Source: Bacteroidales bacterium (GTDB lineage: Bacteria; Bacteroidota; Bacteroidia; Bacteroidales; Bacteroidaceae). Taken from it: a stretch of DNA of 59,444 bases. Every line of letters begins with the position of its first letter. Within the stretch, counting starts at the first letter, position 1. Where the stretch lies: contig JAUMXY010000012.1 in NCBI GenBank assembly GCA_030528885.1, positions 1 through 59,444 of the forward strand. The letters run 5' to 3'. The position numbers were made by a program, and so were the translations under genes. The notes below the pieces were generated by a model. That model did not search any database and was not told where the DNA came from. It worked only from the letters and a program-made list of their open reading frames with translations. Shown here piece by piece: positions 1-59,444 of the stretch.

Positions 1-34
1 GTGGCGACACCCCTCGCTTTTCGCGCTGAAATGC

Positions 35-66
35 TTGCAAGCAGGGGGTCTTTATACGTAACTTTG
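35..66 (+). promoter_or_regulatory. Possible Bacteroidetes promoter, distal to GH98 gene
   Basis: TTG at 35-37 and TAACTTTG at 59-66 are 21 bases apart, which fits the Bacteroidetes sigma-ABfr consensus. If active it would make a transcript with about 285 nt of leader before the GH98 gene, or a separate small RNA. No function is proven. Confidence 0.4.
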
Positions 67-320
67 CATCATCGGAACGCGCATCGAGTACGAAATGATT
101 AAATGCCCTTGTAGTGACACGGAGCTGGGCGAATTCATTTTATCTTTGCGACTTGACAATATTCTTGATTTTTCAGAAAGATTGGCTTCATTGCCCTCTT
201 TGGCTGCTAACAGGTGGCGCGCAGACAGGAAAGTGCGTAGTTTCGGGAGTTTCCTCCTTCCATGTAACATTTCGGCAACTTTTGGAAACATAGGGGAAAA
301 CCTGTTTGGGGGGAATGAAA

Positions 321-328
321 TATCTTTG
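321..328 (+). promoter_or_regulatory. -7 element upstream of GH98 gene
   Basis: TATCTTTG matches the TANNTTTG -7 consensus and ends 28 bases before the ATG at 357. A TTTG lies at 305-308, but the spacing of only 12 bases is too short for a standard -33 box, so the -33 half is uncertain. Confidence 0.5.
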
Positions 329-356
329 CAAAAAAATATTTTTTTAGTACATACCT

Positions 357-3300
357 ATGATGAAAAGAATCCTTACCAGAATGATGCTGGCCCTCACTCT
401 GCTGATGGCTGCAGCAACTATGTCGGCTCAGGAGCGCCGACCTATCGACTCGAAGCATCCGCTTTGGCTCGTCCACATCGATGTGTGGAACAGTGCTGAC
501 CCGCAGAAGATTATTGACTTGATTCCTGACGACATCAAGCCATACGTCTGCATGAACCTGTCGCTCTCTTGCCAGTTTGACGAGAAGACGGAGATGTACC
601 GCATGCCTCGCTATGCTGTGCGTACTTACAAGTCATGGGCTTCGGTGTGCCAGGCTAACAACATGTGGTTTACCTGTCAGCCTGCCAGCGGCGGACATAC
701 CCACATTCAGGACAGCGACCTGGAGACATTTGAGTTTTTCTTCAAGAACTACCCTAACTTCTTGGGATGGAACTATGCTGAGCAGTTCTGGGGCTTTGAC
801 GTGGCTGGCAACAAGAGTTCCAGCACGACGAGCACGCGCTGGGCGCTGTTTGCGAAGCTGGTGGAGATGTCGCACAAGTATGGTGGCTTCCTGACGGTGA
901 GCTGGTGCGGCGGTGTCTATCACATGAACACGAACCCGATTGCCGAGCTGAAGCGCAACAAGGAGTTCTTGGCGGCTTGCCAGAAGTATCCTGAGGCCAT
1001 CCTGTTCCTCTACAAATATACACACGCGGGATGCTTCTACAACAACGAGAGTGCCTGCTGGGGACCTTTCGTCTCGGGCTTGACCAAGAACTATGGCGTG
1101 CGCTATGACAACTGCGGATGGAATGATGCGCTGAACAAGTTCTTTGGCGAGAACCACGGCAGAAAGTACCCTGGCAGCGCGGGCATCGGAACGGTGATGG
1201 AGCAGACTTGCGTGAACGGCGGCGCTGTGTGGGACGGTCCTGAGCTGATTTGGAGCGGCGAGTGCTTCCAGGGGCTGAATGACAGCAATGTGGACGGATA
1301 CACGCGGCGCAACTGGGGCACGTTCCCTAACTTCCGCGGCATCTGGCTGGACATGTGGCGCAAGATTATTGACGGCACGATGTACATCCCTACTCGCGAG
1401 GAGGTGGTGGAGAAGACTAAGATTGTGGTCATCAACGACAAGGCTGACGACTACACCACATGGGATGACCTCTACAACGGGCTCTACCTGCAGACTGACC
1501 CTTTCAACCAGAAGAAGGAGTCGCAGTGGAACTACGGACAGTGGTACAACAACCTGTGCTACTTCAAATCTACAGGACGCTACGGCGCCATCCCGATGGT
1601 GACAGGACTTTATGACGAGGCTGCAAAGAGCATCCCTGTGCAGGTGAAAAAGTCTAACTACACCTCTCGCTGGGGTTCACAGACCAAGAAGGTGGCTGAC
1701 TTCAACGCCCAATACCCTGAGGTGAGCACCGGCGACCTGTATGTGAACCGATACAAGAACCAGCTGGTGACTTACACTCCTTACACCTACATGAACAAGA
1801 AGACGACTGCATCGGCGCAGATTCCGCTCCTCTACAACACTTGCGAGCGGCTTGACCTGACTTGGGGCAAGCTGAGCAGCGGCATCGTCCGCGAGTACAG
1901 CGACCACATCGACTTCTACCTGAACAACTACCGCAACGACACTACCACCATGGTGCTGGACAAGATTGTGATTGTGGGCGCGACTGAAGAGCCTACATTC
2001 AAGGTGACTAAGCGCACGATGGCTACTCATAACACGACGAAGGAGTGGGATGCTGAGACGGGCACGTTCACTCTCAACGTGAAGCACATGGGTGCGCTCG
2101 ACGTGACCATCAACTGTGCTGGCGCTGCCACTGAACGCAGCACTGACTTGGCTGACAGCACACCGCTGACGGCTGACCTGCCTAAGCAGCCTGAGGACTT
2201 TGCCGGACCTATCATCATCGAGGCTGAGAACCTCGACCGCAAGAACGTGAAGGGCGTGGCGCTTACGCACTCTGGCTGGTGGGCACAGGATGTGGACGAC
2301 TTTGCCGGCATGGGGTACATCGACCTCGGCACGAACTCGACGGCTGCCCTCCGCCACCAGCTCAAGCTGAAGAAAGCGGGAGAATACAACATCTACGTGC
2401 GCTACTGCAACTCTTCCAAGAAGGGACAGATGAGGGCTTCCGTCAATGGCAAGTCATCGCTCATGCAATTTGAAAAGGTGAGTCTCAACGACTGGCGCAT
2501 GACTAAGATAACAGCAACCCTGAAGGAGGGCAACAACACCCTCATCCTCACCAACTCGGGCAGCGTGGGCATGTACATCGACCAAATCATCTACTCGCCA
2601 GTGGATGCAACGCCGATGAAGTATGCTGTCACGGTGCTTGACGCTGAGAATGGAGCTGTCACAGCTGACGTGGCTGAGGCTGAGGCTGAGCAGACCGTGA
2701 AGCTGACCATCACGCCTAACCCTGGCTGCCAGCTGAAGGAACTGCGCGTCACCAACTCTGTCTATTACACGGCTGGAACAACCATCCCCGTAGATGACCC
2801 GGATGCTACGGAGATTACCTTCGCCATGTTTGACGACAACGTCACCATACAGCCTGTATTCATCGACAACAGCGCTGTGTATAACCTCAACTATGACGAT
2901 GTGCTGCAAGGCACGATGCCCGAAGGATGGCGCGCCACACAGGAGAACAATGATGTGCATCAGTATCCTAACAGCTACGGCTCTGGCGCCCGTGTCTTCT
3001 CTGGCTTCACAGGCTATCAGGGCAAGGGCCTCTACTGGCGCAACACCAATGCGGAATATGGCAAGCAGGCTTCTTATCAGCTCAAGCTCAGCGCTGGCTC
3101 ATACAAGCTCACTTTCGCCATGGCGGCATGGAAGGGCTCGCCACGCTACAAGGCGCAGATTCTCAATGCCAACGGCAATGTCATAGAGGAATCAAGCAGC
3201 TACACTGCGGCTCCTAATGCCAATGGCAACACGGCTGCCAACCTCACCGCGACCAAGCGCTATGAGATGCCGTTCGAAATCACGAAGGCGGGCAACTACA

Positions 3301-3533
3301 CCATCCGTTTTGTCAACATGACCTCTGGCGGCGGATTCCAAGAGTTCCTGCTGATGGAGTGCCGCATCAACACCGTGCCTGAGGCTAACAGCATCGGAGG
3401 CATTGACGAGGCTGCTGGAGCACAGCCTATCCTGTTCTTCAACACAGCAGGCATTCAGCAGAAGAGCTTGCAGCCTGGCATCAACATCATCAGAACGGCT
3501 GACGGCAAGACGAGGAAGGTTCTTATCAAGTAA
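357..3533 (+). CDS. Secreted glycoside hydrolase, family 98-like, multidomain
   Basis: The 1058-residue product starts with a signal peptide ending near SAQ (residue 25). Residues about 28-590 resemble the GH98 catalytic and C-terminal domains; GH98 enzymes are endo-beta-galactosidases acting on blood-group-type glycans or, in some members, endo-xylanases. Plausible catalytic acids are E142 in GWNYAEQFWGF, D251 in RYDNCGWND and E295 in DGPELIW; these are proposed by motif only. Residues about 612-748 look like a CBM6/35-type carbohydrate-binding domain (opening IIIEAENL), about 755-835 like a bacterial beta-repeat, and about 840-1010 like a second binding module. The last 45 residues, ending RKVLIK, resemble a type IX sorting tail. 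ATG at 357 and at 360 are equivalent starts. The gene stands alone and is followed by a terminator. The substrate cannot be read from the sequence. Confidence 0.8.
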   Translation: MMKRILTRMMLALTLLMAAATMSAQERRPIDSKHPLWLVHIDVWNSADPQKIIDLIPDDIKPYVCMNLSLSCQFDEKTEMYRMPRYAVRTYKSWASVCQANNMWFTCQPASGGHTHIQDSDLETFEFFFKNYPNFLGWNYAEQFWGFDVAGNKSSSTTSTRWALFAKLVEMSHKYGGFLTVSWCGGVYHMNTNPIAELKRNKEFLAACQKYPEAILFLYKYTHAGCFYNNESACWGPFVSGLTKNYGVRYDNCGWNDALNKFFGENHGRKYPGSAGIGTVMEQTCVNGGAVWDGPELIWSGECFQGLNDSNVDGYTRRNWGTFPNFRGIWLDMWRKIIDGTMYIPTREEVVEKTKIVVINDKADDYTTWDDLYNGLYLQTDPFNQKKESQWNYGQWYNNLCYFKSTGRYGAIPMVTGLYDEAAKSIPVQVKKSNYTSRWGSQTKKVADFNAQYPEVSTGDLYVNRYKNQLVTYTPYTYMNKKTTASAQIPLLYNTCERLDLTWGKLSSGIVREYSDHIDFYLNNYRNDTTTMVLDKIVIVGATEEPTFKVTKRTMATHNTTKEWDAETGTFTLNVKHMGALDVTINCAGAATERSTDLADSTPLTADLPKQPEDFAGPIIIEAENLDRKNVKGVALTHSGWWAQDVDDFAGMGYIDLGTNSTAALRHQLKLKKAGEYNIYVRYCNSSKKGQMRASVNGKSSLMQFEKVSLNDWRMTKITATLKEGNNTLILTNSGSVGMYIDQIIYSPVDATPMKYAVTVLDAENGAVTADVAEAEAEQTVKLTITPNPGCQLKELRVTNSVYYTAGTTIPVDDPDATEITFAMFDDNVTIQPVFIDNSAVYNLNYDDVLQGTMPEGWRATQENNDVHQYPNSYGSGARVFSGFTGYQGKGLYWRNTNAEYGKQASYQLKLSAGSYKLTFAMAAWKGSPRYKAQILNANGNVIEESSSYTAAPNANGNTAANLTATKRYEMPFEITKAGNYTIRFVNMTSGGGFQEFLLMECRINTVPEANSIGGIDEAAGAQPILFFNTAGIQQKSLQPGINIIRTADGKTRKVLIK

Positions 3534-3562
3534 AAGCATCGTCCCGACAAGCAGCATAAAGA

Positions 3563-3596
3563 AAAGGTGGCGCGCCCCGCAAGGCACGCCACCTTT
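3563..3596. terminator. Hairpin terminator between GH98 gene and HAD gene
   Basis: AAAGGTGGCG at 3563-3572 pairs perfectly with CGCCACCTTT at 3587-3596, followed by ATTTT on the plus strand. It lies between two convergent genes and could serve both directions. Confidence 0.7.
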
Positions 3597-3631
3597 ATTT
3601 TGGATGGAAGCACAAGAACTCGGTTTGTTCT

Positions 3632-4411
3632 TCAAGCAAATTCCTCTATCCGCTGCAAGACTTTTGCAACGCCATCATCATCCACAGAATCTGTCACATA
3701 GCGTGCACAAGCCTTCACCTCGTCTGAAGCGTTCCCCATGGCAATGCCCCAGCCTGCATGAGAGAGCATGGACTTGTCATTGCCGCCATCGCCAAATGCC
3801 ATGGTCTCAGAAATGTCAAAGCCAAAATGGTGACAGATGTCATCAATGCCTGTTGCCTTGTCGGTGCCGCTCACAATGCAGTCGGCAAAGAAAGGATGCC
3901 ATCGCTGGGCACCACACCCTTGCAGCACGTGGCTCATGATGTAGGGCTCTTCATCCTCGCCAAAGAAGGCGATGATTTGCATGACATCCATGCGCAACGC
4001 TTCCTCAGCAGGCAATGCTTGAGGATTGGGCAAATCCAAGAGTTCGAATACTTCACGGAACTTCTCATTGTAGTGCGTAACAAATGCCTCATCATCCGTA
4101 GCATAAGCGATTGCTATCGGCTGTTCGTTCTGGTAGGCTATCATGCGCTGTATATCAGCTTTCTCGACAGGCTTGTGAGTTACCACAGTGCCATCTGCCA
4201 AGACTATGCTTGCACCATTGACTGACATGATGCCATCGTATTCAAGCCCTGCGATGTTGTTGATGAAAGGACGAGGACGGCCTGTAGCAACAAACACCTT
4301 GATGCCTTTCTGACGAATGGCATGAACAGCATCGAGCGTCGACTGAGGAATGCGATGGGTCTTGAACGAAACAAGCGTTCCATCTATATCAAAAAAGACT
4401 GCTTTTATCAT
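3632..4411 (-). CDS. HAD-superfamily hydrolase, Cof type
   Basis: A 259-residue cytoplasmic phosphatase of the Cof/YidA type, a group that removes phosphate from sugar phosphates, nucleotides or flavin mononucleotide. Motif I is DIDGT with nucleophile D8 and D10; motif IV is FGDGGNDKSML near the C-terminus; the cap domain lies between. Length is normal for the family. I chose the ATG at 4411. An in-frame TTG three codons upstream (4420) would overlap the symporter stop, but the ATG is more likely. It is the last gene of the minus-strand unit that begins with prfB, only 5 bases after the symporter. The substrate is not predictable. Confidence 0.85.
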   Translation of the reverse strand: MIKAVFFDIDGTLVSFKTHRIPQSTLDAVHAIRQKGIKVFVATGRPRPFINNIAGLEYDGIMSVNGASIVLADGTVVTHKPVEKADIQRMIAYQNEQPIAIAYATDDEAFVTHYNEKFREVFELLDLPNPQALPAEEALRMDVMQIIAFFGEDEEPYIMSHVLQGCGAQRWHPFFADCIVSGTDKATGIDDICHHFGFDISETMAFGDGGNDKSMLSHAGWGIAMGNASDEVKACARYVTDSVDDDGVAKVLQRIEEFA

Positions 4412-4416
4412 CTTTA

Positions 4417-5802
4417 TCAAAATAGTGCCATGATGGTGTCAAACACCCCTATCTGGTCGAGGAAAACAAGACCGATGGCGATTGGAGCGAGGTAGCACAA
4501 TGCAAAAACCAGAACCCTGAAGTAGGGTGCCTTGAGCTTTCCGCCATTGGTGACTTCTGCATGGTAAAGTTTACGGTCAAGCACCCAACCAGCAAAAATG
4601 CTGATAAGGAATCCGCTGATAGGCAGAAGGATGCGACCTGAGAAATCATCGAACAGGGAGAAGATGTTTCTGTCGAACAGGGTGATGCCACTCAATGGGC
4701 CAAAGGAAAGAGAGCAGACAGTACCCAAGACAAGCACAGACAATGTGACAAGAGCTGCACCTTTCTTGCGAGACAGGCTGAACTCTTCTGTCACATACGC
4801 TGTTGCCACCTCGTGAAGTGATATGGCACTGGTTATTGCCGCAAAGAATAGCAGGAAATAAAAGAGTGTGGAGAAGATGACAGCAAGCAGGCTGCCACCT
4901 CCCAACGCTTGCTGGAACACATTGGGCAATGACACAAATGTCAGTCCTGCTCCTGCACCTATCTCAGTCGGATTCATGCCGATATTAAAGATTGAGGGAA
5001 AGATGATAAAGCCTGCCATGATGGCGATGGTCGAGTCTATGAACGACACATTCAAAGCGGATTTGGCAAGAGGGGTATTCTTGTCGAAATAGCTGGCATA
5101 AGTACAAAGACAGCCCATACCCAGACTCAGCGAATAGAATGCCTGACCCATTGCATTGAGAACAACAGAACTATCTACCTTGCTCCAATCGGGCTGCAGC
5201 AAGAACTCGATTCCTTTTGATGCGCCAGGAAGGGATACGGAACAAATAGCCAATGCGACTGTTATCACAAAGAGGGTTGGCATCATCAGCTTTGATGACT
5301 TTTCAATGCCCGAGCGCACTCCCCGAGTAATAACACAATGGATGATTCCTATAAAGACCAGCAGCCACAAGGTCGGAATCCATGGGTCTTGCACAAAGTT
5401 ATCAAAGATAGAGCCGTATTCCTTTGCCGACACTTCGTGAAAGGCATTCGTGGCTGAAAGAAATGCATAATGCATTGTCCATGCGCCGACAACAACATAA
5501 TAGCACATGATGAACCACCCGATAAACACACCAAGGCGCCCTACCCATTTCCAAGGAGAACCATTGGAAAGAATACGATAGGCTGCTGCCGTGTTGGAAT
5601 GGGTATAACGCCCAATCATAAACTCGCTTATCATGATTGGCAAACCAAGAACAGCAATGCACATGATGTAGACAACGATGAAGGCTGCACCTCCATTCTC
5701 TGCCGTTTCAATCGGAAAACGCCAAATGTTTCCCAAACCCACTGCCGAACCTGCTGCAGCAAGAACGGCTCCTATTTTCGAGCCAAAATTTTCTCTCCCC
5801 AT
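4417..5802 (-). CDS. Sodium-dependent symporter, SNF/NSS family
   Basis: A 461-residue inner-membrane protein of the neurotransmitter:sodium symporter family (LeuT/MhsT-like). It imports an amino acid or similar amine with sodium. The hallmark TM1 segment GSAVGLGNIWRFP is at residues 18-30, where the unwound helix binds substrate and sodium. About 11 hydrophobic helices follow, which fits bacterial members with 11 rather than 12. Its first 31 bases overlap the end of the VanZ-like gene, so the two are probably translationally coupled. The substrate is not readable from the sequence; family members take tryptophan, tyrosine, leucine and others. Confidence 0.9.
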   Translation of the reverse strand: MGRENFGSKIGAVLAAAGSAVGLGNIWRFPIETAENGGAAFIVVYIMCIAVLGLPIMISEFMIGRYTHSNTAAAYRILSNGSPWKWVGRLGVFIGWFIMCYYVVVGAWTMHYAFLSATNAFHEVSAKEYGSIFDNFVQDPWIPTLWLLVFIGIIHCVITRGVRSGIEKSSKLMMPTLFVITVALAICSVSLPGASKGIEFLLQPDWSKVDSSVVLNAMGQAFYSLSLGMGCLCTYASYFDKNTPLAKSALNVSFIDSTIAIMAGFIIFPSIFNIGMNPTEIGAGAGLTFVSLPNVFQQALGGGSLLAVIFSTLFYFLLFFAAITSAISLHEVATAYVTEEFSLSRKKGAALVTLSVLVLGTVCSLSFGPLSGITLFDRNIFSLFDDFSGRILLPISGFLISIFAGWVLDRKLYHAEVTNGGKLKAPYFRVLVFALCYLAPIAIGLVFLDQIGVFDTIMALF

Positions 5803-6167
5803 AGTCTATCGAGTAATATACAACAAATCAAACCGAGCAAAGCACCCACTACATCCGCCTCAAAATCAATCCAATCCCCAGAACGGCAAGTAGTAAGATA
5901 CGCTTGTACAAGCTCCATCAAGCCACCAAGAACTGCTGGGAACAAAAATGCCATCAGCAAAAAGGGCTTAGTCTGAGCTTTTTTGCCCATCCACACACGA
6001 TCTACCCACATAACTAGGGACAGCCCTGCATACATGACGAAATGCACCCATTTATCGATGAGTGGCACATCGCCCAAAGGAGGATTCTCGGGTATGGGAA
6101 TGGTGCTGAGCACAACGATGGCAACAGATACAATAGTGGTAAACAAGTAGTTTCTCACGAGTTTCAT
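5772..6167 (-). CDS. VanZ-like membrane protein
   Basis: A 131-residue protein with about four hydrophobic segments, matching the small VanZ-like family. The family's founding member affects teicoplanin resistance, but most chromosomal homologues have no known role. Seen features are the early STIP segment, the DKWVHFVMYAGLS segment and a conserved acidic GGLMELVQ motif. I chose the ATG at 6167 because it overlaps the CYTH gene stop as ATGA and has a good AAGGAG ribosome site 8 bases upstream. The longer ORF start at 6185 is less likely. It sits third in the prfB unit and overlaps the symporter gene by 31 bases. Confidence 0.8.
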   Translation of the reverse strand: MKLVRNYLFTTIVSVAIVVLSTIPIPENPPLGDVPLIDKWVHFVMYAGLSLVMWVDRVWMGKKAQTKPFLLMAFLFPAVLGGLMELVQAYLTTCRSGDWIDFEADVVGALLGLICCILLDRLWGEKILARK

Positions 6168-6649
6168 TCTGCTTCTCCTTTCCACATTTTATAGGGATGG
6201 CGAATCATGTACTTGTTGTAGTAGCGGCGATCGCCCGTTACCTCCTTACCCAGAAATGCAGGTTTGACATACGCCTCATCCTCACTTGCCAGCTCTATCT
6301 CTGCCAGCACAAGCCCTTCATTGTCGCCAAAGAACTCATCCACCTCAACTACATGACTGCCGCTCTGAACAAGGTATCTGTTTTTATTCACCCTTCCTGG
6401 CACACAGAGCTTCATCATCTCCTGAGCATCCTCTAAAGATATCTCCACCTCAAATTCGTAACGCGACAGCCCTGCTGGGTCTGAGGGTCCCTTAATGGTA
6501 AGGTACCCTTTGTCATCACGAATACGGACACGCACCGTCTTGCCTGGTTCTGTGGCAAAATATCCCTGCTCGATGTGCGTGCAGCTATATGCTAACGACT
6601 TAAATTCGCCCGTAACCAAAAACTTGCGTTCTATCTCCTGATGCGCCAT
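6164..6649 (-). CDS. CYTH-domain protein (triphosphate tunnel metalloenzyme)
   Basis: A 161-residue CYTH protein. The signature EIERKFLV is at residues 5-12, followed by charged strands such as VRVRI, YLTIKGP and RYEFEVEI that would line the tunnel with arginines, lysines and glutamates binding metal-triphosphate. Bacterial members are inorganic triphosphatases or have unknown substrates. I chose the ATG at 6649, which puts the signature at the N-terminus as usual; the TTG at 6658 is not needed. It begins 12 bases after prfB and shares ATGA with the VanZ-like gene. Confidence 0.9.
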   Translation of the reverse strand: MAHQEIERKFLVTGEFKSLAYSCTHIEQGYFATEPGKTVRVRIRDDKGYLTIKGPSDPAGLSRYEFEVEISLEDAQEMMKLCVPGRVNKNRYLVQSGSHVVEVDEFFGDNEGLVLAEIELASEDEAYVKPAFLGKEVTGDRRYYNKYMIRHPYKMWKGEAE

Positions 6650-6661
6650 CTTGTACAAAAG

Positions 6662-7774
6662 CTATTCCATATCAGAAAACTCCATCAGATATGCCTTGAT
6701 GAAAGCATCAAGCTTTCCATCCATCACACCTCCCACATCACTTGTCTGATAATTGGTACGGTGGTCTTTCACACGGCGGTCATCGAACACATATGAACGA
6801 ATCTGGCTACCCCACTCTATCTTCTTCTTGCCAGCCTCTATCTTCTGCTGTTCTGCCATGCGCTTCTTGAGAGCACGGTCGTAAAGCTGGGAACGGAGCA
6901 GACGCATTGCGTTCTCACGATTTTCTTGCTGCTTACGAGTTTCCGTGTTTTCGATAAGGATTTCCTCTTCCTCACCTGTATCAGGGTCAACATACTGATA
7001 ACGAAGACGTACACCCGTCTCCACCTTGTTCACATTCTGACCTCCTGCACCAGAACTGCGGAACGTATCCCAGCTGATTTTACTCTTATCGATGACTACC
7101 TCGATGGAATCGTCCACAAGAGGCGTAACGAAGACTGAAGCGAAGGAAGTCATACGCTTTCCCTGAGCATTATAAGGGCTGACACGCACCAAACGATGCA
7201 CTCCGCTCTCGCCTTTCAGAAACCCATAAGCCTGATCGCCCACAATTTCCATCGTAACAGTCTTAATGCCAGCCTCATCGCCATCAATAAAGTTACTGAT
7301 ATTGACCTTATACTTGTGCGCTTCGGCATAGCGCTGATACATGCGCATGAGCATGGATGCCCAGTCTTGTGCCTCTGTGCCGCCAGCCCCAGAGTTAATC
7401 TTCAGCACAGCGTCCATTCCGTCAGCCTCACCGCGCAACATATTCTTCATCTCCAAGTCCTCTATCAGCTGGAGAGCTACCGAATAGTACTGGTCAACTT
7501 CCTCTTCTGTCGACATCTCTTCCTTGTAGAAGTCGTAGGCAACTTCCGTGTCGTCCGTTGCAGCCTTCACTGCATTGTAGCCGTCAATCCACTTCTGCAA
7601 ATCCTTCACCTTCTTCATCTGCGCCTCAGCTGCCTTTTGGTCATCCCAAAAGCCTGGAGCCTGCGTGCGCAACTCTTCTTCCTGCACCTCAATCAATTTG
7701 CTGTCTATCTGCAAATAGCGATGCAGCGAGTCCACACGGTCTTTAATATCCTTAAGTTGTTCAGCTGTTATCAT
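6662..7774 (-). CDS. prfB: Peptide chain release factor 2
   Basis: A 370-residue class I release factor that ends translation at UGA and UAA. The universal GGQ motif is in SSGAGGQNVNKVETG near residue 244, and the N-terminal coiled-coil region ends in the characteristic APGFWDD. The reading frame runs straight through the region around YLQIDSK, where E. coli prfB has its in-frame UGA and programmed frameshift. This copy therefore lacks that autoregulation. The true start is the ATG at 7774; the longer frame begins at a TTG inside the promoter. It is the first gene of a five-gene minus-strand unit driven by the promoter at 7799-7806. Confidence 0.95.
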   Translation of the reverse strand: MITAEQLKDIKDRVDSLHRYLQIDSKLIEVQEEELRTQAPGFWDDQKAAEAQMKKVKDLQKWIDGYNAVKAATDDTEVAYDFYKEEMSTEEEVDQYYSVALQLIEDLEMKNMLRGEADGMDAVLKINSGAGGTEAQDWASMLMRMYQRYAEAHKYKVNISNFIDGDEAGIKTVTMEIVGDQAYGFLKGESGVHRLVRVSPYNAQGKRMTSFASVFVTPLVDDSIEVVIDKSKISWDTFRSSGAGGQNVNKVETGVRLRYQYVDPDTGEEEEILIENTETRKQQENRENAMRLLRSQLYDRALKKRMAEQQKIEAGKKKIEWGSQIRSYVFDDRRVKDHRTNYQTSDVGGVMDGKLDAFIKAYLMEFSDME

Positions 7775-7798
7775 AAAAGCATTCTTTCGTTTCGGGTG

Positions 7799-7806
7799 CA
7801 AAGGTA
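7799..7806 (-). promoter_or_regulatory. prfB promoter -7 element
   Basis: TACCTTTG on the minus strand ends 24 bases before the prfB ATG. No clear TTTG lies 19-21 bases upstream. It is inside the left arm of the 31-bp inverted repeat. Confidence 0.65.
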
Positions 7807-7922
7807 GCAATTAAAACTGAAAACAGCTATGTGAAAAGTGAAAAATCCTCGTTTCGCCCCGCCTGCAGCATGAGTATTTCAGTTTTTTCGTCCTTCCCTC
7901 TTCTGTTTTCAGTTTTAATTGC

Positions 7923-7930
7923 TACCTTTG
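7923..7930 (+). promoter_or_regulatory. Permease gene promoter -7 element
   Basis: TACCTTTG on the plus strand lies 47 bases ahead of the chosen ATG at 7978. It is inside the right arm of the 31-bp inverted repeat, so its context is identical to the prfB promoter. It also argues against the upstream ATG at 7831, which lies before the promoter. Confidence 0.65.
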
Positions 7931-7977
7931 CACTCTTGAACCGTCAGCATAAGCTGACCCCCTCTCAAAAAGCAAGA

Positions 7978-9897
7978 ATGAAACTCATCAAACGACTCGA
8001 TTTATTTATCCTGAAGAACTACCTGACGCTGTTTGCAGGCACGTTCTGTATCAGTCTCTTCGTAGTCATGATGCAGTTTCTGTGGAAATACATCAACGAC
8101 CTTATAGGCAAAGGACTTACATTCGACGTGTATGTACAGTTCTTTTTTTATGCGGCAGAAACACTGGTGCCACTAGCATTGCCACTGGCCATCCTGCTGG
8201 CGTCGCTCATCTCTTTTGGCAACATTGGGGAAAGGCTGGAGCTGCTCGCCATCAAGGCTGCCGGCATCTCGCTTTTCCGAACCTTATGCCCACTCATCGT
8301 CCTGAACACGCTGCTGGCATTGGCATCGTTCCATTTCCAAAACAAAATCGTACCTGATGCCCAGCTGAAGCTGACGCAATTGCTGTACTCGATGAAGACC
8401 AAATCGCCTGAACTGGAAATTCCCGAGGGAGTGTTCTACGATGGAATCAAGGACATCAACCTGTATGTAGAGAAGAAGAACAAGGAAACGGGAATGCTCT
8501 ACGATGTGGTCATCTACAACATGCAAGAGGGAGTGAGCAAGGCGCACATCATCCTTGCCGACTCTGCCAAACTGGAAACTGCCAGCAACAAGATGCACCT
8601 GCTCCTGCACCTCTATCAGGGAGAGCAGTTCGAGAACCTGCAAGGAAGCGCATTGCAGACCCGCAACGTGCCCTACCGCAGAGAAACCTTTGTAGAGAAG
8701 CATTTCATCATCGACTTCGACACCAACTTCAATATGACTGACGAGGAGAACGTGTCGGGCAGTGCACGCACAAAGGACATGGTTCAGCTTGTACAAGACA
8801 TCGACTCGATGGAGCAGCACCACGACAGTCTAAGCGCCGAATTTACAGTCAGGATGCAGCGCGGCAATCTGGCCATCCCACACAAAGCGCGCCTTTCTGA
8901 CTACGACACTGTGACAATCTCACACTTAAACGACAGTGTGAAGAAAGTCTTGAGACAAGAAGAAGACGCCTATCTGGCGCACAAAGCAGAAGCTGCGCTA
9001 GCCAAGCCACAATCAAAGACCAATTTGGACTCCCTTTTCAACAGCAGCGATTCGCAGCAAAAGCAACGCATCCTCATGGCTGCCCTGCAAAAGGCCAGTT
9101 CACAAGAGATTGACATCAGCACAAAAGCCAGCCTCATGGAATACGGAGACAAGCAAATCCGACGACACAAAATCGAGTTCTGGCAGAAAATCACCATGTC
9201 ACTCGCATGCCTACTCTTCTTCTTCATTGGAGCGCCACTCGGAGCTATCATACGAAAAGGAGGACTTGGATTCCCCGTCGTGATTGCCGTCATCATATTC
9301 ATAGTCTACTACATCATCAACACCTTCGGAATGAAAGTGGGGCGTGAAGGAGGCATGCCTGTATGGCTCGGCATGTGGCTCAGCACATTTGTTCTGGCGC
9401 CACTCGGAATCTTCTTCACCATCAAGTCCAACAACGACTCCGCAGTATTCAACATGGATGCCTACACCAACCTCTGGAAAAAGTTGCTGGGCATACGCAC
9501 CAAACGAAACATTGCCAAGAAAGAGGTCATCATCAACGACCCCGACTATCAGGAAGCGCACCTGCAACTGGAGCAACTAATAGCCATCAGTCGCGATTAC
9601 TACCGCGCTTTGCCTAAATCCCACATCTTCGGCTACATCCTATACATAATCCGATATCAGTTCTCAAACAGGCAAGACACACAGGCCGACGAAGTCAACA
9701 CCCTGTTGGAATACATCGTCGAGATGCTCTCCAACAGCAAGGACAGAATGATTCTGAGCCTACTCAACCGCTATCCTGTCATGGACACGCACTCCTTCCG
9801 ATTCTATCGCAGACGGAGAAAAGATTTAAGAGCTATCATCAAAAACTCTGAGAATATAAAGACACACATATATGAAAACATCATTTCAGTTCAGTAA
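7978..9897 (+). CDS. LptF/LptG (YjgP/YjgQ) family permease
   Basis: A 639-residue inner-membrane protein of the YjgP/YjgQ family, which forms the transmembrane part of the ABC transporter that extracts lipopolysaccharide and sends it to the outer membrane. Hydrophobic helices occupy roughly residues 10-110 and 390-480, flanking a periplasmic domain. E. coli LptF and LptG are about 360 residues; this one has a longer central domain and about 150 extra cytoplasmic residues at the C-terminus. I chose the ATG at 7978 ([12 protein letters not shown]) because the upstream in-frame sequence contains the promoter. The last 26 bases overlap ribBA. It cannot be decided whether it acts as LptF or LptG. 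Confidence 0.88.
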
Positions 9898-11089
9898 AAT
9901 AGAAGATGCCATCGAAGATTTCCGCCAAGGCAAATTTGTCATAGTGGTGGACGATGAAGACCGTGAGAATGAAGGCGACTTTATCACGCCAGCCGAGATG
10001 ATTACCCCCGAGAAAGTAAACTTCATGCTTCGCGAGGGAAGAGGAGTACTCTGCACTCCCATCACCATGTCACGCGCCAAAGAACTAGAATTGCCCCATC
10101 AGGTGGAAGAGAACACCTCAATGTTGGGCACTCCATTCACCGTGACCATAGACAAATTGGAAGGATGCACCACTGGAGTCAGCGCGCACGACCGAGCAGC
10201 CACCATACAATGGCTTGCCAACCCCAATGCAAAATCCAGCGACTTCGGCAGACCTGGTCATATCAATCCGCTTTATGCGCAAGACAACGGAGTGTTGCGA
10301 CGCTCTGGACACACAGAGGCTGCTGTTGACCTCGCCCGTTTAGCAGGACTTAAACCCGCAGCCGCCCTGATAGAGATTCTCAATCCAGACGGAACCATGG
10401 CACGACTGCCAGAGCTCATCAAGAAAGCAGAAGAGTTTGACATGAAGCTGATTCAAATCAAAGACCTCATCGCATACCGACTGAAGCAGGAAAGTCTCGT
10501 AGAAAAAGGAGTTGAGGCAGACATGCCCACGGCATTCGGGCATTTCCGCATCATCCCTTTCCGTCAAAAGAGCAATGGATTGGAACACGTGGCACTCATC
10601 AAAGGAACGTGGGAAAAAGACGAGCCAGTACTGGTCCGCATGCACTCAAGCTGCGCGACAGGCGACATCTTTGGCAGCCAACGCTGCGACTGCGGAGAGC
10701 AGCTGCACAAGTCTATGCAACTGATAGAAAAGGCCGGCAAGGGAGCCATCGTATATCTGATTCAAGAAGGGCGAGGTATCGGACTCATGAATAAGATTGC
10801 TGCTTACAAACTGCAAGAGGAAGGGCTTGACACCGTCGATGCCAACATACACCTCGGCTTCGACCCCGACCTGCGCGACTATGGAGTCGGCGCACAGATT
10901 CTCCGTGAAATCGGCATCAGCAAGATTCGCCTCTTGACCAACAACCCTGTCAAGCGTGTCGGTCTGGAAGGCTACGGATTAGAGATTGTAGAAAATGTAC
11001 CCATAGAGATTACGCCCAACAAGTACAACGAGCGTTATTTGCACACGAAGAAAGAGCGCATGGGACACACACTTCACTTTAACAAATAA
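9872..11089 (+). CDS. ribBA: Bifunctional DHBP synthase / GTP cyclohydrolase II
   Basis: A 405-residue cytoplasmic enzyme catalysing the two entry steps of riboflavin synthesis. The N-terminal half (about 1-205) makes 3,4-dihydroxy-2-butanone 4-phosphate from ribulose 5-phosphate, shown by [11 protein letters not shown] at residues 27-37 and the later [14 protein letters not shown]. The C-terminal half is GTP cyclohydrolase II, with the zinc cysteines in [18 protein letters not shown] near residue 265 and [13 protein letters not shown] downstream. Length is normal. Its start overlaps the permease gene by 26 bases and the aminotransferase follows 20 bases later, so the three are probably one transcript. 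Confidence 0.96.
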
Positions 11090-11109
11090 AACAAAAACAT
11101 ATACAAAAC

Positions 11110-12303
11110 ATGGAAACATTATCTGATAGACTTAATCGTTTATCTCCTTCTGCAACGCTCGCAATGAGCCAGAAGAGTTCGGAGCTGAAAGCTCAAGGTA
11201 TCGATGTGATTAACCTCAGTGTAGGCGAACCAGACTTCAACACGCCAGACCACATCAAGGCTGCTGCCATCAAAGCTGTTGAAGAGAACTGGAGCCGCTA
11301 CAGCCCCGTTCCCGGCTACCCTGAACTGAAGCAGGCGATTGTGAACAAGCTGAAGAACGAGAACGGACTGGACTACAAGCCCTCACAGATTCTCTGTTCC
11401 AACGGAGCCAAGCAGTCTGTCTGCAATGCAATTATGGCGCTTGTCAACGCAGGCGATGAGGTTATCATCCCCGCACCTTACTGGGTTTCATACCCACAGA
11501 TGGTGCTGCTCGCTGAAGGCACTCCAGTTTACATTGACGCTCCTATTGAACAGGATTTCAAGATTACGCCAGAACAGCTTGAGGCTGCCATCACACCAAA
11601 GACACGTGCCATCATCCTCTGCTCACCAAGCAATCCTACAGGTTCCGTTTACAGCAAGGAAGAATTGGAAGGACTCAAAAATGTGCTTCTCAAGCATGAG
11701 CGCGTCATCGTTATTGCCGATGAAATCTACGAGCACATCAACTATGTTGGCAAGCACGCTTCTATGGCTGAGTTTGCAGATATCAAGGAGCGCGTAGTCA
11801 TCATCAACGGTGTCTCTAAAGCATACGCCATGACAGGATGGCGCATCGGCTTCATTGCTGCACCAGAATGGATTGTCAAGGGCTGCAACAAGCTTCAGGG
11901 ACAATACACATCCGGTCCATGCTCTGTATCACAGAAAGCAGCCGAAGCAGCATTCGCTGGAGACCAGCAGTGCGTAGAAGATATGCGCCTCGCCTTCGAG
12001 CGCCGCAAGAACCTCATCGTGAAACTCGCCAAGGAAATCCCCGGACTCGAAGTAAACGAGCCACAAGGAGCCTTCTACCTTTTCCCAAAGTGCTCCAGCT
12101 ACTTTGGCAAGAAAGACGGCGATCGTGTCATCAGCAACGCAACAGACTTTGCCATGTACCTGCTTGAGGTGGGACACGTTGCAGCTGTTGGCGGTGACGA
12201 CTTCGGTTCTCCAGAGTGCTTCCGTATCAGCTATGCTACATCTGACGAGAACATCGTTGAGTCTATGAAGCGTATCAAAGAGGCATTGGCTCGCCTCCAG
12301 TAA
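11110..12303 (+). CDS. Class I pyridoxal-phosphate aminotransferase (aspartate type)
   Basis: A 397-residue enzyme of the aspartate/aromatic aminotransferase I-gamma type. The PLP lysine is K237 in NGVSKAYAMTGWRIGF, the cofactor-ring aspartate is in IADEIYEHI, and the C-terminal substrate-binding arginine is in FRISYATS. Length and motifs fit aspartate transaminase, but substrate range cannot be set by sequence alone; alanine or aromatic activity is possible. It follows ribBA by 20 bases. Confidence 0.9.
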   Translation: METLSDRLNRLSPSATLAMSQKSSELKAQGIDVINLSVGEPDFNTPDHIKAAAIKAVEENWSRYSPVPGYPELKQAIVNKLKNENGLDYKPSQILCSNGAKQSVCNAIMALVNAGDEVIIPAPYWVSYPQMVLLAEGTPVYIDAPIEQDFKITPEQLEAAITPKTRAIILCSPSNPTGSVYSKEELEGLKNVLLKHERVIVIADEIYEHINYVGKHASMAEFADIKERVVIINGVSKAYAMTGWRIGFIAAPEWIVKGCNKLQGQYTSGPCSVSQKAAEAAFAGDQQCVEDMRLAFERRKNLIVKLAKEIPGLEVNEPQGAFYLFPKCSSYFGKKDGDRVISNATDFAMYLLEVGHVAAVGGDDFGSPECFRISYATSDENIVESMKRIKEALARLQ

Positions 12304-12492
12304 GGATACGCTATCATAAGCCATCTGAATATCCACAAATCGATGTGGGGCACTCCGAAACTTCGATGTGCCCCACACCGACATTTCGATGTAGGGCACA
12401 TCTATTAAAAGATTGTTCAGAAACAGCCCACGACAACCTCTCATTCTGCAGGCCGAACCAGGCCACTGACCTATTAACTTACACCTTCATTT
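12304..12492. other. Intergenic stretch with tandem repeat
   Basis: No gene is visible. The stretch holds the 23-bp tandem repeat at 12341-12409 and then about 80 bases without a recognisable motif. I find no clear TANNTTTG close to the next ATG. Confidence 0.5.
12341..12409. repeat. Three 23-bp tandem units with alternating palindrome arms
   Basis: CGATGT starts units at 12341, 12364 and 12387. Unit 1 carries GTGGGGCAC (12345-12353) and unit 2 its exact complement GTGCCCCAC (12368-12376), so they can fold into a 9-bp stem with a 14-base loop. Unit 3 carries the variant GTAGGGCAC. It lies 41 bases after the aminotransferase stop and may act as a terminator or be a dispersed repeat. Confidence 0.7.
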
Positions 12493-15400
12493 ATGAAAAA
12501 ACCTATTCTGTTCCTTCTTCTCTCCTTGGCAACAGCAGCCAAAGCCCAAGAAGACATCACCTCGCAATACATCAAGAATCCGTCATTTGAACAAGATGAC
12601 ATTTCCAAGCTGCCCGCCGATGATACCCGAAGCGCCTATACAGCAAAGACGGTTGAAGGCTGGACGCTCGAAGGCAGCTACGGAGTCAGCGACATCATGA
12701 CCGCTGCAGCCACTGCTACAGACAACAACTTCGGCGCTCCAGGTCACCCCTCTGACGGTAAACAGATGTACTACATCCGCAATGCATGGAATGCCTCTAC
12801 AGCCACACTTCTGCAAGCCATCACATTGCCTAAAGGACTGTACAAGCTTGTCCTTGACAACAAATGCGTAACCCAATCATCACATACTGCCAGCCTCATC
12901 GCAGGCAAAGAAAGCCTCTCCCTGACATTTCAAGGAAGCCTGCCTGCAACATGGACCAAGAGCGAACTGATGTTTGAGACGGCTCAAGAAGAACAAGTAA
13001 GCATTGGACTTCGGGTTCACTTCGGAAGCGGCTCTGGAGGCTCAGTCCTCATCGACAACTTCAGACTCTACAAGATGCCTGATGACTACACGGAGGCAGA
13101 AGACCCGACAGAAGAAGCAGTATCTTCATTCACAGAAGGCATCATCACAGCCGACTTCGTTAACGAGGCAGACATGAAAGCAGACCTGTTGCAGATGCTT
13201 GCCAACTTCTCTCGTTATATGGTTGATGATTTTCAGGAATGCACTGCACCCAATTCCGTCGATGAGGCTTGTGGATGCTTCAAGGGAGAAAACACGATGG
13301 CCAACGATGAGCGAGGTGTGCGACCCAATGCCGACCTGTCCATGGTATGTGCTTTCCTCGTCAAATACGGGAAGCCTGCAGGCGTCAAGCTTCCAGCAGG
13401 AGTCACCTGGGAAAAGATAGAAGACATGGCTCTCAAGTCACTCGTTTTCGCCTACTCTACCCATAAAGCCAACAAACTGAAAGTCTGCAAAGGCAACAAC
13501 TATTGGGGCTCCACTTCCACTTCGGATGCCGTTTGGGAATCCTCACTCTGGGCCATGTCTGTAGCTTATTCCGCCTACTTCCAATGGGACAAACTCAGCG
13601 AAAAACAGAAAGGATACATCTATTCCCTTCTGAAAGCAGAATGCAACTACGAACTTTACCGCAGCATTCCAACAGGCTATGCAGGCGACACGAAAGCAGA
13701 AGAGAACGGATGGGAAGCCAACGTGCTCGCAGCAACACTGGGCCTTTTCCCCAACGACGAGCTTGCTCCTAAATGGTTTGAACGTCTGCGCGAATTTGCC
13801 ATCAACAGCTACTCCCATCCCGCTGACATCAACAACAACACTGTTATCGACGAATGGTACGACAACAAGACGGTTGCCGACCTCTACAAGGGACAGAATC
13901 TATACGATGACTATTCATTGCAGAATCATAATCTCTTCCACACCTCTTACCAGAATGTCGTCATGCAAGAACTCGGAGAGGCAGCCCTCGCGCTCAAGAT
14001 GTTCCAACAAGGACTGTACGGCAAGGAAACATGGAAGACAAATGCCCTCATGCACAACAACCAGCAGGTACAGGACAGCATCCTCAACTGGCTGGCATTG
14101 GCTGACGGAGAACTGGCTATGCCTAACGGAAACGACTGGAGCCTCTTCCTCTACGACCAAATTACAAGCTACTCCACTCAGGCTTGCTTCCAGAGAGACC
14201 CCAATGCACTCATGCTGGAGAACATGGCTTACAAATATATCAAAGCCAGACAGAAGACTACGGCTGACGGATCATGGCTGCTTCGCGCAGATGTCGGCGC
14301 ACGTCGCATGGGAGTGGAGGCACACCGTGTCATGATGACTTACCTCATGCACGAAATGCTTTCAACAGCAGACCTCACGCCCACATCATGGGACGCCTTC
14401 AATACAAAATACGGGGAGGCGAAACTGATACCTTGCCAAAATGTTGTGCGTGCAGCCACAGACGACCGCTTCACTTGTTTCTCTTGGAGCACAGGACTGA
14501 AGTCTTACACGGGTTATTTTGCAGCCAACAGCCCAGACAAGAACAAGATTGTTGTACCTTACCGCGCCAACAACACAGGCAACATCACAGGATGGTATGA
14601 AGTTGCAGGAAAGAGCACCAATGCGACACCCGTCGTCTCGGGAATCTACCAGCTGAATGGAAATGGATATGTCATGAATGGCGAACTGAACACCAACGAC
14701 AACACGCTGAACAATCGCTTCGCCATCTTTTCCACACCAGAAAATGCCATCATCTATCTTGACTATGTGACAGCCAATGCCGCAGTCACCATCAACAGCG
14801 AGAAAGGCGGTCTGCTCGCCATCTCCACTGACGAGTTCATGAAACTCGCGCGTACATTATATTATAATAAAGGAGAAAACATCGTACACAAACAGCTGGA
14901 CGGCGCCACCTTCACCGCCTTTGACAGCGAGTGGGTGAACATCGACAATGAATTAGGCGTCATCTCTGCCGGCAACAAGAAGAAAATCGCTTTTGGCGAC
15001 CGTGGAGCCAACAACTCCATCTACACCTCCAAGCTCTATCCGATGTACAGCAACATGCCACGCAGCCTCAAGAGCAGAGAGACCGTAGATGTCCGAAATC
15101 TTGTTTATTACAGCAACATCAATGCTGAAGAAACAAAGAAAATGGCAGGCCAGCTGGTAACGCTGAAAGAACTGCTGCCTGAAGGGTGGAATGGCGTCAT
15201 CGCCCCAGACAACAACTGTTCTTATTTCATCGCCAGCAACTTCAAAGGGGAGAACACAGCCACAGTGAAAGGCTTGCAATATGGCAACAGGGCACCTGTA
15301 TTCTACCAGCCAACCACCATTGCCAACAATGCCTCAACAGTCACTTTCACAGCCCACCAGAACAGCTCCATCGCGCATCCTCTAACCATCATGCTGCAAG

Positions 15401-16278
15401 GCGACAACGTCACAGCACAGATGATAGATGAGACATCGGCATACATCACAGCTACAGCAAAAACAACCATATCTGTAGAGATTGCTGTCAAAGGGCAGCC
15501 CACACCGGCAGAAAAAGACAACATCAGCATCAAGAAGGATGAAACCATCAGAGTCTATCTGAACGAAAAGAGTGAGGTATGCGTTGAAAGCGCGTCCTTT
15601 CCCTTAGTCGAAACGAGAGACTATACAAGCCGCATCGTTAATCCGTCATTCGAAGGGAACGCCACGTTCGGATGGTCTGGGAGTCCCAAAGTTGATTATA
15701 GCTGCGCAGAAAAATACAACACTACATTCAACGTCTATCAAGTGATAGAAGGACTGCCTCAAGGGCAGTACCTTCTCACTTGCCAAGGCTTCTACCGGGC
15801 AGGAACCACCGCCAATGCCGCCTCAACCCATAAGACTGGCAACGAAAAGCTCCACGCCCTCCTCTATGCCAACGACTCAACCGTTGCCCTGCAGTCCATC
15901 ATTGAAGAAGCAGGCAAGAAAGGTGCCATCGGTGTAACAGCCTCCGACTACGGGCACGTTCCCAATACCATGGAACAAACCAGCGCCTACTTTCGAGCAG
16001 GTCTCTACCCCAACTCACTTCTCTGCACCGTGAAAGAAGACGGCAAACTGAAGATTGGCGTTAAAAAGACAACAACCATCAATCAAGACTGGGCCATCTT
16101 CGACAACTTCACCCTTACCTATCTCGGCATCCCCGAAGAACCCAACAGCATCCAAGGCATACGCCCCATCACCATGACGGAAGGAATCTATACCCTTCAA
16201 GGAAAACAGATAGATGCCTCGGACATAACAGCCCAAGGCATCTATATCATCAATGGACAAAAGGTGTTCGTAAAATGA
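12493..16278 (+). CDS. Large secreted polysaccharide lyase-like enzyme
   Basis: A 1261-residue protein with a signal peptide ending near AKAQ (residue 20). Residues about 25-195 form a jelly-roll carbohydrate-binding-like domain (NPSFEQ opening, LIDNFRLYK close). Residues about 230-660 are helix-rich with aromatic motifs such as VWESSLWAMSVAYSAYF, EENGWEANVLAATLGLFP and SLQNHNLFHTSYQ, typical of an alpha/alpha toroid; the N-H-x-H/Y cluster is a plausible active site. A beta-sandwich (about 670-1010) and a second binding domain (about 1035-1215, again NPSFEGN) follow. The C-terminus, with GIYIINGQKVFVK, resembles a type IX sorting tail. This architecture fits PL8-like or heparinase-like lyases, but I cannot name the family or substrate. 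It stands alone before a strong terminator. Confidence 0.6.
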   Translation: MKKPILFLLLSLATAAKAQEDITSQYIKNPSFEQDDISKLPADDTRSAYTAKTVEGWTLEGSYGVSDIMTAAATATDNNFGAPGHPSDGKQMYYIRNAWNASTATLLQAITLPKGLYKLVLDNKCVTQSSHTASLIAGKESLSLTFQGSLPATWTKSELMFETAQEEQVSIGLRVHFGSGSGGSVLIDNFRLYKMPDDYTEAEDPTEEAVSSFTEGIITADFVNEADMKADLLQMLANFSRYMVDDFQECTAPNSVDEACGCFKGENTMANDERGVRPNADLSMVCAFLVKYGKPAGVKLPAGVTWEKIEDMALKSLVFAYSTHKANKLKVCKGNNYWGSTSTSDAVWESSLWAMSVAYSAYFQWDKLSEKQKGYIYSLLKAECNYELYRSIPTGYAGDTKAEENGWEANVLAATLGLFPNDELAPKWFERLREFAINSYSHPADINNNTVIDEWYDNKTVADLYKGQNLYDDYSLQNHNLFHTSYQNVVMQELGEAALALKMFQQGLYGKETWKTNALMHNNQQVQDSILNWLALADGELAMPNGNDWSLFLYDQITSYSTQACFQRDPNALMLENMAYKYIKARQKTTADGSWLLRADVGARRMGVEAHRVMMTYLMHEMLSTADLTPTSWDAFNTKYGEAKLIPCQNVVRAATDDRFTCFSWSTGLKSYTGYFAANSPDKNKIVVPYRANNTGNITGWYEVAGKSTNATPVVSGIYQLNGNGYVMNGELNTNDNTLNNRFAIFSTPENAIIYLDYVTANAAVTINSEKGGLLAISTDEFMKLARTLYYNKGENIVHKQLDGATFTAFDSEWVNIDNELGVISAGNKKKIAFGDRGANNSIYTSKLYPMYSNMPRSLKSRETVDVRNLVYYSNINAEETKKMAGQLVTLKELLPEGWNGVIAPDNNCSYFIASNFKGENTATVKGLQYGNRAPVFYQPTTIANNASTVTFTAHQNSSIAHPLTIMLQGDNVTAQMIDETSAYITATAKTTISVEIAVKGQPTPAEKDNISIKKDETIRVYLNEKSEVCVESASFPLVETRDYTSRIVNPSFEGNATFGWSGSPKVDYSCAEKYNTTFNVYQVIEGLPQGQYLLTCQGFYRAGTTANAASTHKTGNEKLHALLYANDSTVALQSIIEEAGKKGAIGVTASDYGHVPNTMEQTSAYFRAGLYPNSLLCTVKEDGKLKIGVKKTTTINQDWAIFDNFTLTYLGIPEEPNSIQGIRPITMTEGIYTLQGKQIDASDITAQGIYIINGQKVFVK

Positions 16279-16314
16279 AAGCGTCCAAGTCAATCGACTT
16301 GGACGCTTTCATTT
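16273..16314. terminator. Strong bidirectional hairpin terminator
   Basis: A 19-bp perfect stem, 16273-16291 against 16296-16314, with a four-base AATC loop. The lyase stop codon is inside the left arm. It lies between two convergent genes, and A/T tracts on both sides would let it work in both directions. Confidence 0.85.
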
Positions 16315-16327
16315 GTTTATCGTTGGA

Positions 16328-17191
16328 TTATCCGTAGATAATCTTACCCGTTTCCTTATCAGTGTTCTCCTCAACGAAGGACTTGTTGTACTGAGTCATA
16401 CCACGGAGAGACATACCCATGTTTGAGAAACCTCCATCGTGGAAGAGAGTCTGCATAGTCACCTTCTTCGTCAGGTCAGAGAACATCACGATGCAGTAGT
16501 CTGCACACTCGTCAGCACTGGCATTGCCCAGCGGAGACATACGGTCAGAGAAGTCATAGAGACCATCAAAGCCCTTGATGCCAGAACCAGCAGTCGTATA
16601 AGTAGGCGACTGGCTAATAGTGTTTACACGCACACCTTTCTCACGACCATATATATAGCCGAATGAACGTGCGATAGACTCAAGCAGAGACTTCGCGTCA
16701 GCCATGTCATTATATCCGAAGAATGTACGGTGGCTTGCCACATAAGTAAGCGCCAGCACACTCGCATTATCATTCAGCGCATCCAGTTTCTTAGCCACCT
16801 GAAGCATCTTGTGGAATGAGATAGCAGAAATATCAAGTGTCTTGTCCAGCAAGCTATAGTCAAGGTCATCGTATGTACGCTTCTTTCTCATGTTCGCGCT
16901 CATAGCACAAGAGTGAAGCACAAAGTCAATCTTGCCGCCCAAAGCCTTCTGAGACTCAGAGAAAAGCATCTCAAGGTCCTCAACGCTTGTTGCATCAGCT
17001 GCAATCACAGTAGCGTTAGTCTTCTCTGCCAGCTCCGCGATAGTACCCATGCGGCAAGCCACAGCAGTGTTAGTAAGCACAATCTGTGCACCTTCCTCTA
17101 CAGCACGTTCAGCCACCTTCCAAGCGATAGACTGATCGTTAAGTGCACCAAAAATGATTCCTCTTTTACCTTTTAGCAAATTGTATGCCAT
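16328..17191 (-). CDS. fabI: Enoyl-[acyl-carrier-protein] reductase
   Basis: A 287-residue short-chain dehydrogenase-fold enzyme that reduces the enoyl-ACP double bond in the last step of each fatty acid elongation cycle. The catalytic pair is Y160 and K167 (Y-x6-K), with Y150 ten residues before, the same spacing as E. coli FabI. The N-terminal nucleotide-binding segment is GIIFGALNDQSIAW. Length is slightly longer than E. coli (262), as in other Bacteroidetes. It is monocistronic, with a promoter-like element at 17311-17318 and an 83-bp tandem duplication upstream. FabI is the target of triclosan-type inhibitors. Confidence 0.95.
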   Translation of the reverse strand: MAYNLLKGKRGIIFGALNDQSIAWKVAERAVEEGAQIVLTNTAVACRMGTIAELAEKTNATVIAADATSVEDLEMLFSESQKALGGKIDFVLHSCAMSANMRKKRTYDDLDYSLLDKTLDISAISFHKMLQVAKKLDALNDNASVLALTYVASHRTFFGYNDMADAKSLLESIARSFGYIYGREKGVRVNTISQSPTYTTAGSGIKGFDGLYDFSDRMSPLGNASADECADYCIVMFSDLTKKVTMQTLFHDGGFSNMGMSLRGMTQYNKSFVEENTDKETGKIIYG

Positions 17192-17310
17192 AATTCTACA
17201 TTTTTTAGGTTCATCGATTCAGAGAACTTACCGTCCGAGCATCTGCCCACAAACGCAAAAAAACTCCTCATCATATAACCGTTTTTTACTATTATCCTTA
17301 AAATCGGGTA

Positions 17311-17318
17311 CAAAGGTA
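17311..17318 (-). promoter_or_regulatory. fabI promoter -7 element
   Basis: TACCTTTG on the minus strand, about 120 bases before the fabI ATG. A TTTG lies 14 bases upstream, shorter than the usual spacing, so the -33 box is uncertain. The sequence immediately upstream is the first copy of the 83-bp repeat. Confidence 0.5.
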
Positions 17319-17481
17319 CGAATAAGCGAGCACAAACGGAAAGGAAAACCCCTTTTTCTTTCCTTTGTCGAGCGAAAGTACCTTCGGCGAAAGCCAAAGT
17401 ACGAATAAGCGAGCACAAACGGAAAGGAAAACCCCTTTTTCTTTCCTTTGCCGAGCGAAAGTACCTTCGGCAAAAGCCAAA
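17316..17481. repeat. Two tandem 83-bp direct repeats, with a decayed third
   Basis: Bases 17316-17398 and 17399-17481 are nearly identical, for example both contain ACGAATAAGCGAGCACAAAC and CCCCTTTTTCTTTCCTTTG, with only a few substitutions such as GTCGAG/GCCGAG. A third, degraded copy follows from about 17482 to 17550. The unit begins at the fabI -7 element and runs upstream. It also contains short inverted parts (GAAAGTACCTTCGGC). The predicted ORFs through it are artefacts because 83 is not a multiple of 3. Confidence 0.85.
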
Positions 17482-17566
17482 GATATGAATAAATGCCCAC
17501 AAAAGAAAAAAGAAGACCCTTTTTCTCAGTTTTTCCACCTTCGCACGAAAAAAAACAGCAAAACGC

Positions 17567-17597
17567 TTTGCCATTTACCGAAAAAGCCCTACCTTTG
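17567..17597 (+). promoter_or_regulatory. Consensus promoter for tRNA gene
   Basis: TTTG at 17567-17570, 19 bases, then TACCTTTG at 17590-17597 match the Bacteroidetes consensus exactly. The sequence after it (CACTCGC) is also found after the tRNA-Phe promoter at 59160. Confidence 0.85.
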
Positions 17598-17628
17598 CAC
17601 TCGCATTCGGGGAACACCCCTATGTGAT

Positions 17629-17705
17629 GGCGAGGTAGCTCAGCCGGTTAGAGCGTCGGATTCATAATCCGGAGGTCGAGGGTTCGAGCCCCTCCCTCGC
17701 TACCA
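17629..17705 (+). tRNA. tRNA with CAT anticodon (probably elongator Met)
   Basis: A full cloverleaf can be folded by eye. The acceptor stem is GGCGAGG with CCTCGCT (one G-T pair), the D arm is AGCTCAGCCGGTTAGAGC, the anticodon loop is TTCATAA and the T arm contains GGTTCGAGCC. CCA is encoded. It lacks the GGG/CCC anticodon stem of initiators, so elongator Met is most likely; a tRNA-Ile with lysidine-modified CAT is the alternative. Confidence 0.92.
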
Positions 17706-17732
17706 AAAGCATCTGCAATCGCAGGTGCTTTT
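17705..17732 (+). terminator. Rho-independent terminator of the tRNA
   Basis: AAAAGCATCTGC at 17705-17716 pairs with GCAGGTGCTTTT at 17721-17732 (one G-T pair, AATC loop), followed by more T residues. Confidence 0.85.
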
Positions 17733-18155
17733 TTGTATTTAACGTGACTCACGTTAACCAGCCCCTTATATATGCTCCCCATGCAAAATGAAAAAATGAT
17801 GGTCGGGATGCAGGGGGGGGGCGACATCTGCATAGGCATTCTGTGCATATCGGGGCATGCAGCCGTTCGATATGGAGCTGCCGTAGGATGTGTCGCCAGA
17901 GAATCGGGATGGGTTGGCGAATATTCCTGCTTGGGGTGTATTGTGGCATTGGGGGAATAGCAAATCAAAGGTACTGCAGACAAAAAGTGTGTAAATACAC
18001 AAAAAATGTATCTGCATGAAATTCGAAAGAGAACATTACATTGAAAAGTTGATAAGACAATAATAGGGCTGTATATATAGAAAAAACAAACGCACCCCTC
18101 GGGTCCGCCATCACGGACCCGAGGGGTGCCCTGCATCGTACCCGAGGGGTACGGT
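17733..18155. other. Gene-free stretch with palindrome, G9 tract and dispersed repeat
   Basis: The ORFs here overlap on both strands and show no domain, so I call no gene. Seen instead are a perfect palindrome AACGTGACTCACGTT at 17741-17755, a run of nine G at 17813-17821, an AT-rich middle part, and the dispersed palindromic repeat at 18092-18154. It lies just beyond the end of the polysaccharide locus. Confidence 0.6.
18092..18154. repeat. Dispersed three-arm palindromic repeat, copy 1
   Basis: GCACCCCTCGGGTCCG (18092-18107) pairs perfectly with CGGACCCGAGGGGTGC (18114-18129), and a third related arm, TACCCGAGGGGTACGG, follows at 18139-18154. A second copy with the same plan is at 55781-55851. 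It is in the gap after the last gene of the polysaccharide locus and may work as a terminator. Confidence 0.85.
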
Positions 18156-19253
18156 TCAATACTTATGCCACATTCTCCAAAAGAAATGCCATGTTCGGAA
18201 CACAGGTTCACACAGCGCCTCAGCAGGGTAGGCGCGGACAAAACGCAGATTTCGTTTGATTTTCAGGAAGTATTTTGTTCCCATCCCATGATTTGTCAGC
18301 CCCGAGTACTTGCCAAAGTTTCCGCCCTTGATGATTTCCTCCAACAGCAGTTTGCCTCGCCACTCATCCGCAGGAACAATGAACAGACACTCCTCCAGTC
18401 CCATCGCCTCGTGCAGCACCCACATCACAGCCCCAGCAAAGTGGTACAGATTCAGATGCCTTAATGTATCCACCATACTTCTGTTGTCCGTCGTCTGTTG
18501 TCTGTTGTCCGTTGTCCTCAATAGATAATAATAGTCCATCATCTGCCGTAATCCGATTCCCTCATCAAAGAAGTGGTGCATCAGATGAGACAACTGATAA
18601 ATCACATTGAACTCCAATGTCGGAATGGCAATTTCACCTAATTCATCAGGCATTACCACTGTCACACATCCATCAGTTATATGTTTTCCGAACCATCTTT
18701 GCAGCCTCTTATTGTAAAAAGGATTATTCATAGAACAAGGAATAACATGAAATTCAATCTGTATTCCCTCTTCTTGATATTCTATATGGTGGTAATGATG
18801 ACCAGTTACATCACCTTTTGTCTTTATATATTCGTAAAGAATCTTCCTATTAGTTCCTTTTACAAACACATCAATATCGCCAGGCATCCGCTTATAAGGG
18901 TCTGGATACATCAAGGAATTTCCTTGCCCTTTCAATATACACCCTTCAAACCCATTCTTTCTTAGATGCGCCAAAACCTCAGCAGTTTTTTTATACAATT
19001 GGCCATTTCGTCTCCGTATATTTTCAGATGTCCCACATGCCTTCAAAACAATATCTCTTGGCACTTTCACTTCTCCAGGCATTTTATTCAAGCCAAACAT
19101 CAGTACACCCAACAATGCCTGCTCCTTCATAAAATCAAACAACCCGTTCCAATCCATCACATAGAATGAATCAGGAACGGGTGCTGTATCATTAATACAA
19201 AATCTGACAAAATCAAAATAATTTGATATGTTTACAGCAATATTCTTAGCCAT
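18156..19253 (-). CDS. Nucleotidyltransferase-fold protein (NTP_transf_5) of polysaccharide locus
   Basis: A 365-residue protein of the uncharacterised nucleotidyltransferase family often found in polysaccharide clusters. The motif LKGQGNSLMYPDPYKRMPGD followed by IDVFV carries the metal-binding aspartates D-x-D of the fold. Its reaction is unknown. Residues encoded by 18482-18516 (RTTDNRQQTTDNR region) come from five 7-bp repeat units set inside the frame, between two conserved helices. Loss or gain of a unit would shift the frame. It is the last gene of the locus and is separated from the glycosyltransferase by 190 bases containing a small plus-strand ORF. Confidence 0.75.
   Translation of the reverse strand: MAKNIAVNISNYFDFVRFCINDTAPVPDSFYVMDWNGLFDFMKEQALLGVLMFGLNKMPGEVKVPRDIVLKACGTSENIRRRNGQLYKKTAEVLAHLRKNGFEGCILKGQGNSLMYPDPYKRMPGDIDVFVKGTNRKILYEYIKTKGDVTGHHYHHIEYQEEGIQIEFHVIPCSMNNPFYNKRLQRWFGKHITDGCVTVVMPDELGEIAIPTLEFNVIYQLSHLMHHFFDEGIGLRQMMDYYYLLRTTDNRQQTTDNRSMVDTLRHLNLYHFAGAVMWVLHEAMGLEECLFIVPADEWRGKLLLEEIIKGGNFGKYSGLTNHGMGTKYFLKIKRNLRFVRAYPAEALCEPVFRTWHFFWRMWHKY
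18482..18516. repeat. Five 7-bp units inside a coding sequence
   Basis: Plus-strand units are TGTTGTC, CGTCGTC, TGTTGTC, TGTTGTC, CGTTGTC; on the coding strand this is GACAACR-type repeats. The same unit occurs at 35705-35861 and inside upxZ at 36066-36114. Confidence 0.9.
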
Positions 19254-19280
19254 TAAAGCATTGGTTCAAAAAAATCCTTT

Positions 19281-19288
19281 TATCTTTG
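19281..19288 (+). promoter_or_regulatory. -7 element of a possible small plus-strand gene
   Basis: TATCTTTG matches the consensus and lies 23 bases before an ATG at 19312. TTG at 19261-19263 is 17 bases upstream, slightly short for a -33 box. Confidence 0.4.
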
Positions 19289-19311
19289 CCCACTTAAAGT
19301 CATATTTTGAC

Positions 19312-19446
19312 ATGAGAAGTTCTTGTTTAATTCAAAGACTTTTGCATTGGTGCGAAAAAAGATTAGCTTTTATAGACGAAAAGTTAGGAGGCCTGAGTAG
19401 CACACAGATGCAAGCAGACAGATGGGATAAAGACAAACTTGATTAG
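19312..19446 (+). CDS. Possible 44-residue small protein
   Basis: I do not recognise this short ORF. It encodes 44 residues rich in charged and aromatic side chains (contains LLHWCEKRLAFIDEK and QADRWDKDKLD), with no signal peptide or membrane segment. Support is indirect. It has a TATCTTTG element 23 bases upstream, and it fits exactly into the gap between two minus-strand genes, its TAG overlapping the TAA of the convergent glycosyltransferase gene. It would be the only plus-strand gene in the 19-kb locus. It could equally be chance. Confidence 0.35.
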   Translation: MRSSCLIQRLLHWCEKRLAFIDEKLGGLSSTQMQADRWDKDKLD

Positions 19447-20249
19447 GTCTTTTTCATCTGGATGAATTTTGCTTCAATAAACTGAGGCACCTTCCACATC
19501 ATTTTCATGATTTTTGTCGGTATAGGACTAAAGCCATGACTCTTATACATCCTCACGTCTTCATCCCACATTTGTTTCCGTTTCTTACTATCGGTTGATA
19601 GTCCCCCCATCCTCATACGGATGATTTTGCGTTTCATATAGTGGACTTTCAGTTTGGCCTCATACAAATACCGCACCAGCAAATCTGAATCTGCCGCAAT
19701 CTTAAAAGATTCATCATACAGTCCCTCTCTCATCATCACATCACGGCGTATGTAACAGGTTGGATGCAAAGGCAACCATCCGCATCTCACCTTCCAGCGA
19801 TGATACGCCCCTCCTCTCCAGTGTCGTACTATCTTGTCCGTCTTGTGATAATCCACATAAATGCCATCACCATACACAAAATCCGCCCCCGTTTCCTCAA
19901 AAGCCTTCACAACGTCCGAAATCACATGACTATCATAGAGGAAGTCATCAGAATGCACTAAACCAATGAACTCACCCGTCGCCATTCGGATACCCTTGTT
20001 GATCGCCTCATACATTCCGTGGTCAGGTTCTGAGATATATTTAAAATTGAAAAGAGGATGAGCAACAGCAAACTCTTCCGTCTTACATCTCACCATTTCC
20101 TTCTGAATCGCATCGGAAGAAGCATCTGTACTCGCACCATCCACCACGATATATTCTATCTCTGGATAGTCCTGTGCCAACACACTTTTTATCGCTCCAT
20201 GAATAGTTGCCACACGATTGTAGCATGAGGTGATGATTGATACTTTCAT
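19443..20249 (-). CDS. Family 2 glycosyltransferase
   Basis: A 268-residue cytoplasmic GT-A enzyme that adds one sugar to the lipid-linked repeat unit. The N-terminus is typical (KVSIITSCYNR), with DGASTDAS for nucleotide binding and a D-x-D-like HSDDFLYD. A conserved GGLSTDSKKR lies near the C-terminus. I chose the ATG at 20249, which overlaps the stop of the acetyltransferase gene as ATGA. Donor and acceptor sugars are unknown. Confidence 0.9.
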   Translation of the reverse strand: MKVSIITSCYNRVATIHGAIKSVLAQDYPEIEYIVVDGASTDASSDAIQKEMVRCKTEEFAVAHPLFNFKYISEPDHGMYEAINKGIRMATGEFIGLVHSDDFLYDSHVISDVVKAFEETGADFVYGDGIYVDYHKTDKIVRHWRGGAYHRWKVRCGWLPLHPTCYIRRDVMMREGLYDESFKIAADSDLLVRYLYEAKLKVHYMKRKIIRMRMGGLSTDSKKRKQMWDEDVRMYKSHGFSPIPTKIMKMMWKVPQFIEAKFIQMKKT

Positions 20250-20818
20250 TCTGTAATGATTCTCTCTTTTTCTTTCACACAAGGGTTTCCTTTATAAATC
20301 ATATATGGTTCAGTATCTTTTGTGCAGACAGCACCTACAGTCAATATCGAGTGGGATGCAATTCTGACACCAGCGGAGACGACAGCCTTAGCTCCGATCC
20401 ATGCCCCATCCTCGACAATAATCGGGGCATTCCTATATGGGAAATTTACTTTTGAATAATCATGATTCCCTGTAATCAACAATGCTCCTTGTGAAATGCA
20501 GACATTATTGCCTATCGTTACACAATCCAAATTGTCAATCCAACAATTTTCTCCTAACCACACATTATCACCAATAGTTAACTTCCATGGAAACTTTATG
20601 GTAACATCATTTTTTATCACTAACCCTTTTCCGATTTTAGCACCAAACAAACGTAATAACAAAACCTTAATATTCATAAAAGGATTCCAAGATGCACGAA
20701 CCAATAAAGCATTTACAAAATACCACGAAATATTTTTAATAAGAGTTGCTCCTTTGGGGAAAGTTCCAATAGAAAATTGGTTCAGTGCAACAGATTTATT
20801 AGTCAAACAATTTTTCAT
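20246..20818 (-). CDS. WcaF-type sugar O-acetyltransferase
   Basis: A 190-residue left-handed beta-helix enzyme similar to colanic acid acetyltransferase WcaF. Hexapeptide repeats run from about residue 75 (IGDNVWLGENCWI, VTIGNNVCISQGALL) and the active-site type segment ITGNHDYSK is followed by IIVEDGAWIGAKAVVSAGV. It probably acetylates a sugar of the repeat unit. It overlaps the upstream glycosyltransferase gene by 20 bases. Confidence 0.85.
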   Translation of the reverse strand: MKNCLTNKSVALNQFSIGTFPKGATLIKNISWYFVNALLVRASWNPFMNIKVLLLRLFGAKIGKGLVIKNDVTIKFPWKLTIGDNVWLGENCWIDNLDCVTIGNNVCISQGALLITGNHDYSKVNFPYRNAPIIVEDGAWIGAKAVVSAGVRIASHSILTVGAVCTKDTEPYMIYKGNPCVKEKERIITE

Positions 20819-21890
20819 AAAGATTCTTATACAACGTATACACTACATCTGTCCTATACTCTCTATAAACTTTTTCGTAACCTAGTCGCCGAATCTGATC
20901 AGCTTCTTTTTTATGATTTAAAACCCATTTAATCTTTTCAACAATATCATCTACGGACTTTTCTCTAACAATCAAGCCACACCGTTGTCCGTCACTATTA
21001 GTTAACATGTCACCAATTGCAGCACGGTTTGTTGATAGGACAAGCTTACCAAGACTCATCGCCTCTAAAATAGAAATAGGAAAGGCCTCCCAAGGGTAAT
21101 ATGTCGGCAAGGCAAGAATGTCGACAGATTGCATGAAACGAATAGCGTCTTCATTGGATAATCTTCCTTTTAAAAATATCCGTTTGCCTATATTCTGACC
21201 TGCTAATGACTTTATTTTGCTAATTACTTCCTCATCACCGTCCCCCACAATATACAAACAGACCTTTTCGTCAATTTCACAAATAGCTTCCACCAATTCC
21301 ATTAGGCCTTTACTTGGAATCAGATTACCTATAAAGGCTATTTTTTTGTACTCACTGGGATATATGACAACGTCTGATAGAGCCTGGATTGAATTGGGAG
21401 TTAAGAATACCTTATTGGCCAAGGGACTGTAGCTTTTCAGTTTCTTTTCTGAACGTCGATCCAACACCCAAATTTGATCATACAGGCACATCGTTTTCTT
21501 CAGGAACCACCCAACAGCAGGTCTCTCTAAATCTTCAGAAATACATCCATAGTGACAATGCATGATGCTTTTTATATGATATTTCTTACATATTTTTGCT
21601 ATAACATAATCTCTAAATGTACCTATACTTCCACTTGTTGTTGTATGAAGAATGTCTATATTTTCATTCACTATCGTCTTTTTAACTTCTTTTCTAATTT
21701 TTTTCAACTCAAAATATCCTGCGACTAATCTACTTTTCAAACTGTTTTCTTCAAATTTTCGTCCTTTAACCACTCTGTCTACTGGGAAAATATGATAATT
21801 AACATAACAAAATGTCTTTACAAATTTTCTTGACCAAGAAGCAATGCCACCATTACCAGTTAATAACGTAAGCAAAAGTATATTTCTCAT
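20799..21890 (-). CDS. Family 4 glycosyltransferase
   Basis: A 363-residue GT-B enzyme. The N-terminal glycine-rich segment is TGNGGIASWSRKF. The C-terminal half has the GT4 signatures IAFIGNLIPSKGLMELV and LALPTYYPWEAFPISILEA, including the E-x7-E type motif that contacts the nucleotide sugar. It is one of two GT4 enzymes in the locus. The sugar donor is unknown. The DNA is AT-rich compared with flanking housekeeping genes. Confidence 0.9.
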   Translation of the reverse strand: MRNILLLTLLTGNGGIASWSRKFVKTFCYVNYHIFPVDRVVKGRKFEENSLKSRLVAGYFELKKIRKEVKKTIVNENIDILHTTTSGSIGTFRDYVIAKICKKYHIKSIMHCHYGCISEDLERPAVGWFLKKTMCLYDQIWVLDRRSEKKLKSYSPLANKVFLTPNSIQALSDVVIYPSEYKKIAFIGNLIPSKGLMELVEAICEIDEKVCLYIVGDGDEEVISKIKSLAGQNIGKRIFLKGRLSNEDAIRFMQSVDILALPTYYPWEAFPISILEAMSLGKLVLSTNRAAIGDMLTNSDGQRCGLIVREKSVDDIVEKIKWVLNHKKEADQIRRLGYEKVYREYRTDVVYTLYKNLYEKLFD

Positions 21891-21902
21891 TTTATCAATG
21901 TG

Positions 21903-22985
21903 TTAAAAAATTAATTCACATTTATTAATGGCTGAATGTTCTGAAATCGCGAACAAATAGAATGCGAATAGTAAGTATAGGGCAATAAAGCCATATTTTT
22001 CCACCCTCCCAATTCTTTTCGCTACATAAGGAATAAAAATGCAATCATAACAAGTGAAATACAATATCAAACGGGGGATGATTTGACCACCTTCCTGAAG
22101 AACTGATATGAATGCGAAAGAAGTGGACAAACACAGTATTTTATATAGTAAAAGCCATTCTGCTTCATTCTTTTTGTATGGTAACACGTATTTTGTCGCT
22201 AAAAACCATACAGGCAGATAGAAAATTATTGTTCCAAATGAATTTGTACTAGCTTCATTAATATATTTCTGATACCCTTCTGTATTCTCAACAAATATGA
22301 TTGATGCGACAGATAGCGAGTAATATAACACAATAGTGAACACAAACACATAGAAAAAAAAACAATGGTTAGTTTTAACAAATATAAAGCCAATTACAAT
22401 AAGTAATAAAATAGCTGTTGGATGAATAGAATACGAAATAGCAATTATTAGCAATACACATAATAGATATTTCAATTTGTTGGTATTTATATATTTTACG
22501 AGTAGCGGAAATGCAACTAGGGCAATAGAGACTGCGGCATGTTGACGAAGCACAAATGTACTCTGTATGAATCCCATAAAATACAAAAGACAAGAGAACC
22601 AAACTATTGGCGAGTATTTCTTAATGATGTAGAAGTAGGGTAATGATATTATGCAGCCCATCACGAACTGGAAATAATATTCAGATACAGAAAAAAAGCC
22701 AATAACCTTGTTTAGCAGATAATACCCATATTGCATCTTATAATAGTAAGAATTTGCAATATAATAATTTGAATTATCTGATGCAATATATTTAAATGCA
22801 GGAATATACGCATGTATATCATCCATAATTCGCCAATTCTTGAAGGTATGAAAGAATATCACGGAAAAGAATGTAATGGCGATATAAAGCCTGTTCTTGG
22901 TATTCTTTTTAAAACCACAGAAATTAACAAACAGGAACAGTATTACTAAAACAATTAAGTTAATTAGCAAATATGGCATGATCAT
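21903..22985 (-). CDS. wzy: EpsG-family polysaccharide polymerase (Wzy)
   Basis: A 360-residue protein with about 10-11 hydrophobic segments and long charged loops, resembling the EpsG branch of Wzy polymerases. Seen motifs include DIHAYIPAFKYI in the first outer loop and FVLRQHAAVSIALVAFPLL. It would join repeat units on the outer face of the inner membrane. Its start overlaps the upstream acetyltransferase gene by 26 bases. Two ATGs (22985 and 22979) are equivalent. It is the only candidate polymerase in the locus. Confidence 0.8.
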   Translation of the reverse strand: MIMPYLLINLIVLVILFLFVNFCGFKKNTKNRLYIAITFFSVIFFHTFKNWRIMDDIHAYIPAFKYIASDNSNYYIANSYYYKMQYGYYLLNKVIGFFSVSEYYFQFVMGCIISLPYFYIIKKYSPIVWFSCLLYFMGFIQSTFVLRQHAAVSIALVAFPLLVKYINTNKLKYLLCVLLIIAISYSIHPTAILLLIVIGFIFVKTNHCFFFYVFVFTIVLYYSLSVASIIFVENTEGYQKYINEASTNSFGTIIFYLPVWFLATKYVLPYKKNEAEWLLLYKILCLSTSFAFISVLQEGGQIIPRLILYFTCYDCIFIPYVAKRIGRVEKYGFIALYLLFAFYLFAISEHSAINKCELIF

Positions 22986-23568
22986 CTGTTACTCTATTTT
23001 TTATTATTTTTGCAGGAATACCTCCGACTACACAATTATCAGGAATATTTTTTGTTACAACAGCATTGGCTGCGACAAACACATTAGATCCTATCTCTAT
23101 TGAGCCGAAGGCCTTGGCACCTGGGCCAAAGGCTGTGTGATCTCCTATTGTGGGCCTTGCTTCTTGACTCTCTTTATTACCAATTAACACTCCAGAGTTA
23201 AACCCACAATAATTACCTATTCTTTTCGCATTAAGAAGAACACCACCCCCTCCTGAAAGATGCATGATTCTTAACCCATATCCGCATGTGTTCACAGGGA
23301 TATAGATGTTGTATTTGTGTCCCAATCTTAACAATTTGAAGTAATAGGTATAATAAAAAAACTTATGAACAAAACATTTTGACATATTGTTTTTGTGATA
23401 CTCACACATTCTCATACATTTTATATATCTATACGCGCACGCATTTTCTGCCCCCCCTAGTAAATGTACCAAATAGTATAAATATCTTTCACAACCATTT
23501 CTTTTGGCATCTTCACGCAGAAAAAAAAGCAAATCTTTTTTAGTCTTTATAAACATGACTTTCATCAT
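22960..23568 (-). CDS. Serine acetyltransferase-like hexapeptide transferase
   Basis: A 202-residue protein with a helical N-terminus and a C-terminal left-handed beta-helix of the serine acetyltransferase branch (GYGLRIMHLSGGGGVLLNAK, IGSNVFVAANAVVTKNIP, VVGGIPAKII). In polysaccharide loci such proteins acetylate sugars rather than serine. It begins immediately after the upstream glycosyltransferase stop and overlaps wzy. Confidence 0.82.
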   Translation of the reverse strand: MMKVMFIKTKKDLLFFLREDAKRNGCERYLYYLVHLLGGAENACAYRYIKCMRMCEYHKNNMSKCFVHKFFYYTYYFKLLRLGHKYNIYIPVNTCGYGLRIMHLSGGGGVLLNAKRIGNYCGFNSGVLIGNKESQEARPTIGDHTAFGPGAKAFGSIEIGSNVFVAANAVVTKNIPDNCVVGGIPAKIIKNRVTDDHAIFAN

Positions 23569-24648
23569 TTAGAGTTCTTGTATCAATTTTTCGTATTTTG
23601 AAAGAAAATTTTGGCGAGAAAACATATCAATTGCCTTTTTTCTATTCCGGTTTGACATTCTTTCTCTATCTTTTTGATTCATCATTATAAAACAAATGAT
23701 TTTGTCAGCTATATCATTTATATCCATTGGATCAAATAAGAATCCATTCTTTTCGTTTTCTACTATTGCAGGATTATCACAAACATTGCTACAGATGACG
23801 GGCAAGCCGCAACTCATGGCCTCGCAAAGAACATTTGGAAATCCTTCATAAATAGAAGGAAGACAAACAGCATCAAATTCTTGATAAACAGGAACCATAT
23901 TCAAGGTCTGTTTCTTAAAGGCGAAAGCACCCTCATCCATCTTCAACTCACTCATGAGTTCATGGCATTTCAAAATATATTCACCATCTGTTCTACCATA
24001 CCAAACAACACTTACATCATATTTTTCCCTTACAATATTTATCGCTGATATGAAATTTAACACATTTTTTTGTTTGCAGACCCTGCCAACACCCAAAATT
24101 AGGTATTTCCCAGCGGGTTTAATGGGGCATTTTTGAGGGACAAATAAATCAGTATCCACAAAATTCGTAATAGTAACCATTTTGCTTTGTAACATCGGGA
24201 AATTGTCCTTAATAAAAGATGTCTGTGTGTAGGAATTGGGAACAATTTTGTCTGCGTTCTTATATAAATAGAACTTCAGTTTTTCTTTTATTCCCAATAG
24301 TTGAGTAGTATTCCTCTCTGAGACTATTAGTTTAAATTTCTGATTAAATATATGGCATATACAAGCCAGCATATTAGGTGTATCCAGATACGAAATAACA
24401 ACATGGGGGTTGAATTCCTTTATATAATTATAAATGATAAAAAAACGTAAGAATTTATTCTTTGCCAACCGCTCATAATGATAATTCACATTATTCTCTT
24501 TTAATACAGGAAGATAGAATGAATGGTCATGGTATGTCAGCAAAGTGATATCATAACCTTCTTTACTCAACATTACTGCTAAACCTACAATTTGCCTTTG
24601 AGCTCCTCCTGAGATAAGACTATCTATTAATAAAAGAACTTTTGTCAT
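23569..24648 (-). CDS. Family 4 glycosyltransferase
   Basis: A 359-residue GT-B enzyme. N-terminal LLLIDSLISGGAQRQIVGLA is the typical acceptor-side loop. C-terminal motifs are ILGVGRVCKQKN and LPSIYEGFPNVLCEAMSCG, carrying the E-x7-E nucleotide-sugar contact. It is followed directly by the acetyltransferase gene. The donor is unknown. Confidence 0.92.
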   Translation of the reverse strand: MTKVLLLIDSLISGGAQRQIVGLAVMLSKEGYDITLLTYHDHSFYLPVLKENNVNYHYERLAKNKFLRFFIIYNYIKEFNPHVVISYLDTPNMLACICHIFNQKFKLIVSERNTTQLLGIKEKLKFYLYKNADKIVPNSYTQTSFIKDNFPMLQSKMVTITNFVDTDLFVPQKCPIKPAGKYLILGVGRVCKQKNVLNFISAINIVREKYDVSVVWYGRTDGEYILKCHELMSELKMDEGAFAFKKQTLNMVPVYQEFDAVCLPSIYEGFPNVLCEAMSCGLPVICSNVCDNPAIVENEKNGFLFDPMDINDIADKIICFIMMNQKDRERMSNRNRKKAIDMFSRQNFLSKYEKLIQEL

Positions 24649-24870
24649 ACGAACATCTGTTATTTTACTGAACTTTCGGGAGTTAAAGTGGAAATTAAAA
24701 TGGAAGAAGACAAGAAAACAAGAAGATAAGCAGACAAGGAGACGAGACGAATGTTATGATAAGCGGCAGAAACGTCAGCATCAGTAACGTCTTGTATTCT
24801 CGTATTCCAAAACCCAAGTGCTTAACTCCCTATTTAACTTCATTTTATAACTTCAGAAACTTAAATTATT
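24649..24870. other. Intergenic gap inside the locus with 8-bp repeats
   Basis: No gene is seen in this gap between two glycan-assembly genes. It contains the five-unit 8-bp array at 24707-24746. Overlapping ORFs on the plus strand have no domain. Confidence 0.5.
24707..24746. repeat. Five degenerate 8-bp units
   Basis: Units AAGACAAG, AAAACAAG, AAGATAAG, CAGACAAG, GAGACGAG run without gaps. The array is at a gene junction, like the 7-bp arrays elsewhere in the locus. Confidence 0.75.
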
Positions 24871-25776
24871 TTATTTGTATTTTTCTATATTTCGTGGCAA
24901 TCGAAGAGATTCTCCAAACTTGTAATCCCATTCCATTGGCACGAACGGCATCATACCACTCCAATGGAAGAAAGTCAACTCTCCAAAATATACTCTTCCT
25001 GAAATATTATATAAATCAACGCGAATATGAGGAAATCCTATCGATAGTCTTTCTGCAATCTGTTTCATTAACTCGAAATTTTGAGGTTTTTGGGGAACAA
25101 CTGGATTATTTGGATGACCATTAGTAAAAGGCAAATGATTCCATTCCATATCAAAGAAGTCAAATTTTGTATCTGTGTCCTTTTTAAATCTGTCTGTAGC
25201 CACAAATAAATATTTGGGTTTACTATCGAAGCAGAAGAATTTGTAATCCATCAATTCACCACTTTCATCTTCCATATATTGCTCTGCTATAATTCTACGT
25301 GGTACATTCTTATACGGATACTCTCTATTCTGGATGAAATAAGCACGTTTCAGTCCCTTGTGCATCTTCTCTCTTGCTACATTTATGTCCAGTTTTGATT
25401 TGTCACGGCAGACGACAATACCACCACTGTCGTGCGTACATTTTAGTACAAACCGATTAGGTAACTTATCAAAGTCTATTTCTTCGGCCGAATTGTAAAC
25501 AGCCAGTGTAGGAATGATGTACTTCTCACCGATAACGCCAGCCACATATTCCTTTGCTGCTACTTTGTCCACCATTTTGGTGTATTCTGGATGCCTATCA
25601 TTTAACTTCAGCCATTGGAGCCTCTCCGAAAAGGTTCTTGGATTATCCAAATTCAAACGATACCCCATGCGGAGAGGGAAAAGCATTTTTAAAAATATTT
25701 TATCACTCTTAATAAGAGGAGCTATTTGATATAGCAACCTTATGCCTATCTTCCGACAGATTTCCTGTATTTCCAT
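24871..25776 (-). CDS. TupA-like ATP-grasp protein
   Basis: A 301-residue protein of the ATP-grasp family related to TupA, which builds teichuronopeptide, and common in capsule loci. Seen motifs are NPRTFSERLQWLKLNDR near residue 46, FVLKCTHDSGGIVVCRDK for ATP binding, and the C-terminal IRVDLYNISGRVYFGELTF with metal-binding side chains. It probably ligates an amino acid or similar group onto the glycan, or acts as an atypical glycosyltransferase. The reaction is not known for this branch. Confidence 0.82.
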   Translation of the reverse strand: MEIQEICRKIGIRLLYQIAPLIKSDKIFLKMLFPLRMGYRLNLDNPRTFSERLQWLKLNDRHPEYTKMVDKVAAKEYVAGVIGEKYIIPTLAVYNSAEEIDFDKLPNRFVLKCTHDSGGIVVCRDKSKLDINVAREKMHKGLKRAYFIQNREYPYKNVPRRIIAEQYMEDESGELMDYKFFCFDSKPKYLFVATDRFKKDTDTKFDFFDMEWNHLPFTNGHPNNPVVPQKPQNFELMKQIAERLSIGFPHIRVDLYNISGRVYFGELTFFHWSGMMPFVPMEWDYKFGESLRLPRNIEKYK

Positions 25777-25780
25777 TATA

Positions 25781-27235
25781 CTATTTGTTGTTTTTGCGAG
25801 TTTTGAAAAATACTGTAAATCGTTTAATAATATAATATGCTTCTTTTTTATACGCTAAAAGCGTAATTAGGTCTAATAAAAGCACTGAGCAGACGATATA
25901 TATCATATTCAAAGTAATAGACGGAATGACTAGAATCAGTATCATCAAAATTATCCCAACAATGCTCTTTCTATATGATTTAATAGAATGATAATATTTT
26001 TGTCCCCAATATGTATTAAGCGAGTATAGTATAATCCCCGAGACAGCATTTGCAATAGCTGCTCCCATAAGTCCCAATGGTTTTATAAGCAACAGGCAAA
26101 GACCTATATTTGCAAAAACAGATACAATATGGGTAATTAGATTAATCTGATTTTTTTTTGCTAATGCGATTCCCTTGTCAGTGGTTTCCATAATAAAAGA
26201 CAAAGTTGGCAAAATTAATAGAAGAGAGAAAAATGATTTACTATGATGAAAATCAGTGCCAATCACCAAATATATTAAATCACGTGAAAACACAAAGATA
26301 GATAAAATAGCTATAGTAAGGACTATTAAATAATCATGTACTCTCGTGATTTTCTTTTGTTCCGTTATGTAATTTTTATATACAAAAGCCGACCAATATG
26401 TGGAAAAGCCCCCCTTTATTGCACTAAAAATATGTACAAACATTGCTGTCGAAGAAAAAATTCCTAGCGCATAATGACTAATGACAGAACTAATTAATTG
26501 CTGGTTTACATAAGTGTTTAGATATGTGATAATATATGTCGGAGCACAAAATAGGGCAAAACGAAAATACTCCCCATATCCTTTTAGATTTATAGAAAAA
26601 CGAGCATGACCATTAATATCTTTAGGATAAAACTCTTTCTTTTGGAAATACAAATATACAAAAAGAACTAACAACATCCCGATTGACAATATAGATACAA
26701 TGCCAACAAAGGATGCTGTAAAAAATGCTGCAAATATTAGAAGAATACGAGATAGACTATTGCTGAGAATATTTTGAACTGTATATTTCCTTGTTTGAAA
26801 GGACATTCTGAATGATATATTCAGCATTCTTAAAGATAATTGGCAGAAAGTGTAGATAAAAAGCACCCCAATCAACAATCTACTCGGTATTCCAAATACA
26901 AAATTCGAAACCGATCTCCCAATAAAAATTGCAAACACGACACCTACAAAAAAACTAACAGATGCCGTCAGTACCAAATTCTTATATAATAATTGATTTC
27001 TTGTGTCTGAACCTGGGGGGTCATTATAGAAACGTATTAACGCTCCATCCAGTCCCAAAGACAACATGTATATCATAACACTTGTTGCTGAGAAGAATAA
27101 AGAAACAAGGCCATATATTTCTGGTGAGAGAAGCCGTGTCGTTATTATTACAGAGAAAAAGCCCAGAAACAGATTCATCCATGTTGATACAGAATATTTG
27201 GCTATTCCACTTACAAGATTTAAATTGCTATTCAT
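25781..27235 (-). CDS. wzx: Polysaccharide flippase (Wzx)
   Basis: A 484-residue membrane protein with about 12-14 hydrophobic helices, of the MOP/Wzx superfamily. The N-terminal GIAKYSVSTWMNLFLGFF and SPEIYGLVSLFFS are characteristic. It would flip the lipid-linked repeat unit across the inner membrane for Wzy. It begins 2 bases after the upstream gene. The coding DNA is strongly AT-rich. Confidence 0.9.
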   Translation of the reverse strand: MNSNLNLVSGIAKYSVSTWMNLFLGFFSVIITTRLLSPEIYGLVSLFFSATSVMIYMLSLGLDGALIRFYNDPPGSDTRNQLLYKNLVLTASVSFFVGVVFAIFIGRSVSNFVFGIPSRLLIGVLFIYTFCQLSLRMLNISFRMSFQTRKYTVQNILSNSLSRILLIFAAFFTASFVGIVSILSIGMLLVLFVYLYFQKKEFYPKDINGHARFSINLKGYGEYFRFALFCAPTYIITYLNTYVNQQLISSVISHYALGIFSSTAMFVHIFSAIKGGFSTYWSAFVYKNYITEQKKITRVHDYLIVLTIAILSIFVFSRDLIYLVIGTDFHHSKSFFSLLLILPTLSFIMETTDKGIALAKKNQINLITHIVSVFANIGLCLLLIKPLGLMGAAIANAVSGIILYSLNTYWGQKYYHSIKSYRKSIVGIILMILILVIPSITLNMIYIVCSVLLLDLITLLAYKKEAYYIIKRFTVFFKTRKNNK

Positions 27236-27237
27236 GA

Positions 27238-28578
27238 TTATTTACAGTGGCAATATGAACTTTTAAGTACAGTTCCGATTTTCTCCTGATACCTTTTTAT
27301 TTCATCCTCAATGCCATATATATTCTTATCAAATAAACTCACGACTTTTTGTTTATGCATAAAAGGCCAAATCACTTTTTTGACTCTAAAAGCCTTACAG
27401 AAAGAATAAAAGGGAATGTTGAGCCAATACATAATGGCGTTTCCGAAACCATCAACGTTGCAAATATTTAACCTATTGTAATTTCCATAATCAAAATTAA
27501 AGCCTTGATATTCACCCTTTAAAAGCTTCTCACAAATATCAGCAATCTGACGAAATGCAGGTTCTGTGTCAGTCTTACCATAAAAATATTCCATTCGTTC
27601 AGCTGTAATTGGAAAATCAAACTGATTATTTGATATTGAATTCTCAAAATCTTCATAAGTCTTTAGTGATTTTACATCTGAAAGTATTGACACCTCAAGA
27701 TTATGTGGTATCTCTATAGGTCGCACAATATAGCAAGATTTTTCTGCATAGAACAAATCTGCAATAGAAGTGCTATACCAATTGTAAGCTTTATCGGCAA
27801 CTATTGCCCACTGTCTCATGGAATAATCACCTATCACTTTAAAGTTAGGTGTTCTTTTTGTTATCTCAAAGAATATTTGATGAGTCTTCTCGGCTGGATG
27901 AGGTCTATAAATAAACGTCTTATCTGGAAACTTTAGTGCCGCCGCCTCAAGCCATACTGCCACTTCTTTTAATGTTTCATCGCTCAGTTTGTTAAAAACT
28001 CTTGCTGTAGGACTCAACATTTCATATCTTACAAGTTCTTCTTCTGTACGATTTGCATATGAAAACGAAGAAACAAACAGAATCCATTCAGAATTCGGGT
28101 CTAGGTTAAATTGTCTTGCTATTTTTTGCTTTGTCAGGAAATAGTTAGTAAACTCTTTTCTCATTAAATCCATTGACATTGAGCCTGTCACATGTATATT
28201 CGATTCTGGAATTCCTACACTTCTATACCTCGATGCTTGATCTTCGCCCCATGCAATGTGATGAGCAAATTTAGCCTGACCTTGGGGATTATGAATGTCA
28301 TCTTCTTTAATACTAGTTCCTAAAATCTGCTCATATTGCAAATCGACTATATTCTTGTTACTCAACCAAAAATTCTTTGCGAATCCTATAAGTTGCTGTT
28401 CATTGTAAAGATGAGGAACAACCAACACTCTAGGCTTTATAAAATACTTGAAAGGCGAACAAATATTTCTAATTTTTACCTCATACCCTCTCAACTCCAA
28501 CTCTGTTGCTAAAAGGGCGCAGTTCTCAATCTCTCTACTACGACTTTCATATAATATCAAAATATCAGTCATCGCCAT
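27238..28578 (-). CDS. Surface carbohydrate biosynthesis protein
   Basis: A 446-residue soluble protein resembling the surface polysaccharide protein family that accompanies sialic and legionaminic acid genes. It has a GT-B-like layout, with N-terminal ILILYESRSREIENCALLA, a middle HPAEKTHQI segment similar to polysaccharide kinase/transferase motifs, and a last part with cysteine and aromatic residues. It may transfer the nonulosonic acid or another sugar, but this is inference from context. It begins 6 bases after ptmE ends, preceded by a run of A residues before the ATG. Confidence 0.7.
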   Translation of the reverse strand: MAMTDILILYESRSREIENCALLATELELRGYEVKIRNICSPFKYFIKPRVLVVPHLYNEQQLIGFAKNFWLSNKNIVDLQYEQILGTSIKEDDIHNPQGQAKFAHHIAWGEDQASRYRSVGIPESNIHVTGSMSMDLMRKEFTNYFLTKQKIARQFNLDPNSEWILFVSSFSYANRTEEELVRYEMLSPTARVFNKLSDETLKEVAVWLEAAALKFPDKTFIYRPHPAEKTHQIFFEITKRTPNFKVIGDYSMRQWAIVADKAYNWYSTSIADLFYAEKSCYIVRPIEIPHNLEVSILSDVKSLKTYEDFENSISNNQFDFPITAERMEYFYGKTDTEPAFRQIADICEKLLKGEYQGFNFDYGNYNRLNICNVDGFGNAIMYWLNIPFYSFCKAFRVKKVIWPFMHKQKVVSLFDKNIYGIEDEIKRYQEKIGTVLKSSYCHCK

Positions 28579-28584
28579 TTTTTT

Positions 28585-29625
28585 TTATAAATGTCTCATT
28601 AAATCTTTTGCTTTTTCATATTCTTGTGGATTACCAATATCTATCCATGTCCCATTCAATGGATAACGAATGACTGTCTTTCCCTCCGCTATCAATTTCT
28701 CCACCAAATCTGTGGCATTAAAGAATTCGCCATCAGGAATCTCTTCCAAAGCGCGACGTTTGATCAAATAAATACCTGCGTTGGCATAATGATTGTATTG
28801 TGGCTTCTCCAAGAGTCCCTTAATATTACGACCTTCCAAATCAAGAATGCCGTAAGGGATACTCACATTGTAAGGCACTGCAGCCACTGACATCTCAGCC
28901 TCATGTTGTTGGAAATGAAGGAAGAAATCCTCATAGTCAATATTGGTGAAGAGGTCGCTATTCATGACCAATACCGTGTCATTGAAAAAATTCTCCACAA
29001 ACTTCACGCTACCAATCGTCCCTAAGAATTTGGGTTCCCGAACTGTCTTCACCTGTACTCCATTTCGTGGTTCATGATAATGCTCCTCTATCTGTTCCTT
29101 CAGATAATTGACTGTGACTGAGATATGACTAACACCGTAGGAGATTAGTCTGTCCACATTGTGATCTATAATACATTTGTCGCCCACTTTTAACAGAGGT
29201 TTAGGAGTTTTCTCTGTCAATGGTCTGAGCCTTTCTCCTTTTCCCCCTGCCATCAGAACAGCATCGATCGGCAGTCTCGTCTTAAACCTCTGCAAATCTA
29301 TTATCTCAACAATATGATTCTCTTTATCTAAAACTGGAACCAACTTCATTTGCATTTTTTTCTGATGCCGAATCTCTCGCACATTCTCTATGTCATCAAC
29401 ATGCATGAATTTGAAATCGCGATGCATCACAATGTCTATCGTGTCACTGACCGAAGCACCTGCTATCAAAGCCCTGCGAGAATCACCGTCTGTGAGCGTA
29501 CCAACCATACGGTCCTGCTCATCAACAACAAAGAGCACCAATGGGCCAAGCCCCAGACTATTAATGCGTATCAGGGCATCCATCAACCTTTCATGCTGAT
29601 TAATAATATACCTCTGTTCCATCAT
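28585..29625 (-). CDS. ptmE: CBS-domain sugar nucleotidyltransferase (PtmE/LegX type)
   Basis: A 346-residue fusion. Residues 1-115 hold a CBS pair (DALIRINSLGLGPLVLFVVD, MVGTLTDGDSRRALI). Residues about 120-346 are a sugar-phosphate nucleotidyltransferase with the signature VLMAGGKGERLRPLTEKTPK and catalytic LVMNSDLFTNID. In the Campylobacter legionaminic acid route PtmE makes GDP-glucosamine, the activated substrate of the later steps. It overlaps legF as ATGA. Its presence is a main reason to prefer legionaminic acid over sialic acid. Confidence 0.82.
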   Translation of the reverse strand: MMEQRYIINQHERLMDALIRINSLGLGPLVLFVVDEQDRMVGTLTDGDSRRALIAGASVSDTIDIVMHRDFKFMHVDDIENVREIRHQKKMQMKLVPVLDKENHIVEIIDLQRFKTRLPIDAVLMAGGKGERLRPLTEKTPKPLLKVGDKCIIDHNVDRLISYGVSHISVTVNYLKEQIEEHYHEPRNGVQVKTVREPKFLGTIGSVKFVENFFNDTVLVMNSDLFTNIDYEDFFLHFQQHEAEMSVAAVPYNVSIPYGILDLEGRNIKGLLEKPQYNHYANAGIYLIKRRALEEIPDGEFFNATDLVEKLIAEGKTVIRYPLNGTWIDIGNPQEYEKAKDLMRHL

Positions 29626-30311
29626 AGCAAATCTTCCGTTATGATTAATTCAGCCAATTTCCAGTCAATCATATTATCCAAATCAACAGAATGCAAATCG
29701 TCCATCACATACTTTATCCGTCTCGTAAACTTTCCCAAAGGCATCTTCTTCAAACTTTCAGGATTGATGACATAGATGGCTCCATTATATTCGTATACTT
29801 TGGGAACATCCTGTCTCCTCGTATAGAGTCCTTCTCCTTTGGATATGTGAAGAAATCCTTGCGAATCCTCCTCGAAGCAATTGTAATAAGGATTAGATGA
29901 TGTTTTTTTTACGGAAACGACCATGTCTATAGATGATGTATATAGTTTCAGTGCTTCTCTCACGTGCCCGGCTGTTCGGAAAGGAGAGGTGTTCTGCAAC
30001 AGAATAACATTATCATAACGCTTGCCTTGCTTCTCATAGTAATCGAGAGCATGGAGCAACACTTCATATGTACCAGCGGTATCCGTGGCCAATTCTGCAG
30101 GACGGATAAAAGGCACTCTCAACCCATAATCCTCCACACATTGAACAATCTCCTTGTCATCGGTGCTGACACAAATATCCTCATCATCGACTATCTGACG
30201 AGCCACGTCAATTGTATAGTGAATCAGCGGTTTTCCATTCAGAGACTTGATGTTTTTATGGGGTATCCCTTTGCTACCACCACGAGCCGGGATAATGACT
30301 AGTGATTTCAT
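29622..30311 (-). CDS. legF: CMP-nonulosonate cytidylyltransferase (LegF/NeuA type)
   Basis: A 229-residue cytidylyltransferase. The CTP-binding motif IPARGGSKGIPHKNI is at residues 7-21, LLQNTSPFRTAGHVREAL is the sugar-binding segment, and the metal-binding aspartates are near the C-terminus (HSVDLDN). It activates the nine-carbon acid to its CMP form for transfer. NeuA (sialic acid) is the alternative name; neighbouring legB, legC and ptmE favour legionaminic acid. It is coupled to legG and ptmE by overlapping start and stop codons. Confidence 0.85.
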   Translation of the reverse strand: MKSLVIIPARGGSKGIPHKNIKSLNGKPLIHYTIDVARQIVDDEDICVSTDDKEIVQCVEDYGLRVPFIRPAELATDTAGTYEVLLHALDYYEKQGKRYDNVILLQNTSPFRTAGHVREALKLYTSSIDMVVSVKKTSSNPYYNCFEEDSQGFLHISKGEGLYTRRQDVPKVYEYNGAIYVINPESLKKMPLGKFTRRIKYVMDDLHSVDLDNMIDWKLAELIITEDLL

Positions 30312-31462
30312 TATAAATTGTGGAAATGTTTCTGAATAATATTATCAAGTGGACAGGTACTGATGACCTTCAAAATGGCATCACAAGTCCCTTCTTTGTA
30401 ATAAGGATTATCAATAATCTTATGCCCGTATGCCACCACCATCTTCAAACCCTCCCTAATCTCTTCTTTAGAATACCCACAATGAATCACGCTGTCAGCA
30501 GCAATACGCCCTTTCTGGCGGTCACCAATATCCAGTGTGGGAATTCCAAAACTCGGTACTTCAATGATACCACTAGAAGAATTACCAATCACTGCAGTCA
30601 TGTGTTTCAAGGCTGAGAAATAGCGTCTCTGACCTAATGAAGGGATGAACATGCATCTTCCTTGGTTCTTATCGACATACTCTTGGATTCGCTTGATGAT
30701 GATCTGCGAGTTGGTGTCTGAATTGGAATAGGTGAAGATAATATGGTGGTCTTGATAATCATCCAATGCTTCCAACAAGTTCAACACCTGCGTTTCCGAT
30801 GACATGTTGGAAAGCGTAACTGGATGGTAAGTGCAGAGGAAGCACTTGTCTGAAATCATGAAGTTCAAACTCCGCTCTATTTCCTCCTTGCTCATGACGT
30901 CATTCTTCAGTACATTCTCTACACCCAATGCTCCTACGTTAAAGACCCTGTCGGGCTGTTCTCCCAACTGTATCACCCTCTTTCGATAAGCCTCAGTGGA
31001 AGTGAAATGCAGATGGCTCATCTTGGTGATGGCATGACGGATGGCATCATCAAAAGCGCCTTCAGTTATCTCTCCTCCATGAAGGTGGGCAATGGGAATC
31101 TTATAAATGAGTGCAGTTGAAGCCACTGCCAGCATCTCATAACGGTCACCCAATATCAGCAGCAAGTCTGGCTGCAAGGCATCAAAAGCATCTGCAAAAC
31201 CACTCACACCTCTACTGATAGCCTTCGCTGTGGTGTTGGCATTATCTGGTGCCTCATCATCTGCCATATATACTTTGTAGTCAATGGTAAATCCGTCTCG
31301 CTCAATCTCCTTATAGGTCTCACCCTGAAGTTTTGAGAGGTGCTGGTTGGTGGCAATGACTTGAAGGGTCAAGTCCGGGTCACTCGTGATGGCTGACATC
31401 AAGTTCCTCAAAATGCCATACTCAGCACGGCTGCCAGTGACTACGCAAACTTTACGTTTCAC
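30311..31462 (-). CDS. legG: Hydrolysing UDP/GDP-sugar 2-epimerase (LegG/NeuC type)
   Basis: A 383-residue epimerase of the NeuC family, which releases the nucleotide while inverting C2. Signatures are VCVVTGSRAEYGILRNLM at the N-terminus, LILGDRYEMLAVA, HLHGGEITEGAFDDAIRHAI and GNSSSGIIEVPSFGIPT. The product would be the 2,4-diacetamido-2,4,6-trideoxymannose used by LegI. The start is GTG at 31462, with no in-frame ATG nearby. A 7-bp repeat array (31464-31498) abuts the start. Confidence 0.87.
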   Translation of the reverse strand: MKRKVCVVTGSRAEYGILRNLMSAITSDPDLTLQVIATNQHLSKLQGETYKEIERDGFTIDYKVYMADDEAPDNANTTAKAISRGVSGFADAFDALQPDLLLILGDRYEMLAVASTALIYKIPIAHLHGGEITEGAFDDAIRHAITKMSHLHFTSTEAYRKRVIQLGEQPDRVFNVGALGVENVLKNDVMSKEEIERSLNFMISDKCFLCTYHPVTLSNMSSETQVLNLLEALDDYQDHHIIFTYSNSDTNSQIIIKRIQEYVDKNQGRCMFIPSLGQRRYFSALKHMTAVIGNSSSGIIEVPSFGIPTLDIGDRQKGRIAADSVIHCGYSKEEIREGLKMVVAYGHKIIDNPYYKEGTCDAILKVISTCPLDNIIQKHFHNL

Positions 31463-31463
31463 A

Positions 31464-31498
31464 AATTGAGAATTGAAAGTTGATAATTGACCATTAAA
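31464..31498. repeat. 7-bp repeat array at the legI/legG junction
   Basis: Plus-strand units AATTGAG, AATTGAA, AGTTGAT, AATTGAC, CATTAAA. They fill the gap between the legI stop and the GTG start of legG. Confidence 0.7.
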
Positions 31499-32510
31499 TC
31501 TCTAAGAGTTCTTCTTCAGAGAAGTCACGCGATGCTGTTTGACCAAGCACTTCTTCCCAGCGCATGGGTGAAATACCATTGCCGGGGCGTTTCACAGTCA
31601 GGTTTTGTTCTGTGAAGATTTCACCTGCCTTAATACCGCAAGCAGCGACGATGCTTTTGCGGGCAATGGCGATGTTCTTACGCTCACTTTCGCTCACATG
31701 CTTGATTCCATCGCCGCCAACAGCCTTTTCGATATTGCGGATGGCACTCACCATTGCTTTCAGTTCATCTGGTTCCAGACTGGCTTTATGGTCTGGACCT
31801 TCCATATTGCGGTCAAGGGTGAAGTGCTTTTCTATGACTGTCGCACCTAAGGCTACTGCCGCAATGGGCACCTCTATCCCCTTCGTATGGTCACTATACC
31901 CCACTTCAACCTTAAATTCATCCTTCAAGGCAATCATTGCCTTCAGGTTTACATCCTCAAAGGGGGTTGGGTATTCGGTGTTACAGTGAAGGATGGTTAT
32001 CTGCTCTCTCTTGACGCCAAACTTGATAAGCACATTCATGGCTGCACAGATGTCATCCATCTCACACATGCCCGTGGAAAGGATGACAGGCTCGCCATAT
32101 TGTGCAATCTTCCTGATGTAAGGGAAGTTGGTGATCTCCCCTGACGGTATCTTCCAAAGACCCATGTGGAGGAAGTGGAGATAGTCGATGCTATCCATGT
32201 CGAAGGCTGTGGAAAAGAACTTGATGCCTTTCTGTTGACAGTATTGCATCAGTTCCTCATGGTCTTCTTGTGATAGTTCCAGCTTCTTCAACATATTCAG
32301 CTGGCTGTCATCCGCCTTGCTGCCGATGTTCCTTTTCTGATATTCCGCCTGCCTGGCAGACTTGGACACCAGTTTCTCCGACTTGAAGGTCTGGAACTTG
32401 ATGATGTCGGCACCTGCCTCCGCCGCTTTGTCTATCAGCTGTTTGGCAACATCAATGGAGCCGTTGTGATTCACACCAGCTTCTGCTATGATAAGTACGT
32501 GATTTTTCAA
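31494..32510 (-). CDS. legI: Nonulosonate synthase (LegI/NeuB type)
   Basis: A 338-residue enzyme condensing a six-carbon amino sugar with phosphoenolpyruvate. The N-terminus IIAEAGVNHNGSIDVAK and the segment VEVGYSDHTKGIEVPIAAVA are NeuB-family hallmarks, with metal-binding histidines in HCNTEYPTP and SDHT. The last 60 residues (ARKSIVAACGIKAGEIF) are the SAF antifreeze-like domain. The only reasonable start is TTG at 32510: the frame upstream has no ATG before a stop. The start lies inside a 7-bp repeat array. Confidence 0.9.
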   Translation of the reverse strand: MKNHVLIIAEAGVNHNGSIDVAKQLIDKAAEAGADIIKFQTFKSEKLVSKSARQAEYQKRNIGSKADDSQLNMLKKLELSQEDHEELMQYCQQKGIKFFSTAFDMDSIDYLHFLHMGLWKIPSGEITNFPYIRKIAQYGEPVILSTGMCEMDDICAAMNVLIKFGVKREQITILHCNTEYPTPFEDVNLKAMIALKDEFKVEVGYSDHTKGIEVPIAAVALGATVIEKHFTLDRNMEGPDHKASLEPDELKAMVSAIRNIEKAVGGDGIKHVSESERKNIAIARKSIVAACGIKAGEIFTEQNLTVKRPGNGISPMRWEEVLGQTASRDFSEEELLEI

Positions 32511-32529
32511 TTGAGAATGGATAATTGAT
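32509..32529. repeat. 7-bp repeat units at the legH/legI junction
   Basis: Units AATTGAG, AATGGAT, AATTGAT on the plus strand. The TTG start of legI is formed at the edge of this array. Confidence 0.65.
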
Positions 32530-32534
32530 TGTAA

Positions 32535-33170
32535 TTACCTTACTTTGATTTTCAAGATGGCAGGATTGCCAGAATAGATACCTTTCTCTTTAATGGACTT
32601 TCTCACTAAAGATCCGGCACCCACAATGATATCGTCTCCGACAGTGATGCCATTAGCTAAGACGGATTGGCTTCCGATGAAGCAGTTGTTGCCCACCTTG
32701 CAGTCGCCATTGACCATTGTACCTGTGGATATATGGCACTGGTCACCTATCACGGCATCATGCTCAATATTGGTGAAGGTATTCAAGATGACATTGCTGC
32801 CCACCTGAGCTCCTGCATTGACAAAGGCATGGTGCATGACTACCGTTCCTTCACCGATTTTGGCATATTTGGACACATGGGCAGTAGTGGCAATGACTGT
32901 TGCTAACTTGCCGCCCGCCTCTTTTACCTTATTGAAGAGTTTGATACGGACTGCAGGGTTCTTGATAAAACCCACGGTGATGACAAACTCTGCCTTATCC
33001 ACATAGGAGGGTATATCATCATCTGTGCCGATGACTTTATAGGCAAGCACATCCTTGCCCACTTCCTCTGGCATATCCAGTATGCCAAGAATTTGGTAGC
33101 CAGCACTTTCTGCGACTTCAATCACAGACTTGCAATGGCCTCCACCTCCTATGAGAATTAATGGTTTCAT
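32535..33170 (-). CDS. legH: Amino-sugar N-acetyltransferase (LegH/PglD/NeuD type)
   Basis: A 211-residue two-domain protein. The N-terminal Rossmann part starts LILIGGGGHCKSVIEVAES and the C-terminal part is a left-handed beta-helix with hexapeptides such as IGEGTVVMHHAFVNAGAQVG and the catalytic histidine in NIEHDAVIGD. In the Leg route it acetylates the 4-amino group made by LegC. It overlaps legC as ATGA. Confidence 0.85.
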   Translation of the reverse strand: MKPLILIGGGGHCKSVIEVAESAGYQILGILDMPEEVGKDVLAYKVIGTDDDIPSYVDKAEFVITVGFIKNPAVRIKLFNKVKEAGGKLATVIATTAHVSKYAKIGEGTVVMHHAFVNAGAQVGSNVILNTFTNIEHDAVIGDQCHISTGTMVNGDCKVGNNCFIGSQSVLANGITVGDDIIVGAGSLVRKSIKEKGIYSGNPAILKIKVR

Positions 33171-34318
33171 TTAACTCTTACGCTGCTTGGAATATTCACC
33201 ACTCTATCTGCAAACCATATAGTGTTTTTAAGCCCATCGTTCTCGCAGTTCTCAAACATGGGAAGACGGTTCATCAGTTCCCAGATGGGGCGCGTCATCA
33301 CACCGTTATCATTGGTATATTCAAGGAAGTCCTGCTGCGCCTCCTTGTCCTTCAAGATGACCACATTCAACCAATAGTTACTCCTTGTATCTGGTGTATC
33401 GACAAAGAACTCTATTTCTGGAATGTCCTTAAAGAACTCTTCGTATGCCTGGGCGGTCTCACGTTTGCTTGCCACATACTCCTCAATATGCTCCAATTGG
33501 GCACAGCCCAATGCTGCATTGATGTTAGGCATACGGTAGTTATAGCCAATATGGTCATGCTTGAATTCCCAACGATGAGGAATCTTTGCCTGTGTCGTGA
33601 TATGCTTGGCGTATACGCCCAGTTCTTCATCATTGAAGAGCATCATACCTCCACCGCCTGTCGTGATGGTCTTGTTACCATTGAAACTGAGAGCACCTAC
33701 CTTGCCAAAGGTCCCAGTGTGCTTGCCTTTGTAAAGAGAGCCTATACTTTCGGCAGCATCTTCCACCAGTTCGATATGGTATTCATTGAGGACTTCCACC
33801 AGTTCATCCAAATGTACGGGATGACCGAAAGTGTGCATGGGGACACACGCCTTAACTCTCCGACCTGTGTTCTTATTATAGCACTCACCATTCTTCTGTT
33901 CCGAGTTCTTGGCAAGCCATTCTCTTACAGCGACAGGAGAAAGCCCCATGGTGTCTCTATCCACATCAATGAATACGGGATGAGCACCTATGTAACTCAG
34001 CGCATTGCAGGTGGCGATAAAGGTCAGTGCCTGTGTCAGCACCTCATCATCTCTTTGTACACCTGCCAACATCAGTGACATGTGCAGGGCATTGGTACCA
34101 CTTACGCACACCACAGCACGTTTCGCACCTGTATATTTTGCCGTTTCCTCCTCAAAACGGTCAACGAACTTACCCACACTCGACACGAATGTGGTATCTA
34201 TACACTCATTGAGGTATTTTTTCTCATTTCCAATGAATACAGGAACAGCAAGAGGCACAAAGTCCTTTGCTCCGTATAAATCATGGATAAAGTCTGTTAT
34301 TTTTTTGTATTCCACCAT
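33167..34318 (-). CDS. legC: LegC-type sugar aminotransferase
   Basis: A 383-residue DegT/DnrJ/EryC1 PLP enzyme. The Schiff-base lysine is in LSFNGNKTITTGGGGM, with VEDAAESIGSLYKGK before it and HDHIGYNYRMPNINAALG after it. It aminates the 4-keto sugar from LegB. Motifs such as FVSSVGKFVDRFE and the IDTTF start region suit the LegC group seen in nonulosonic acid clusters. ATG at 34318 is a clear start. A 7-bp-like array separates it from legB. Confidence 0.87.
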   Translation of the reverse strand: MVEYKKITDFIHDLYGAKDFVPLAVPVFIGNEKKYLNECIDTTFVSSVGKFVDRFEEETAKYTGAKRAVVCVSGTNALHMSLMLAGVQRDDEVLTQALTFIATCNALSYIGAHPVFIDVDRDTMGLSPVAVREWLAKNSEQKNGECYNKNTGRRVKACVPMHTFGHPVHLDELVEVLNEYHIELVEDAAESIGSLYKGKHTGTFGKVGALSFNGNKTITTGGGGMMLFNDEELGVYAKHITTQAKIPHRWEFKHDHIGYNYRMPNINAALGCAQLEHIEEYVASKRETAQAYEEFFKDIPEIEFFVDTPDTRSNYWLNVVILKDKEAQQDFLEYTNDNGVMTRPIWELMNRLPMFENCENDGLKNTIWFADRVVNIPSSVRVK

Positions 34319-34322
34319 AGTT

Positions 34323-34350
34323 ATTTACTATTTACGGATTTACAATTTTA
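34323..34350. repeat. 7-bp repeat units at the legB/legC junction
   Basis: Units ATTTACT, ATTTACG, GATTTAC, AATTTTA on the plus strand. The last unit includes the legB stop codon. Confidence 0.5.
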
Positions 34351-35586
34351 CATCTTTTGGTCCAAGTTCTTTCCCTTTTCCTCATGCTCGAAGTTGGGGA
34401 TAAACTCCTTGATAGCCTCCACGACCTGAGCCTTGGTGAAGTCTTCTTTGTGGAAAATTGCTTCAAGGTTCTCAAAGAAAGTATTTACCTCATCCATATC
34501 ATGACGAGTTGTCTGCTCCACAACTCCTAACGCTTGGAAGCGTTGCATGTCTATCTTTTCACCAGGAACGTAGAACTCCTCGTAAGACTTCTCACCAGTT
34601 GTATCACTTTTGAAATACACCGTTGGGTACTTTAATGGTTCAGAGTTTAGGACTGAGAGTTTAGCGTCCGTTAAATCAAGTTGGGAGGCTTTGAGTTTTG
34701 CTTCAGCATCTGATGAGCAAGAGTCTTTCTCCATGCCATTGGCTTTCACAAAGTCATCACAAATGGAAGAGAAGGTGAGCATCTGGTCTTCGCCGAGTTT
34801 GGGGAAGAATACCTCACCGCCTTTTCCAAGGATACAGGCAAGCATGCAGATTTGACCTGATTCTTCGGGAGAAACAAAATAACGTTTCACATCTGATGGG
34901 GCAGCCAGTGGCTGTTTCTTCTGGAGCCTGTGAATCCATCCGTCAGGTAATGAGCCGTTACTGAAAGCCACGTTGGCAAAACGGGCTGTCGTCACCTTGA
35001 AGTATTGGTTATAAGCCATCACCAAATCTTCCATGATGCGCTTAGAGGCTCCCATGATGTTCACCGGGTTGGCTGCCTTGTCGGTGGAGACACAGAAGAA
35101 ATGCTTGGGAGGATAAACGGTCAGCAAGTCCATCAACTTCTTCGCCTTGATGTCATTGTTCTCAATAAGAGCCTGCACAGAGTACTTATCCTTCTCAGAA
35201 CGCACATGCTTATGAGCGGAGAAGTTGGCGACGATATCAAAACCTTTCTCTTCACGGAAGATTCGTTCAAAGATTGGGTCGGCGAAGTTGAGTGTATAAC
35301 AACGGAACTCATCTGGGACATACAACCCTTCAGTGGAGCGCACATCTCGCACCAATTCTGCTAGTCCGTTCTCATTGAGGTCAACCACTACAACACTCTT
35401 TGGTTCAAAACGCAGCACTGCCTTGATGAAAGAGGAGCCAATGGAGCCTGCTCCACCGATAACGCATACCTTTTTGTCCTTGATTTCTTTGGTAAGCGTT
35501 TCTTTGTTTGCCTCTATATCAGCAGCGAACATGCTGACAGGGCGTTTCGTCACACTGTCAGATATGAATTTATCAAGATTAAACAT
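34348..35586 (-). CDS. legB: Nucleotide-sugar 4,6-dehydratase (LegB type)
   Basis: A 412-residue extended short-chain dehydrogenase of the polysaccharide dehydratase group. The NAD-binding motif GGAGSIGSS starts at residue 44, the catalytic region is FCVSTDKAANPVNIMGASKR, and ANFSAHKHVRSEKD carries the substrate contacts. It removes water from a UDP- or GDP-GlcNAc type sugar to give the 4-keto-6-deoxy product, the first step of the Leg route. It is longer than Campylobacter LegB, with an extra 40 N-terminal and about 60 C-terminal residues, and has no membrane segments. It follows the long repeat-filled gap after upxZ. Confidence 0.82.
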   Translation of the reverse strand: MFNLDKFISDSVTKRPVSMFAADIEANKETLTKEIKDKKVCVIGGAGSIGSSFIKAVLRFEPKSVVVVDLNENGLAELVRDVRSTEGLYVPDEFRCYTLNFADPIFERIFREEKGFDIVANFSAHKHVRSEKDKYSVQALIENNDIKAKKLMDLLTVYPPKHFFCVSTDKAANPVNIMGASKRIMEDLVMAYNQYFKVTTARFANVAFSNGSLPDGWIHRLQKKQPLAAPSDVKRYFVSPEESGQICMLACILGKGGEVFFPKLGEDQMLTFSSICDDFVKANGMEKDSCSSDAEAKLKASQLDLTDAKLSVLNSEPLKYPTVYFKSDTTGEKSYEEFYVPGEKIDMQRFQALGVVEQTTRHDMDEVNTFFENLEAIFHKEDFTKAQVVEAIKEFIPNFEHEEKGKNLDQKM

Positions 35587-35704
35587 CTTATACGATTTTT
35601 TCTATTGTTATATAAACAGCCGCAGACTTGCATCTTAAAGGAATAGTAAAATAGATGTAGTATCGTTGGCTATGTTGGAAGCCGAAGGATGAAAACAGAC
35701 TACT

Positions 35705-35861
35705 GTCAACAGACAACGGCTATTTAATTGAAAGTTGAAAAGTGAAAGTTGAGAATCTTAACGAGTTGAAAGTTGAAAAGTGAGAGTCGAGAATTAACCG
35801 AAGGCTGACAACAGGCAACAGACAACAGACAACGGACAGAAGTTATCGAATTGAGAATCGA
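35705..35861. repeat. Long degenerate 7-bp repeat array
   Basis: About 22 consecutive heptamers of two related kinds: AGTTGAA-like (for example AATTGAA, AGTTGAA, AAGTGAA, AGTTGAG at 35726-35753) and AGACAAC-like (35806-35833). There is one 3-base break in register at 35761-35763. Confidence 0.85.
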
Positions 35862-35882
35862 GGGTGAGATTGAAAAGCTGCG

Positions 35883-35903
35883 CCTGCCGCGTAGGTCGGC
35901 AGG
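35883..35903 (-). terminator. Hairpin just downstream of upxZ
   Basis: CCTGCCG (35883-35889) pairs with CGGCAGG (35897-35903), 14 bases past the upxZ stop. On the transcribed strand it is followed by CGCAGCTTTTC, a weak T-run. It may be an attenuator that the UpxY-type antiterminator must pass. Confidence 0.45.
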
Positions 35904-35916
35904 GAGCAGCGGAAAC

Positions 35917-36447
35917 TTATTGGAATTGGAGCTGAAAGAGCTCCTGGAGGTAGTGGTCTTCTTCGGTCATGGTGTCGTCTTGCCATGTAGACATGAGACA
36001 GTCGATGGCAGGGAGCAGATCCTCGTCTTGGGTCTCTTGGAAGAGGTGGACGAGGAGGGGTAATTGACAACGGACAACGGGCGACGGACAACGGACAATG
36101 GACGACGGACAATGGTTGTCGAATTGGGAGTTGGGAATTGGGGACTCTGCGGTTTCTGCCAGCTGGGGCAGGAGGTCGTAGGCCATGTCGGTGGCGCGAG
36201 CGAAGAGGTCGGGGTCGCGATAGCCGATTTGGAGGGCTACGAAGATGGTGAGGAGGAGGTCGGCTCGTGCCTCGAGGGTGAGGTCGGGGCGTTCCAGCTC
36301 TGCGAAGAGGCGAGTCACCATGCTCTGAGCTTCCTGTGCGTCAGCCTGATAGTCTTGGATGGCGTAGTCGTCTTGGATGTCCTCGAGGAGCATCTGACGA
36401 TAGCACTTCAAGCGGAAGGCTTGCAAATCAGCTTGTGTCTCTTTCAT
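35917..36447 (-). CDS. upxZ: UpxZ-like regulator, with internal repeat array
   Basis: A 176-residue acidic, helical protein. It sits directly after upxY (2 bases) and matches the general pattern of UpxZ proteins, which in Bacteroides fragilis inhibit UpxY antiterminators of other loci so that one polysaccharide dominates. Conserved-looking parts are ADLLLTIFVALQIGYRD and the C-terminal LLPAIDCLMSTW. Between them about 26 residues (from SPIPNSQFDN to VVRCQ) are encoded by eleven 7-bp repeat units at 36066-36142. The present copy number keeps the frame open, and one unit more or less would break it. Assignment rests on order and weak motifs, so moderate confidence. Confidence 0.65.
   Translation of the reverse strand: MKETQADLQAFRLKCYRQMLLEDIQDDYAIQDYQADAQEAQSMVTRLFAELERPDLTLEARADLLLTIFVALQIGYRDPDLFARATDMAYDLLPQLAETAESPIPNSQFDNHCPSSIVRCPSPVVRCQLPLLVHLFQETQDEDLLPAIDCLMSTWQDDTMTEEDHYLQELFQLQFQ
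36066..36142. repeat. Eleven 7-bp units inside upxZ
   Basis: Plus-strand units are GACAACG twice, GGCGACG, GACAACG, GACAATG, GACGACG, GACAATG, then GTTGTCG, AATTGGG, AGTTGGG, AATTGGG. All are in exact 7-base register. Both unit kinds match those in the gap at 35705-35861. Confidence 0.9.
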
Positions 36448-36449
36448 CT

Positions 36450-37199
36450 TCAGTCGTTGATAATCTCGAAATCACAGGTACGGATGTAACCTGTGCCGTA
36501 CTTCCCGAATTGTCCTAAATCGACGAACACTCGACGCTGGTGTTTCCATTTGAGGAGGGTTCCTTCCACTCCTTCAAAGACTCCTCCGACGACACGCACC
36601 CGTTTGCCTGACAGATATGCGGGCATCTGGTCCTGATCGATGAGTATGTCTTCATGACCTGACTCGATGATGCATCGGAAACTCTCGAATTGGCGGTCGG
36701 GAACTGCCAGATAGTCGTTCTTCCCTGTTGATGAGGTGGAGAAATGGTCGTAGAAAGGGGTGAATCCCGGTATGTTCTGCGCCTCTCGCACCAGTTTGCG
36801 GTAGTTGTCATAAGAGGAGCGGACAAAGAGCAGTCCTGCATGGACGGGCTTTTCTTCCACTTCCATGAAGGGCTTTCCGTCCACAATGCGACACACTTGT
36901 TTCTTGGTCACTGGCAAATAAGGTGTTATGCCAGCCTCTGCGCTCAAGCCCATAAGTGAGTCATAGACCGTTTTAGCCCTTCCGTAGGTGACTCTGGCGG
37001 CATACCACCGAACGGCAGCTTCCTCTTTTTTCTTCTTTAAATATAATAATGTGTCATTGAGGGGATGTCCCTGCAGCGCATTCTCTACCGACTGCCCATT
37101 CTGTGCATTGCTTGGAATGGGTGGCGTATTGGATATAAATCCTCTACCAAGTTCAGGTCCTGCCGCCTGAAGGGAAAAATCAAATTGGTTTGTTTTCAA
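36450..37199 (-). CDS. upxY: UpxY-type NusG-like transcription antiterminator
   Basis: A 249-residue NusG paralogue. After a 60-residue non-conserved N-terminus comes the NusG N-terminal domain (RWYAARVTYGRAKTVYDSL) and, at about residues 195-245, the KOW domain (LSGKRVRVVGGVFEGVEG). UpxY proteins bind RNA polymerase at the long leader of their own polysaccharide locus and prevent early termination. It is the first gene of the locus, as in Bacteroides fragilis. No ATG lies between the in-frame stop at 37212 and the NusG domain, so the start is probably the TTG at 37199. Two other TTG/GTG starts in this locus make this less odd. Confidence 0.88.
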   Translation of the reverse strand: MKTNQFDFSLQAAGPELGRGFISNTPPIPSNAQNGQSVENALQGHPLNDTLLYLKKKKEEAAVRWYAARVTYGRAKTVYDSLMGLSAEAGITPYLPVTKKQVCRIVDGKPFMEVEEKPVHAGLLFVRSSYDNYRKLVREAQNIPGFTPFYDHFSTSSTGKNDYLAVPDRQFESFRCIIESGHEDILIDQDQMPAYLSGKRVRVVGGVFEGVEGTLLKWKHQRRVFVDLGQFGKYGTGYIRTCDFEIIND

Positions 37200-37660
37200 A
37201 CCGGCGCTGTCTTATATAGGAAACTCCATACATAAGGACATAAAAAAGCGTGAAACCTTCTGTTGTCCGTTCCACGCATGGAGGCTCTCGCATTGCCTAT
37301 CGAAGTTGAACAGACAACGTTAGAGCTCACGCCGATATGAAAACATTTCTATACCAACAGAGCTACCACCCGCATTGCCACATATTGACACCTACGGATA
37401 GCAGAATGTTAGATGAAGATATTCACATCCCGGAGCATCTACCGCTGCTAAGCTCAAGACTTCGATATTAGGTAATTTGCGAGATTTCCTATGCGTCAAG
37501 AACAAAGCGTCAAGTAAACGCCTTCATTATGTCATTCCCTTTGACATATAGCCCATCCCAACCACCGGACTCATTCCAGCATCGGCGTGAACTACCTCCT
37601 CGAAAAAGAAGATTCATAGGACACCCCACTCACTTCTTCACCCACGAGGTCGGGAATTTG
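37200..37660 (-). promoter_or_regulatory. Long 5' leader of the polysaccharide operon
   Basis: About 460 nt separate the promoter from the upxY start. No gene is convincing here. A short ORF of 17 codons runs from ATG at 37233 to 37180, overlapping the TTG start of upxY. TGTTGTC at 37261 and GACAACG at 37313 are the same 7-mer in opposite orientation and could pair. GCGTCAAG is repeated at 37493 and 37507. Leaders of this length are where UpxY proteins act. Confidence 0.6.
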
Positions 37661-37663
37661 ATG

Positions 37664-37694
37664 CAAAGTTAATGATTATTTTTACAAATCCAAA
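37664..37694 (-). promoter_or_regulatory. Consensus promoter of the polysaccharide locus
   Basis: On the minus strand TTTG (37694-37691), 19 bases, then TAACTTTG (37671-37664), an exact fit to the Bacteroidetes consensus. I see no inverted repeats closely flanking it, so it does not look like an invertible promoter. Confidence 0.8.
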
Positions 37695-37770
37695 ATTATC
37701 CGTAAAAAAATGCTCTCCGCCCTCTCATCCACCCCATCCTCAAGGGGGTGTTCCAGCGGTGCACTTTATG

Positions 37771-37853
37771 CCTCAAAAGAGGTGAGAGTCTCACCGATAC
37801 CATAGGTAAGAGTCTCACCTGTACCATAGGTGAGACTCTTACCTGTTTTGAGG
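37771..37853. repeat. Nested palindromic element of three 24-bp units
   Basis: Units start at 37781, 37805 and 37829, each about GGTRAGAGTCTCACC plus spacer. Units 2 and 3 form a 17-bp perfect inverted repeat (37804-37820 with 37828-37844, 7-base loop). CCTCAAAA (37771-37778) and TTTTGAGG (37846-37853) frame the whole. It lies between the divergent promoters at 37664 and 37924. Confidence 0.85.
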
Positions 37854-37893
37854 TATAAAAAGGGGCAATTTTCGGGTGGTGGCAGAAAGGGCG

Positions 37894-37924
37894 TTGGGAA
37901 AGAGGGGCGAAGGGAATAAATTTG
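37894..37924 (+). promoter_or_regulatory. Promoter for the paralogue/sigma operon
   Basis: TTG at 37894-37896, 20 bases, then TAAATTTG at 37917-37924. A second candidate, TAATTTTG, is at 37958-37965. Both are upstream of the gene at 38154. Confidence 0.6.
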
Positions 37925-38011
37925 CATGATTTTGAAAAAAAGTTGCATTTTTTTGTTTAATTTTGTGCCGTTCATTCGTTATAGGGATGAAGGGAGATGA
38001 AAAGCTGGGGA

Positions 38012-38145
38012 GTTAGTGAGTTTCTGAGTTCTTAAGTTGGAGAGTTTGCGATGCGAGCCACTTAGACCAAAAGCCCAAGAACCGAGAGCCCACAACTCAA
38101 GCCCCCCAGCCAAAAACTTATAAACTTAGAAACTCATAAACCCAA
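38012..38145. repeat. Two opposed arrays of 8-bp units
   Basis: Five units of GTTNNNNN (GTTAGTGA, GTTTCTGA, GTTCTTAA, GTTGGAGA, GTTTGCGA) at 38012-38051 and four of the reverse kind (AAACTTAT, AAACTTAG, AAACTCAT, AAACCCAA) at 38114-38145. Together they form an imperfect inverted repeat just before the ATG at 38154. Confidence 0.75.
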
Positions 38146-38153
38146 AGCCGACC

Positions 38154-39287
38154 ATGATAAAGAACATTCTGCTGCTCTGCACCATGCTTGCCCCGCTTTG
38201 CGTTTCCGCACAGCAAACTTTAGCGGAAATCACGCACGGTCACCCGAAGATTGAGAATCTGATTAAGTATGCCGACTCGTTGGGCATCCACATCAGAAAA
38301 GGATACAGAATTTCCGACAGTGATTCGGGAATCAGATACGACAAGACTGTCAAGCTGGATTTTGTGCTTGGCGACACCCTACCCAACAGCCGCCACACTG
38401 TCCCCCATGCCACCTCATCACTTTTCTTAGACTCCATCCGCAGCACTTTCATGTCCCTCATCCCCAGTGCCTCAGAGAGCTATGCGAGAGAACACCACCA
38501 TAACGGAACTGACAGCATCATTTATATCATGAACTTAGGAAACAGGGCAGAATCCAATGCCAGCACCAAACTCTTCCAAAGCTACACAAAAGGCAAGAAT
38601 GGAAGCACGGCGTACCAGCATCCGAATGTGCCCGAAAACATCCTTTTCGATTACTATTCCGACGCAAATGGTCGCGAGAAAGGAACGCTGACCTATAGAT
38701 ACAGCCATGACCTTGCCCCAACCCAACAGCTGACATTCATCAACGCCCAAGAATACACGAAGAGACTGGAGAAGGTTTTCGACCGAGAGGACATCAGCCG
38801 GCATCACTTCTATTTCCGCAAAGACAGCACCTACCAAGCGGACTACCAAGATTTTCGGAGCTTATGGGCAACCACAGGCAATTGGTCTTCCGAATCCAAC
38901 GCGACAGTCTATACAACAACATCCAAAGAAACAGCCTTCGAAATACTTCATGCCATCACAGAAACAACATGGCAATATCTCAACGAGCGCCCAAACGTCT
39001 ATTGCAGGTTCAAGTCACCTCTGACAGACGCTCCCTTCTTCTGCGAAATATTAAACTCCTTTGCAGAAACAGAGAAAGGCAAATACCAAGATTTTTTCGT
39101 TCAGGCTTACGCTTTTGCGCTCTCGCCAGACTTGAGCGGCAAGCGTCATGATGACATGATTGCCACCTATTGCTTCATCATTTCCCACGCCAAGACCGAA
39201 GGTGCACCCGTCACCTACTGTTTCAGCGATTATCACAAACTCAAAAGCTGGATAAACGGCAAGAAAGTGTATCTTGAAGAAAAATAG
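38154..39287 (+). CDS. Secreted protein of unknown function, paralogue 1
   Basis: A 377-residue protein with a signal peptide (cleavage near VSAQQ, residue 20). I do not recognise the family. After the signal it reads HPKIENLIKYADSLGIHI, nearly shared with paralogue 2 (NPKIEGLLKFADSLGIHI). All three paralogues share a middle DSIxYxxxL strand, a helix around KVFDREDI and a C-terminal LKSWINGKKVYL-type ending. No lipobox or membrane helix beyond the signal is present, so it is probably periplasmic or exported. It is the first gene of the sigma-factor operon and lies 57 bases before paralogue 2. Confidence 0.75.
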   Translation: MIKNILLLCTMLAPLCVSAQQTLAEITHGHPKIENLIKYADSLGIHIRKGYRISDSDSGIRYDKTVKLDFVLGDTLPNSRHTVPHATSSLFLDSIRSTFMSLIPSASESYAREHHHNGTDSIIYIMNLGNRAESNASTKLFQSYTKGKNGSTAYQHPNVPENILFDYYSDANGREKGTLTYRYSHDLAPTQQLTFINAQEYTKRLEKVFDREDISRHHFYFRKDSTYQADYQDFRSLWATTGNWSSESNATVYTTTSKETAFEILHAITETTWQYLNERPNVYCRFKSPLTDAPFFCEILNSFAETEKGKYQDFFVQAYAFALSPDLSGKRHDDMIATYCFIISHAKTEGAPVTYCFSDYHKLKSWINGKKVYLEEK

Positions 39288-39344
39288 AGAACAGATAGAT
39301 ATATAGATATAATGTGTGTCCCCCAATCTAAAACCAAACGAAAC

Positions 39345-40478
39345 ATGAAGAAATTAATCCTCACCCTCTGCGCCATCTTATTCACAGCAGGCATCTCCGC
39401 ACAGGAAACACTGCAGTTGCGCACGCATAGCAACCCCAAGATTGAAGGTCTGCTGAAGTTTGCCGACTCTTTAGGAATACACATACAAAAGTATTCCTTT
39501 GACGGAGGAGAGCATTCACAGCATGCAAGACAGGTCCGGTTTACCTACTCTATTCGGGCCGATAAAAAATACCCTCTAACAGGAGATGCAAACAAAGACA
39601 AAAGCAGTCAAAGACTGAACAGGAATTTTTCCGACCGAAATGCCAATATGAAACTCTTGACAGACTCCATCCGACAAACATTCATAGCCCTCTCTGGCAA
39701 CAGCCAAGAGAGTCACATGTGGGAGTATCATCAAGACGGGAAAGACAGCATGTCTTATGCGTTAGCCATAGACACTTTTAAGAACCAGAGACCGATAGAT
39801 TTCAAGAAATACAATTCAATCTTATATTACGCCGCACCAGAAGTCATCACATTTCAATATCATTCGGATTTATCCAAAGAAACAGATATTCCATATAGCA
39901 TCATTGGGAATGCCTTCTTCACCTACTCCCACACCCTTGAAGACAACATCCAGCCAAGCGCTCTTTTCGACACAAAAGCATACTGGAAAACGCTCAAGAA
40001 GATATTCGACAAGGAAGGGGTTGAGAAACAAAGACTCCGCATATACAAGGACAGCACCTATACTTACAACCCAACAGAGGTATGGGAAGGAGTCGTCAAT
40101 GGTAAAGGTATCAGTATCAAACAAGAAATAATGATTTATAGAATGCAATCAACATCCTTGGCAAACAAAATCATTCGTGAGATTGTAGATGCAACTTGGG
40201 CACACTTAGACAAGCAACCTGGAGTCATTTACGAAATAGCAGAGACGGCAGGTTTCAACATTAGAGGGTTTAGCTACAGCACTGTTGTCGACATCGGGTC
40301 GTACGCTACTGATAGCCAAGAGCCACACTTCCACATTTCAATTAAAACAGACAGCTTTACCGGAGACTACCTCATTTTTGTCCGCGAATCTATTGGAAGG
40401 TGGTATTTCCTGCCCAAAGGATGGGAGATGCTCAAGAGCTGGAAGAACGGCAAGAAAGTGTATTACAAGAAGAAGTAG
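39345..40478 (+). CDS. Secreted protein of unknown function, paralogue 2
   Basis: A 377-residue protein with a signal peptide ending ISAQ (about residue 19). I chose the ATG at 39345 because it opens the signal peptide; the longer frame from 39312 does not. It is clearly related to paralogue 1 throughout, from ADSLGIHIQK to the C-terminal GWEMLKSWKNGKKVYYKKK. Function is unknown. The stop at 40478 is only 2 bases before the sigma-factor ATG, so the two are translationally linked. The family may be what the sigma factor controls. Confidence 0.75.
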   Translation: MKKLILTLCAILFTAGISAQETLQLRTHSNPKIEGLLKFADSLGIHIQKYSFDGGEHSQHARQVRFTYSIRADKKYPLTGDANKDKSSQRLNRNFSDRNANMKLLTDSIRQTFIALSGNSQESHMWEYHQDGKDSMSYALAIDTFKNQRPIDFKKYNSILYYAAPEVITFQYHSDLSKETDIPYSIIGNAFFTYSHTLEDNIQPSALFDTKAYWKTLKKIFDKEGVEKQRLRIYKDSTYTYNPTEVWEGVVNGKGISIKQEIMIYRMQSTSLANKIIREIVDATWAHLDKQPGVIYEIAETAGFNIRGFSYSTVVDIGSYATDSQEPHFHISIKTDSFTGDYLIFVRESIGRWYFLPKGWEMLKSWKNGKKVYYKKK

Positions 40479-40480
40479 AG

Positions 40481-40975
40481 ATGACACAAAAGGAGTTTGA
40501 ACATAACGCTCTTCAGATGCGGGCAAAGGCCTTGGCTGTAGCACAGGGCTTCGGCTTCTCCGACGACGAGTCGGAGGATGTGGCGCAAGACGTGCTGCTG
40601 AAGCTCTGGGCCATGCACGAAAGCATCGAAACAGACACCCCCGTGGAGCGTCTGGCGAGCATCGCTGCACAGCATCAATGCATCGACCGCCTCCGATCGA
40701 GGCAGCAGCCGGTCCTCGGACTAACAGATGTCATCGCCCCTGAGCCGAGCCAGCACGAGGAGCTTGTATATAAGGAACTGGAGGAATGGCTCTTGCGGCA
40801 GATAGAGCAGCTGCCCAGCACCAACGGAATCATCCTGAGGATGCGGCAGCTGGAACAGAAGGAGCTGGACGAGATTGCAGCGCTGCTGGGCATCCAAAAG
40901 TCATCGGCGTCAACCCTGCTTTCAAGAGCACGGCACCAACTGCTGCAAGAACTTAAAAGGAGAAACAAGCAATGA
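40481..40975 (+). CDS. ECF-type RNA polymerase sigma factor
   Basis: A 164-residue sigma-70 family factor with regions 2 and 4 only. Region 2 is seen as DDESEDVAQDVLLKLWAM followed by IAAQHQCIDRLRSRQ. Region 4 is LRMRQLEQKELDEIAALLGI with a helix-turn-helix and SRARHQLLQEL. I chose the ATG at 40481; the ORF upstream only reads back into the previous gene. Its end overlaps the anti-sigma-like gene as ATGA. It probably directs its own operon in response to an envelope signal. Confidence 0.87.
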   Translation: MTQKEFEHNALQMRAKALAVAQGFGFSDDESEDVAQDVLLKLWAMHESIETDTPVERLASIAAQHQCIDRLRSRQQPVLGLTDVIAPEPSQHEELVYKELEEWLLRQIEQLPSTNGIILRMRQLEQKELDEIAALLGIQKSSASTLLSRARHQLLQELKRRNKQ

Positions 40976-41793
40976 ACAAATACACACCCATCACACCCAA
41001 AGAAGTGGACAAGCTGCTCCAGCGATTCATGGACGGCACATCCACTCTGGAGGAAGAGGCACAGCTTGCCGACTTCTTCCGCACCCACCAAGTGACAGGC
41101 GAATGGAAAGCCTACAAGGAAATGTTCGAACTGTTCGACCAAGGGAAAGTCGCCCCAGAGAGCAAGAAACGCACCCGCTGGTGGAAGCCTGCAAGCATTG
41201 CCGCCGCCATAGCCCTGCTGCTCTCGCTGGCATTCTTCCTCAGCACCCGACAGGGAGAAACGCCCAAGCTGATGGCACAGGCAGACACCGTGAAAATTGC
41301 CCCGCCTGCCGAAACGAGCGAAAAGGAGGAACAGCCGCAGGAGCTGCAAAAGAAGAAGGAGGAGGAGAAGAACACGGAGAAGAAAGACACGGTGGATGCC
41401 GTGAAGGAGATTCACAGAATCACCCGACCGCCCAAAACGTACATGGCGAAGAATGTGACTGCACCAGCAAACGTGCCTGCGCCTAAAGAAGAGGAGGATG
41501 AGGACAGTGAAGCCGTAGAGCCAGATACGGTGGAGGTGCTGCCATCTGTTCCGTCTCATGTCATTGCCCAAGAGCTCTTTTCAGAAGCACCCATCCGAGA
41601 CATCACCCAACCACTGGAGGAAGAGGCTGACGTGGCGGACTTAGACAGCGACATGCCAGAGATGCCAACAGAAGAAATGTCTGAGGGGGACATCTGGATG
41701 AACTTTGAAGGAGTGAGGCGCGAGATACAGCTGAGGGGCGAACGGATGATGAACGACCTTGAGCTCGCCATCAACCCGGAAGAAGACTTCTAA
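40972..41793 (+). CDS. Probable anti-sigma factor, single membrane span
   Basis: A 273-residue protein. The N-terminal 65 residues (VDKLLQRFMDGTSTLEEEAQLADFF) resemble the cytoplasmic part of Bacteroidetes anti-sigma proteins. One hydrophobic helix spans about residues 70-90 (SIAAAIALLLSLAFFL). The periplasmic part is unusual: a long, highly charged and proline-rich stretch (KKKEEEKNTEKKD, KEEEDEDSEAVEPD), then a short acidic tail. No carboxypeptidase-like or FecR domain is present. Overlap with the sigma gene supports an antagonist role, which is inference. Confidence 0.7.
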   Translation: MNKYTPITPKEVDKLLQRFMDGTSTLEEEAQLADFFRTHQVTGEWKAYKEMFELFDQGKVAPESKKRTRWWKPASIAAAIALLLSLAFFLSTRQGETPKLMAQADTVKIAPPAETSEKEEQPQELQKKKEEEKNTEKKDTVDAVKEIHRITRPPKTYMAKNVTAPANVPAPKEEEDEDSEAVEPDTVEVLPSVPSHVIAQELFSEAPIRDITQPLEEEADVADLDSDMPEMPTEEMSEGDIWMNFEGVRREIQLRGERMMNDLELAINPEEDF

Positions 41794-41838
41794 CGATAGC
41801 GCAACAACAAGAATATTCATCTCTAAATTCTAAATGAT

Positions 41839-42906
41839 ATGACGAAGAGAAAGTACATCATCACTTTTGCGGTCACGCTGGCAAGCCTTTGTTGCGGTCA
41901 TGCCCAGATGAACCCTCTGGCTGACAGCCTCTTTACCCATGTATTGAGTATGCCTTTTAGCAGTTCAGACTTCGACGAGAAAGGCATCTGTATCCGAAGA
42001 GGGGGAGTGACATACCATCTTGCCGAATTCAAGGACTCCATCAACTACAGAAACGTAGAAGAGCCGGAGAACGAACTGTGCGCCCTAAAGGAAATGTGCC
42101 ACGCACTATCGAAAGAGGCGCAGAAGAGCTACATGTGGGAATTGGTTGAAAACGGCACAGACACGCTGATGTATCTCCTCACCCTGGACAACCCGTCAGG
42201 CAAAGAAACTATCAAATTGATGTACAGCGACAAGAATGTGCGATTCGAAACCTTGGATGAGGACGGGACCAGCGAACTGGAGCCTAAAGGAGCGTACAGC
42301 TTCGAGTACCACCTTGAGAACGGAGACAAGCCATCCAATTACTTCGTCGATGTGGCAGACATGACCCGACGCATCAAGCCTATCCTGAATCAAGAGGGCA
42401 TTGAAAGCCACGACCTCTACATCAGGCATGATGGCTCATACCCTACTTCGAGCGAAGGCATGGATTGGGTTACTACTGCGCTGAACTACAAAACCCTTCC
42501 CTACGATTCAGAAACGCGAGGCACCGTCTATACCATACCCTCGAAAGAAATGGCTGATGAGGTCTTCCTGCAACTGCAAGACGCCATCAGCCAATACCTC
42601 CAAGAGCATCCCCGCACCCACTGCTTTAAGTATCCTAACAAAAGCTACGAACGCGAACGCTGGCAGTTTGACTTGATTCACAGCCGCTATTGGAATGGCT
42701 ATTCAGAGCCTAAGAATAAGAAGAAGGGCACTATAGCTCCACAGGAGTACCGCATTACCTTTTATCCGCCTGGCAATAGAAGGGACGGCATCTGCCGCAT
42801 CTTGGTACAACAAACCTGCGGAGACCTCTGGCTGCCTTCTGGCTGGCAGAAGATGAAAAGCTGGATAAATGGGGAAAGTGTCTTCTACAAAGAGCTGAAC
42901 GAGTGA
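41839..42906 (+). CDS. Secreted protein of unknown function, paralogue 3
   Basis: A 355-residue protein with a signal peptide ending near GHAQ (residue 22). It is a more distant relative of paralogues 1 and 2: it shares the MWELVENGTDTLMYLLTLD strand, the IKPILNQEGIESHDLYI helix-strand, the ISQYLQEHPR helix and the C-terminal GWQKMKSWINGESVFYKE. Function is unknown. It follows the anti-sigma-like gene by 45 bases and probably ends the operon. Confidence 0.72.
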   Translation: MTKRKYIITFAVTLASLCCGHAQMNPLADSLFTHVLSMPFSSSDFDEKGICIRRGGVTYHLAEFKDSINYRNVEEPENELCALKEMCHALSKEAQKSYMWELVENGTDTLMYLLTLDNPSGKETIKLMYSDKNVRFETLDEDGTSELEPKGAYSFEYHLENGDKPSNYFVDVADMTRRIKPILNQEGIESHDLYIRHDGSYPTSSEGMDWVTTALNYKTLPYDSETRGTVYTIPSKEMADEVFLQLQDAISQYLQEHPRTHCFKYPNKSYERERWQFDLIHSRYWNGYSEPKNKKKGTIAPQEYRITFYPPGNRRDGICRILVQQTCGDLWLPSGWQKMKSWINGESVFYKELNE

Positions 42907-42946
42907 GCAAGCAGCATCCCATCGTCGGGTTGGCAACAAGGGAAAA

Positions 42947-43558
42947 CTAAATGTCGCCTACATCCACCAGTCCGTTCATGACTGCATAGATGATGACTTC
43001 TGCCAAAGAGCGGGCTTTCAGCTTCTCCATAATGTTCTTGCGATGCGTGATGACTGTGGTCAGCCCGATGTTCAGCGTGTCTGCTATCTCCTTGTTGATA
43101 AGTCCTTTTGCCAGCAGCACCAGCACCTCTACTTCGCGAGAAGAGAGCTGAGGCTTCCCTGCTGCACCGGCTGGATGTTCACTCTCGGCTCTCATGCGAG
43201 GAGGGTGAGGGGCATTGGGCTTTTGCCCGTGTCCATGGCTATGCATGGCAAGGATGGACTTTGCCAGCGCTTTCTCGTCCTGACAGACATTCAGGGTCGG
43301 CACGCCTGCTATCTGCAAGTCGCCATTGACCAGCACGATGGAGCGTCTGGCGTTCTCGCGGAAAAAGGATGTATGTTCGAAGTAGATGCGCGATGCCACG
43401 AAATAATGCACAAACTGCCCATGGTCAGCAGCTTGCAGCTCTTCGAAAGAGATAAAGATGCGTACCTCCGCTATCGGGATGATGTCGGTCAGGATGGGTT
43501 GCAACCCTAAAGCCGTCAGGATGTTGGTGTCGACGATTGCTATCTCAAAATGTGGCAT
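42947..43558 (-). CDS. LuxR-type response regulator
   Basis: A 203-residue DNA-binding regulator. The C-terminal helix-turn-helix (LSSREVEVLVLLAKGLINKE, then IADTLNIGLTTVITHRKNIM) is clear. The N-terminal 115 residues look like a degenerate receiver domain: IAIVDTN is present, but the phospho-acceptor aspartate and the usual conserved T/K are not obvious, so it may not be phosphorylated. A short linker (HGHGQKPNAPHPPRMRAE) joins the halves. I chose the ATG at 43558, just after the TACCTTTG promoter. It lies about 2.5 kb from the heme-uptake genes. LuxR-type regulators of hmu genes are known in Porphyromonas, so a heme role is possible. Confidence 0.8.
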   Translation of the reverse strand: MPHFEIAIVDTNILTALGLQPILTDIIPIAEVRIFISFEELQAADHGQFVHYFVASRIYFEHTSFFRENARRSIVLVNGDLQIAGVPTLNVCQDEKALAKSILAMHSHGHGQKPNAPHPPRMRAESEHPAGAAGKPQLSSREVEVLVLLAKGLINKEIADTLNIGLTTVITHRKNIMEKLKARSLAEVIIYAVMNGLVDVGDI

Positions 43559-43580
43559 AGTGCACAAGGATTGGATGGGA

Positions 43581-43588
43581 CAAAGGTA
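43581..43588 (-). promoter_or_regulatory. -7 element of the LuxR-type regulator gene
   Basis: TACCTTTG on the minus strand, 22 bases before the ATG at 43558. The best TTG upstream is 23 bases away, slightly long. Confidence 0.6.
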
Positions 43589-43704
43589 GCAAAAAAAGAC
43601 GAAGAACAGGGCAACAAGGGAAAGAAAATGTTCCTTTTCAGCCAAAATAGCCCCACGCGACCAACAATTTTCCTCTTCTCATTTATTAAGTCCCCATTCT
43701 TTGC

Positions 43705-43712
43705 TACCTTTG
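43705..43712 (+). promoter_or_regulatory. mutY -7 element with almost no leader
   Basis: TACCTTTG ends only 4 bases before the mutY ATG. Transcription would begin at or within a few bases of the start codon, suggesting a leaderless mRNA. Confidence 0.6.
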
Positions 43713-43716
43713 TACT

Positions 43717-44712
43717 ATGTTCAGCACTACCCTACTCGACTGGTTTGCCCTCAACGGGCGCGACTTGCCTTGGCGGCACACGAAAAATCCGTATGCCATC
43801 TGGCTGAGCGAAGTCATTCTGCAACAGACTCGCATTCAGCAGGGCATGGACTACTGGCTACGCTTCATGCAACGTTGGCCACGAGTGGAGGACCTGGCTG
43901 CGGCGAGCGAAGACGAAGTGCTGCGCGAGTGGCAAGGGCTTGGCTATTACAGCCGCGCACGCAATCTGCATGCTGCTGCACAACAGATTGCGGCAAACGG
44001 CTCGTTCCCTAACACTTTAGACGGCATCAAGAAGCTGAAAGGCGTTGGCGACTACACGGCTGCCGCCATCGGCTCCATTGCGTTCGGGCTGCCTGCGGCT
44101 GTGGTGGATGGCAATGTGTACCGTGTGCTGGCACGCCATTACGGCATAGACACTCCTATCAACACGACGCGAGGCAAGAGGCTTTTCACTGAACTGGCGC
44201 AATCGCTGCTGCCGACCGACCAGCCTGCCGCATTCAACCAGGCGATGATGGACTTCGGGGCGATTCAGTGCACTCCGGCCTCCCCTAAATGCGTGCTTTG
44301 CCCTCTGCAGGAATCCTGTGAAGCGCTTCGCAGCGGACGGATTGGCGAACTTCCTGTAAAGGAAAAGAAACTGACCATACAGACACGCCGCTTCACCTAT
44401 ATATATATACGTTGCCAAGGCAAGACTGCCATACGGAAGAGAGCGGCAGGAGACATCTGGCAAGGTCTGTGGGAGCCTGTGCTGACTGATGACTGCGGGA
44501 TGCTGTCTGGGGCGAAACTGCTCCGCAAAGACGTGAAGCATGTCCTGACCCACCGCATTCTGCTTGCCGACTTCTATCTGCTGGAGACTGAAGCATTTCC
44601 AGCCTTGCCCGAGGGCTATATCTGGATAGATGAAAGTGAGCTGGACCAGTACGCTGTGCCACGTCTGATTGAGCTACTGCACGAGGCTGTCTTTTCAAAT
44701 CCTCACAAATAA
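43717..44712 (+). CDS. mutY: A/G-specific adenine glycosylase
   Basis: A 331-residue base-excision repair enzyme that removes adenine mispaired with 8-oxoguanine. The catalytic glutamate is E32 in WLSEVILQQTR, the helix-hairpin-helix is LKGVGDYTAAAIG, and the catalytic aspartate is D131 in VVDGNVYR. The iron-sulfur loop is C-x6-C-x2-C-x5-C (CTPASPKCVLCPLQESC). The C-terminal NUDIX-like domain is shorter than in E. coli. A (TA)6 run at 44398-44409 lies in the linker between the domains (YIYIR). The ATG at 43717 matches the family start. Confidence 0.95.
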   Translation: MFSTTLLDWFALNGRDLPWRHTKNPYAIWLSEVILQQTRIQQGMDYWLRFMQRWPRVEDLAAASEDEVLREWQGLGYYSRARNLHAAAQQIAANGSFPNTLDGIKKLKGVGDYTAAAIGSIAFGLPAAVVDGNVYRVLARHYGIDTPINTTRGKRLFTELAQSLLPTDQPAAFNQAMMDFGAIQCTPASPKCVLCPLQESCEALRSGRIGELPVKEKKLTIQTRRFTYIYIRCQGKTAIRKRAAGDIWQGLWEPVLTDDCGMLSGAKLLRKDVKHVLTHRILLADFYLLETEAFPALPEGYIWIDESELDQYAVPRLIELLHEAVFSNPHK

Positions 44713-44715
44713 GGA

Positions 44716-44746
44716 TTGTGAGATAAGGCAAAAAAACGTAACTTTG
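44716..44746 (+). promoter_or_regulatory. Promoter ahead of DUF4491 gene
   Basis: TTG at 44716-44718, 20 bases, then TAACTTTG at 44739-44746. It lies 41 bases ahead of the ATG at 44788, so the downstream heme-uptake genes could also be read from it. Confidence 0.7.
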
Positions 44747-44787
44747 CAGCGCATTTGAGTTCTAACAACTTCAAACATGTACGACAG

Positions 44788-45117
44788 ATGAACTTTTCAG
44801 GACTGATTATTGCGGCTACAACCTTTCTCGTCATAGGAGCTTTTCACCCCATTGTGATTAAAGCGGAATACTATGGCGGCACACGTTGCTGGTGGGCTTT
44901 CCTTGCAGCAGGCATTGCGTTCATCGCAGCCTCGCTCTTTACGGAGAATGACATCATCAGCCCTGTGCTCGGCGTTGTCGGCTGCTCATGTCTTTGGAGC
45001 ATTCTGGAGTTGTTTGAGCAGAAGAAGAGAGTGGAAAAGGGCTGGTTCCCCATGAATCCGAAGAGAAGAAGTTGCTACAAGGGAACAGGCTCTGCACCCA
45101 ATGAGAAGAATGAATAA
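44788..45117 (+). CDS. DUF4491 small membrane protein
   Basis: A 109-residue protein with three hydrophobic segments (GLIIAATTFLVIGAF, WWAFLAAGIAFIAASLF, VLGVVGCSCLWSILEL) and a basic tail. It matches the DUF4491 family of Bacteroidetes, with HPIVIKAEYYGGTRCWW as the signature. Its function is unknown. I chose the ATG at 44788 rather than the TTG at 44755. It precedes the heme-uptake set by 22 bases and may share a transcript. Confidence 0.82.
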   Translation: MNFSGLIIAATTFLVIGAFHPIVIKAEYYGGTRCWWAFLAAGIAFIAASLFTENDIISPVLGVVGCSCLWSILELFEQKKRVEKGWFPMNPKRRSCYKGTGSAPNEKNE

Positions 45118-45139
45118 TCACTAAATAAATTAAAGAAAA

Positions 45140-46027
45140 ATGAAAGCATTGAAGTATTTTGCCCTGATGATGATTGGTCTCTGCCTCATCACAGCGTGCA
45201 GTGACGACAACGGAAACGATGGCGAAGGCGATGGCGTGGACACTATCCTCTTCCACGAATTTACCGGCTACATCTATGTTTCATCCCAATATTTTGGCAA
45301 GGCTTATTACGGCAATGACGCTAAGCTTAGCGTCTGGACTGCCGGCGACCAATACATCGTGAAGTTCTCCGACCCTGTCTGGGGCGACGCCCAGTTTGGC
45401 TACGTGCAGTTTGGCGAGAATCTGCAAGGCACTGGCAACATCAAGTTCAACTATATGAGCTACAATGGCACATACCCAGCCATTTTGAAAGGCACCACAT
45501 TGGCACCTGTCATTGAAATTCCCAGCGTGATGCAAGGATGCACCATCTATTTCCACGCAGGAGAGGCTTCGATGGCGGATGTGGCGGCAGGAACTTATAG
45601 CGGGACAAACACTGTTGTTGTGGGAGGCGCTTACACCTACACGGCGAACATGGCATATACCATCACGGCTAATCCCGACAGCACCATCACCATCGAGGTT
45701 CCTGAATACAAGCTCTACAACACTATTATGGGCAACCTAACTCTGGGCGCATACACCATCAGCAATATCGCTTACGATAAGAAAACAGAGACATTCCACC
45801 ATGTTTACGGAGAGGACGGGCTTACCCAGCACTTCAAGGCTGTGAATGTGGATGAGGACGGGAATGAGATAGGCTCCCCAACCATGGATCAGGAATACAG
45901 CTTTGCCCCTAACAGCCAAATCGTTCTGGAGCCAGTTCCAGGTGGAGGCATCAAGATAGAAAACAGTTTCCAGCTCGGCAGAATGCCGTTCCCTATCGTT
46001 GCTACATTTGAGAAATTGAAGAAATGA
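45140..46027 (+). CDS. Calycin-like lipoprotein next to HmuY
   Basis: A 295-residue lipoprotein. The signal peptide ends in the lipobox LITAC, with Cys20 followed by SDDNGNDGEGD; the acidic residues after the cysteine suit surface exposure in Bacteroidetes. The rest is two rows of beta-strands (FTGYIYVSSQYFGKAYYG, GAYTISNIAYDKK) resembling calycin-type barrels seen beside HmuY genes. It may bind heme or another small ligand; this is inference from context. Its stop overlaps hmuY as ATGA. Confidence 0.75.
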   Translation: MKALKYFALMMIGLCLITACSDDNGNDGEGDGVDTILFHEFTGYIYVSSQYFGKAYYGNDAKLSVWTAGDQYIVKFSDPVWGDAQFGYVQFGENLQGTGNIKFNYMSYNGTYPAILKGTTLAPVIEIPSVMQGCTIYFHAGEASMADVAAGTYSGTNTVVVGGAYTYTANMAYTITANPDSTITIEVPEYKLYNTIMGNLTLGAYTISNIAYDKKTETFHHVYGEDGLTQHFKAVNVDEDGNEIGSPTMDQEYSFAPNSQIVLEPVPGGGIKIENSFQLGRMPFPIVATFEKLKK

Positions 46028-46779
46028 GGCAGCTTCTTTTAGCATTGTCTCTGCTGCTGCTCTCTTCCTGTGAAGGTTTGTTTGACGACATCTATGACGC
46101 GCCCCTTGAAGAAGAGGCGGCGGGGAAAGAGCAGCTGTATATTGACGCCTCCAGCTGGACCGAATGGCATTACATTGATTTTGAAGCGATAGCCGACAGT
46201 CTGCAAAGCAACAGCCAGTACAATCCTTCAAACGCAATGGTAACGTACGCCATTCCAACAGAGGCTATTGAGGGAGACGGGAAGAGCGGCATCTACACCT
46301 ATTGGTATGATGTTTTCGGAGCGGGGATTGCCAACCACGAGTTTCGCAGTTTCATGCCCACAAAGAAGCAAGAGGAGCCTGCCGCTTGGAGCATCGCCAT
46401 ACACAGAAACAACGTACGGACCAATGGCGGCAGTGTGCATGAGACATCCTACACGTCGATGAACGACCTGCCCGCAAGCAGCGAAGCTTTCAAGGACGCT
46501 GTTTTCGCCGAGGACGTGTGGAACGAGAAAGACGTGTGGACGGTACAGGATCGTATGCTGCAAGGACTGATTGGCAACCAAGGCATTCATATCAACCCAA
46601 CGCTTTCGGCATGGCTGAAGGTGCATATACCGCCTGTGCCTCCTGTCTTCACGCTCAACAGCCATGTGTTTATCCTGAGACTGAAAAATGGCACTTGTGC
46701 TGCACTGCAACTGGAGAATTACCAGAATGCTGCGGGCAAGAAGTGCTTTCTGACCATCAACTACAAGTATCCGTATTGA
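46024..46779 (+). CDS. hmuY: HmuY-like heme-binding lipoprotein
   Basis: A 251-residue lipoprotein with lipobox LLSSC (Cys16). The start of the mature part, LYIDASSWTEWHYIDFE, is the HmuY family hallmark, and WSIAIHRNNVRTNGGSVHETSY fits the heme-side segment with candidate ligand histidines. HmuY proteins take heme from host proteins and pass it to the TonB receptor encoded next. It overlaps the calycin-like gene by 4 bases and is 23 bases before the receptor gene. Confidence 0.85.
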   Translation: MRQLLLALSLLLLSSCEGLFDDIYDAPLEEEAAGKEQLYIDASSWTEWHYIDFEAIADSLQSNSQYNPSNAMVTYAIPTEAIEGDGKSGIYTYWYDVFGAGIANHEFRSFMPTKKQEEPAAWSIAIHRNNVRTNGGSVHETSYTSMNDLPASSEAFKDAVFAEDVWNEKDVWTVQDRMLQGLIGNQGIHINPTLSAWLKVHIPPVPPVFTLNSHVFILRLKNGTCAALQLENYQNAAGKKCFLTINYKYPY

Positions 46780-46802
46780 AGAAATACTGTCAAGACCGCC
46801 CT

Positions 46803-48770
46803 ATGCTTTTTCCACATTTGAGCAAATTCATGCTGCCCTTCCTTTGGGCAGGAGTTGCAGCTTTGTGCCATGCACAGACGGCAGACTCGACATTCCACCT
46901 GAATGACGTGGTTGTGACAGGCACTCGAACGCCCAAGCTGCTGAAGGATGTGCCCATACAGACCCGTGTCATCACGGCGAAAGACATCGAGAAAACGGAC
47001 GCGACCAACATCGAGGACTTGTTGCAGCAGGAGATTCCCGGTGTGGAGTTCTCGTATGCCATGAACCAGAGGAAGCACATGAACCTCAGCGGATTTGGCG
47101 GTCAGGGGATTCTTTTCCTCGTGGATGGCGAGCGCATGGCTGGAGAGGCTATGGATGACGTGGACTTCACGAGGCTGAACATGGCGAATGTGGAACGCAT
47201 CGAGATTGTGAAGGGGGCTGCAAGCGCGCTATACGGCAGCAGCGCCAACGGAGGTGTCGTCAACATCATCACGAAGGAAGGAAATGAACCTTGGTCACTA
47301 AACGTAAACGCACGGATGGGGCGACATAACGCCCAACGAGCAGGATTATCGTTTGGCACTAAGGGACAAAAGTTAAGAAACCTGCTGACCGCCACCTATA
47401 CCTCTACAGATGAATTTGAGGTACACAATGCGGAGAACCCTGTCACGCAAGTGGTGACTACCATATACGGGGAACACACCGTGAATGTGAAAGACCAACT
47501 GACTTTTACGCCTACAGAACGCCTGAAGCTTACCGGACGGGCAGGGTTTTTCTATCGGCAACTGACCCGAACTGCTGACACGCCTGAACGATACAGGGAC
47601 TTCAGCGCTGGTCTGAGAGGCTTATGGACCATTACTCCAAATGACCATTTGGATTTATCCTATTCGTTCGACCAATATGACAAGTCGGACTTCTACAAGA
47701 TTACACACCGTGATGTGCGTGACTACAGCAATGTACAAAACATCGTCAGAGGACTGTACAACCACACATTCGACAACGGAAGCACACTCACGGCAGGGGC
47801 TGATTTCATGCATGACTATCTGATGAACAACTATCTGGAGATGGGGGACAAATCGCAGAACAGCGTAGATGCTTTCGTGCAGTATGACTGGATAGTCTCT
47901 GATGCATGGGAGTTTGTCGGAGCAATGCGCTACGATTATTTCTCCGATAGCGATGACTCTCAGATAACCCCTAAATTTACAGCAAGATACAAGCCGCTCT
48001 ACAACCTGAACGTCCGTTTGGGGTATGGAATGGGATTTCGTGCACCTGCCCTGAAGGAGAAGTATTATGATTTTGACATGGTTGGCATCTGGATTATCAA
48101 AGGGAATCCCAATCTGAAAGCTGAGACAAGCCATAATTTCAACATCTCGGCTGACTACACGAAAAGCCGTTACAACTTTACTTTTTCCGCCTACTACAAC
48201 GACGTGAGGAACAAGTTGACAACTGGCATCCCCCACTACTTGCCAGGGGATAACAAGCAGCTGTATCTTGACTATGTCAACCTTGACAACTATTCGGTAT
48301 GGGGAGGGGAAGCTGCGGTACAAACCCAATGGAACAATGGGCTGAGTGCCAGATTATCATACGCATACACAAACGAACGGCACAAGAAAGACAAAGAGGG
48401 AAACACCATTAACAACCAGTACATTCCAGCACGTAAGCATTCCATTGTCGCTCGCATAGACTGGGAAAAACAGGTATCAAAAAACTATGGCATACGCCTG
48501 TCTCTGAACGGACGTTTTCTTTCCAAAGTCAAGAATATTGAGTTCGTTGATTATTATGACATTTCAAAAGGAACGAATCAGGTCTGCTACCCTGCTTATA
48601 CGTTGTGGAAATTGTCTGCTGTACAAGAATTTGGGAAGGGCATCAAAGTGACCGCCGCACTTGATAACCTTTTCAACTATAAACCCAAGCATTATTACTA
48701 TAACAGCCCACTGACAGATGGCACCAATCTGATGGTCGGCATGTCTATCGATGTCCATCGGCTTTTTTAG
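46803..48770 (+). CDS. hmuR: TonB-dependent heme receptor (HmuR-like)
   Basis: A 655-residue outer-membrane beta-barrel. The signal peptide ends near CHAQ; the TonB box-like DVVVTGTRTPK, the plug domain (DLLQQEIPGVEFSY, KGAASALYGSSANGGVVNII) and the barrel ending in a terminal aromatic (VHRLF) are all visible. The barrel has GYGMGFRAPALKEKYYDF and NPNLKAETSHNFN, typical of siderophore/heme receptors. I chose the ATG at 46803; 46830 is an alternative. No hmuSTUV genes follow, so import past the periplasm must be encoded elsewhere. Confidence 0.88.
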   Translation: MLFPHLSKFMLPFLWAGVAALCHAQTADSTFHLNDVVVTGTRTPKLLKDVPIQTRVITAKDIEKTDATNIEDLLQQEIPGVEFSYAMNQRKHMNLSGFGGQGILFLVDGERMAGEAMDDVDFTRLNMANVERIEIVKGAASALYGSSANGGVVNIITKEGNEPWSLNVNARMGRHNAQRAGLSFGTKGQKLRNLLTATYTSTDEFEVHNAENPVTQVVTTIYGEHTVNVKDQLTFTPTERLKLTGRAGFFYRQLTRTADTPERYRDFSAGLRGLWTITPNDHLDLSYSFDQYDKSDFYKITHRDVRDYSNVQNIVRGLYNHTFDNGSTLTAGADFMHDYLMNNYLEMGDKSQNSVDAFVQYDWIVSDAWEFVGAMRYDYFSDSDDSQITPKFTARYKPLYNLNVRLGYGMGFRAPALKEKYYDFDMVGIWIIKGNPNLKAETSHNFNISADYTKSRYNFTFSAYYNDVRNKLTTGIPHYLPGDNKQLYLDYVNLDNYSVWGGEAAVQTQWNNGLSARLSYAYTNERHKKDKEGNTINNQYIPARKHSIVARIDWEKQVSKNYGIRLSLNGRFLSKVKNIEFVDYYDISKGTNQVCYPAYTLWKLSAVQEFGKGIKVTAALDNLFNYKPKHYYYNSPLTDGTNLMVGMSIDVHRLF

Positions 48771-48906
48771 TTTGAAAATGTTCCATGCGGCACCATATAT
48801 GACCGCATAACGCAGCGAGATGGCATTTCTGGTCTTCATCCTATCCTTTTGCCACTCAAATAAAAGAAAAATAGAACAAAAAGGCGGTTTTCTCATTGCT
48901 TTTTAT

Positions 48907-48914
48907 TAAATTTG
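48907..48914 (+). promoter_or_regulatory. -7 element ahead of iorA
   Basis: TAAATTTG lies 79 bases before the iorA ATG. I see no good -33 box at the expected distance. Confidence 0.45.
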
Positions 48915-48993
48915 CATGTCTTTCGTGCCTTTCATCAAGGCGCGAACATCTTTTTTTGTACGATTAGAACTCAACAAAAAACAACAAACATAT

Positions 48994-50592
48994 ATGAAAC
49001 AACTACTTCTCGGAGACGAAGCTATTGCGCTTGGAGCCATCAATGCCGGATTGTCCGGCGTTTATGCCTATCCAGGTACTCCGTCCACCGAAATTACTGA
49101 ATTCATTCAGGCAAACAAGGTGGCTAAGGAACGAGGCATTCACAGCCGCTGGTGTACTAATGAAAAGACAGCTATGGAGGCTGCCCTCGGCATGTCTTAT
49201 GCAGGCAAGAGAGCACTAGTGTGCATGAAGCACGTCGGCATGAACGTGTGTGCAGATGCTTTCATCAACAGCGCCATCACAGGTGTAAACGGCGGTCTTA
49301 TCGTACTTGCTGCAGATGACCCATCCATGCATTCAAGCCAAAACGAGCAGGACTCTAGATTCTACGGCAAGTTTGCCATGATTCCTATCTTTGAGCCATC
49401 CAACCAGCAAGAAGCATACGATATGGTAGCCAGTGCTTTTGAACTGTCAGAAGCCATCAAAGAGCCAGTCTTGCTGCGTGTGGTTACTCGTCTGGCACAT
49501 AGCCGTGCAGCTGTTGAAGTGGGAGAACCTAAGGCGGAGAATCCATTAAACATCGCAAAAGAAAGCTGGGTTCTTCTGCCAGGCATCGCTCGACGCAAGT
49601 ACGCAGAACTGCTCGACAAGCAGGCTACAATGCTCGCAGCAGCAGAAGCTTCAGCATACAACAAGAAAGAAACTGCAAACGGACAGAAACTGGGCATCAT
49701 CGCTTGTGGCATTGCTTACAACTACGTTAAAGAGAATCTCGGCGACAACGCCAACATTCTCAAGATATCACAATACCCACTGTCTGCTGAGGCCATCAAG
49801 CAGTTTGCGAAAGAAAACGATGCACTCATCGTGATGGAAGACGGTCAGCCCGTGGTTGAAGAGCAGATTGCAGGCATGGTCGGTGCAGACTACCCCGTCA
49901 AGGGCCGCCTGACTGGCGACCTCCCACGTACTGGCGAGCTGACTCCGGACAATGTAGCCATAGCACTCGGCAAGCCTGCGGGTTCTGCATTCGAGCCAGC
50001 AAAGAACATGGCAGGTCGTCCACCACAGCTCTGTCAGGGATGCGGCCACAGAGATGTATACACCGCTCTGAACCAGGTGCTTGCAGAGTACCCCGACTAT
50101 CGCATCTTCGGCGACATCGGCTGCTACACTCTTGGCGCATTGCCTCCATTCAAGGCACTGGCAAGCTGCGTTGACATGGGAGCCTCCATCACTATGGCAA
50201 AGGGTGCAGCTGATGCAGGTCTTTTCCCATCGGTAGCAGTCATCGGCGACTCCACCTTCACCCATTCAGGAATGACAGGCCTGCTGGATGCAGTCAACGA
50301 CAAGTCCAACATCACAGTTGTCATCTCAGACAATCTCACAACAGGCATGACAGGAGGTCAAGATTCAGCAGGAACCAACAAGTTCGAAGCCATCTGCCTC
50401 GGACTCGGTGTCGAGCCTGAGCATGTACGTGTGGTAGTACCGCTTCCAAAAAACATGCCAGAGATTACTCGCATTCTGAAAGAAGAGATTGAATACAACG
50501 GAGTTTCTGTCATCATTCCACGCCGCGAATGCATCCAGACTGCAGCACGCCACGCGAGGGAAGCAAAGAAAGCAAAGGAGGAAAACAAATGA
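48994..50592 (+). CDS. iorA: Indolepyruvate ferredoxin oxidoreductase, alpha subunit
   Basis: A 532-residue thiamine-diphosphate enzyme subunit that oxidatively decarboxylates aryl pyruvates to aryl-acetyl-CoA, or runs in reverse with reduced ferredoxin. The N-terminal domain opens LLLGDEAIALGAINAGLSGV with YPGTPSTEI. The C-terminal TPP domain has CQGCGHRDVY, GDIGCYTLG and GDSTFTHSGMTGLLDAVND. The usual C-terminal ferredoxin domain with two 4Fe-4S sites is absent: the protein ends in a charged tail soon after IPRRECIQTA. I chose the ATG at 48994. It overlaps iorB as ATGA. Confidence 0.92.
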   Translation: MKQLLLGDEAIALGAINAGLSGVYAYPGTPSTEITEFIQANKVAKERGIHSRWCTNEKTAMEAALGMSYAGKRALVCMKHVGMNVCADAFINSAITGVNGGLIVLAADDPSMHSSQNEQDSRFYGKFAMIPIFEPSNQQEAYDMVASAFELSEAIKEPVLLRVVTRLAHSRAAVEVGEPKAENPLNIAKESWVLLPGIARRKYAELLDKQATMLAAAEASAYNKKETANGQKLGIIACGIAYNYVKENLGDNANILKISQYPLSAEAIKQFAKENDALIVMEDGQPVVEEQIAGMVGADYPVKGRLTGDLPRTGELTPDNVAIALGKPAGSAFEPAKNMAGRPPQLCQGCGHRDVYTALNQVLAEYPDYRIFGDIGCYTLGALPPFKALASCVDMGASITMAKGAADAGLFPSVAVIGDSTFTHSGMTGLLDAVNDKSNITVVISDNLTTGMTGGQDSAGTNKFEAICLGLGVEPEHVRVVVPLPKNMPEITRILKEEIEYNGVSVIIPRRECIQTAARHAREAKKAKEENK

Positions 50593-51167
50593 AAAAGGAC
50601 ATTATATTGTGTGGCGTTGGAGGACAAGGAATCTTGTCTATCGCCACAATCATAGGAGAAGCTGCAACCGAGGCAGGAATCAACCTCAAGCAAGCAGAGG
50701 TTCACGGAATGAGCCAACGCGGCGGTGACGTGCAATCTAACCTCCGACTCTCAACAGAGAGCATCTACTCAGACCTCATCCCACAAGCCGGCGCAGACGT
50801 TGTCATATCAATGGAGCCTATGGAAGCGTTGCGGTATTTGCCTTACCTCTCCCCAAAGGGTACGATTGTGACTAGCAGCAAGCCTTTCATCAACATTCCC
50901 AACTACCCAGACCAGGATGCGCTGATGGCAGAGCTGGATTCTATGCCATCTGTGGTAAAGCTCGACATCGAGTCGGTTGCCAAAGACGCTGGCAATGTCC
51001 GCAGTGCCAACATGGTGCTGCTTGGAATGGCTGCTCCATTCATCGAGATTCTCTCCGTTGAACAGCTGCGTAATGCTATCACTGTCATCTTCGCCCGTAA
51101 AGGCGAAGCGGTTGTAGAGGCAAACCTCAAAGCATTCGACTGCGGAGTCGCTGCCAGCAAACGATAA
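50589..51167 (+). CDS. iorB: Indolepyruvate ferredoxin oxidoreductase, beta subunit
   Basis: A 192-residue gamma-type subunit of the 2-oxoacid:ferredoxin oxidoreductase. The N-terminus DIILCGVGGQGILSIATIIG and the segment HGMSQRGGDVQSNLRL are diagnostic. It pairs with IorA in the same operon. The ATG at 50589 overlaps the iorA stop; the longer frame from 50529 is only overlap into iorA. Confidence 0.93.
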   Translation: MKKDIILCGVGGQGILSIATIIGEAATEAGINLKQAEVHGMSQRGGDVQSNLRLSTESIYSDLIPQAGADVVISMEPMEALRYLPYLSPKGTIVTSSKPFINIPNYPDQDALMAELDSMPSVVKLDIESVAKDAGNVRSANMVLLGMAAPFIEILSVEQLRNAITVIFARKGEAVVEANLKAFDCGVAASKR

Positions 51168-51168
51168 T

Positions 51169-51235
51169 CCTCCTTAATCCCCGAAGGAGGAAGCATCCCG
51201 CACATGTATCCGGATGCATTTAAGTCGGGGATTAA
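51169..51235 (+). other. Structured spacer between iorB and paaK
   Basis: Two mutually exclusive stems share bases: CCTCCTT (51169-51175) with AAGGAGG (51184-51190), and TTAATCCCCGA (51174-51184) with TCGGGGATTAA (51225-51235, 11-bp perfect). Inside the larger one GCATCC pairs with GGATGC (51193-51198, 51212-51217). It could be a partial terminator or processing site setting the ratio of upstream to downstream genes. Confidence 0.6.
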
Positions 51236-51298
51236 CACCTAACCAGACCATCGCCCCTAACAGAATGGCCTCCCCTCACAGGGATGGGGCATAACATT

Positions 51299-52615
51299 AT
51301 GATACACAATCCAGAGATAGAGTGCATGTCTCGCGAAGATATGCGTAAGCTGCAATCAGAACGTCTGCAAAAGACCGTAAAGACCTGCTACGAAAATGTC
51401 CCTTTCTACAAGAGAAAGATGGACGAGATGGGCGTAAAGCCTGAAGACATCAAGAGCATCGACGATATTGTCAAGCTGCCTTTCACCACCAAGCACGACC
51501 TTCGTGATGAATATCCATTCGGACTTCAGGCTGTCCCACAAAGCGAGATTCGCCGCATTCACGCATCATCAGGAACTACAGGAAAGCCCGTTGTCGGAAC
51601 CTATACAGAAAACGACCTGAAGATGTGGGCAGAATGTGTGGCACGTGTCTTGGCTGTTGGCGACGTAGGCCCAGGTGACATCGTACAGGTAGCCTACGGA
51701 TACGGACTCTTCACTGGAGGATTGGGAGCACATGACGGCGCAGCTCTCCGTGGAGCCATCCAGTTGCCGACCTCTTCAGGCAACTCTGAGAAGCAGACGA
51801 TGCTGATGAAAGACTTTGGCACGACAGCCCTTTGCTGCACCCCATCCTATGCCCTGCACTTGGCAGAGGTAATAGAAAAGAACCCAGACATCAAGCCAGA
51901 AGACCTGAAGCTGCGTGTTGGATTCTTCGGTGCTGAACCATGGACATGGGGCATCCGCCGAGAGCTGGAGAAAAAGCTACACCTCAAAGCAATTGACATT
52001 TACGGATTGACAGAGATGTGCGGTCCCGGTGTTGGCGGCGAATGCCAATTCCAAAACGGCACACACGTAGCTGAAGACATGTTCTATCCTGAAATCATCA
52101 ACCCTGAAACACTTGAGCCAGTGGCGCCAGGCGAAGAGGGCGAGTTGGTGTTTACTTCCCTGTGCAAAGAAGCAATGCCAATCCTCCGCTATCGCACTCG
52201 AGACCTCACACACCTCATCTATGAGCCTTGTGAATGTGGACGCACCTCTGTCCGTCTTGGAAAGATTTTAGGCCGCAGCGATGATATGCTCATCATCCGC
52301 GGTGTAAACGTCTTCCCTTCACAGATAGAAACCGTCTTGACAGAGTTCCCAGTATTTACTCCACAGTATTTCATCACGGTAGATCGCAAGAACAACGAAG
52401 ACACGTTTGACCTCGACGTTGAGCTGCGCGCCGAATACTTCTCTCCCAACCCGTCTAAGCAGATGCCGTTCATCAAGCCGCTTTACGACCGCATCGTCAG
52501 CATGGTGGGCATTAAGCCAAACATCCACATCAAGGAGCCAGGCAACATCGAACGCTCCATTGGCAAGGCAAAGCACGTGCTCGACAAGAGAACGCTTCTG
52601 GCGGATTGGAAATAA
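51299..52615 (+). CDS. paaK: Phenylacetate-CoA ligase, copy 1
   Basis: A 438-residue AMP-forming ligase that joins phenylacetate or another arylacetate to CoA. The nucleotide-binding loop is HASSGTTGKP, followed by YGYGLFTGGLGAHDGA, DIYGLTEMCGPGVGGEC and YRTRDLTHL; the C-terminal lid starts around GRSDDMLIIRGVNVFPSQIE. I chose the ATG at 51299 (MIHNPEIECMS), as in homologues, not 51284. It follows iorB across the structured spacer. A second paaK of the same length is encoded 1.4 kb downstream. Confidence 0.92.
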   Translation: MIHNPEIECMSREDMRKLQSERLQKTVKTCYENVPFYKRKMDEMGVKPEDIKSIDDIVKLPFTTKHDLRDEYPFGLQAVPQSEIRRIHASSGTTGKPVVGTYTENDLKMWAECVARVLAVGDVGPGDIVQVAYGYGLFTGGLGAHDGAALRGAIQLPTSSGNSEKQTMLMKDFGTTALCCTPSYALHLAEVIEKNPDIKPEDLKLRVGFFGAEPWTWGIRRELEKKLHLKAIDIYGLTEMCGPGVGGECQFQNGTHVAEDMFYPEIINPETLEPVAPGEEGELVFTSLCKEAMPILRYRTRDLTHLIYEPCECGRTSVRLGKILGRSDDMLIIRGVNVFPSQIETVLTEFPVFTPQYFITVDRKNNEDTFDLDVELRAEYFSPNPSKQMPFIKPLYDRIVSMVGIKPNIHIKEPGNIERSIGKAKHVLDKRTLLADWK

Positions 52616-52658
52616 GAACGAATACAACTTGATTAGAAGTTAAGAACATTCATCTTAT

Positions 52659-53975
52659 ATGAATACTCCTTTAGATTATAAGATAGTCACCGAGGCCATC
52701 GAGAGCATGGCTCTCGGTGATTTCTCGCAAGCAACTATCCGCGACATCCAGTCGCTGTCAAAGGTGCTTGAAGAGAAGACAGGGCAACCTATCATCCACC
52801 TCGAGATGGGTGTGCCAGGCCTACAGCCATCAGACATCGCCCTTAAAGCAGAGCAGGAAGCCTTGGCGAAAGGATGCGCTACCATATACCCTCCCAACGG
52901 GGGAATACCCCGCATCAAGAATGCTGCATCACAATTCGTGAAAGCTTTCATCGGAGTGGACATCGACCCTTTGTGCTGCATCCCAACAACAGGCAGCATG
53001 CAAGGAACATTCGCCACTTTTACGGCATGGTACCGAGCAATGCCTGAGAAGGACACCGTCTTATTCATACATCCGGGTTTCCCTGTACAAACAACACAGT
53101 GCGATGTCATTGGACTGAAACACATTGGGCTTGACATACACGGATACCGTGGCGATGCACTCATTGCAAAGCTGGACGAAATCCTTTCCGCCGGCAACAT
53201 CTGCGGCATTGTATATTCCAACCCTAACAACCCTTCATGGGTATGCTTCAACGAAGAAGAACTGGAAGGGCTCGGCAAGCTGGCAGACAAGCACGATGTC
53301 ATCATCTTGGAGGATTTGGCTTATTTTGCCATGGATTTCCGCCGCGACCTGTCACATCCTTTCGAAGCACCGTTCCAAGCGACAGTGGCACGCTACACAG
53401 AGAATTACATTCTTGCCATCTCAGGCTCGAAAGCATTCTCTTATGCGGGACAGCGCATCGGCGTCACCTGCATCAGCAACAAGCTTTATCATCGTGTATA
53501 TCCTGCGCTTAAAGACAACTATGGCGTTGGCGAGTTTGGCAATTTCTTCTGCAACCGATTGATGTACACCCTTTCAAGCGGAACGACCCACAGTGTACAG
53601 CACGCAATGGCTGCCTTGATGGAAGCCGCTTGCGATGGTTCATACAACTTCCTTGCCGATGTCAAGGAGTATGGCAGAAGGGCCAAGTACATGAAGGAAG
53701 TCTTGTTGTCAAACGGATTCTATCTGGTTTACGACAATGACCTCGGCGCACCACTTGCCGACGGTTTCTACTTCACGGTTCAATACCCAGGAATGACAGA
53801 CCTCCAGCTCACCCGTGAACTGATGTACTACGGCATCGCCGTGTTCCCGCTTGACACCATGGGGTCAGAGGAGCAGGGCGTGCGTGTATGCACATCATTC
53901 TTCCAGAAGGAGCAAGAATCAGTGTTCAAAGAGCGCATCGAAGCATTCCACAAAGACCATACACATCTTATATAA
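52659..53975 (+). CDS. Class I/II aminotransferase, probably aromatic
   Basis: A 438-residue PLP-dependent enzyme. The cofactor aspartate is in IILEDLAYFAMDF, the Schiff-base lysine in ISGSKAFSYAGQRIG, and SNPNNPSWVCF is the phosphate-side loop. Its place between two paaK genes after iorAB suggests it interconverts aromatic amino acids and their 2-oxoacids, linking them to the aryl-CoA pool. That is inference from context. It is long for the family because of an N-terminal extension. Confidence 0.85.
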   Translation: MNTPLDYKIVTEAIESMALGDFSQATIRDIQSLSKVLEEKTGQPIIHLEMGVPGLQPSDIALKAEQEALAKGCATIYPPNGGIPRIKNAASQFVKAFIGVDIDPLCCIPTTGSMQGTFATFTAWYRAMPEKDTVLFIHPGFPVQTTQCDVIGLKHIGLDIHGYRGDALIAKLDEILSAGNICGIVYSNPNNPSWVCFNEEELEGLGKLADKHDVIILEDLAYFAMDFRRDLSHPFEAPFQATVARYTENYILAISGSKAFSYAGQRIGVTCISNKLYHRVYPALKDNYGVGEFGNFFCNRLMYTLSSGTTHSVQHAMAALMEAACDGSYNFLADVKEYGRRAKYMKEVLLSNGFYLVYDNDLGAPLADGFYFTVQYPGMTDLQLTRELMYYGIAVFPLDTMGSEEQGVRVCTSFFQKEQESVFKERIEAFHKDHTHLI

Positions 53976-53986
53976 TATATATAATC

Positions 53987-55303
53987 ATGGACGACAAATC
54001 ACCATATCTTCACCCGCAATACGAGACGCTGTCTCGCGAGGAACTGGCCACACTGCAGCTGGAGCGCCTGCAAGCAACGGTAAAGCATTGCATGAACTCC
54101 CCCTTCTACAAGAAACGATTTGAAGAAGCAGGACTGAAGCCCGAAGACATCAAAACACTGGACGACATACGCAAGATACCTTTTACCACCAAGCAGGATT
54201 TGCGCGAAACTTATCCTTTCGGAATGGCAAGCGTACCTCTTCGTCAGTGTGTACGTCTGCACTCTTCTTCGGGAACAACGGGCAATCCAACAGTTATTCT
54301 CCACACCCAGAAGGACCTTGACGAGTGGGCTAACGCCGTTGCTCGCTGCCTTTGGATGGTAGGGCTCCGACCTGACGACGTGTTCCAGAACTCTTCTGGC
54401 TACGGAATGTTCACAGGCGGACTTGGCTTTCAATACGGTGCTGAGCGACTTGGCGCGCTCACGGTTCCTGCTGCCGCAGGCAATTCGCTGCGCCAAATCA
54501 AGTTCATCAAAGACTTCGGCACAACAGCAATCCATGCAGTGCCCAGCTACGTGACACGTCTGTACGAAGTCATGCAGGAGGCAGGCGTTGACCCACGCAA
54601 AGACACCAAGCTGAAGGTTCTCGCCATCGGAGCCGAACCGCACTCTGAAGAACAGCGCAAGCGCATCGAGCAGATGCTTGGCGTGAAGGCATACAACTCG
54701 TTTGGCATGAGCGAGATGTGCGGCCCTGGCGTTGCGTTTGAATGTCAGGAGCAGAATGGCTTGCACTTTTGGGAAGACTACTACATCGTCGAGATTGTTG
54801 ACCCGGAGACTTTAGAGCCTGTGCCAGACGGAGAGATTGGCGAGCTGGTGCTCACCACCCTCAACCGAGAGGCTATGCCAATGCTGCGCTACCGCACTCG
54901 CGACCTGACTCGCGTGCTCGGACGCACTTGTCCTTGCGGACGCAACCACATCCGCCTCGACCGCATGCGCGGACGTTCTGACGACATGATTGTACTGCGT
55001 GGCGTGAACATCTTCCCTATCCAGATTGAAAAGATTCTGATGCAATTCAAGGAACTGGCAAGCAACTACCTCATTACGCTCACAACCGACGACGACAATG
55101 ACAACATGACCGTTGAGGTGGAGCTGGAGGAATTGTTCACCGACGATTTCCAGCGTCTGCTGGCATTAGAGAAAGACATCAAACGCCGCCTGAAGGACGA
55201 GATTCTCCTCACCCCACACGTGAAGCTGGTTCCCAAAGGAACACTGCCCGTTTCCGAAGGCAAGGCTGTCCGAGTAATTGACAAACGTAAAGTATATCAG
55301 TAA
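53987..55303 (+). CDS. paaK: Phenylacetate-CoA ligase, copy 2
   Basis: A 438-residue paralogue of copy 1, with LHSSSGTTGNP, SGYGMFTGGLGFQYGAERLG, SFGMSEMCGPGVAFECQEQ and YRTRDLTRVLGRTCPCGR. Many substrate-side residues differ from copy 1 (for example ALTVPAAAGNS against AIQLPTSSGNS), so the two may prefer different arylacetates such as phenylacetate, indoleacetate or 4-hydroxyphenylacetate. I chose the ATG at 53987, 11 bases after the aminotransferase. The ACT gene follows 2 bases later. Confidence 0.92.
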   Translation: MDDKSPYLHPQYETLSREELATLQLERLQATVKHCMNSPFYKKRFEEAGLKPEDIKTLDDIRKIPFTTKQDLRETYPFGMASVPLRQCVRLHSSSGTTGNPTVILHTQKDLDEWANAVARCLWMVGLRPDDVFQNSSGYGMFTGGLGFQYGAERLGALTVPAAAGNSLRQIKFIKDFGTTAIHAVPSYVTRLYEVMQEAGVDPRKDTKLKVLAIGAEPHSEEQRKRIEQMLGVKAYNSFGMSEMCGPGVAFECQEQNGLHFWEDYYIVEIVDPETLEPVPDGEIGELVLTTLNREAMPMLRYRTRDLTRVLGRTCPCGRNHIRLDRMRGRSDDMIVLRGVNIFPIQIEKILMQFKELASNYLITLTTDDDNDNMTVEVELEELFTDDFQRLLALEKDIKRRLKDEILLTPHVKLVPKGTLPVSEGKAVRVIDKRKVYQ

Positions 55304-55305
55304 TT

Positions 55306-55725
55306 ATGACAATCAAACAATTATCCATCTTCATAGAGAACAAGGGAGGCACGCTCATCAATGTTCTCGACCTGCTGAGCAAGGCTGGTATACAAATCAT
55401 TGCATCAACCATTGCCGACACCAAGGATTACGGCATCTACCGTGTGCTTTGCGACAATCCAGCACAGGCGTATCTCATCCTGAAGGAAGCAGGCATCAAT
55501 GCACAGCTGTCTGATGTCATTGCCCTCAGCATTGATGACGTGCCAGGCCGTGCCGCAGCTGCTGTCAAACTGATTTCTGATGCAGGAGTCAGCATACTCT
55601 ACCTGTACTCCTTCCTCTGGAAGGCCAAAGGCGTGCTTGTTTTCCGAACAGACCAAAGCGAAAAGGCCAAGGAAACCATCATGCTGAACAAGATGAATTT
55701 CCTCACTGAAGAAGACTTCCGATAG
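55306..55725 (+). CDS. Tandem ACT-domain protein
   Basis: A 139-residue protein made of two ACT domains (about 1-66 and 70-139): KQLSIFIENKGGTLINVLDL and VPGRAAAAVKLISDAGVSIL. ACT domains bind amino acids; free-standing ones next to iorA/paaK genes probably sense an aromatic amino acid and modulate the enzymes. It lies 2 bases after paaK copy 2 and ends the operon. Confidence 0.88.
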   Translation: MTIKQLSIFIENKGGTLINVLDLLSKAGIQIIASTIADTKDYGIYRVLCDNPAQAYLILKEAGINAQLSDVIALSIDDVPGRAAAAVKLISDAGVSILYLYSFLWKAKGVLVFRTDQSEKAKETIMLNKMNFLTEEDFR

Positions 55726-55780
55726 TGCCCTCATGCGGCATTTGGAAAAGGAAAAATCAGAAGATTCATTCTCTTTACAA

Positions 55781-55851
55781 TAACCGTACCCCTCGGGTCC
55801 GCCACATCGGACCCGAGGGGTACGCATTAGTGGACCCGAGGGGTACGGTTA
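55781..55851. repeat. Dispersed three-arm palindromic repeat, copy 2
   Basis: CGTACCCCTCGGGTCCG (55785-55801) pairs perfectly with CGGACCCGAGGGGTACG (55808-55824); a second partner arm at 55832-55851 pairs over 20 bp with 55781-55800. The same element is at 18092-18154. It lies after the ACT gene and may end that operon. The rest of the gap to 55981 shows no gene. Confidence 0.87.
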
Positions 55852-55981
55852 AATCCTTGCCGCAGAATGAAGTGTTCCTGCCCCTTCATCTGGATGCCTA
55901 TCGTGTGTCAGCAATCAAGAAGAATCTCGTCGCAGAAAACGCAAAACACGCTTCCGTCAAGCAAGGCCAGGAAAGATAGAA

Positions 55982-57787
55982 TCATTCACTTCCAACACAC
56001 TCCTTACGAATACGGGCTTGTGTGTAACTTTTCTTCTTGGTCAACATTTCACCAACAACTGTAACGTTCTCCGCGAACTTGATTTTCTTGGGAGAAATGT
56101 ACTTCGCCTTGGCATAACTTATCTTCATATCAATGATGCCATCCCGATAGACGGTCAAGCTTTCACCATCCATCGAAATGGTTAGATTGAAACGTCCCAG
56201 CTTTGTCTTGCTGAACCACTTCCCTCCTGTTGTAGCAGTATTCTCCGTCTGCCAGCTATCAGCAGTGCCCAGCACATTTTGCCCTACATAAGTGATTCCG
56301 CCCACTCTCAAATATGGATACTGCAATTCGTTGACGCCATAGACGATGTCTTCTTCCAAAGTCACGAGGTCACCCCGATAATTCTCTGCATCTATCTTCA
56401 CATCTGCGCTGAATGTATAGCCTTTGGACATCTCCATGCTCTCTGGCAACGCTCCATCTATCCGAATGCTGGTTGGATAAGCATTCTTGTATCTCGTATT
56501 CACAATCCAAAAGTAATAGTTGCCGTTCATCCACGTCAAACGGTGCGCACCATCCTTAGCAACTCCTTCTATCACAAAAGGACGCATATTGTTCAGCGCC
56601 GAACCTGTAGTAACGGGCTCACTTGAAACAACGTTCTTGCCATCCTCATCCATGGTATACTTCACGATTTCATACACCCCATTCACAGGAACAGAGCAAT
56701 ACACATCATGCGGGTTGTCACGATCAACCGCCATGCCACCCGAGTAGCACATCTCCACGCCCGGCGTCTGATGGAACTGCCCGCCGCCATTCGCAACAAA
56801 AACATTTTGCCAGGCATTCCCGTTCCATTTAGCATAATAATAATCATGGTTCTTCTTGTCCTGACTTATCTTTGTCATGCCAATCACAGGATTCCCCTGT
56901 TTGTCAAAAGCCATATTCCAAAGCCAATCGCGACGGTCGGCAGTCTTGTCCACAATCGTGTTAGGATAAGCACTCGCGTAGTCTTCCGTCTTCCTCACCG
57001 AGAACATGCCATCCTGCACAACGCTCAACTTCTTTCCCCTCACATCATACAGACACTTGTCATTCACATCAAAGACATTGCAGTACAGCCAGTTCGGATA
57101 TTCATTATCAGGATGCCCCGTCGTATAGGCCAAGTAAATCTTATCCTTTCCATTGCTGATGTACTTGGCATAAGGACGCGCCCCCGTCGATTTCACCATC
57201 TGGTAAGGTCCCCATGTAAATGTCATGTCATCATTCTCGTCAGGCAAACTCATCTGCGCCACAGTGGGATGCCAGCCGATGCCTCGCCAGCACATATAGA
57301 TATGATGAGGATCATCGCTAAGGATAAAAGGATTGGGATAGGTCGTATTATCCTTCGTATCCAACCGCTTCTCCTCGCCCAGGCAAGTAATGTCGCCCGG
57401 CTGTTTGCTGATTCTATAGTAGAAACAAGCCTCATCCGTGTGGCGAGAGTAAATAATCATCACTCGTTCATCGGGCAGCACCAAAAACGAAGGGTTGTCA
57501 TGGTCGTCCGGCTGAAACCAAGAGCGCACCAGCACCTCGGTTGTCGTGCCGGTGGTATAGTCCACCTGAGTCGCCTTGATGTTGCCATGCATATCTATAT
57601 ATCCGATATAGGTTGCATTGATAGTGCCCGACTCATTTTCGTAATGAAGCGCACGCGGATCGGCAAACCAGCACCAAGCGCCCTCGTCTGCCACGACATG
57701 CCCCGAATACGAAGACGTCGACTGCGCCCAAGCAGACACCACAAACGAAGCTGTCAAAAATAAAGAAAGGATAAATTTCTTCATCAT
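55982..57787 (-). CDS. Secreted BNR_4 family protein with lectin-like domain
   Basis: A 601-residue protein with a signal peptide ending near AWAQ (residue 21). Residues about 28-430 are a beta-propeller of the BNR_4 family (GAWCWFADPRALHY, PDDHDNPSFLVLPDERVMII, DPHHIYMCWRGIGWHPTVA). Some BNR_4 proteins are ulvan or related polysaccharide lyases (families PL24/PL25), others are unassigned. Residues about 440-590 look like a concanavalin A-like module (FSADVKIDAENYRGDLVTLE). It probably acts on a plant, algal or host glycan, substrate unknown. No recognisable type IX sorting tail is present. Confidence 0.78.
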   Translation of the reverse strand: MMKKFILSLFLTASFVVSAWAQSTSSYSGHVVADEGAWCWFADPRALHYENESGTINATYIGYIDMHGNIKATQVDYTTGTTTEVLVRSWFQPDDHDNPSFLVLPDERVMIIYSRHTDEACFYYRISKQPGDITCLGEEKRLDTKDNTTYPNPFILSDDPHHIYMCWRGIGWHPTVAQMSLPDENDDMTFTWGPYQMVKSTGARPYAKYISNGKDKIYLAYTTGHPDNEYPNWLYCNVFDVNDKCLYDVRGKKLSVVQDGMFSVRKTEDYASAYPNTIVDKTADRRDWLWNMAFDKQGNPVIGMTKISQDKKNHDYYYAKWNGNAWQNVFVANGGGQFHQTPGVEMCYSGGMAVDRDNPHDVYCSVPVNGVYEIVKYTMDEDGKNVVSSEPVTTGSALNNMRPFVIEGVAKDGAHRLTWMNGNYYFWIVNTRYKNAYPTSIRIDGALPESMEMSKGYTFSADVKIDAENYRGDLVTLEEDIVYGVNELQYPYLRVGGITYVGQNVLGTADSWQTENTATTGGKWFSKTKLGRFNLTISMDGESLTVYRDGIIDMKISYAKAKYISPKKIKFAENVTVVGEMLTKKKSYTQARIRKECVGSE

Positions 57788-57817
57788 GGAAATTCAATTT
57801 TTAGTTAGTTAACATCG

Positions 57818-57825
57818 CAAAGATA
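57818..57825 (-). promoter_or_regulatory. -7 element of the BNR_4 gene
   Basis: TATCTTTG on the minus strand, 30 bases before the ATG at 57787. No clear -33 box. Confidence 0.55.
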
Positions 57826-57879
57826 AGGAATTAAAATGAAAAAGGAATAAACAGGCATCGTAAAACAGAAGAAAATCAC

Positions 57880-57887
57880 TAACTTTG
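57880..57887 (+). promoter_or_regulatory. -7 element of the thioesterase gene
   Basis: TAACTTTG on the plus strand, 24 bases before the ATG at 57912. It is back to back with the BNR_4 promoter, 54 bases apart. Confidence 0.55.
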
Positions 57888-57911
57888 TCATCAAGAAGAA
57901 ACAAAAGAACT

Positions 57912-58325
57912 ATGACACTGCTTGAGAACCTCAACACCCAAGACCGCTTCGCCGCAAGCATAGGTGCACAACTCACCGAGATAAGAGAAGGATACGCCAA
58001 AGCGGAACTGACCGTCACAGAACGACATCTGAACGGAGCCAACGTATGCCAAGGCGGCGTGATGTACACACTGGCCGACCTCGCCTTTGCAGGAGTGGCA
58101 AACTGCCACGGAACACTTACGCTCGGCATCAGCAACACCATCACATTCCTGCATTCCGCCCAGCTCGGCGACCACCTCACAGCCGAATGCACAGAACTGC
58201 TCGACCATCGCAAACTGCCCTACTGCGATATTAAAGTAACCAACCAGAACGGAGAACTGCTTGCAGCCGTGACAGGATTGGCATACCGAATGAGGAGAGA
58301 CTTCCCCTTCGACACGCTCATGTAA
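57912..58325 (+). CDS. PaaI-type hotdog thioesterase
   Basis: A 137-residue hotdog-fold acyl-CoA thioesterase. The catalytic-side segment NGANVCQGGVMYTLADLAFAG is the family motif, followed by GISNTITFLHSAQLGDHLTAE. PaaI enzymes hydrolyse hydroxyphenylacetyl-CoA and related aryl-CoAs, so it could work with the paaK/iorAB operon 2 kb upstream, though it has its own promoter. I chose the ATG at 57912 because the longer frame starts inside the promoter. Confidence 0.87.
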   Translation: MTLLENLNTQDRFAASIGAQLTEIREGYAKAELTVTERHLNGANVCQGGVMYTLADLAFAGVANCHGTLTLGISNTITFLHSAQLGDHLTAECTELLDHRKLPYCDIKVTNQNGELLAAVTGLAYRMRRDFPFDTLM

Positions 58326-58358
58326 ACATCGCTTCACAACACTCTTTTCAGACAAGCA

Positions 58359-59090
58359 ATGATTCCCCTCCTTGACGTACATACCCACACCATCGTTTCC
58401 GGCCATGCCTTCAGCACACTCAACGAAATGATTGTTGAAGCACAAAAGCACCAACTCATAGTATTTGGCGTCACAGAACACGGACCAGACATTCCAGGAA
58501 CCTGTCCGCCCATCTATTTCCGCAACCAGCATGTTGTTCCACGCCAATACGGCGATATGCGCCTGCTTCTCGGAGCCGAACTGAACATTATCGACTACGA
58601 GGGGAATGTCGACATCACTGATGACGAAACGCTTGACAGCATGGACCACATCATCGCAGGCTTGCACAAGCTATGCTACACCGACGGCACTCGAGAACAG
58701 AACACTTCCGCCCTTCTCGGAGCCATCGAGAACCCACGAATACACATCATCTCACACCCTTGCGACGGAACAGCCACCGACTTCGACATAGAAGCAATGG
58801 TACAGGCCGCACACCGCACGGGAACTCTCCTCGAGCTCAACAGCAGTTCACTCAATCCCCAACGAGGCAAGCATCTCGCCCACCCCCTTTTTGTACAGAT
58901 GCTTGAACTCTGCAAGAAGTACGACAGCCCCATCATCCTTGGCAGCGACGCCCACCACACCTCTGGCATCTGCGACTACCGCTACGCCCTGCCCCTGCTC
59001 CAAGAAACAGCATTTCCAGAAGAACTGATTATCAACGACAAGCCGCAAGCATTCCTGCAAATCATCGGAAAGCAGGAAGGCACACAGTAA
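58359..59090 (+). CDS. PHP-domain phosphoesterase
   Basis: A 243-residue enzyme of the PHP family (YcdX-like). Metal-binding motifs are DVHTHTIVSGHAFST at residues 6-20, GAELNI, IISHPCD and the C-terminal LGSDAHH. It hydrolyses a phosphoester with a cluster of metal ions; the natural substrate is unknown. It lies 33 bases after the thioesterase gene and probably shares its transcript. Confidence 0.88.
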   Translation: MIPLLDVHTHTIVSGHAFSTLNEMIVEAQKHQLIVFGVTEHGPDIPGTCPPIYFRNQHVVPRQYGDMRLLLGAELNIIDYEGNVDITDDETLDSMDHIIAGLHKLCYTDGTREQNTSALLGAIENPRIHIISHPCDGTATDFDIEAMVQAAHRTGTLLELNSSSLNPQRGKHLAHPLFVQMLELCKKYDSPIILGSDAHHTSGICDYRYALPLLQETAFPEELIINDKPQAFLQIIGKQEGTQ

Positions 59091-59135
59091 CATGCCCCCC
59101 TTTTTTTTCGCAAAAGCTAAAAAAAGCACTAAAAA

Positions 59136-59167
59136 TTTGGCAGAGAAGAAAAAAAGAGCTACCTTTG
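59136..59167 (+). promoter_or_regulatory. Consensus promoter for the tRNA-Phe pair
   Basis: TTTG at 59136-59139, 20 bases, then TACCTTTG at 59160-59167, followed by CACTCGCA as at the CAT tRNA promoter (17590). Confidence 0.85.
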
Positions 59168-59192
59168 CACTCGCAAAAACGCAATGAGTGTT

Positions 59193-59265
59193 GGTGCCAT
59201 AGCTCAGTAGGTAGAGCATCGGACTGAAAATCCGTGTGTCCCCGGTTCGAATCCTGGTGGCACCA
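59193..59265 (+). tRNA. tRNA-Phe (GAA), copy 1
   Basis: A 73-nt cloverleaf: acceptor GGTGCCA with TGGCACC, D arm AGCTCAGTAGGTAGAGC, anticodon GAA in ACTGAAAAT, T arm GGTTCGAATCC. The CCA end is not encoded. Confidence 0.95.
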
Positions 59266-59330
59266 CACACACCCAAAGCGCCTTGCAAGAAAACGTCAAA
59301 CAACTCCTGTTTTTACAGCAGAATTGACAA

Positions 59331-59403
59331 GGTGCCATAGCTCAGTAGGTAGAGCATCGGACTGAAAATCCGTGTGTCCCCGGTTCGAATCCTGGTGGCA
59401 CCA
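59331..59403 (+). tRNA. tRNA-Phe (GAA), copy 2
   Basis: Identical over 73 nt to copy 1, 65 bases downstream, presumably on the same transcript. CCA is not encoded. An ATG at 59424 opens a frame to the window end but is too short to call. Confidence 0.95.
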
Positions 59404-59444
59404 CGAAGAATCACAGCAAAAAGATGAAAACCTCTGAATTTCAA

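Follow-up and report, generated by a model that had tools for sequence, protein, structure and literature searches.

The window, by which we mean the whole 59,444-nucleotide stretch of DNA analyzed here, from an uncultured bacterium of the gut, carries on its minus strand a polysaccharide locus headed by two regulator-like genes. The order runs from an upxY-like gene (37199-36450) to an upxZ-like gene (36447-35917), second in line and directly after upxY, and from there into the polysaccharide genes. The features on which the first part of this report draws are the following.

36450..37199, minus strand: upxY-like antiterminator gene, NusG family (PF02357, E 3.3e-6, above the cut-off)
35917..36447, minus strand: upxZ-like gene, an open reading frame of 176 aa, 2 nt from the upxY-like gene; its family reaches PF06603
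36066..36142, minus strand: eleven-unit heptamer array, in frame within upxZ
35728..35838, no strand assigned: further heptamer arrays, intergenic, downstream of upxZ (Tandem Repeats Finder rows 35728-35778 and 35807-35838)
20799..35586, minus strand: polysaccharide genes after upxY-upxZ (Pfam matches in 9 of 10 scanned ORFs, the scan covering part of the ORFs in this span)

The upxY-like product matches the antiterm_UpxY model NF033644 with an E value of 2e-25 and 89.7 bits, which is under the model cut-off of 100. Pfam matches in the downstream genes include Polysacc_synt_2, DegT aminotransferase, NeuB, nucleotidyl transferase, flippase, TupA-like ATP-grasp, EpsG, and glycosyltransferases; the ORF at 27238-28578 had no Pfam match at 1e-5.

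An array of eleven heptamers within the upxZ reading frame

The array occupies 77 nt, or 11 units of 7 nt in strict register. On the coding (minus) strand, the successive units read CCCAATT, CCCAACT, CCCAATT, CGACAAC, CATTGTC, CGTCGTC, CATTGTC, CGTTGTC, CGTCGCC, CGTTGTC, and CGTTGTC, a mosaic of three AATTCCC-like units, one CGACAAC, and seven GTTGTCC-like units. The tract is degenerate and not uniform, no run of identical units being longer than two, and Tandem Repeats Finder splits it into two rows (36066-36112 and 36121-36142). At a lag of seven, the best 70-nt segment of the gene contains 49 matching positions; the maximum was 36 in 1,000 dinucleotide shuffles of the gene and 38 in 100 shuffles of the whole window. 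The 176-codon ORF stays open across the array, a non-triplet tandem repeat within a reading frame. The array is real and non-random: the unit listing, the shuffles, and the open ORF all confirm the first-pass annotation, which had described eleven 7-bp units in exact register within the frame of upxZ.

Relationship of the window gene to UpxZ

When searched alone against PF06603, the window protein returned no match at E values up to 10, and the family link comes through its relatives. A homolog from the same genus that is 42% identical to the window protein (L007) scores 35.2 bits, above the PF06603 cut-off of 21.2. In the set of eight homologs to which it belongs, searched at E values up to 10, one other protein matched (L006, 15.1 bits, below the cut-off). 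When the window family (13 proteins) was aligned as a profile to 12 UpxZ proteins, hhalign gave a probability of 98.8% and an E value of 7.6e-17; all 12 of these proteins are themselves PF06603 matches, 11 of them from genus g26 and 1 from genus g135. A direct PF06603 search of the window's own genome and 149 genomes of the order gave no match, and 14 controls were equally empty, which makes this search uninformative. Using a homolog profile instead, we found matches in 22 of 399 genomes of the family; 8 of the 22 belong to genus g26, and 7 of these 8 hold two to five matches each. On these sequence comparisons, the window gene is taken as an UpxZ homolog. The earlier description of the gene product as an UpxZ-like regulator is thus borne out through its family, including homologs that lack the insert described below; as for PF06603 itself, the homolog L007 passes the cut-off and the window protein goes unmatched.

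The array as an insertion in the UpxZ linker

Between the anchors that flank the array, the window protein has 34 residues, compared to 8 in each of four insert-free homologs (L004, L007, and L051 from the genus of the window and L117 from another genus). The linker is likewise short and free of heptamers in the 12 UpxZ proteins, which come from two other genera. These alignments identify the array as an insertion within a linker that probably tolerates insertions and joins a PF06603-like N-terminal part to a conserved C-terminal part.

A search of 45 genomes of the genus gave matches in 14 and yielded 12 close upxZ genes. These include two in the window genome (G000), namely, the window gene and a second copy on contig C3 that is counted once, and two in G018, a genome of a related species (contigs C67 and C60). 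Heptamer arrays are present at the linker site in exactly these 4 of the 12 genes. Three others carry inserts of another kind (L005, L050, and L058), two carry short heptamer-free extensions (L003 and L006), and three have no insert (L004, L007, and L051). The site is open in 11 of the 12 genes. The search also returned six more distant rows, and the array is absent from the site in the five that were translated; heptamers do occur elsewhere in the reading frames of a distant homolog (L054) and of a fused protein (L052).

The linkers of the two upxZ genes from G068 (L050 and L058) hold GACGGTTTTCCCGTC-like inverted sequence and no heptamers, and the insert of L005, from G014, resembles them at the protein level. 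We considered whether the G068 inserts are dispersed palindromes. A search of 400 kb of G068 did not recover the exact cores a second time; of the five patterns searched, the loosest alone gave matches, four in all, and this identification is not established.

A dispersed class of heptamer arrays in the genus

Similar arrays lie outside upxZ. Matches to GTTGTCYGTTGTC number 31 in the window genome (versus 10 for a reversed control) and 37 in G018 (versus 9 for the reversed pattern), and the pattern was found in 21 of the 45 genus genomes and was absent from the other 24. The unit sequences of the arrays vary within and between species. Tandem periodicity was scanned at lags 4 to 15 in a sample of 20 contigs from each genome, covering up to 20 kb from the start of each contig. 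This gave 14 lag-7 arrays in 313 kb of G011 and 18 in 318 kb of G006; the other lags gave 0 to 2 arrays each except for lag 14, a harmonic of 7 (8 in G011 and 6 in G006). The 400-kb sample of G068 held six lag-7 arrays, not above its six at lag 9, and 400 kb of G421, from another genus, held two. The sample of the window genome (377 kb including the window) held one lag-7 array besides a run of N, versus two at lag 8.

The 31 GTTGTCYGTTGTC matches in the window genome form 22 clusters. Seven clusters overlap ORFs taken as genes: the window upxZ, the C3 upxZ, an NTP_transf_5 gene, a CvfB gene, a TPR-like gene (an assignment below the Pfam cut-offs), and genes for a GHMP kinase and a nucleotidyl transferase, the overlap in these last two being confined to the last codons. 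Two more clusters overlap ORFs, one without a Pfam match (L110) and the other at the end of a contig (L027). The arrays in the CvfB and TPR-like genes are in frame, and that in CvfB adds 21 nt relative to the G018 counterpart. The array in the NTP_transf_5 gene lies within the window.

18480..18516, minus strand: in-frame heptamer array in the NTP_transf_5 gene (18156-19253), of the same length as its G018 counterpart in a 241-nt alignment

This NTP_transf_5 gene matches one located near the C60 upxZ of G018 (near 80.5 kb), and the window upxY-upxZ pair matches that on C67 of the same genome. Regulators and neighboring genes seem to have been reassorted between loci in the two genomes.

A family-2 glycosyltransferase with an array in one loop offers a wider comparison. 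The enzyme search gave a match in all 45 genomes, strong (E below 1e-80) in 41. We inspected the loop in 18 genus loci (L151-L168; 12 returned by the search and 6 picked by hand; the site in the window genome is C53:380-440). Clear heptamer arrays are present in nine loci, two of which are a near-identical pair from G000 and G018; one further locus is doubtful and eight are without an array. The loop units are GACAACG-, TCAACTG-, TCAAACC-, or TCAACTC/A-like and differ between species. All 18 loci keep one frame through the site; a match in G024, outside the inspected set, contains one stop.

The in-frame arrays in these other genes indicate that an array within a coding region is tolerated so long as the frame stays intact, and this argues against a device confined to upxZ. 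The first-pass annotation had proposed a slippage switch in upxZ; specificity of such arrays for upxZ is not supported, as similar arrays occur between genes and inside other genes.

Changes in unit number and their effect on the frame

The window upxZ and its G018 counterpart on C67 are both frame-on. They have eight units in common, with two substitutions, after which the window gene has three extra units and the G018 gene has other DNA; the G018 linker is 3 nt longer in total. The second upxZ of the window genome, on C3, is 14 nt, or two units, shorter than the in-frame gene on C60 of G018. No indel other than this 14-nt gap lies in the coding region, and the gap places the N- and C-terminal parts of the C3 gene in different frames, each of them open and the C part open to its own stop. 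The prediction that a change in unit number other than a multiple of three breaks the frame is thus seen at this second gene. This frame shift is seen in a single assembled contig, and an error of assembly or consensus could account for it.

A whole-unit difference also separates arrays of this class outside upxZ. When segment C53:5901-22369 of the window genome (16.5 kb, chosen after the whole C53-C28 alignment had been viewed) was aligned to contig C28 of G018, the two were 99.07% identical over 16,469 positions, with 147 mismatches and 7 gap positions, the latter forming a single heptamer in the array near C53:11540. Elsewhere on this contig pair, the two sequences are 98.5% identical over C53:1-4703, with five gaps of a single base each and no whole-unit difference; a diverged patch at C53:5184-5883 contains 19 small gaps. 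At C53:393, the array has the same length in both genomes and differs only in substitutions; a further array, at C53:1, is truncated by the end of the contig. At the level of assembled sequence, these comparisons establish that whole-unit differences occur in this array class and that one upxZ allele is frame-off, and they support in part the mechanism proposed in the first-pass annotation.

On this contig pair, about 22 kb align as two pieces, 98.2 and 98.5% identical, against less than 90% identity in the other stretches of G000 and G018 that were compared; the near-identity means either a recent exchange or a mis-binned contig. We considered a mobile element as well and set it aside, since 851 bases around the array match 43 of the 45 genus genomes and look like core DNA.

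These data bear on the possibility that the upxZ array is an inert spacer and that the frame-off copy on C3 represents either a pseudogene or a misassembly. All compared genomes are draft assemblies, and those with record names are metagenome-assembled or uncultured; the window genome is in 73 contigs and is 88.96% complete. Of its 22 array clusters, four come within 50 nt of the end of a contig (C8, C29, C53, and C72), compared to 0.06 expected. This excess shows that the arrays trouble assembly, whether through repetition or through mixed unit numbers, and it favors such a reading, as does the fact that three of the four upxZ arrays in G000 and G018 are in frame. Against it stand the absence of any coding-region indel in C3 other than the 14-nt gap and the openness of the out-of-frame C part up to its own stop. 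We consider a neutral or damaged array a reasonable possibility, though we lean against it.

The same alleles could instead reflect a dedicated phase-variation switch, in which the array is selected in upxZ and slippage mixes frame-on and frame-off cells, diversifying the glycan made. Arrays are present in all four upxZ genes of G000 and G018 with one of them frame-off by two units, the array near C53:11540 differs by one unit, and the neuO gene of Escherichia coli K1, which is full-length when its unit number is divisible by three, provides a precedent (PMC13001214). However, the units of the window array are degenerate, as described above, which leaves a purpose-made slippage tract unsupported. 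In addition, heptamer arrays are missing from the linker in the eight other close upxZ homologs of the genus, and in-frame arrays occur in genes for which we see no reason to expect switching. A dedicated switch is in our judgment distinctly unlikely.

Different grouping of the N- and C-terminal parts of upxZ

The four upxZ genes of G000 and G018 group differently on the two sides of the linker.

36164..36447, minus strand: N-terminal part of upxZ, the locus-specific side (among informative sites of the four aligned genes, 47 are locus-type and 0 genome-type)
35917..36057, minus strand: C-terminal part of upxZ, genome-grouping side (informative sites: 2 locus-type, 17 genome-type)

The contrast between the sides is strong (Fisher p 6.8e-14; four genes, no tree). 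In the N part, counterparts at corresponding loci are the more similar (82.3% identity for window-C67 and 88.7% for C3-C60, compared to 66.9% between the two G018 genes and 65.1% between the two G000 genes). In the C part, genes of one genome are the more similar (94.0% for C67-C60 and 85.5% for window-C3, compared to 76.1% for window-C67 and 81.2% for C3-C60). From this pattern, we infer gene conversion of about 130 nt between the upxZ paralogs of each genome.

The array or its linker may accordingly mark the limit of an exchange of C-terminal parts between the two upxZ genes of a genome, with unequal exchange in the repeats changing the unit number. The site counts and the higher within-genome identity of the C parts are consistent with this, and some genome-type sites are synonymous (for example, CTC CCT in both G000 genes and TTA CCC in both G018 genes). 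The grouping switches about 20 nt past the C3/C60 array, however, in a common CTCCTC stretch that is outside the array. Moreover, nonsynonymous codon differences outnumber synonymous ones between counterpart C parts (11:7 for window-C67 and 12:5 for C3-C60), and selection may therefore have a share in the pattern. The two copies in G068, whose linkers are heptamer-free, show a similar if weaker contrast (76.2% identity in the N part and 87.2% in the C part), and the comparison in G000 and G018 covers only four genes. We regard an array that acts as a recombination joint as unlikely.

The slippage and exchange readings can be combined in a two-part contingency locus. Here the array would split UpxZ into a locus-specific N part and a C cassette kept common by gene conversion, and slippage at the joint would frame the cassette in or out, rewiring the network of glycan inhibitors instead of inverting promoters. 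This combination seems to us very unlikely.

A probable mutable site in upxZ

The explanation that we favor, and consider probable, is that the array is a member of a dispersed class of mosaic 7-bp arrays, present in the sampled genomes of this Bacteroidaceae genus, and that it lies in a tolerant linker of UpxZ. It would make upxZ a mutable site, most likely one that is not purpose-made. Changes in unit number would arise by replication slippage or unequal recombination; seven-base units are described as favoring polymerase slippage (PMC4679880, in the part giving its account of Mrazek et al. 2007). Changes by three units would be tolerated, and other changes would remove the C-terminal part of UpxZ, presumably with loss of its function. 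A frame-off upxZ would then relieve the inhibition of other polysaccharide loci, an effect that we liken to that of deleting upxZ BT1357 in a Bacteroides thetaiotaomicron strain without CPS4, which raised CPS2 transcription (PMC7315117). In this manner, the array may turn upxZ off and perhaps back on.

Should heptamers make upxZ mutable, the control of surface glycans in these Bacteroidaceae would gain a layer beside promoter inversion. The class as a whole raises a further question: with the same enzyme loop bearing varied in-frame heptamers in different species, why is the unit seven bases long, and how do the arrays arise and spread?

Comparison with known systems

The window locus resembles the capsule loci under UpxY/UpxZ control in Bacteroides in gene order, in UpxZ homology, and in its position at the head of a polysaccharide locus. 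A difference is that the phase variation described for those loci is by promoter inversion (PMC7315117 and PMC12632263). Among the matches listed in searches on upxZ, heptanucleotide repeats, and slippage in Bacteroides, parts of which were available, we found no report of repeats in upxZ or of intragenic heptanucleotide phase variation for this gene; a search on heptamer tandem repeats in Prevotella found no match.

Dispersed heptamers have been described in other genomes. Direct repeats of TAACTGA are reported from Beggiatoaceae, Cyanobacteria, and five Bacteroidetes, and G-rich heptamers are reported from Xanthomonas and Nostoc (PMC4679880 and PMC4692102). Like the arrays described here, these are seven-base units scattered through genomes, with Bacteroidetes among the hosts. 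They are mainly intergenic and of one or a few sequences, whereas the arrays in this genus have many sequences and in several cases lie in frame in coding loops. Heptanucleotide repeats in Haemophilus influenzae, at the hmw loci and in a few ORFs, are likewise proposed to mediate phase variation (PMC2651432); the hmw tracts comprise 13 to 38 units upstream of genes, in contrast to eleven degenerate units inside a regulator in the window.

The closest parallel is neuO, a phage-encoded capsule O-acetyltransferase gene of E. coli K1 that, like the window upxZ, has a heptanucleotide tandem repeat in its reading frame and that acts on the capsule (PMC13001214). Phase variation of a capsule through an intragenic heptanucleotide repeat is therefore already known. 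In neuO, the unit is AAGACTC, the repeat lies in the 5' part of the gene, and strain MS7163 has 21 units, with measured minorities of 20 and 22 units. The window array differs in that its units are degenerate and lie in the central linker of a regulator, and here switching is only a candidate.
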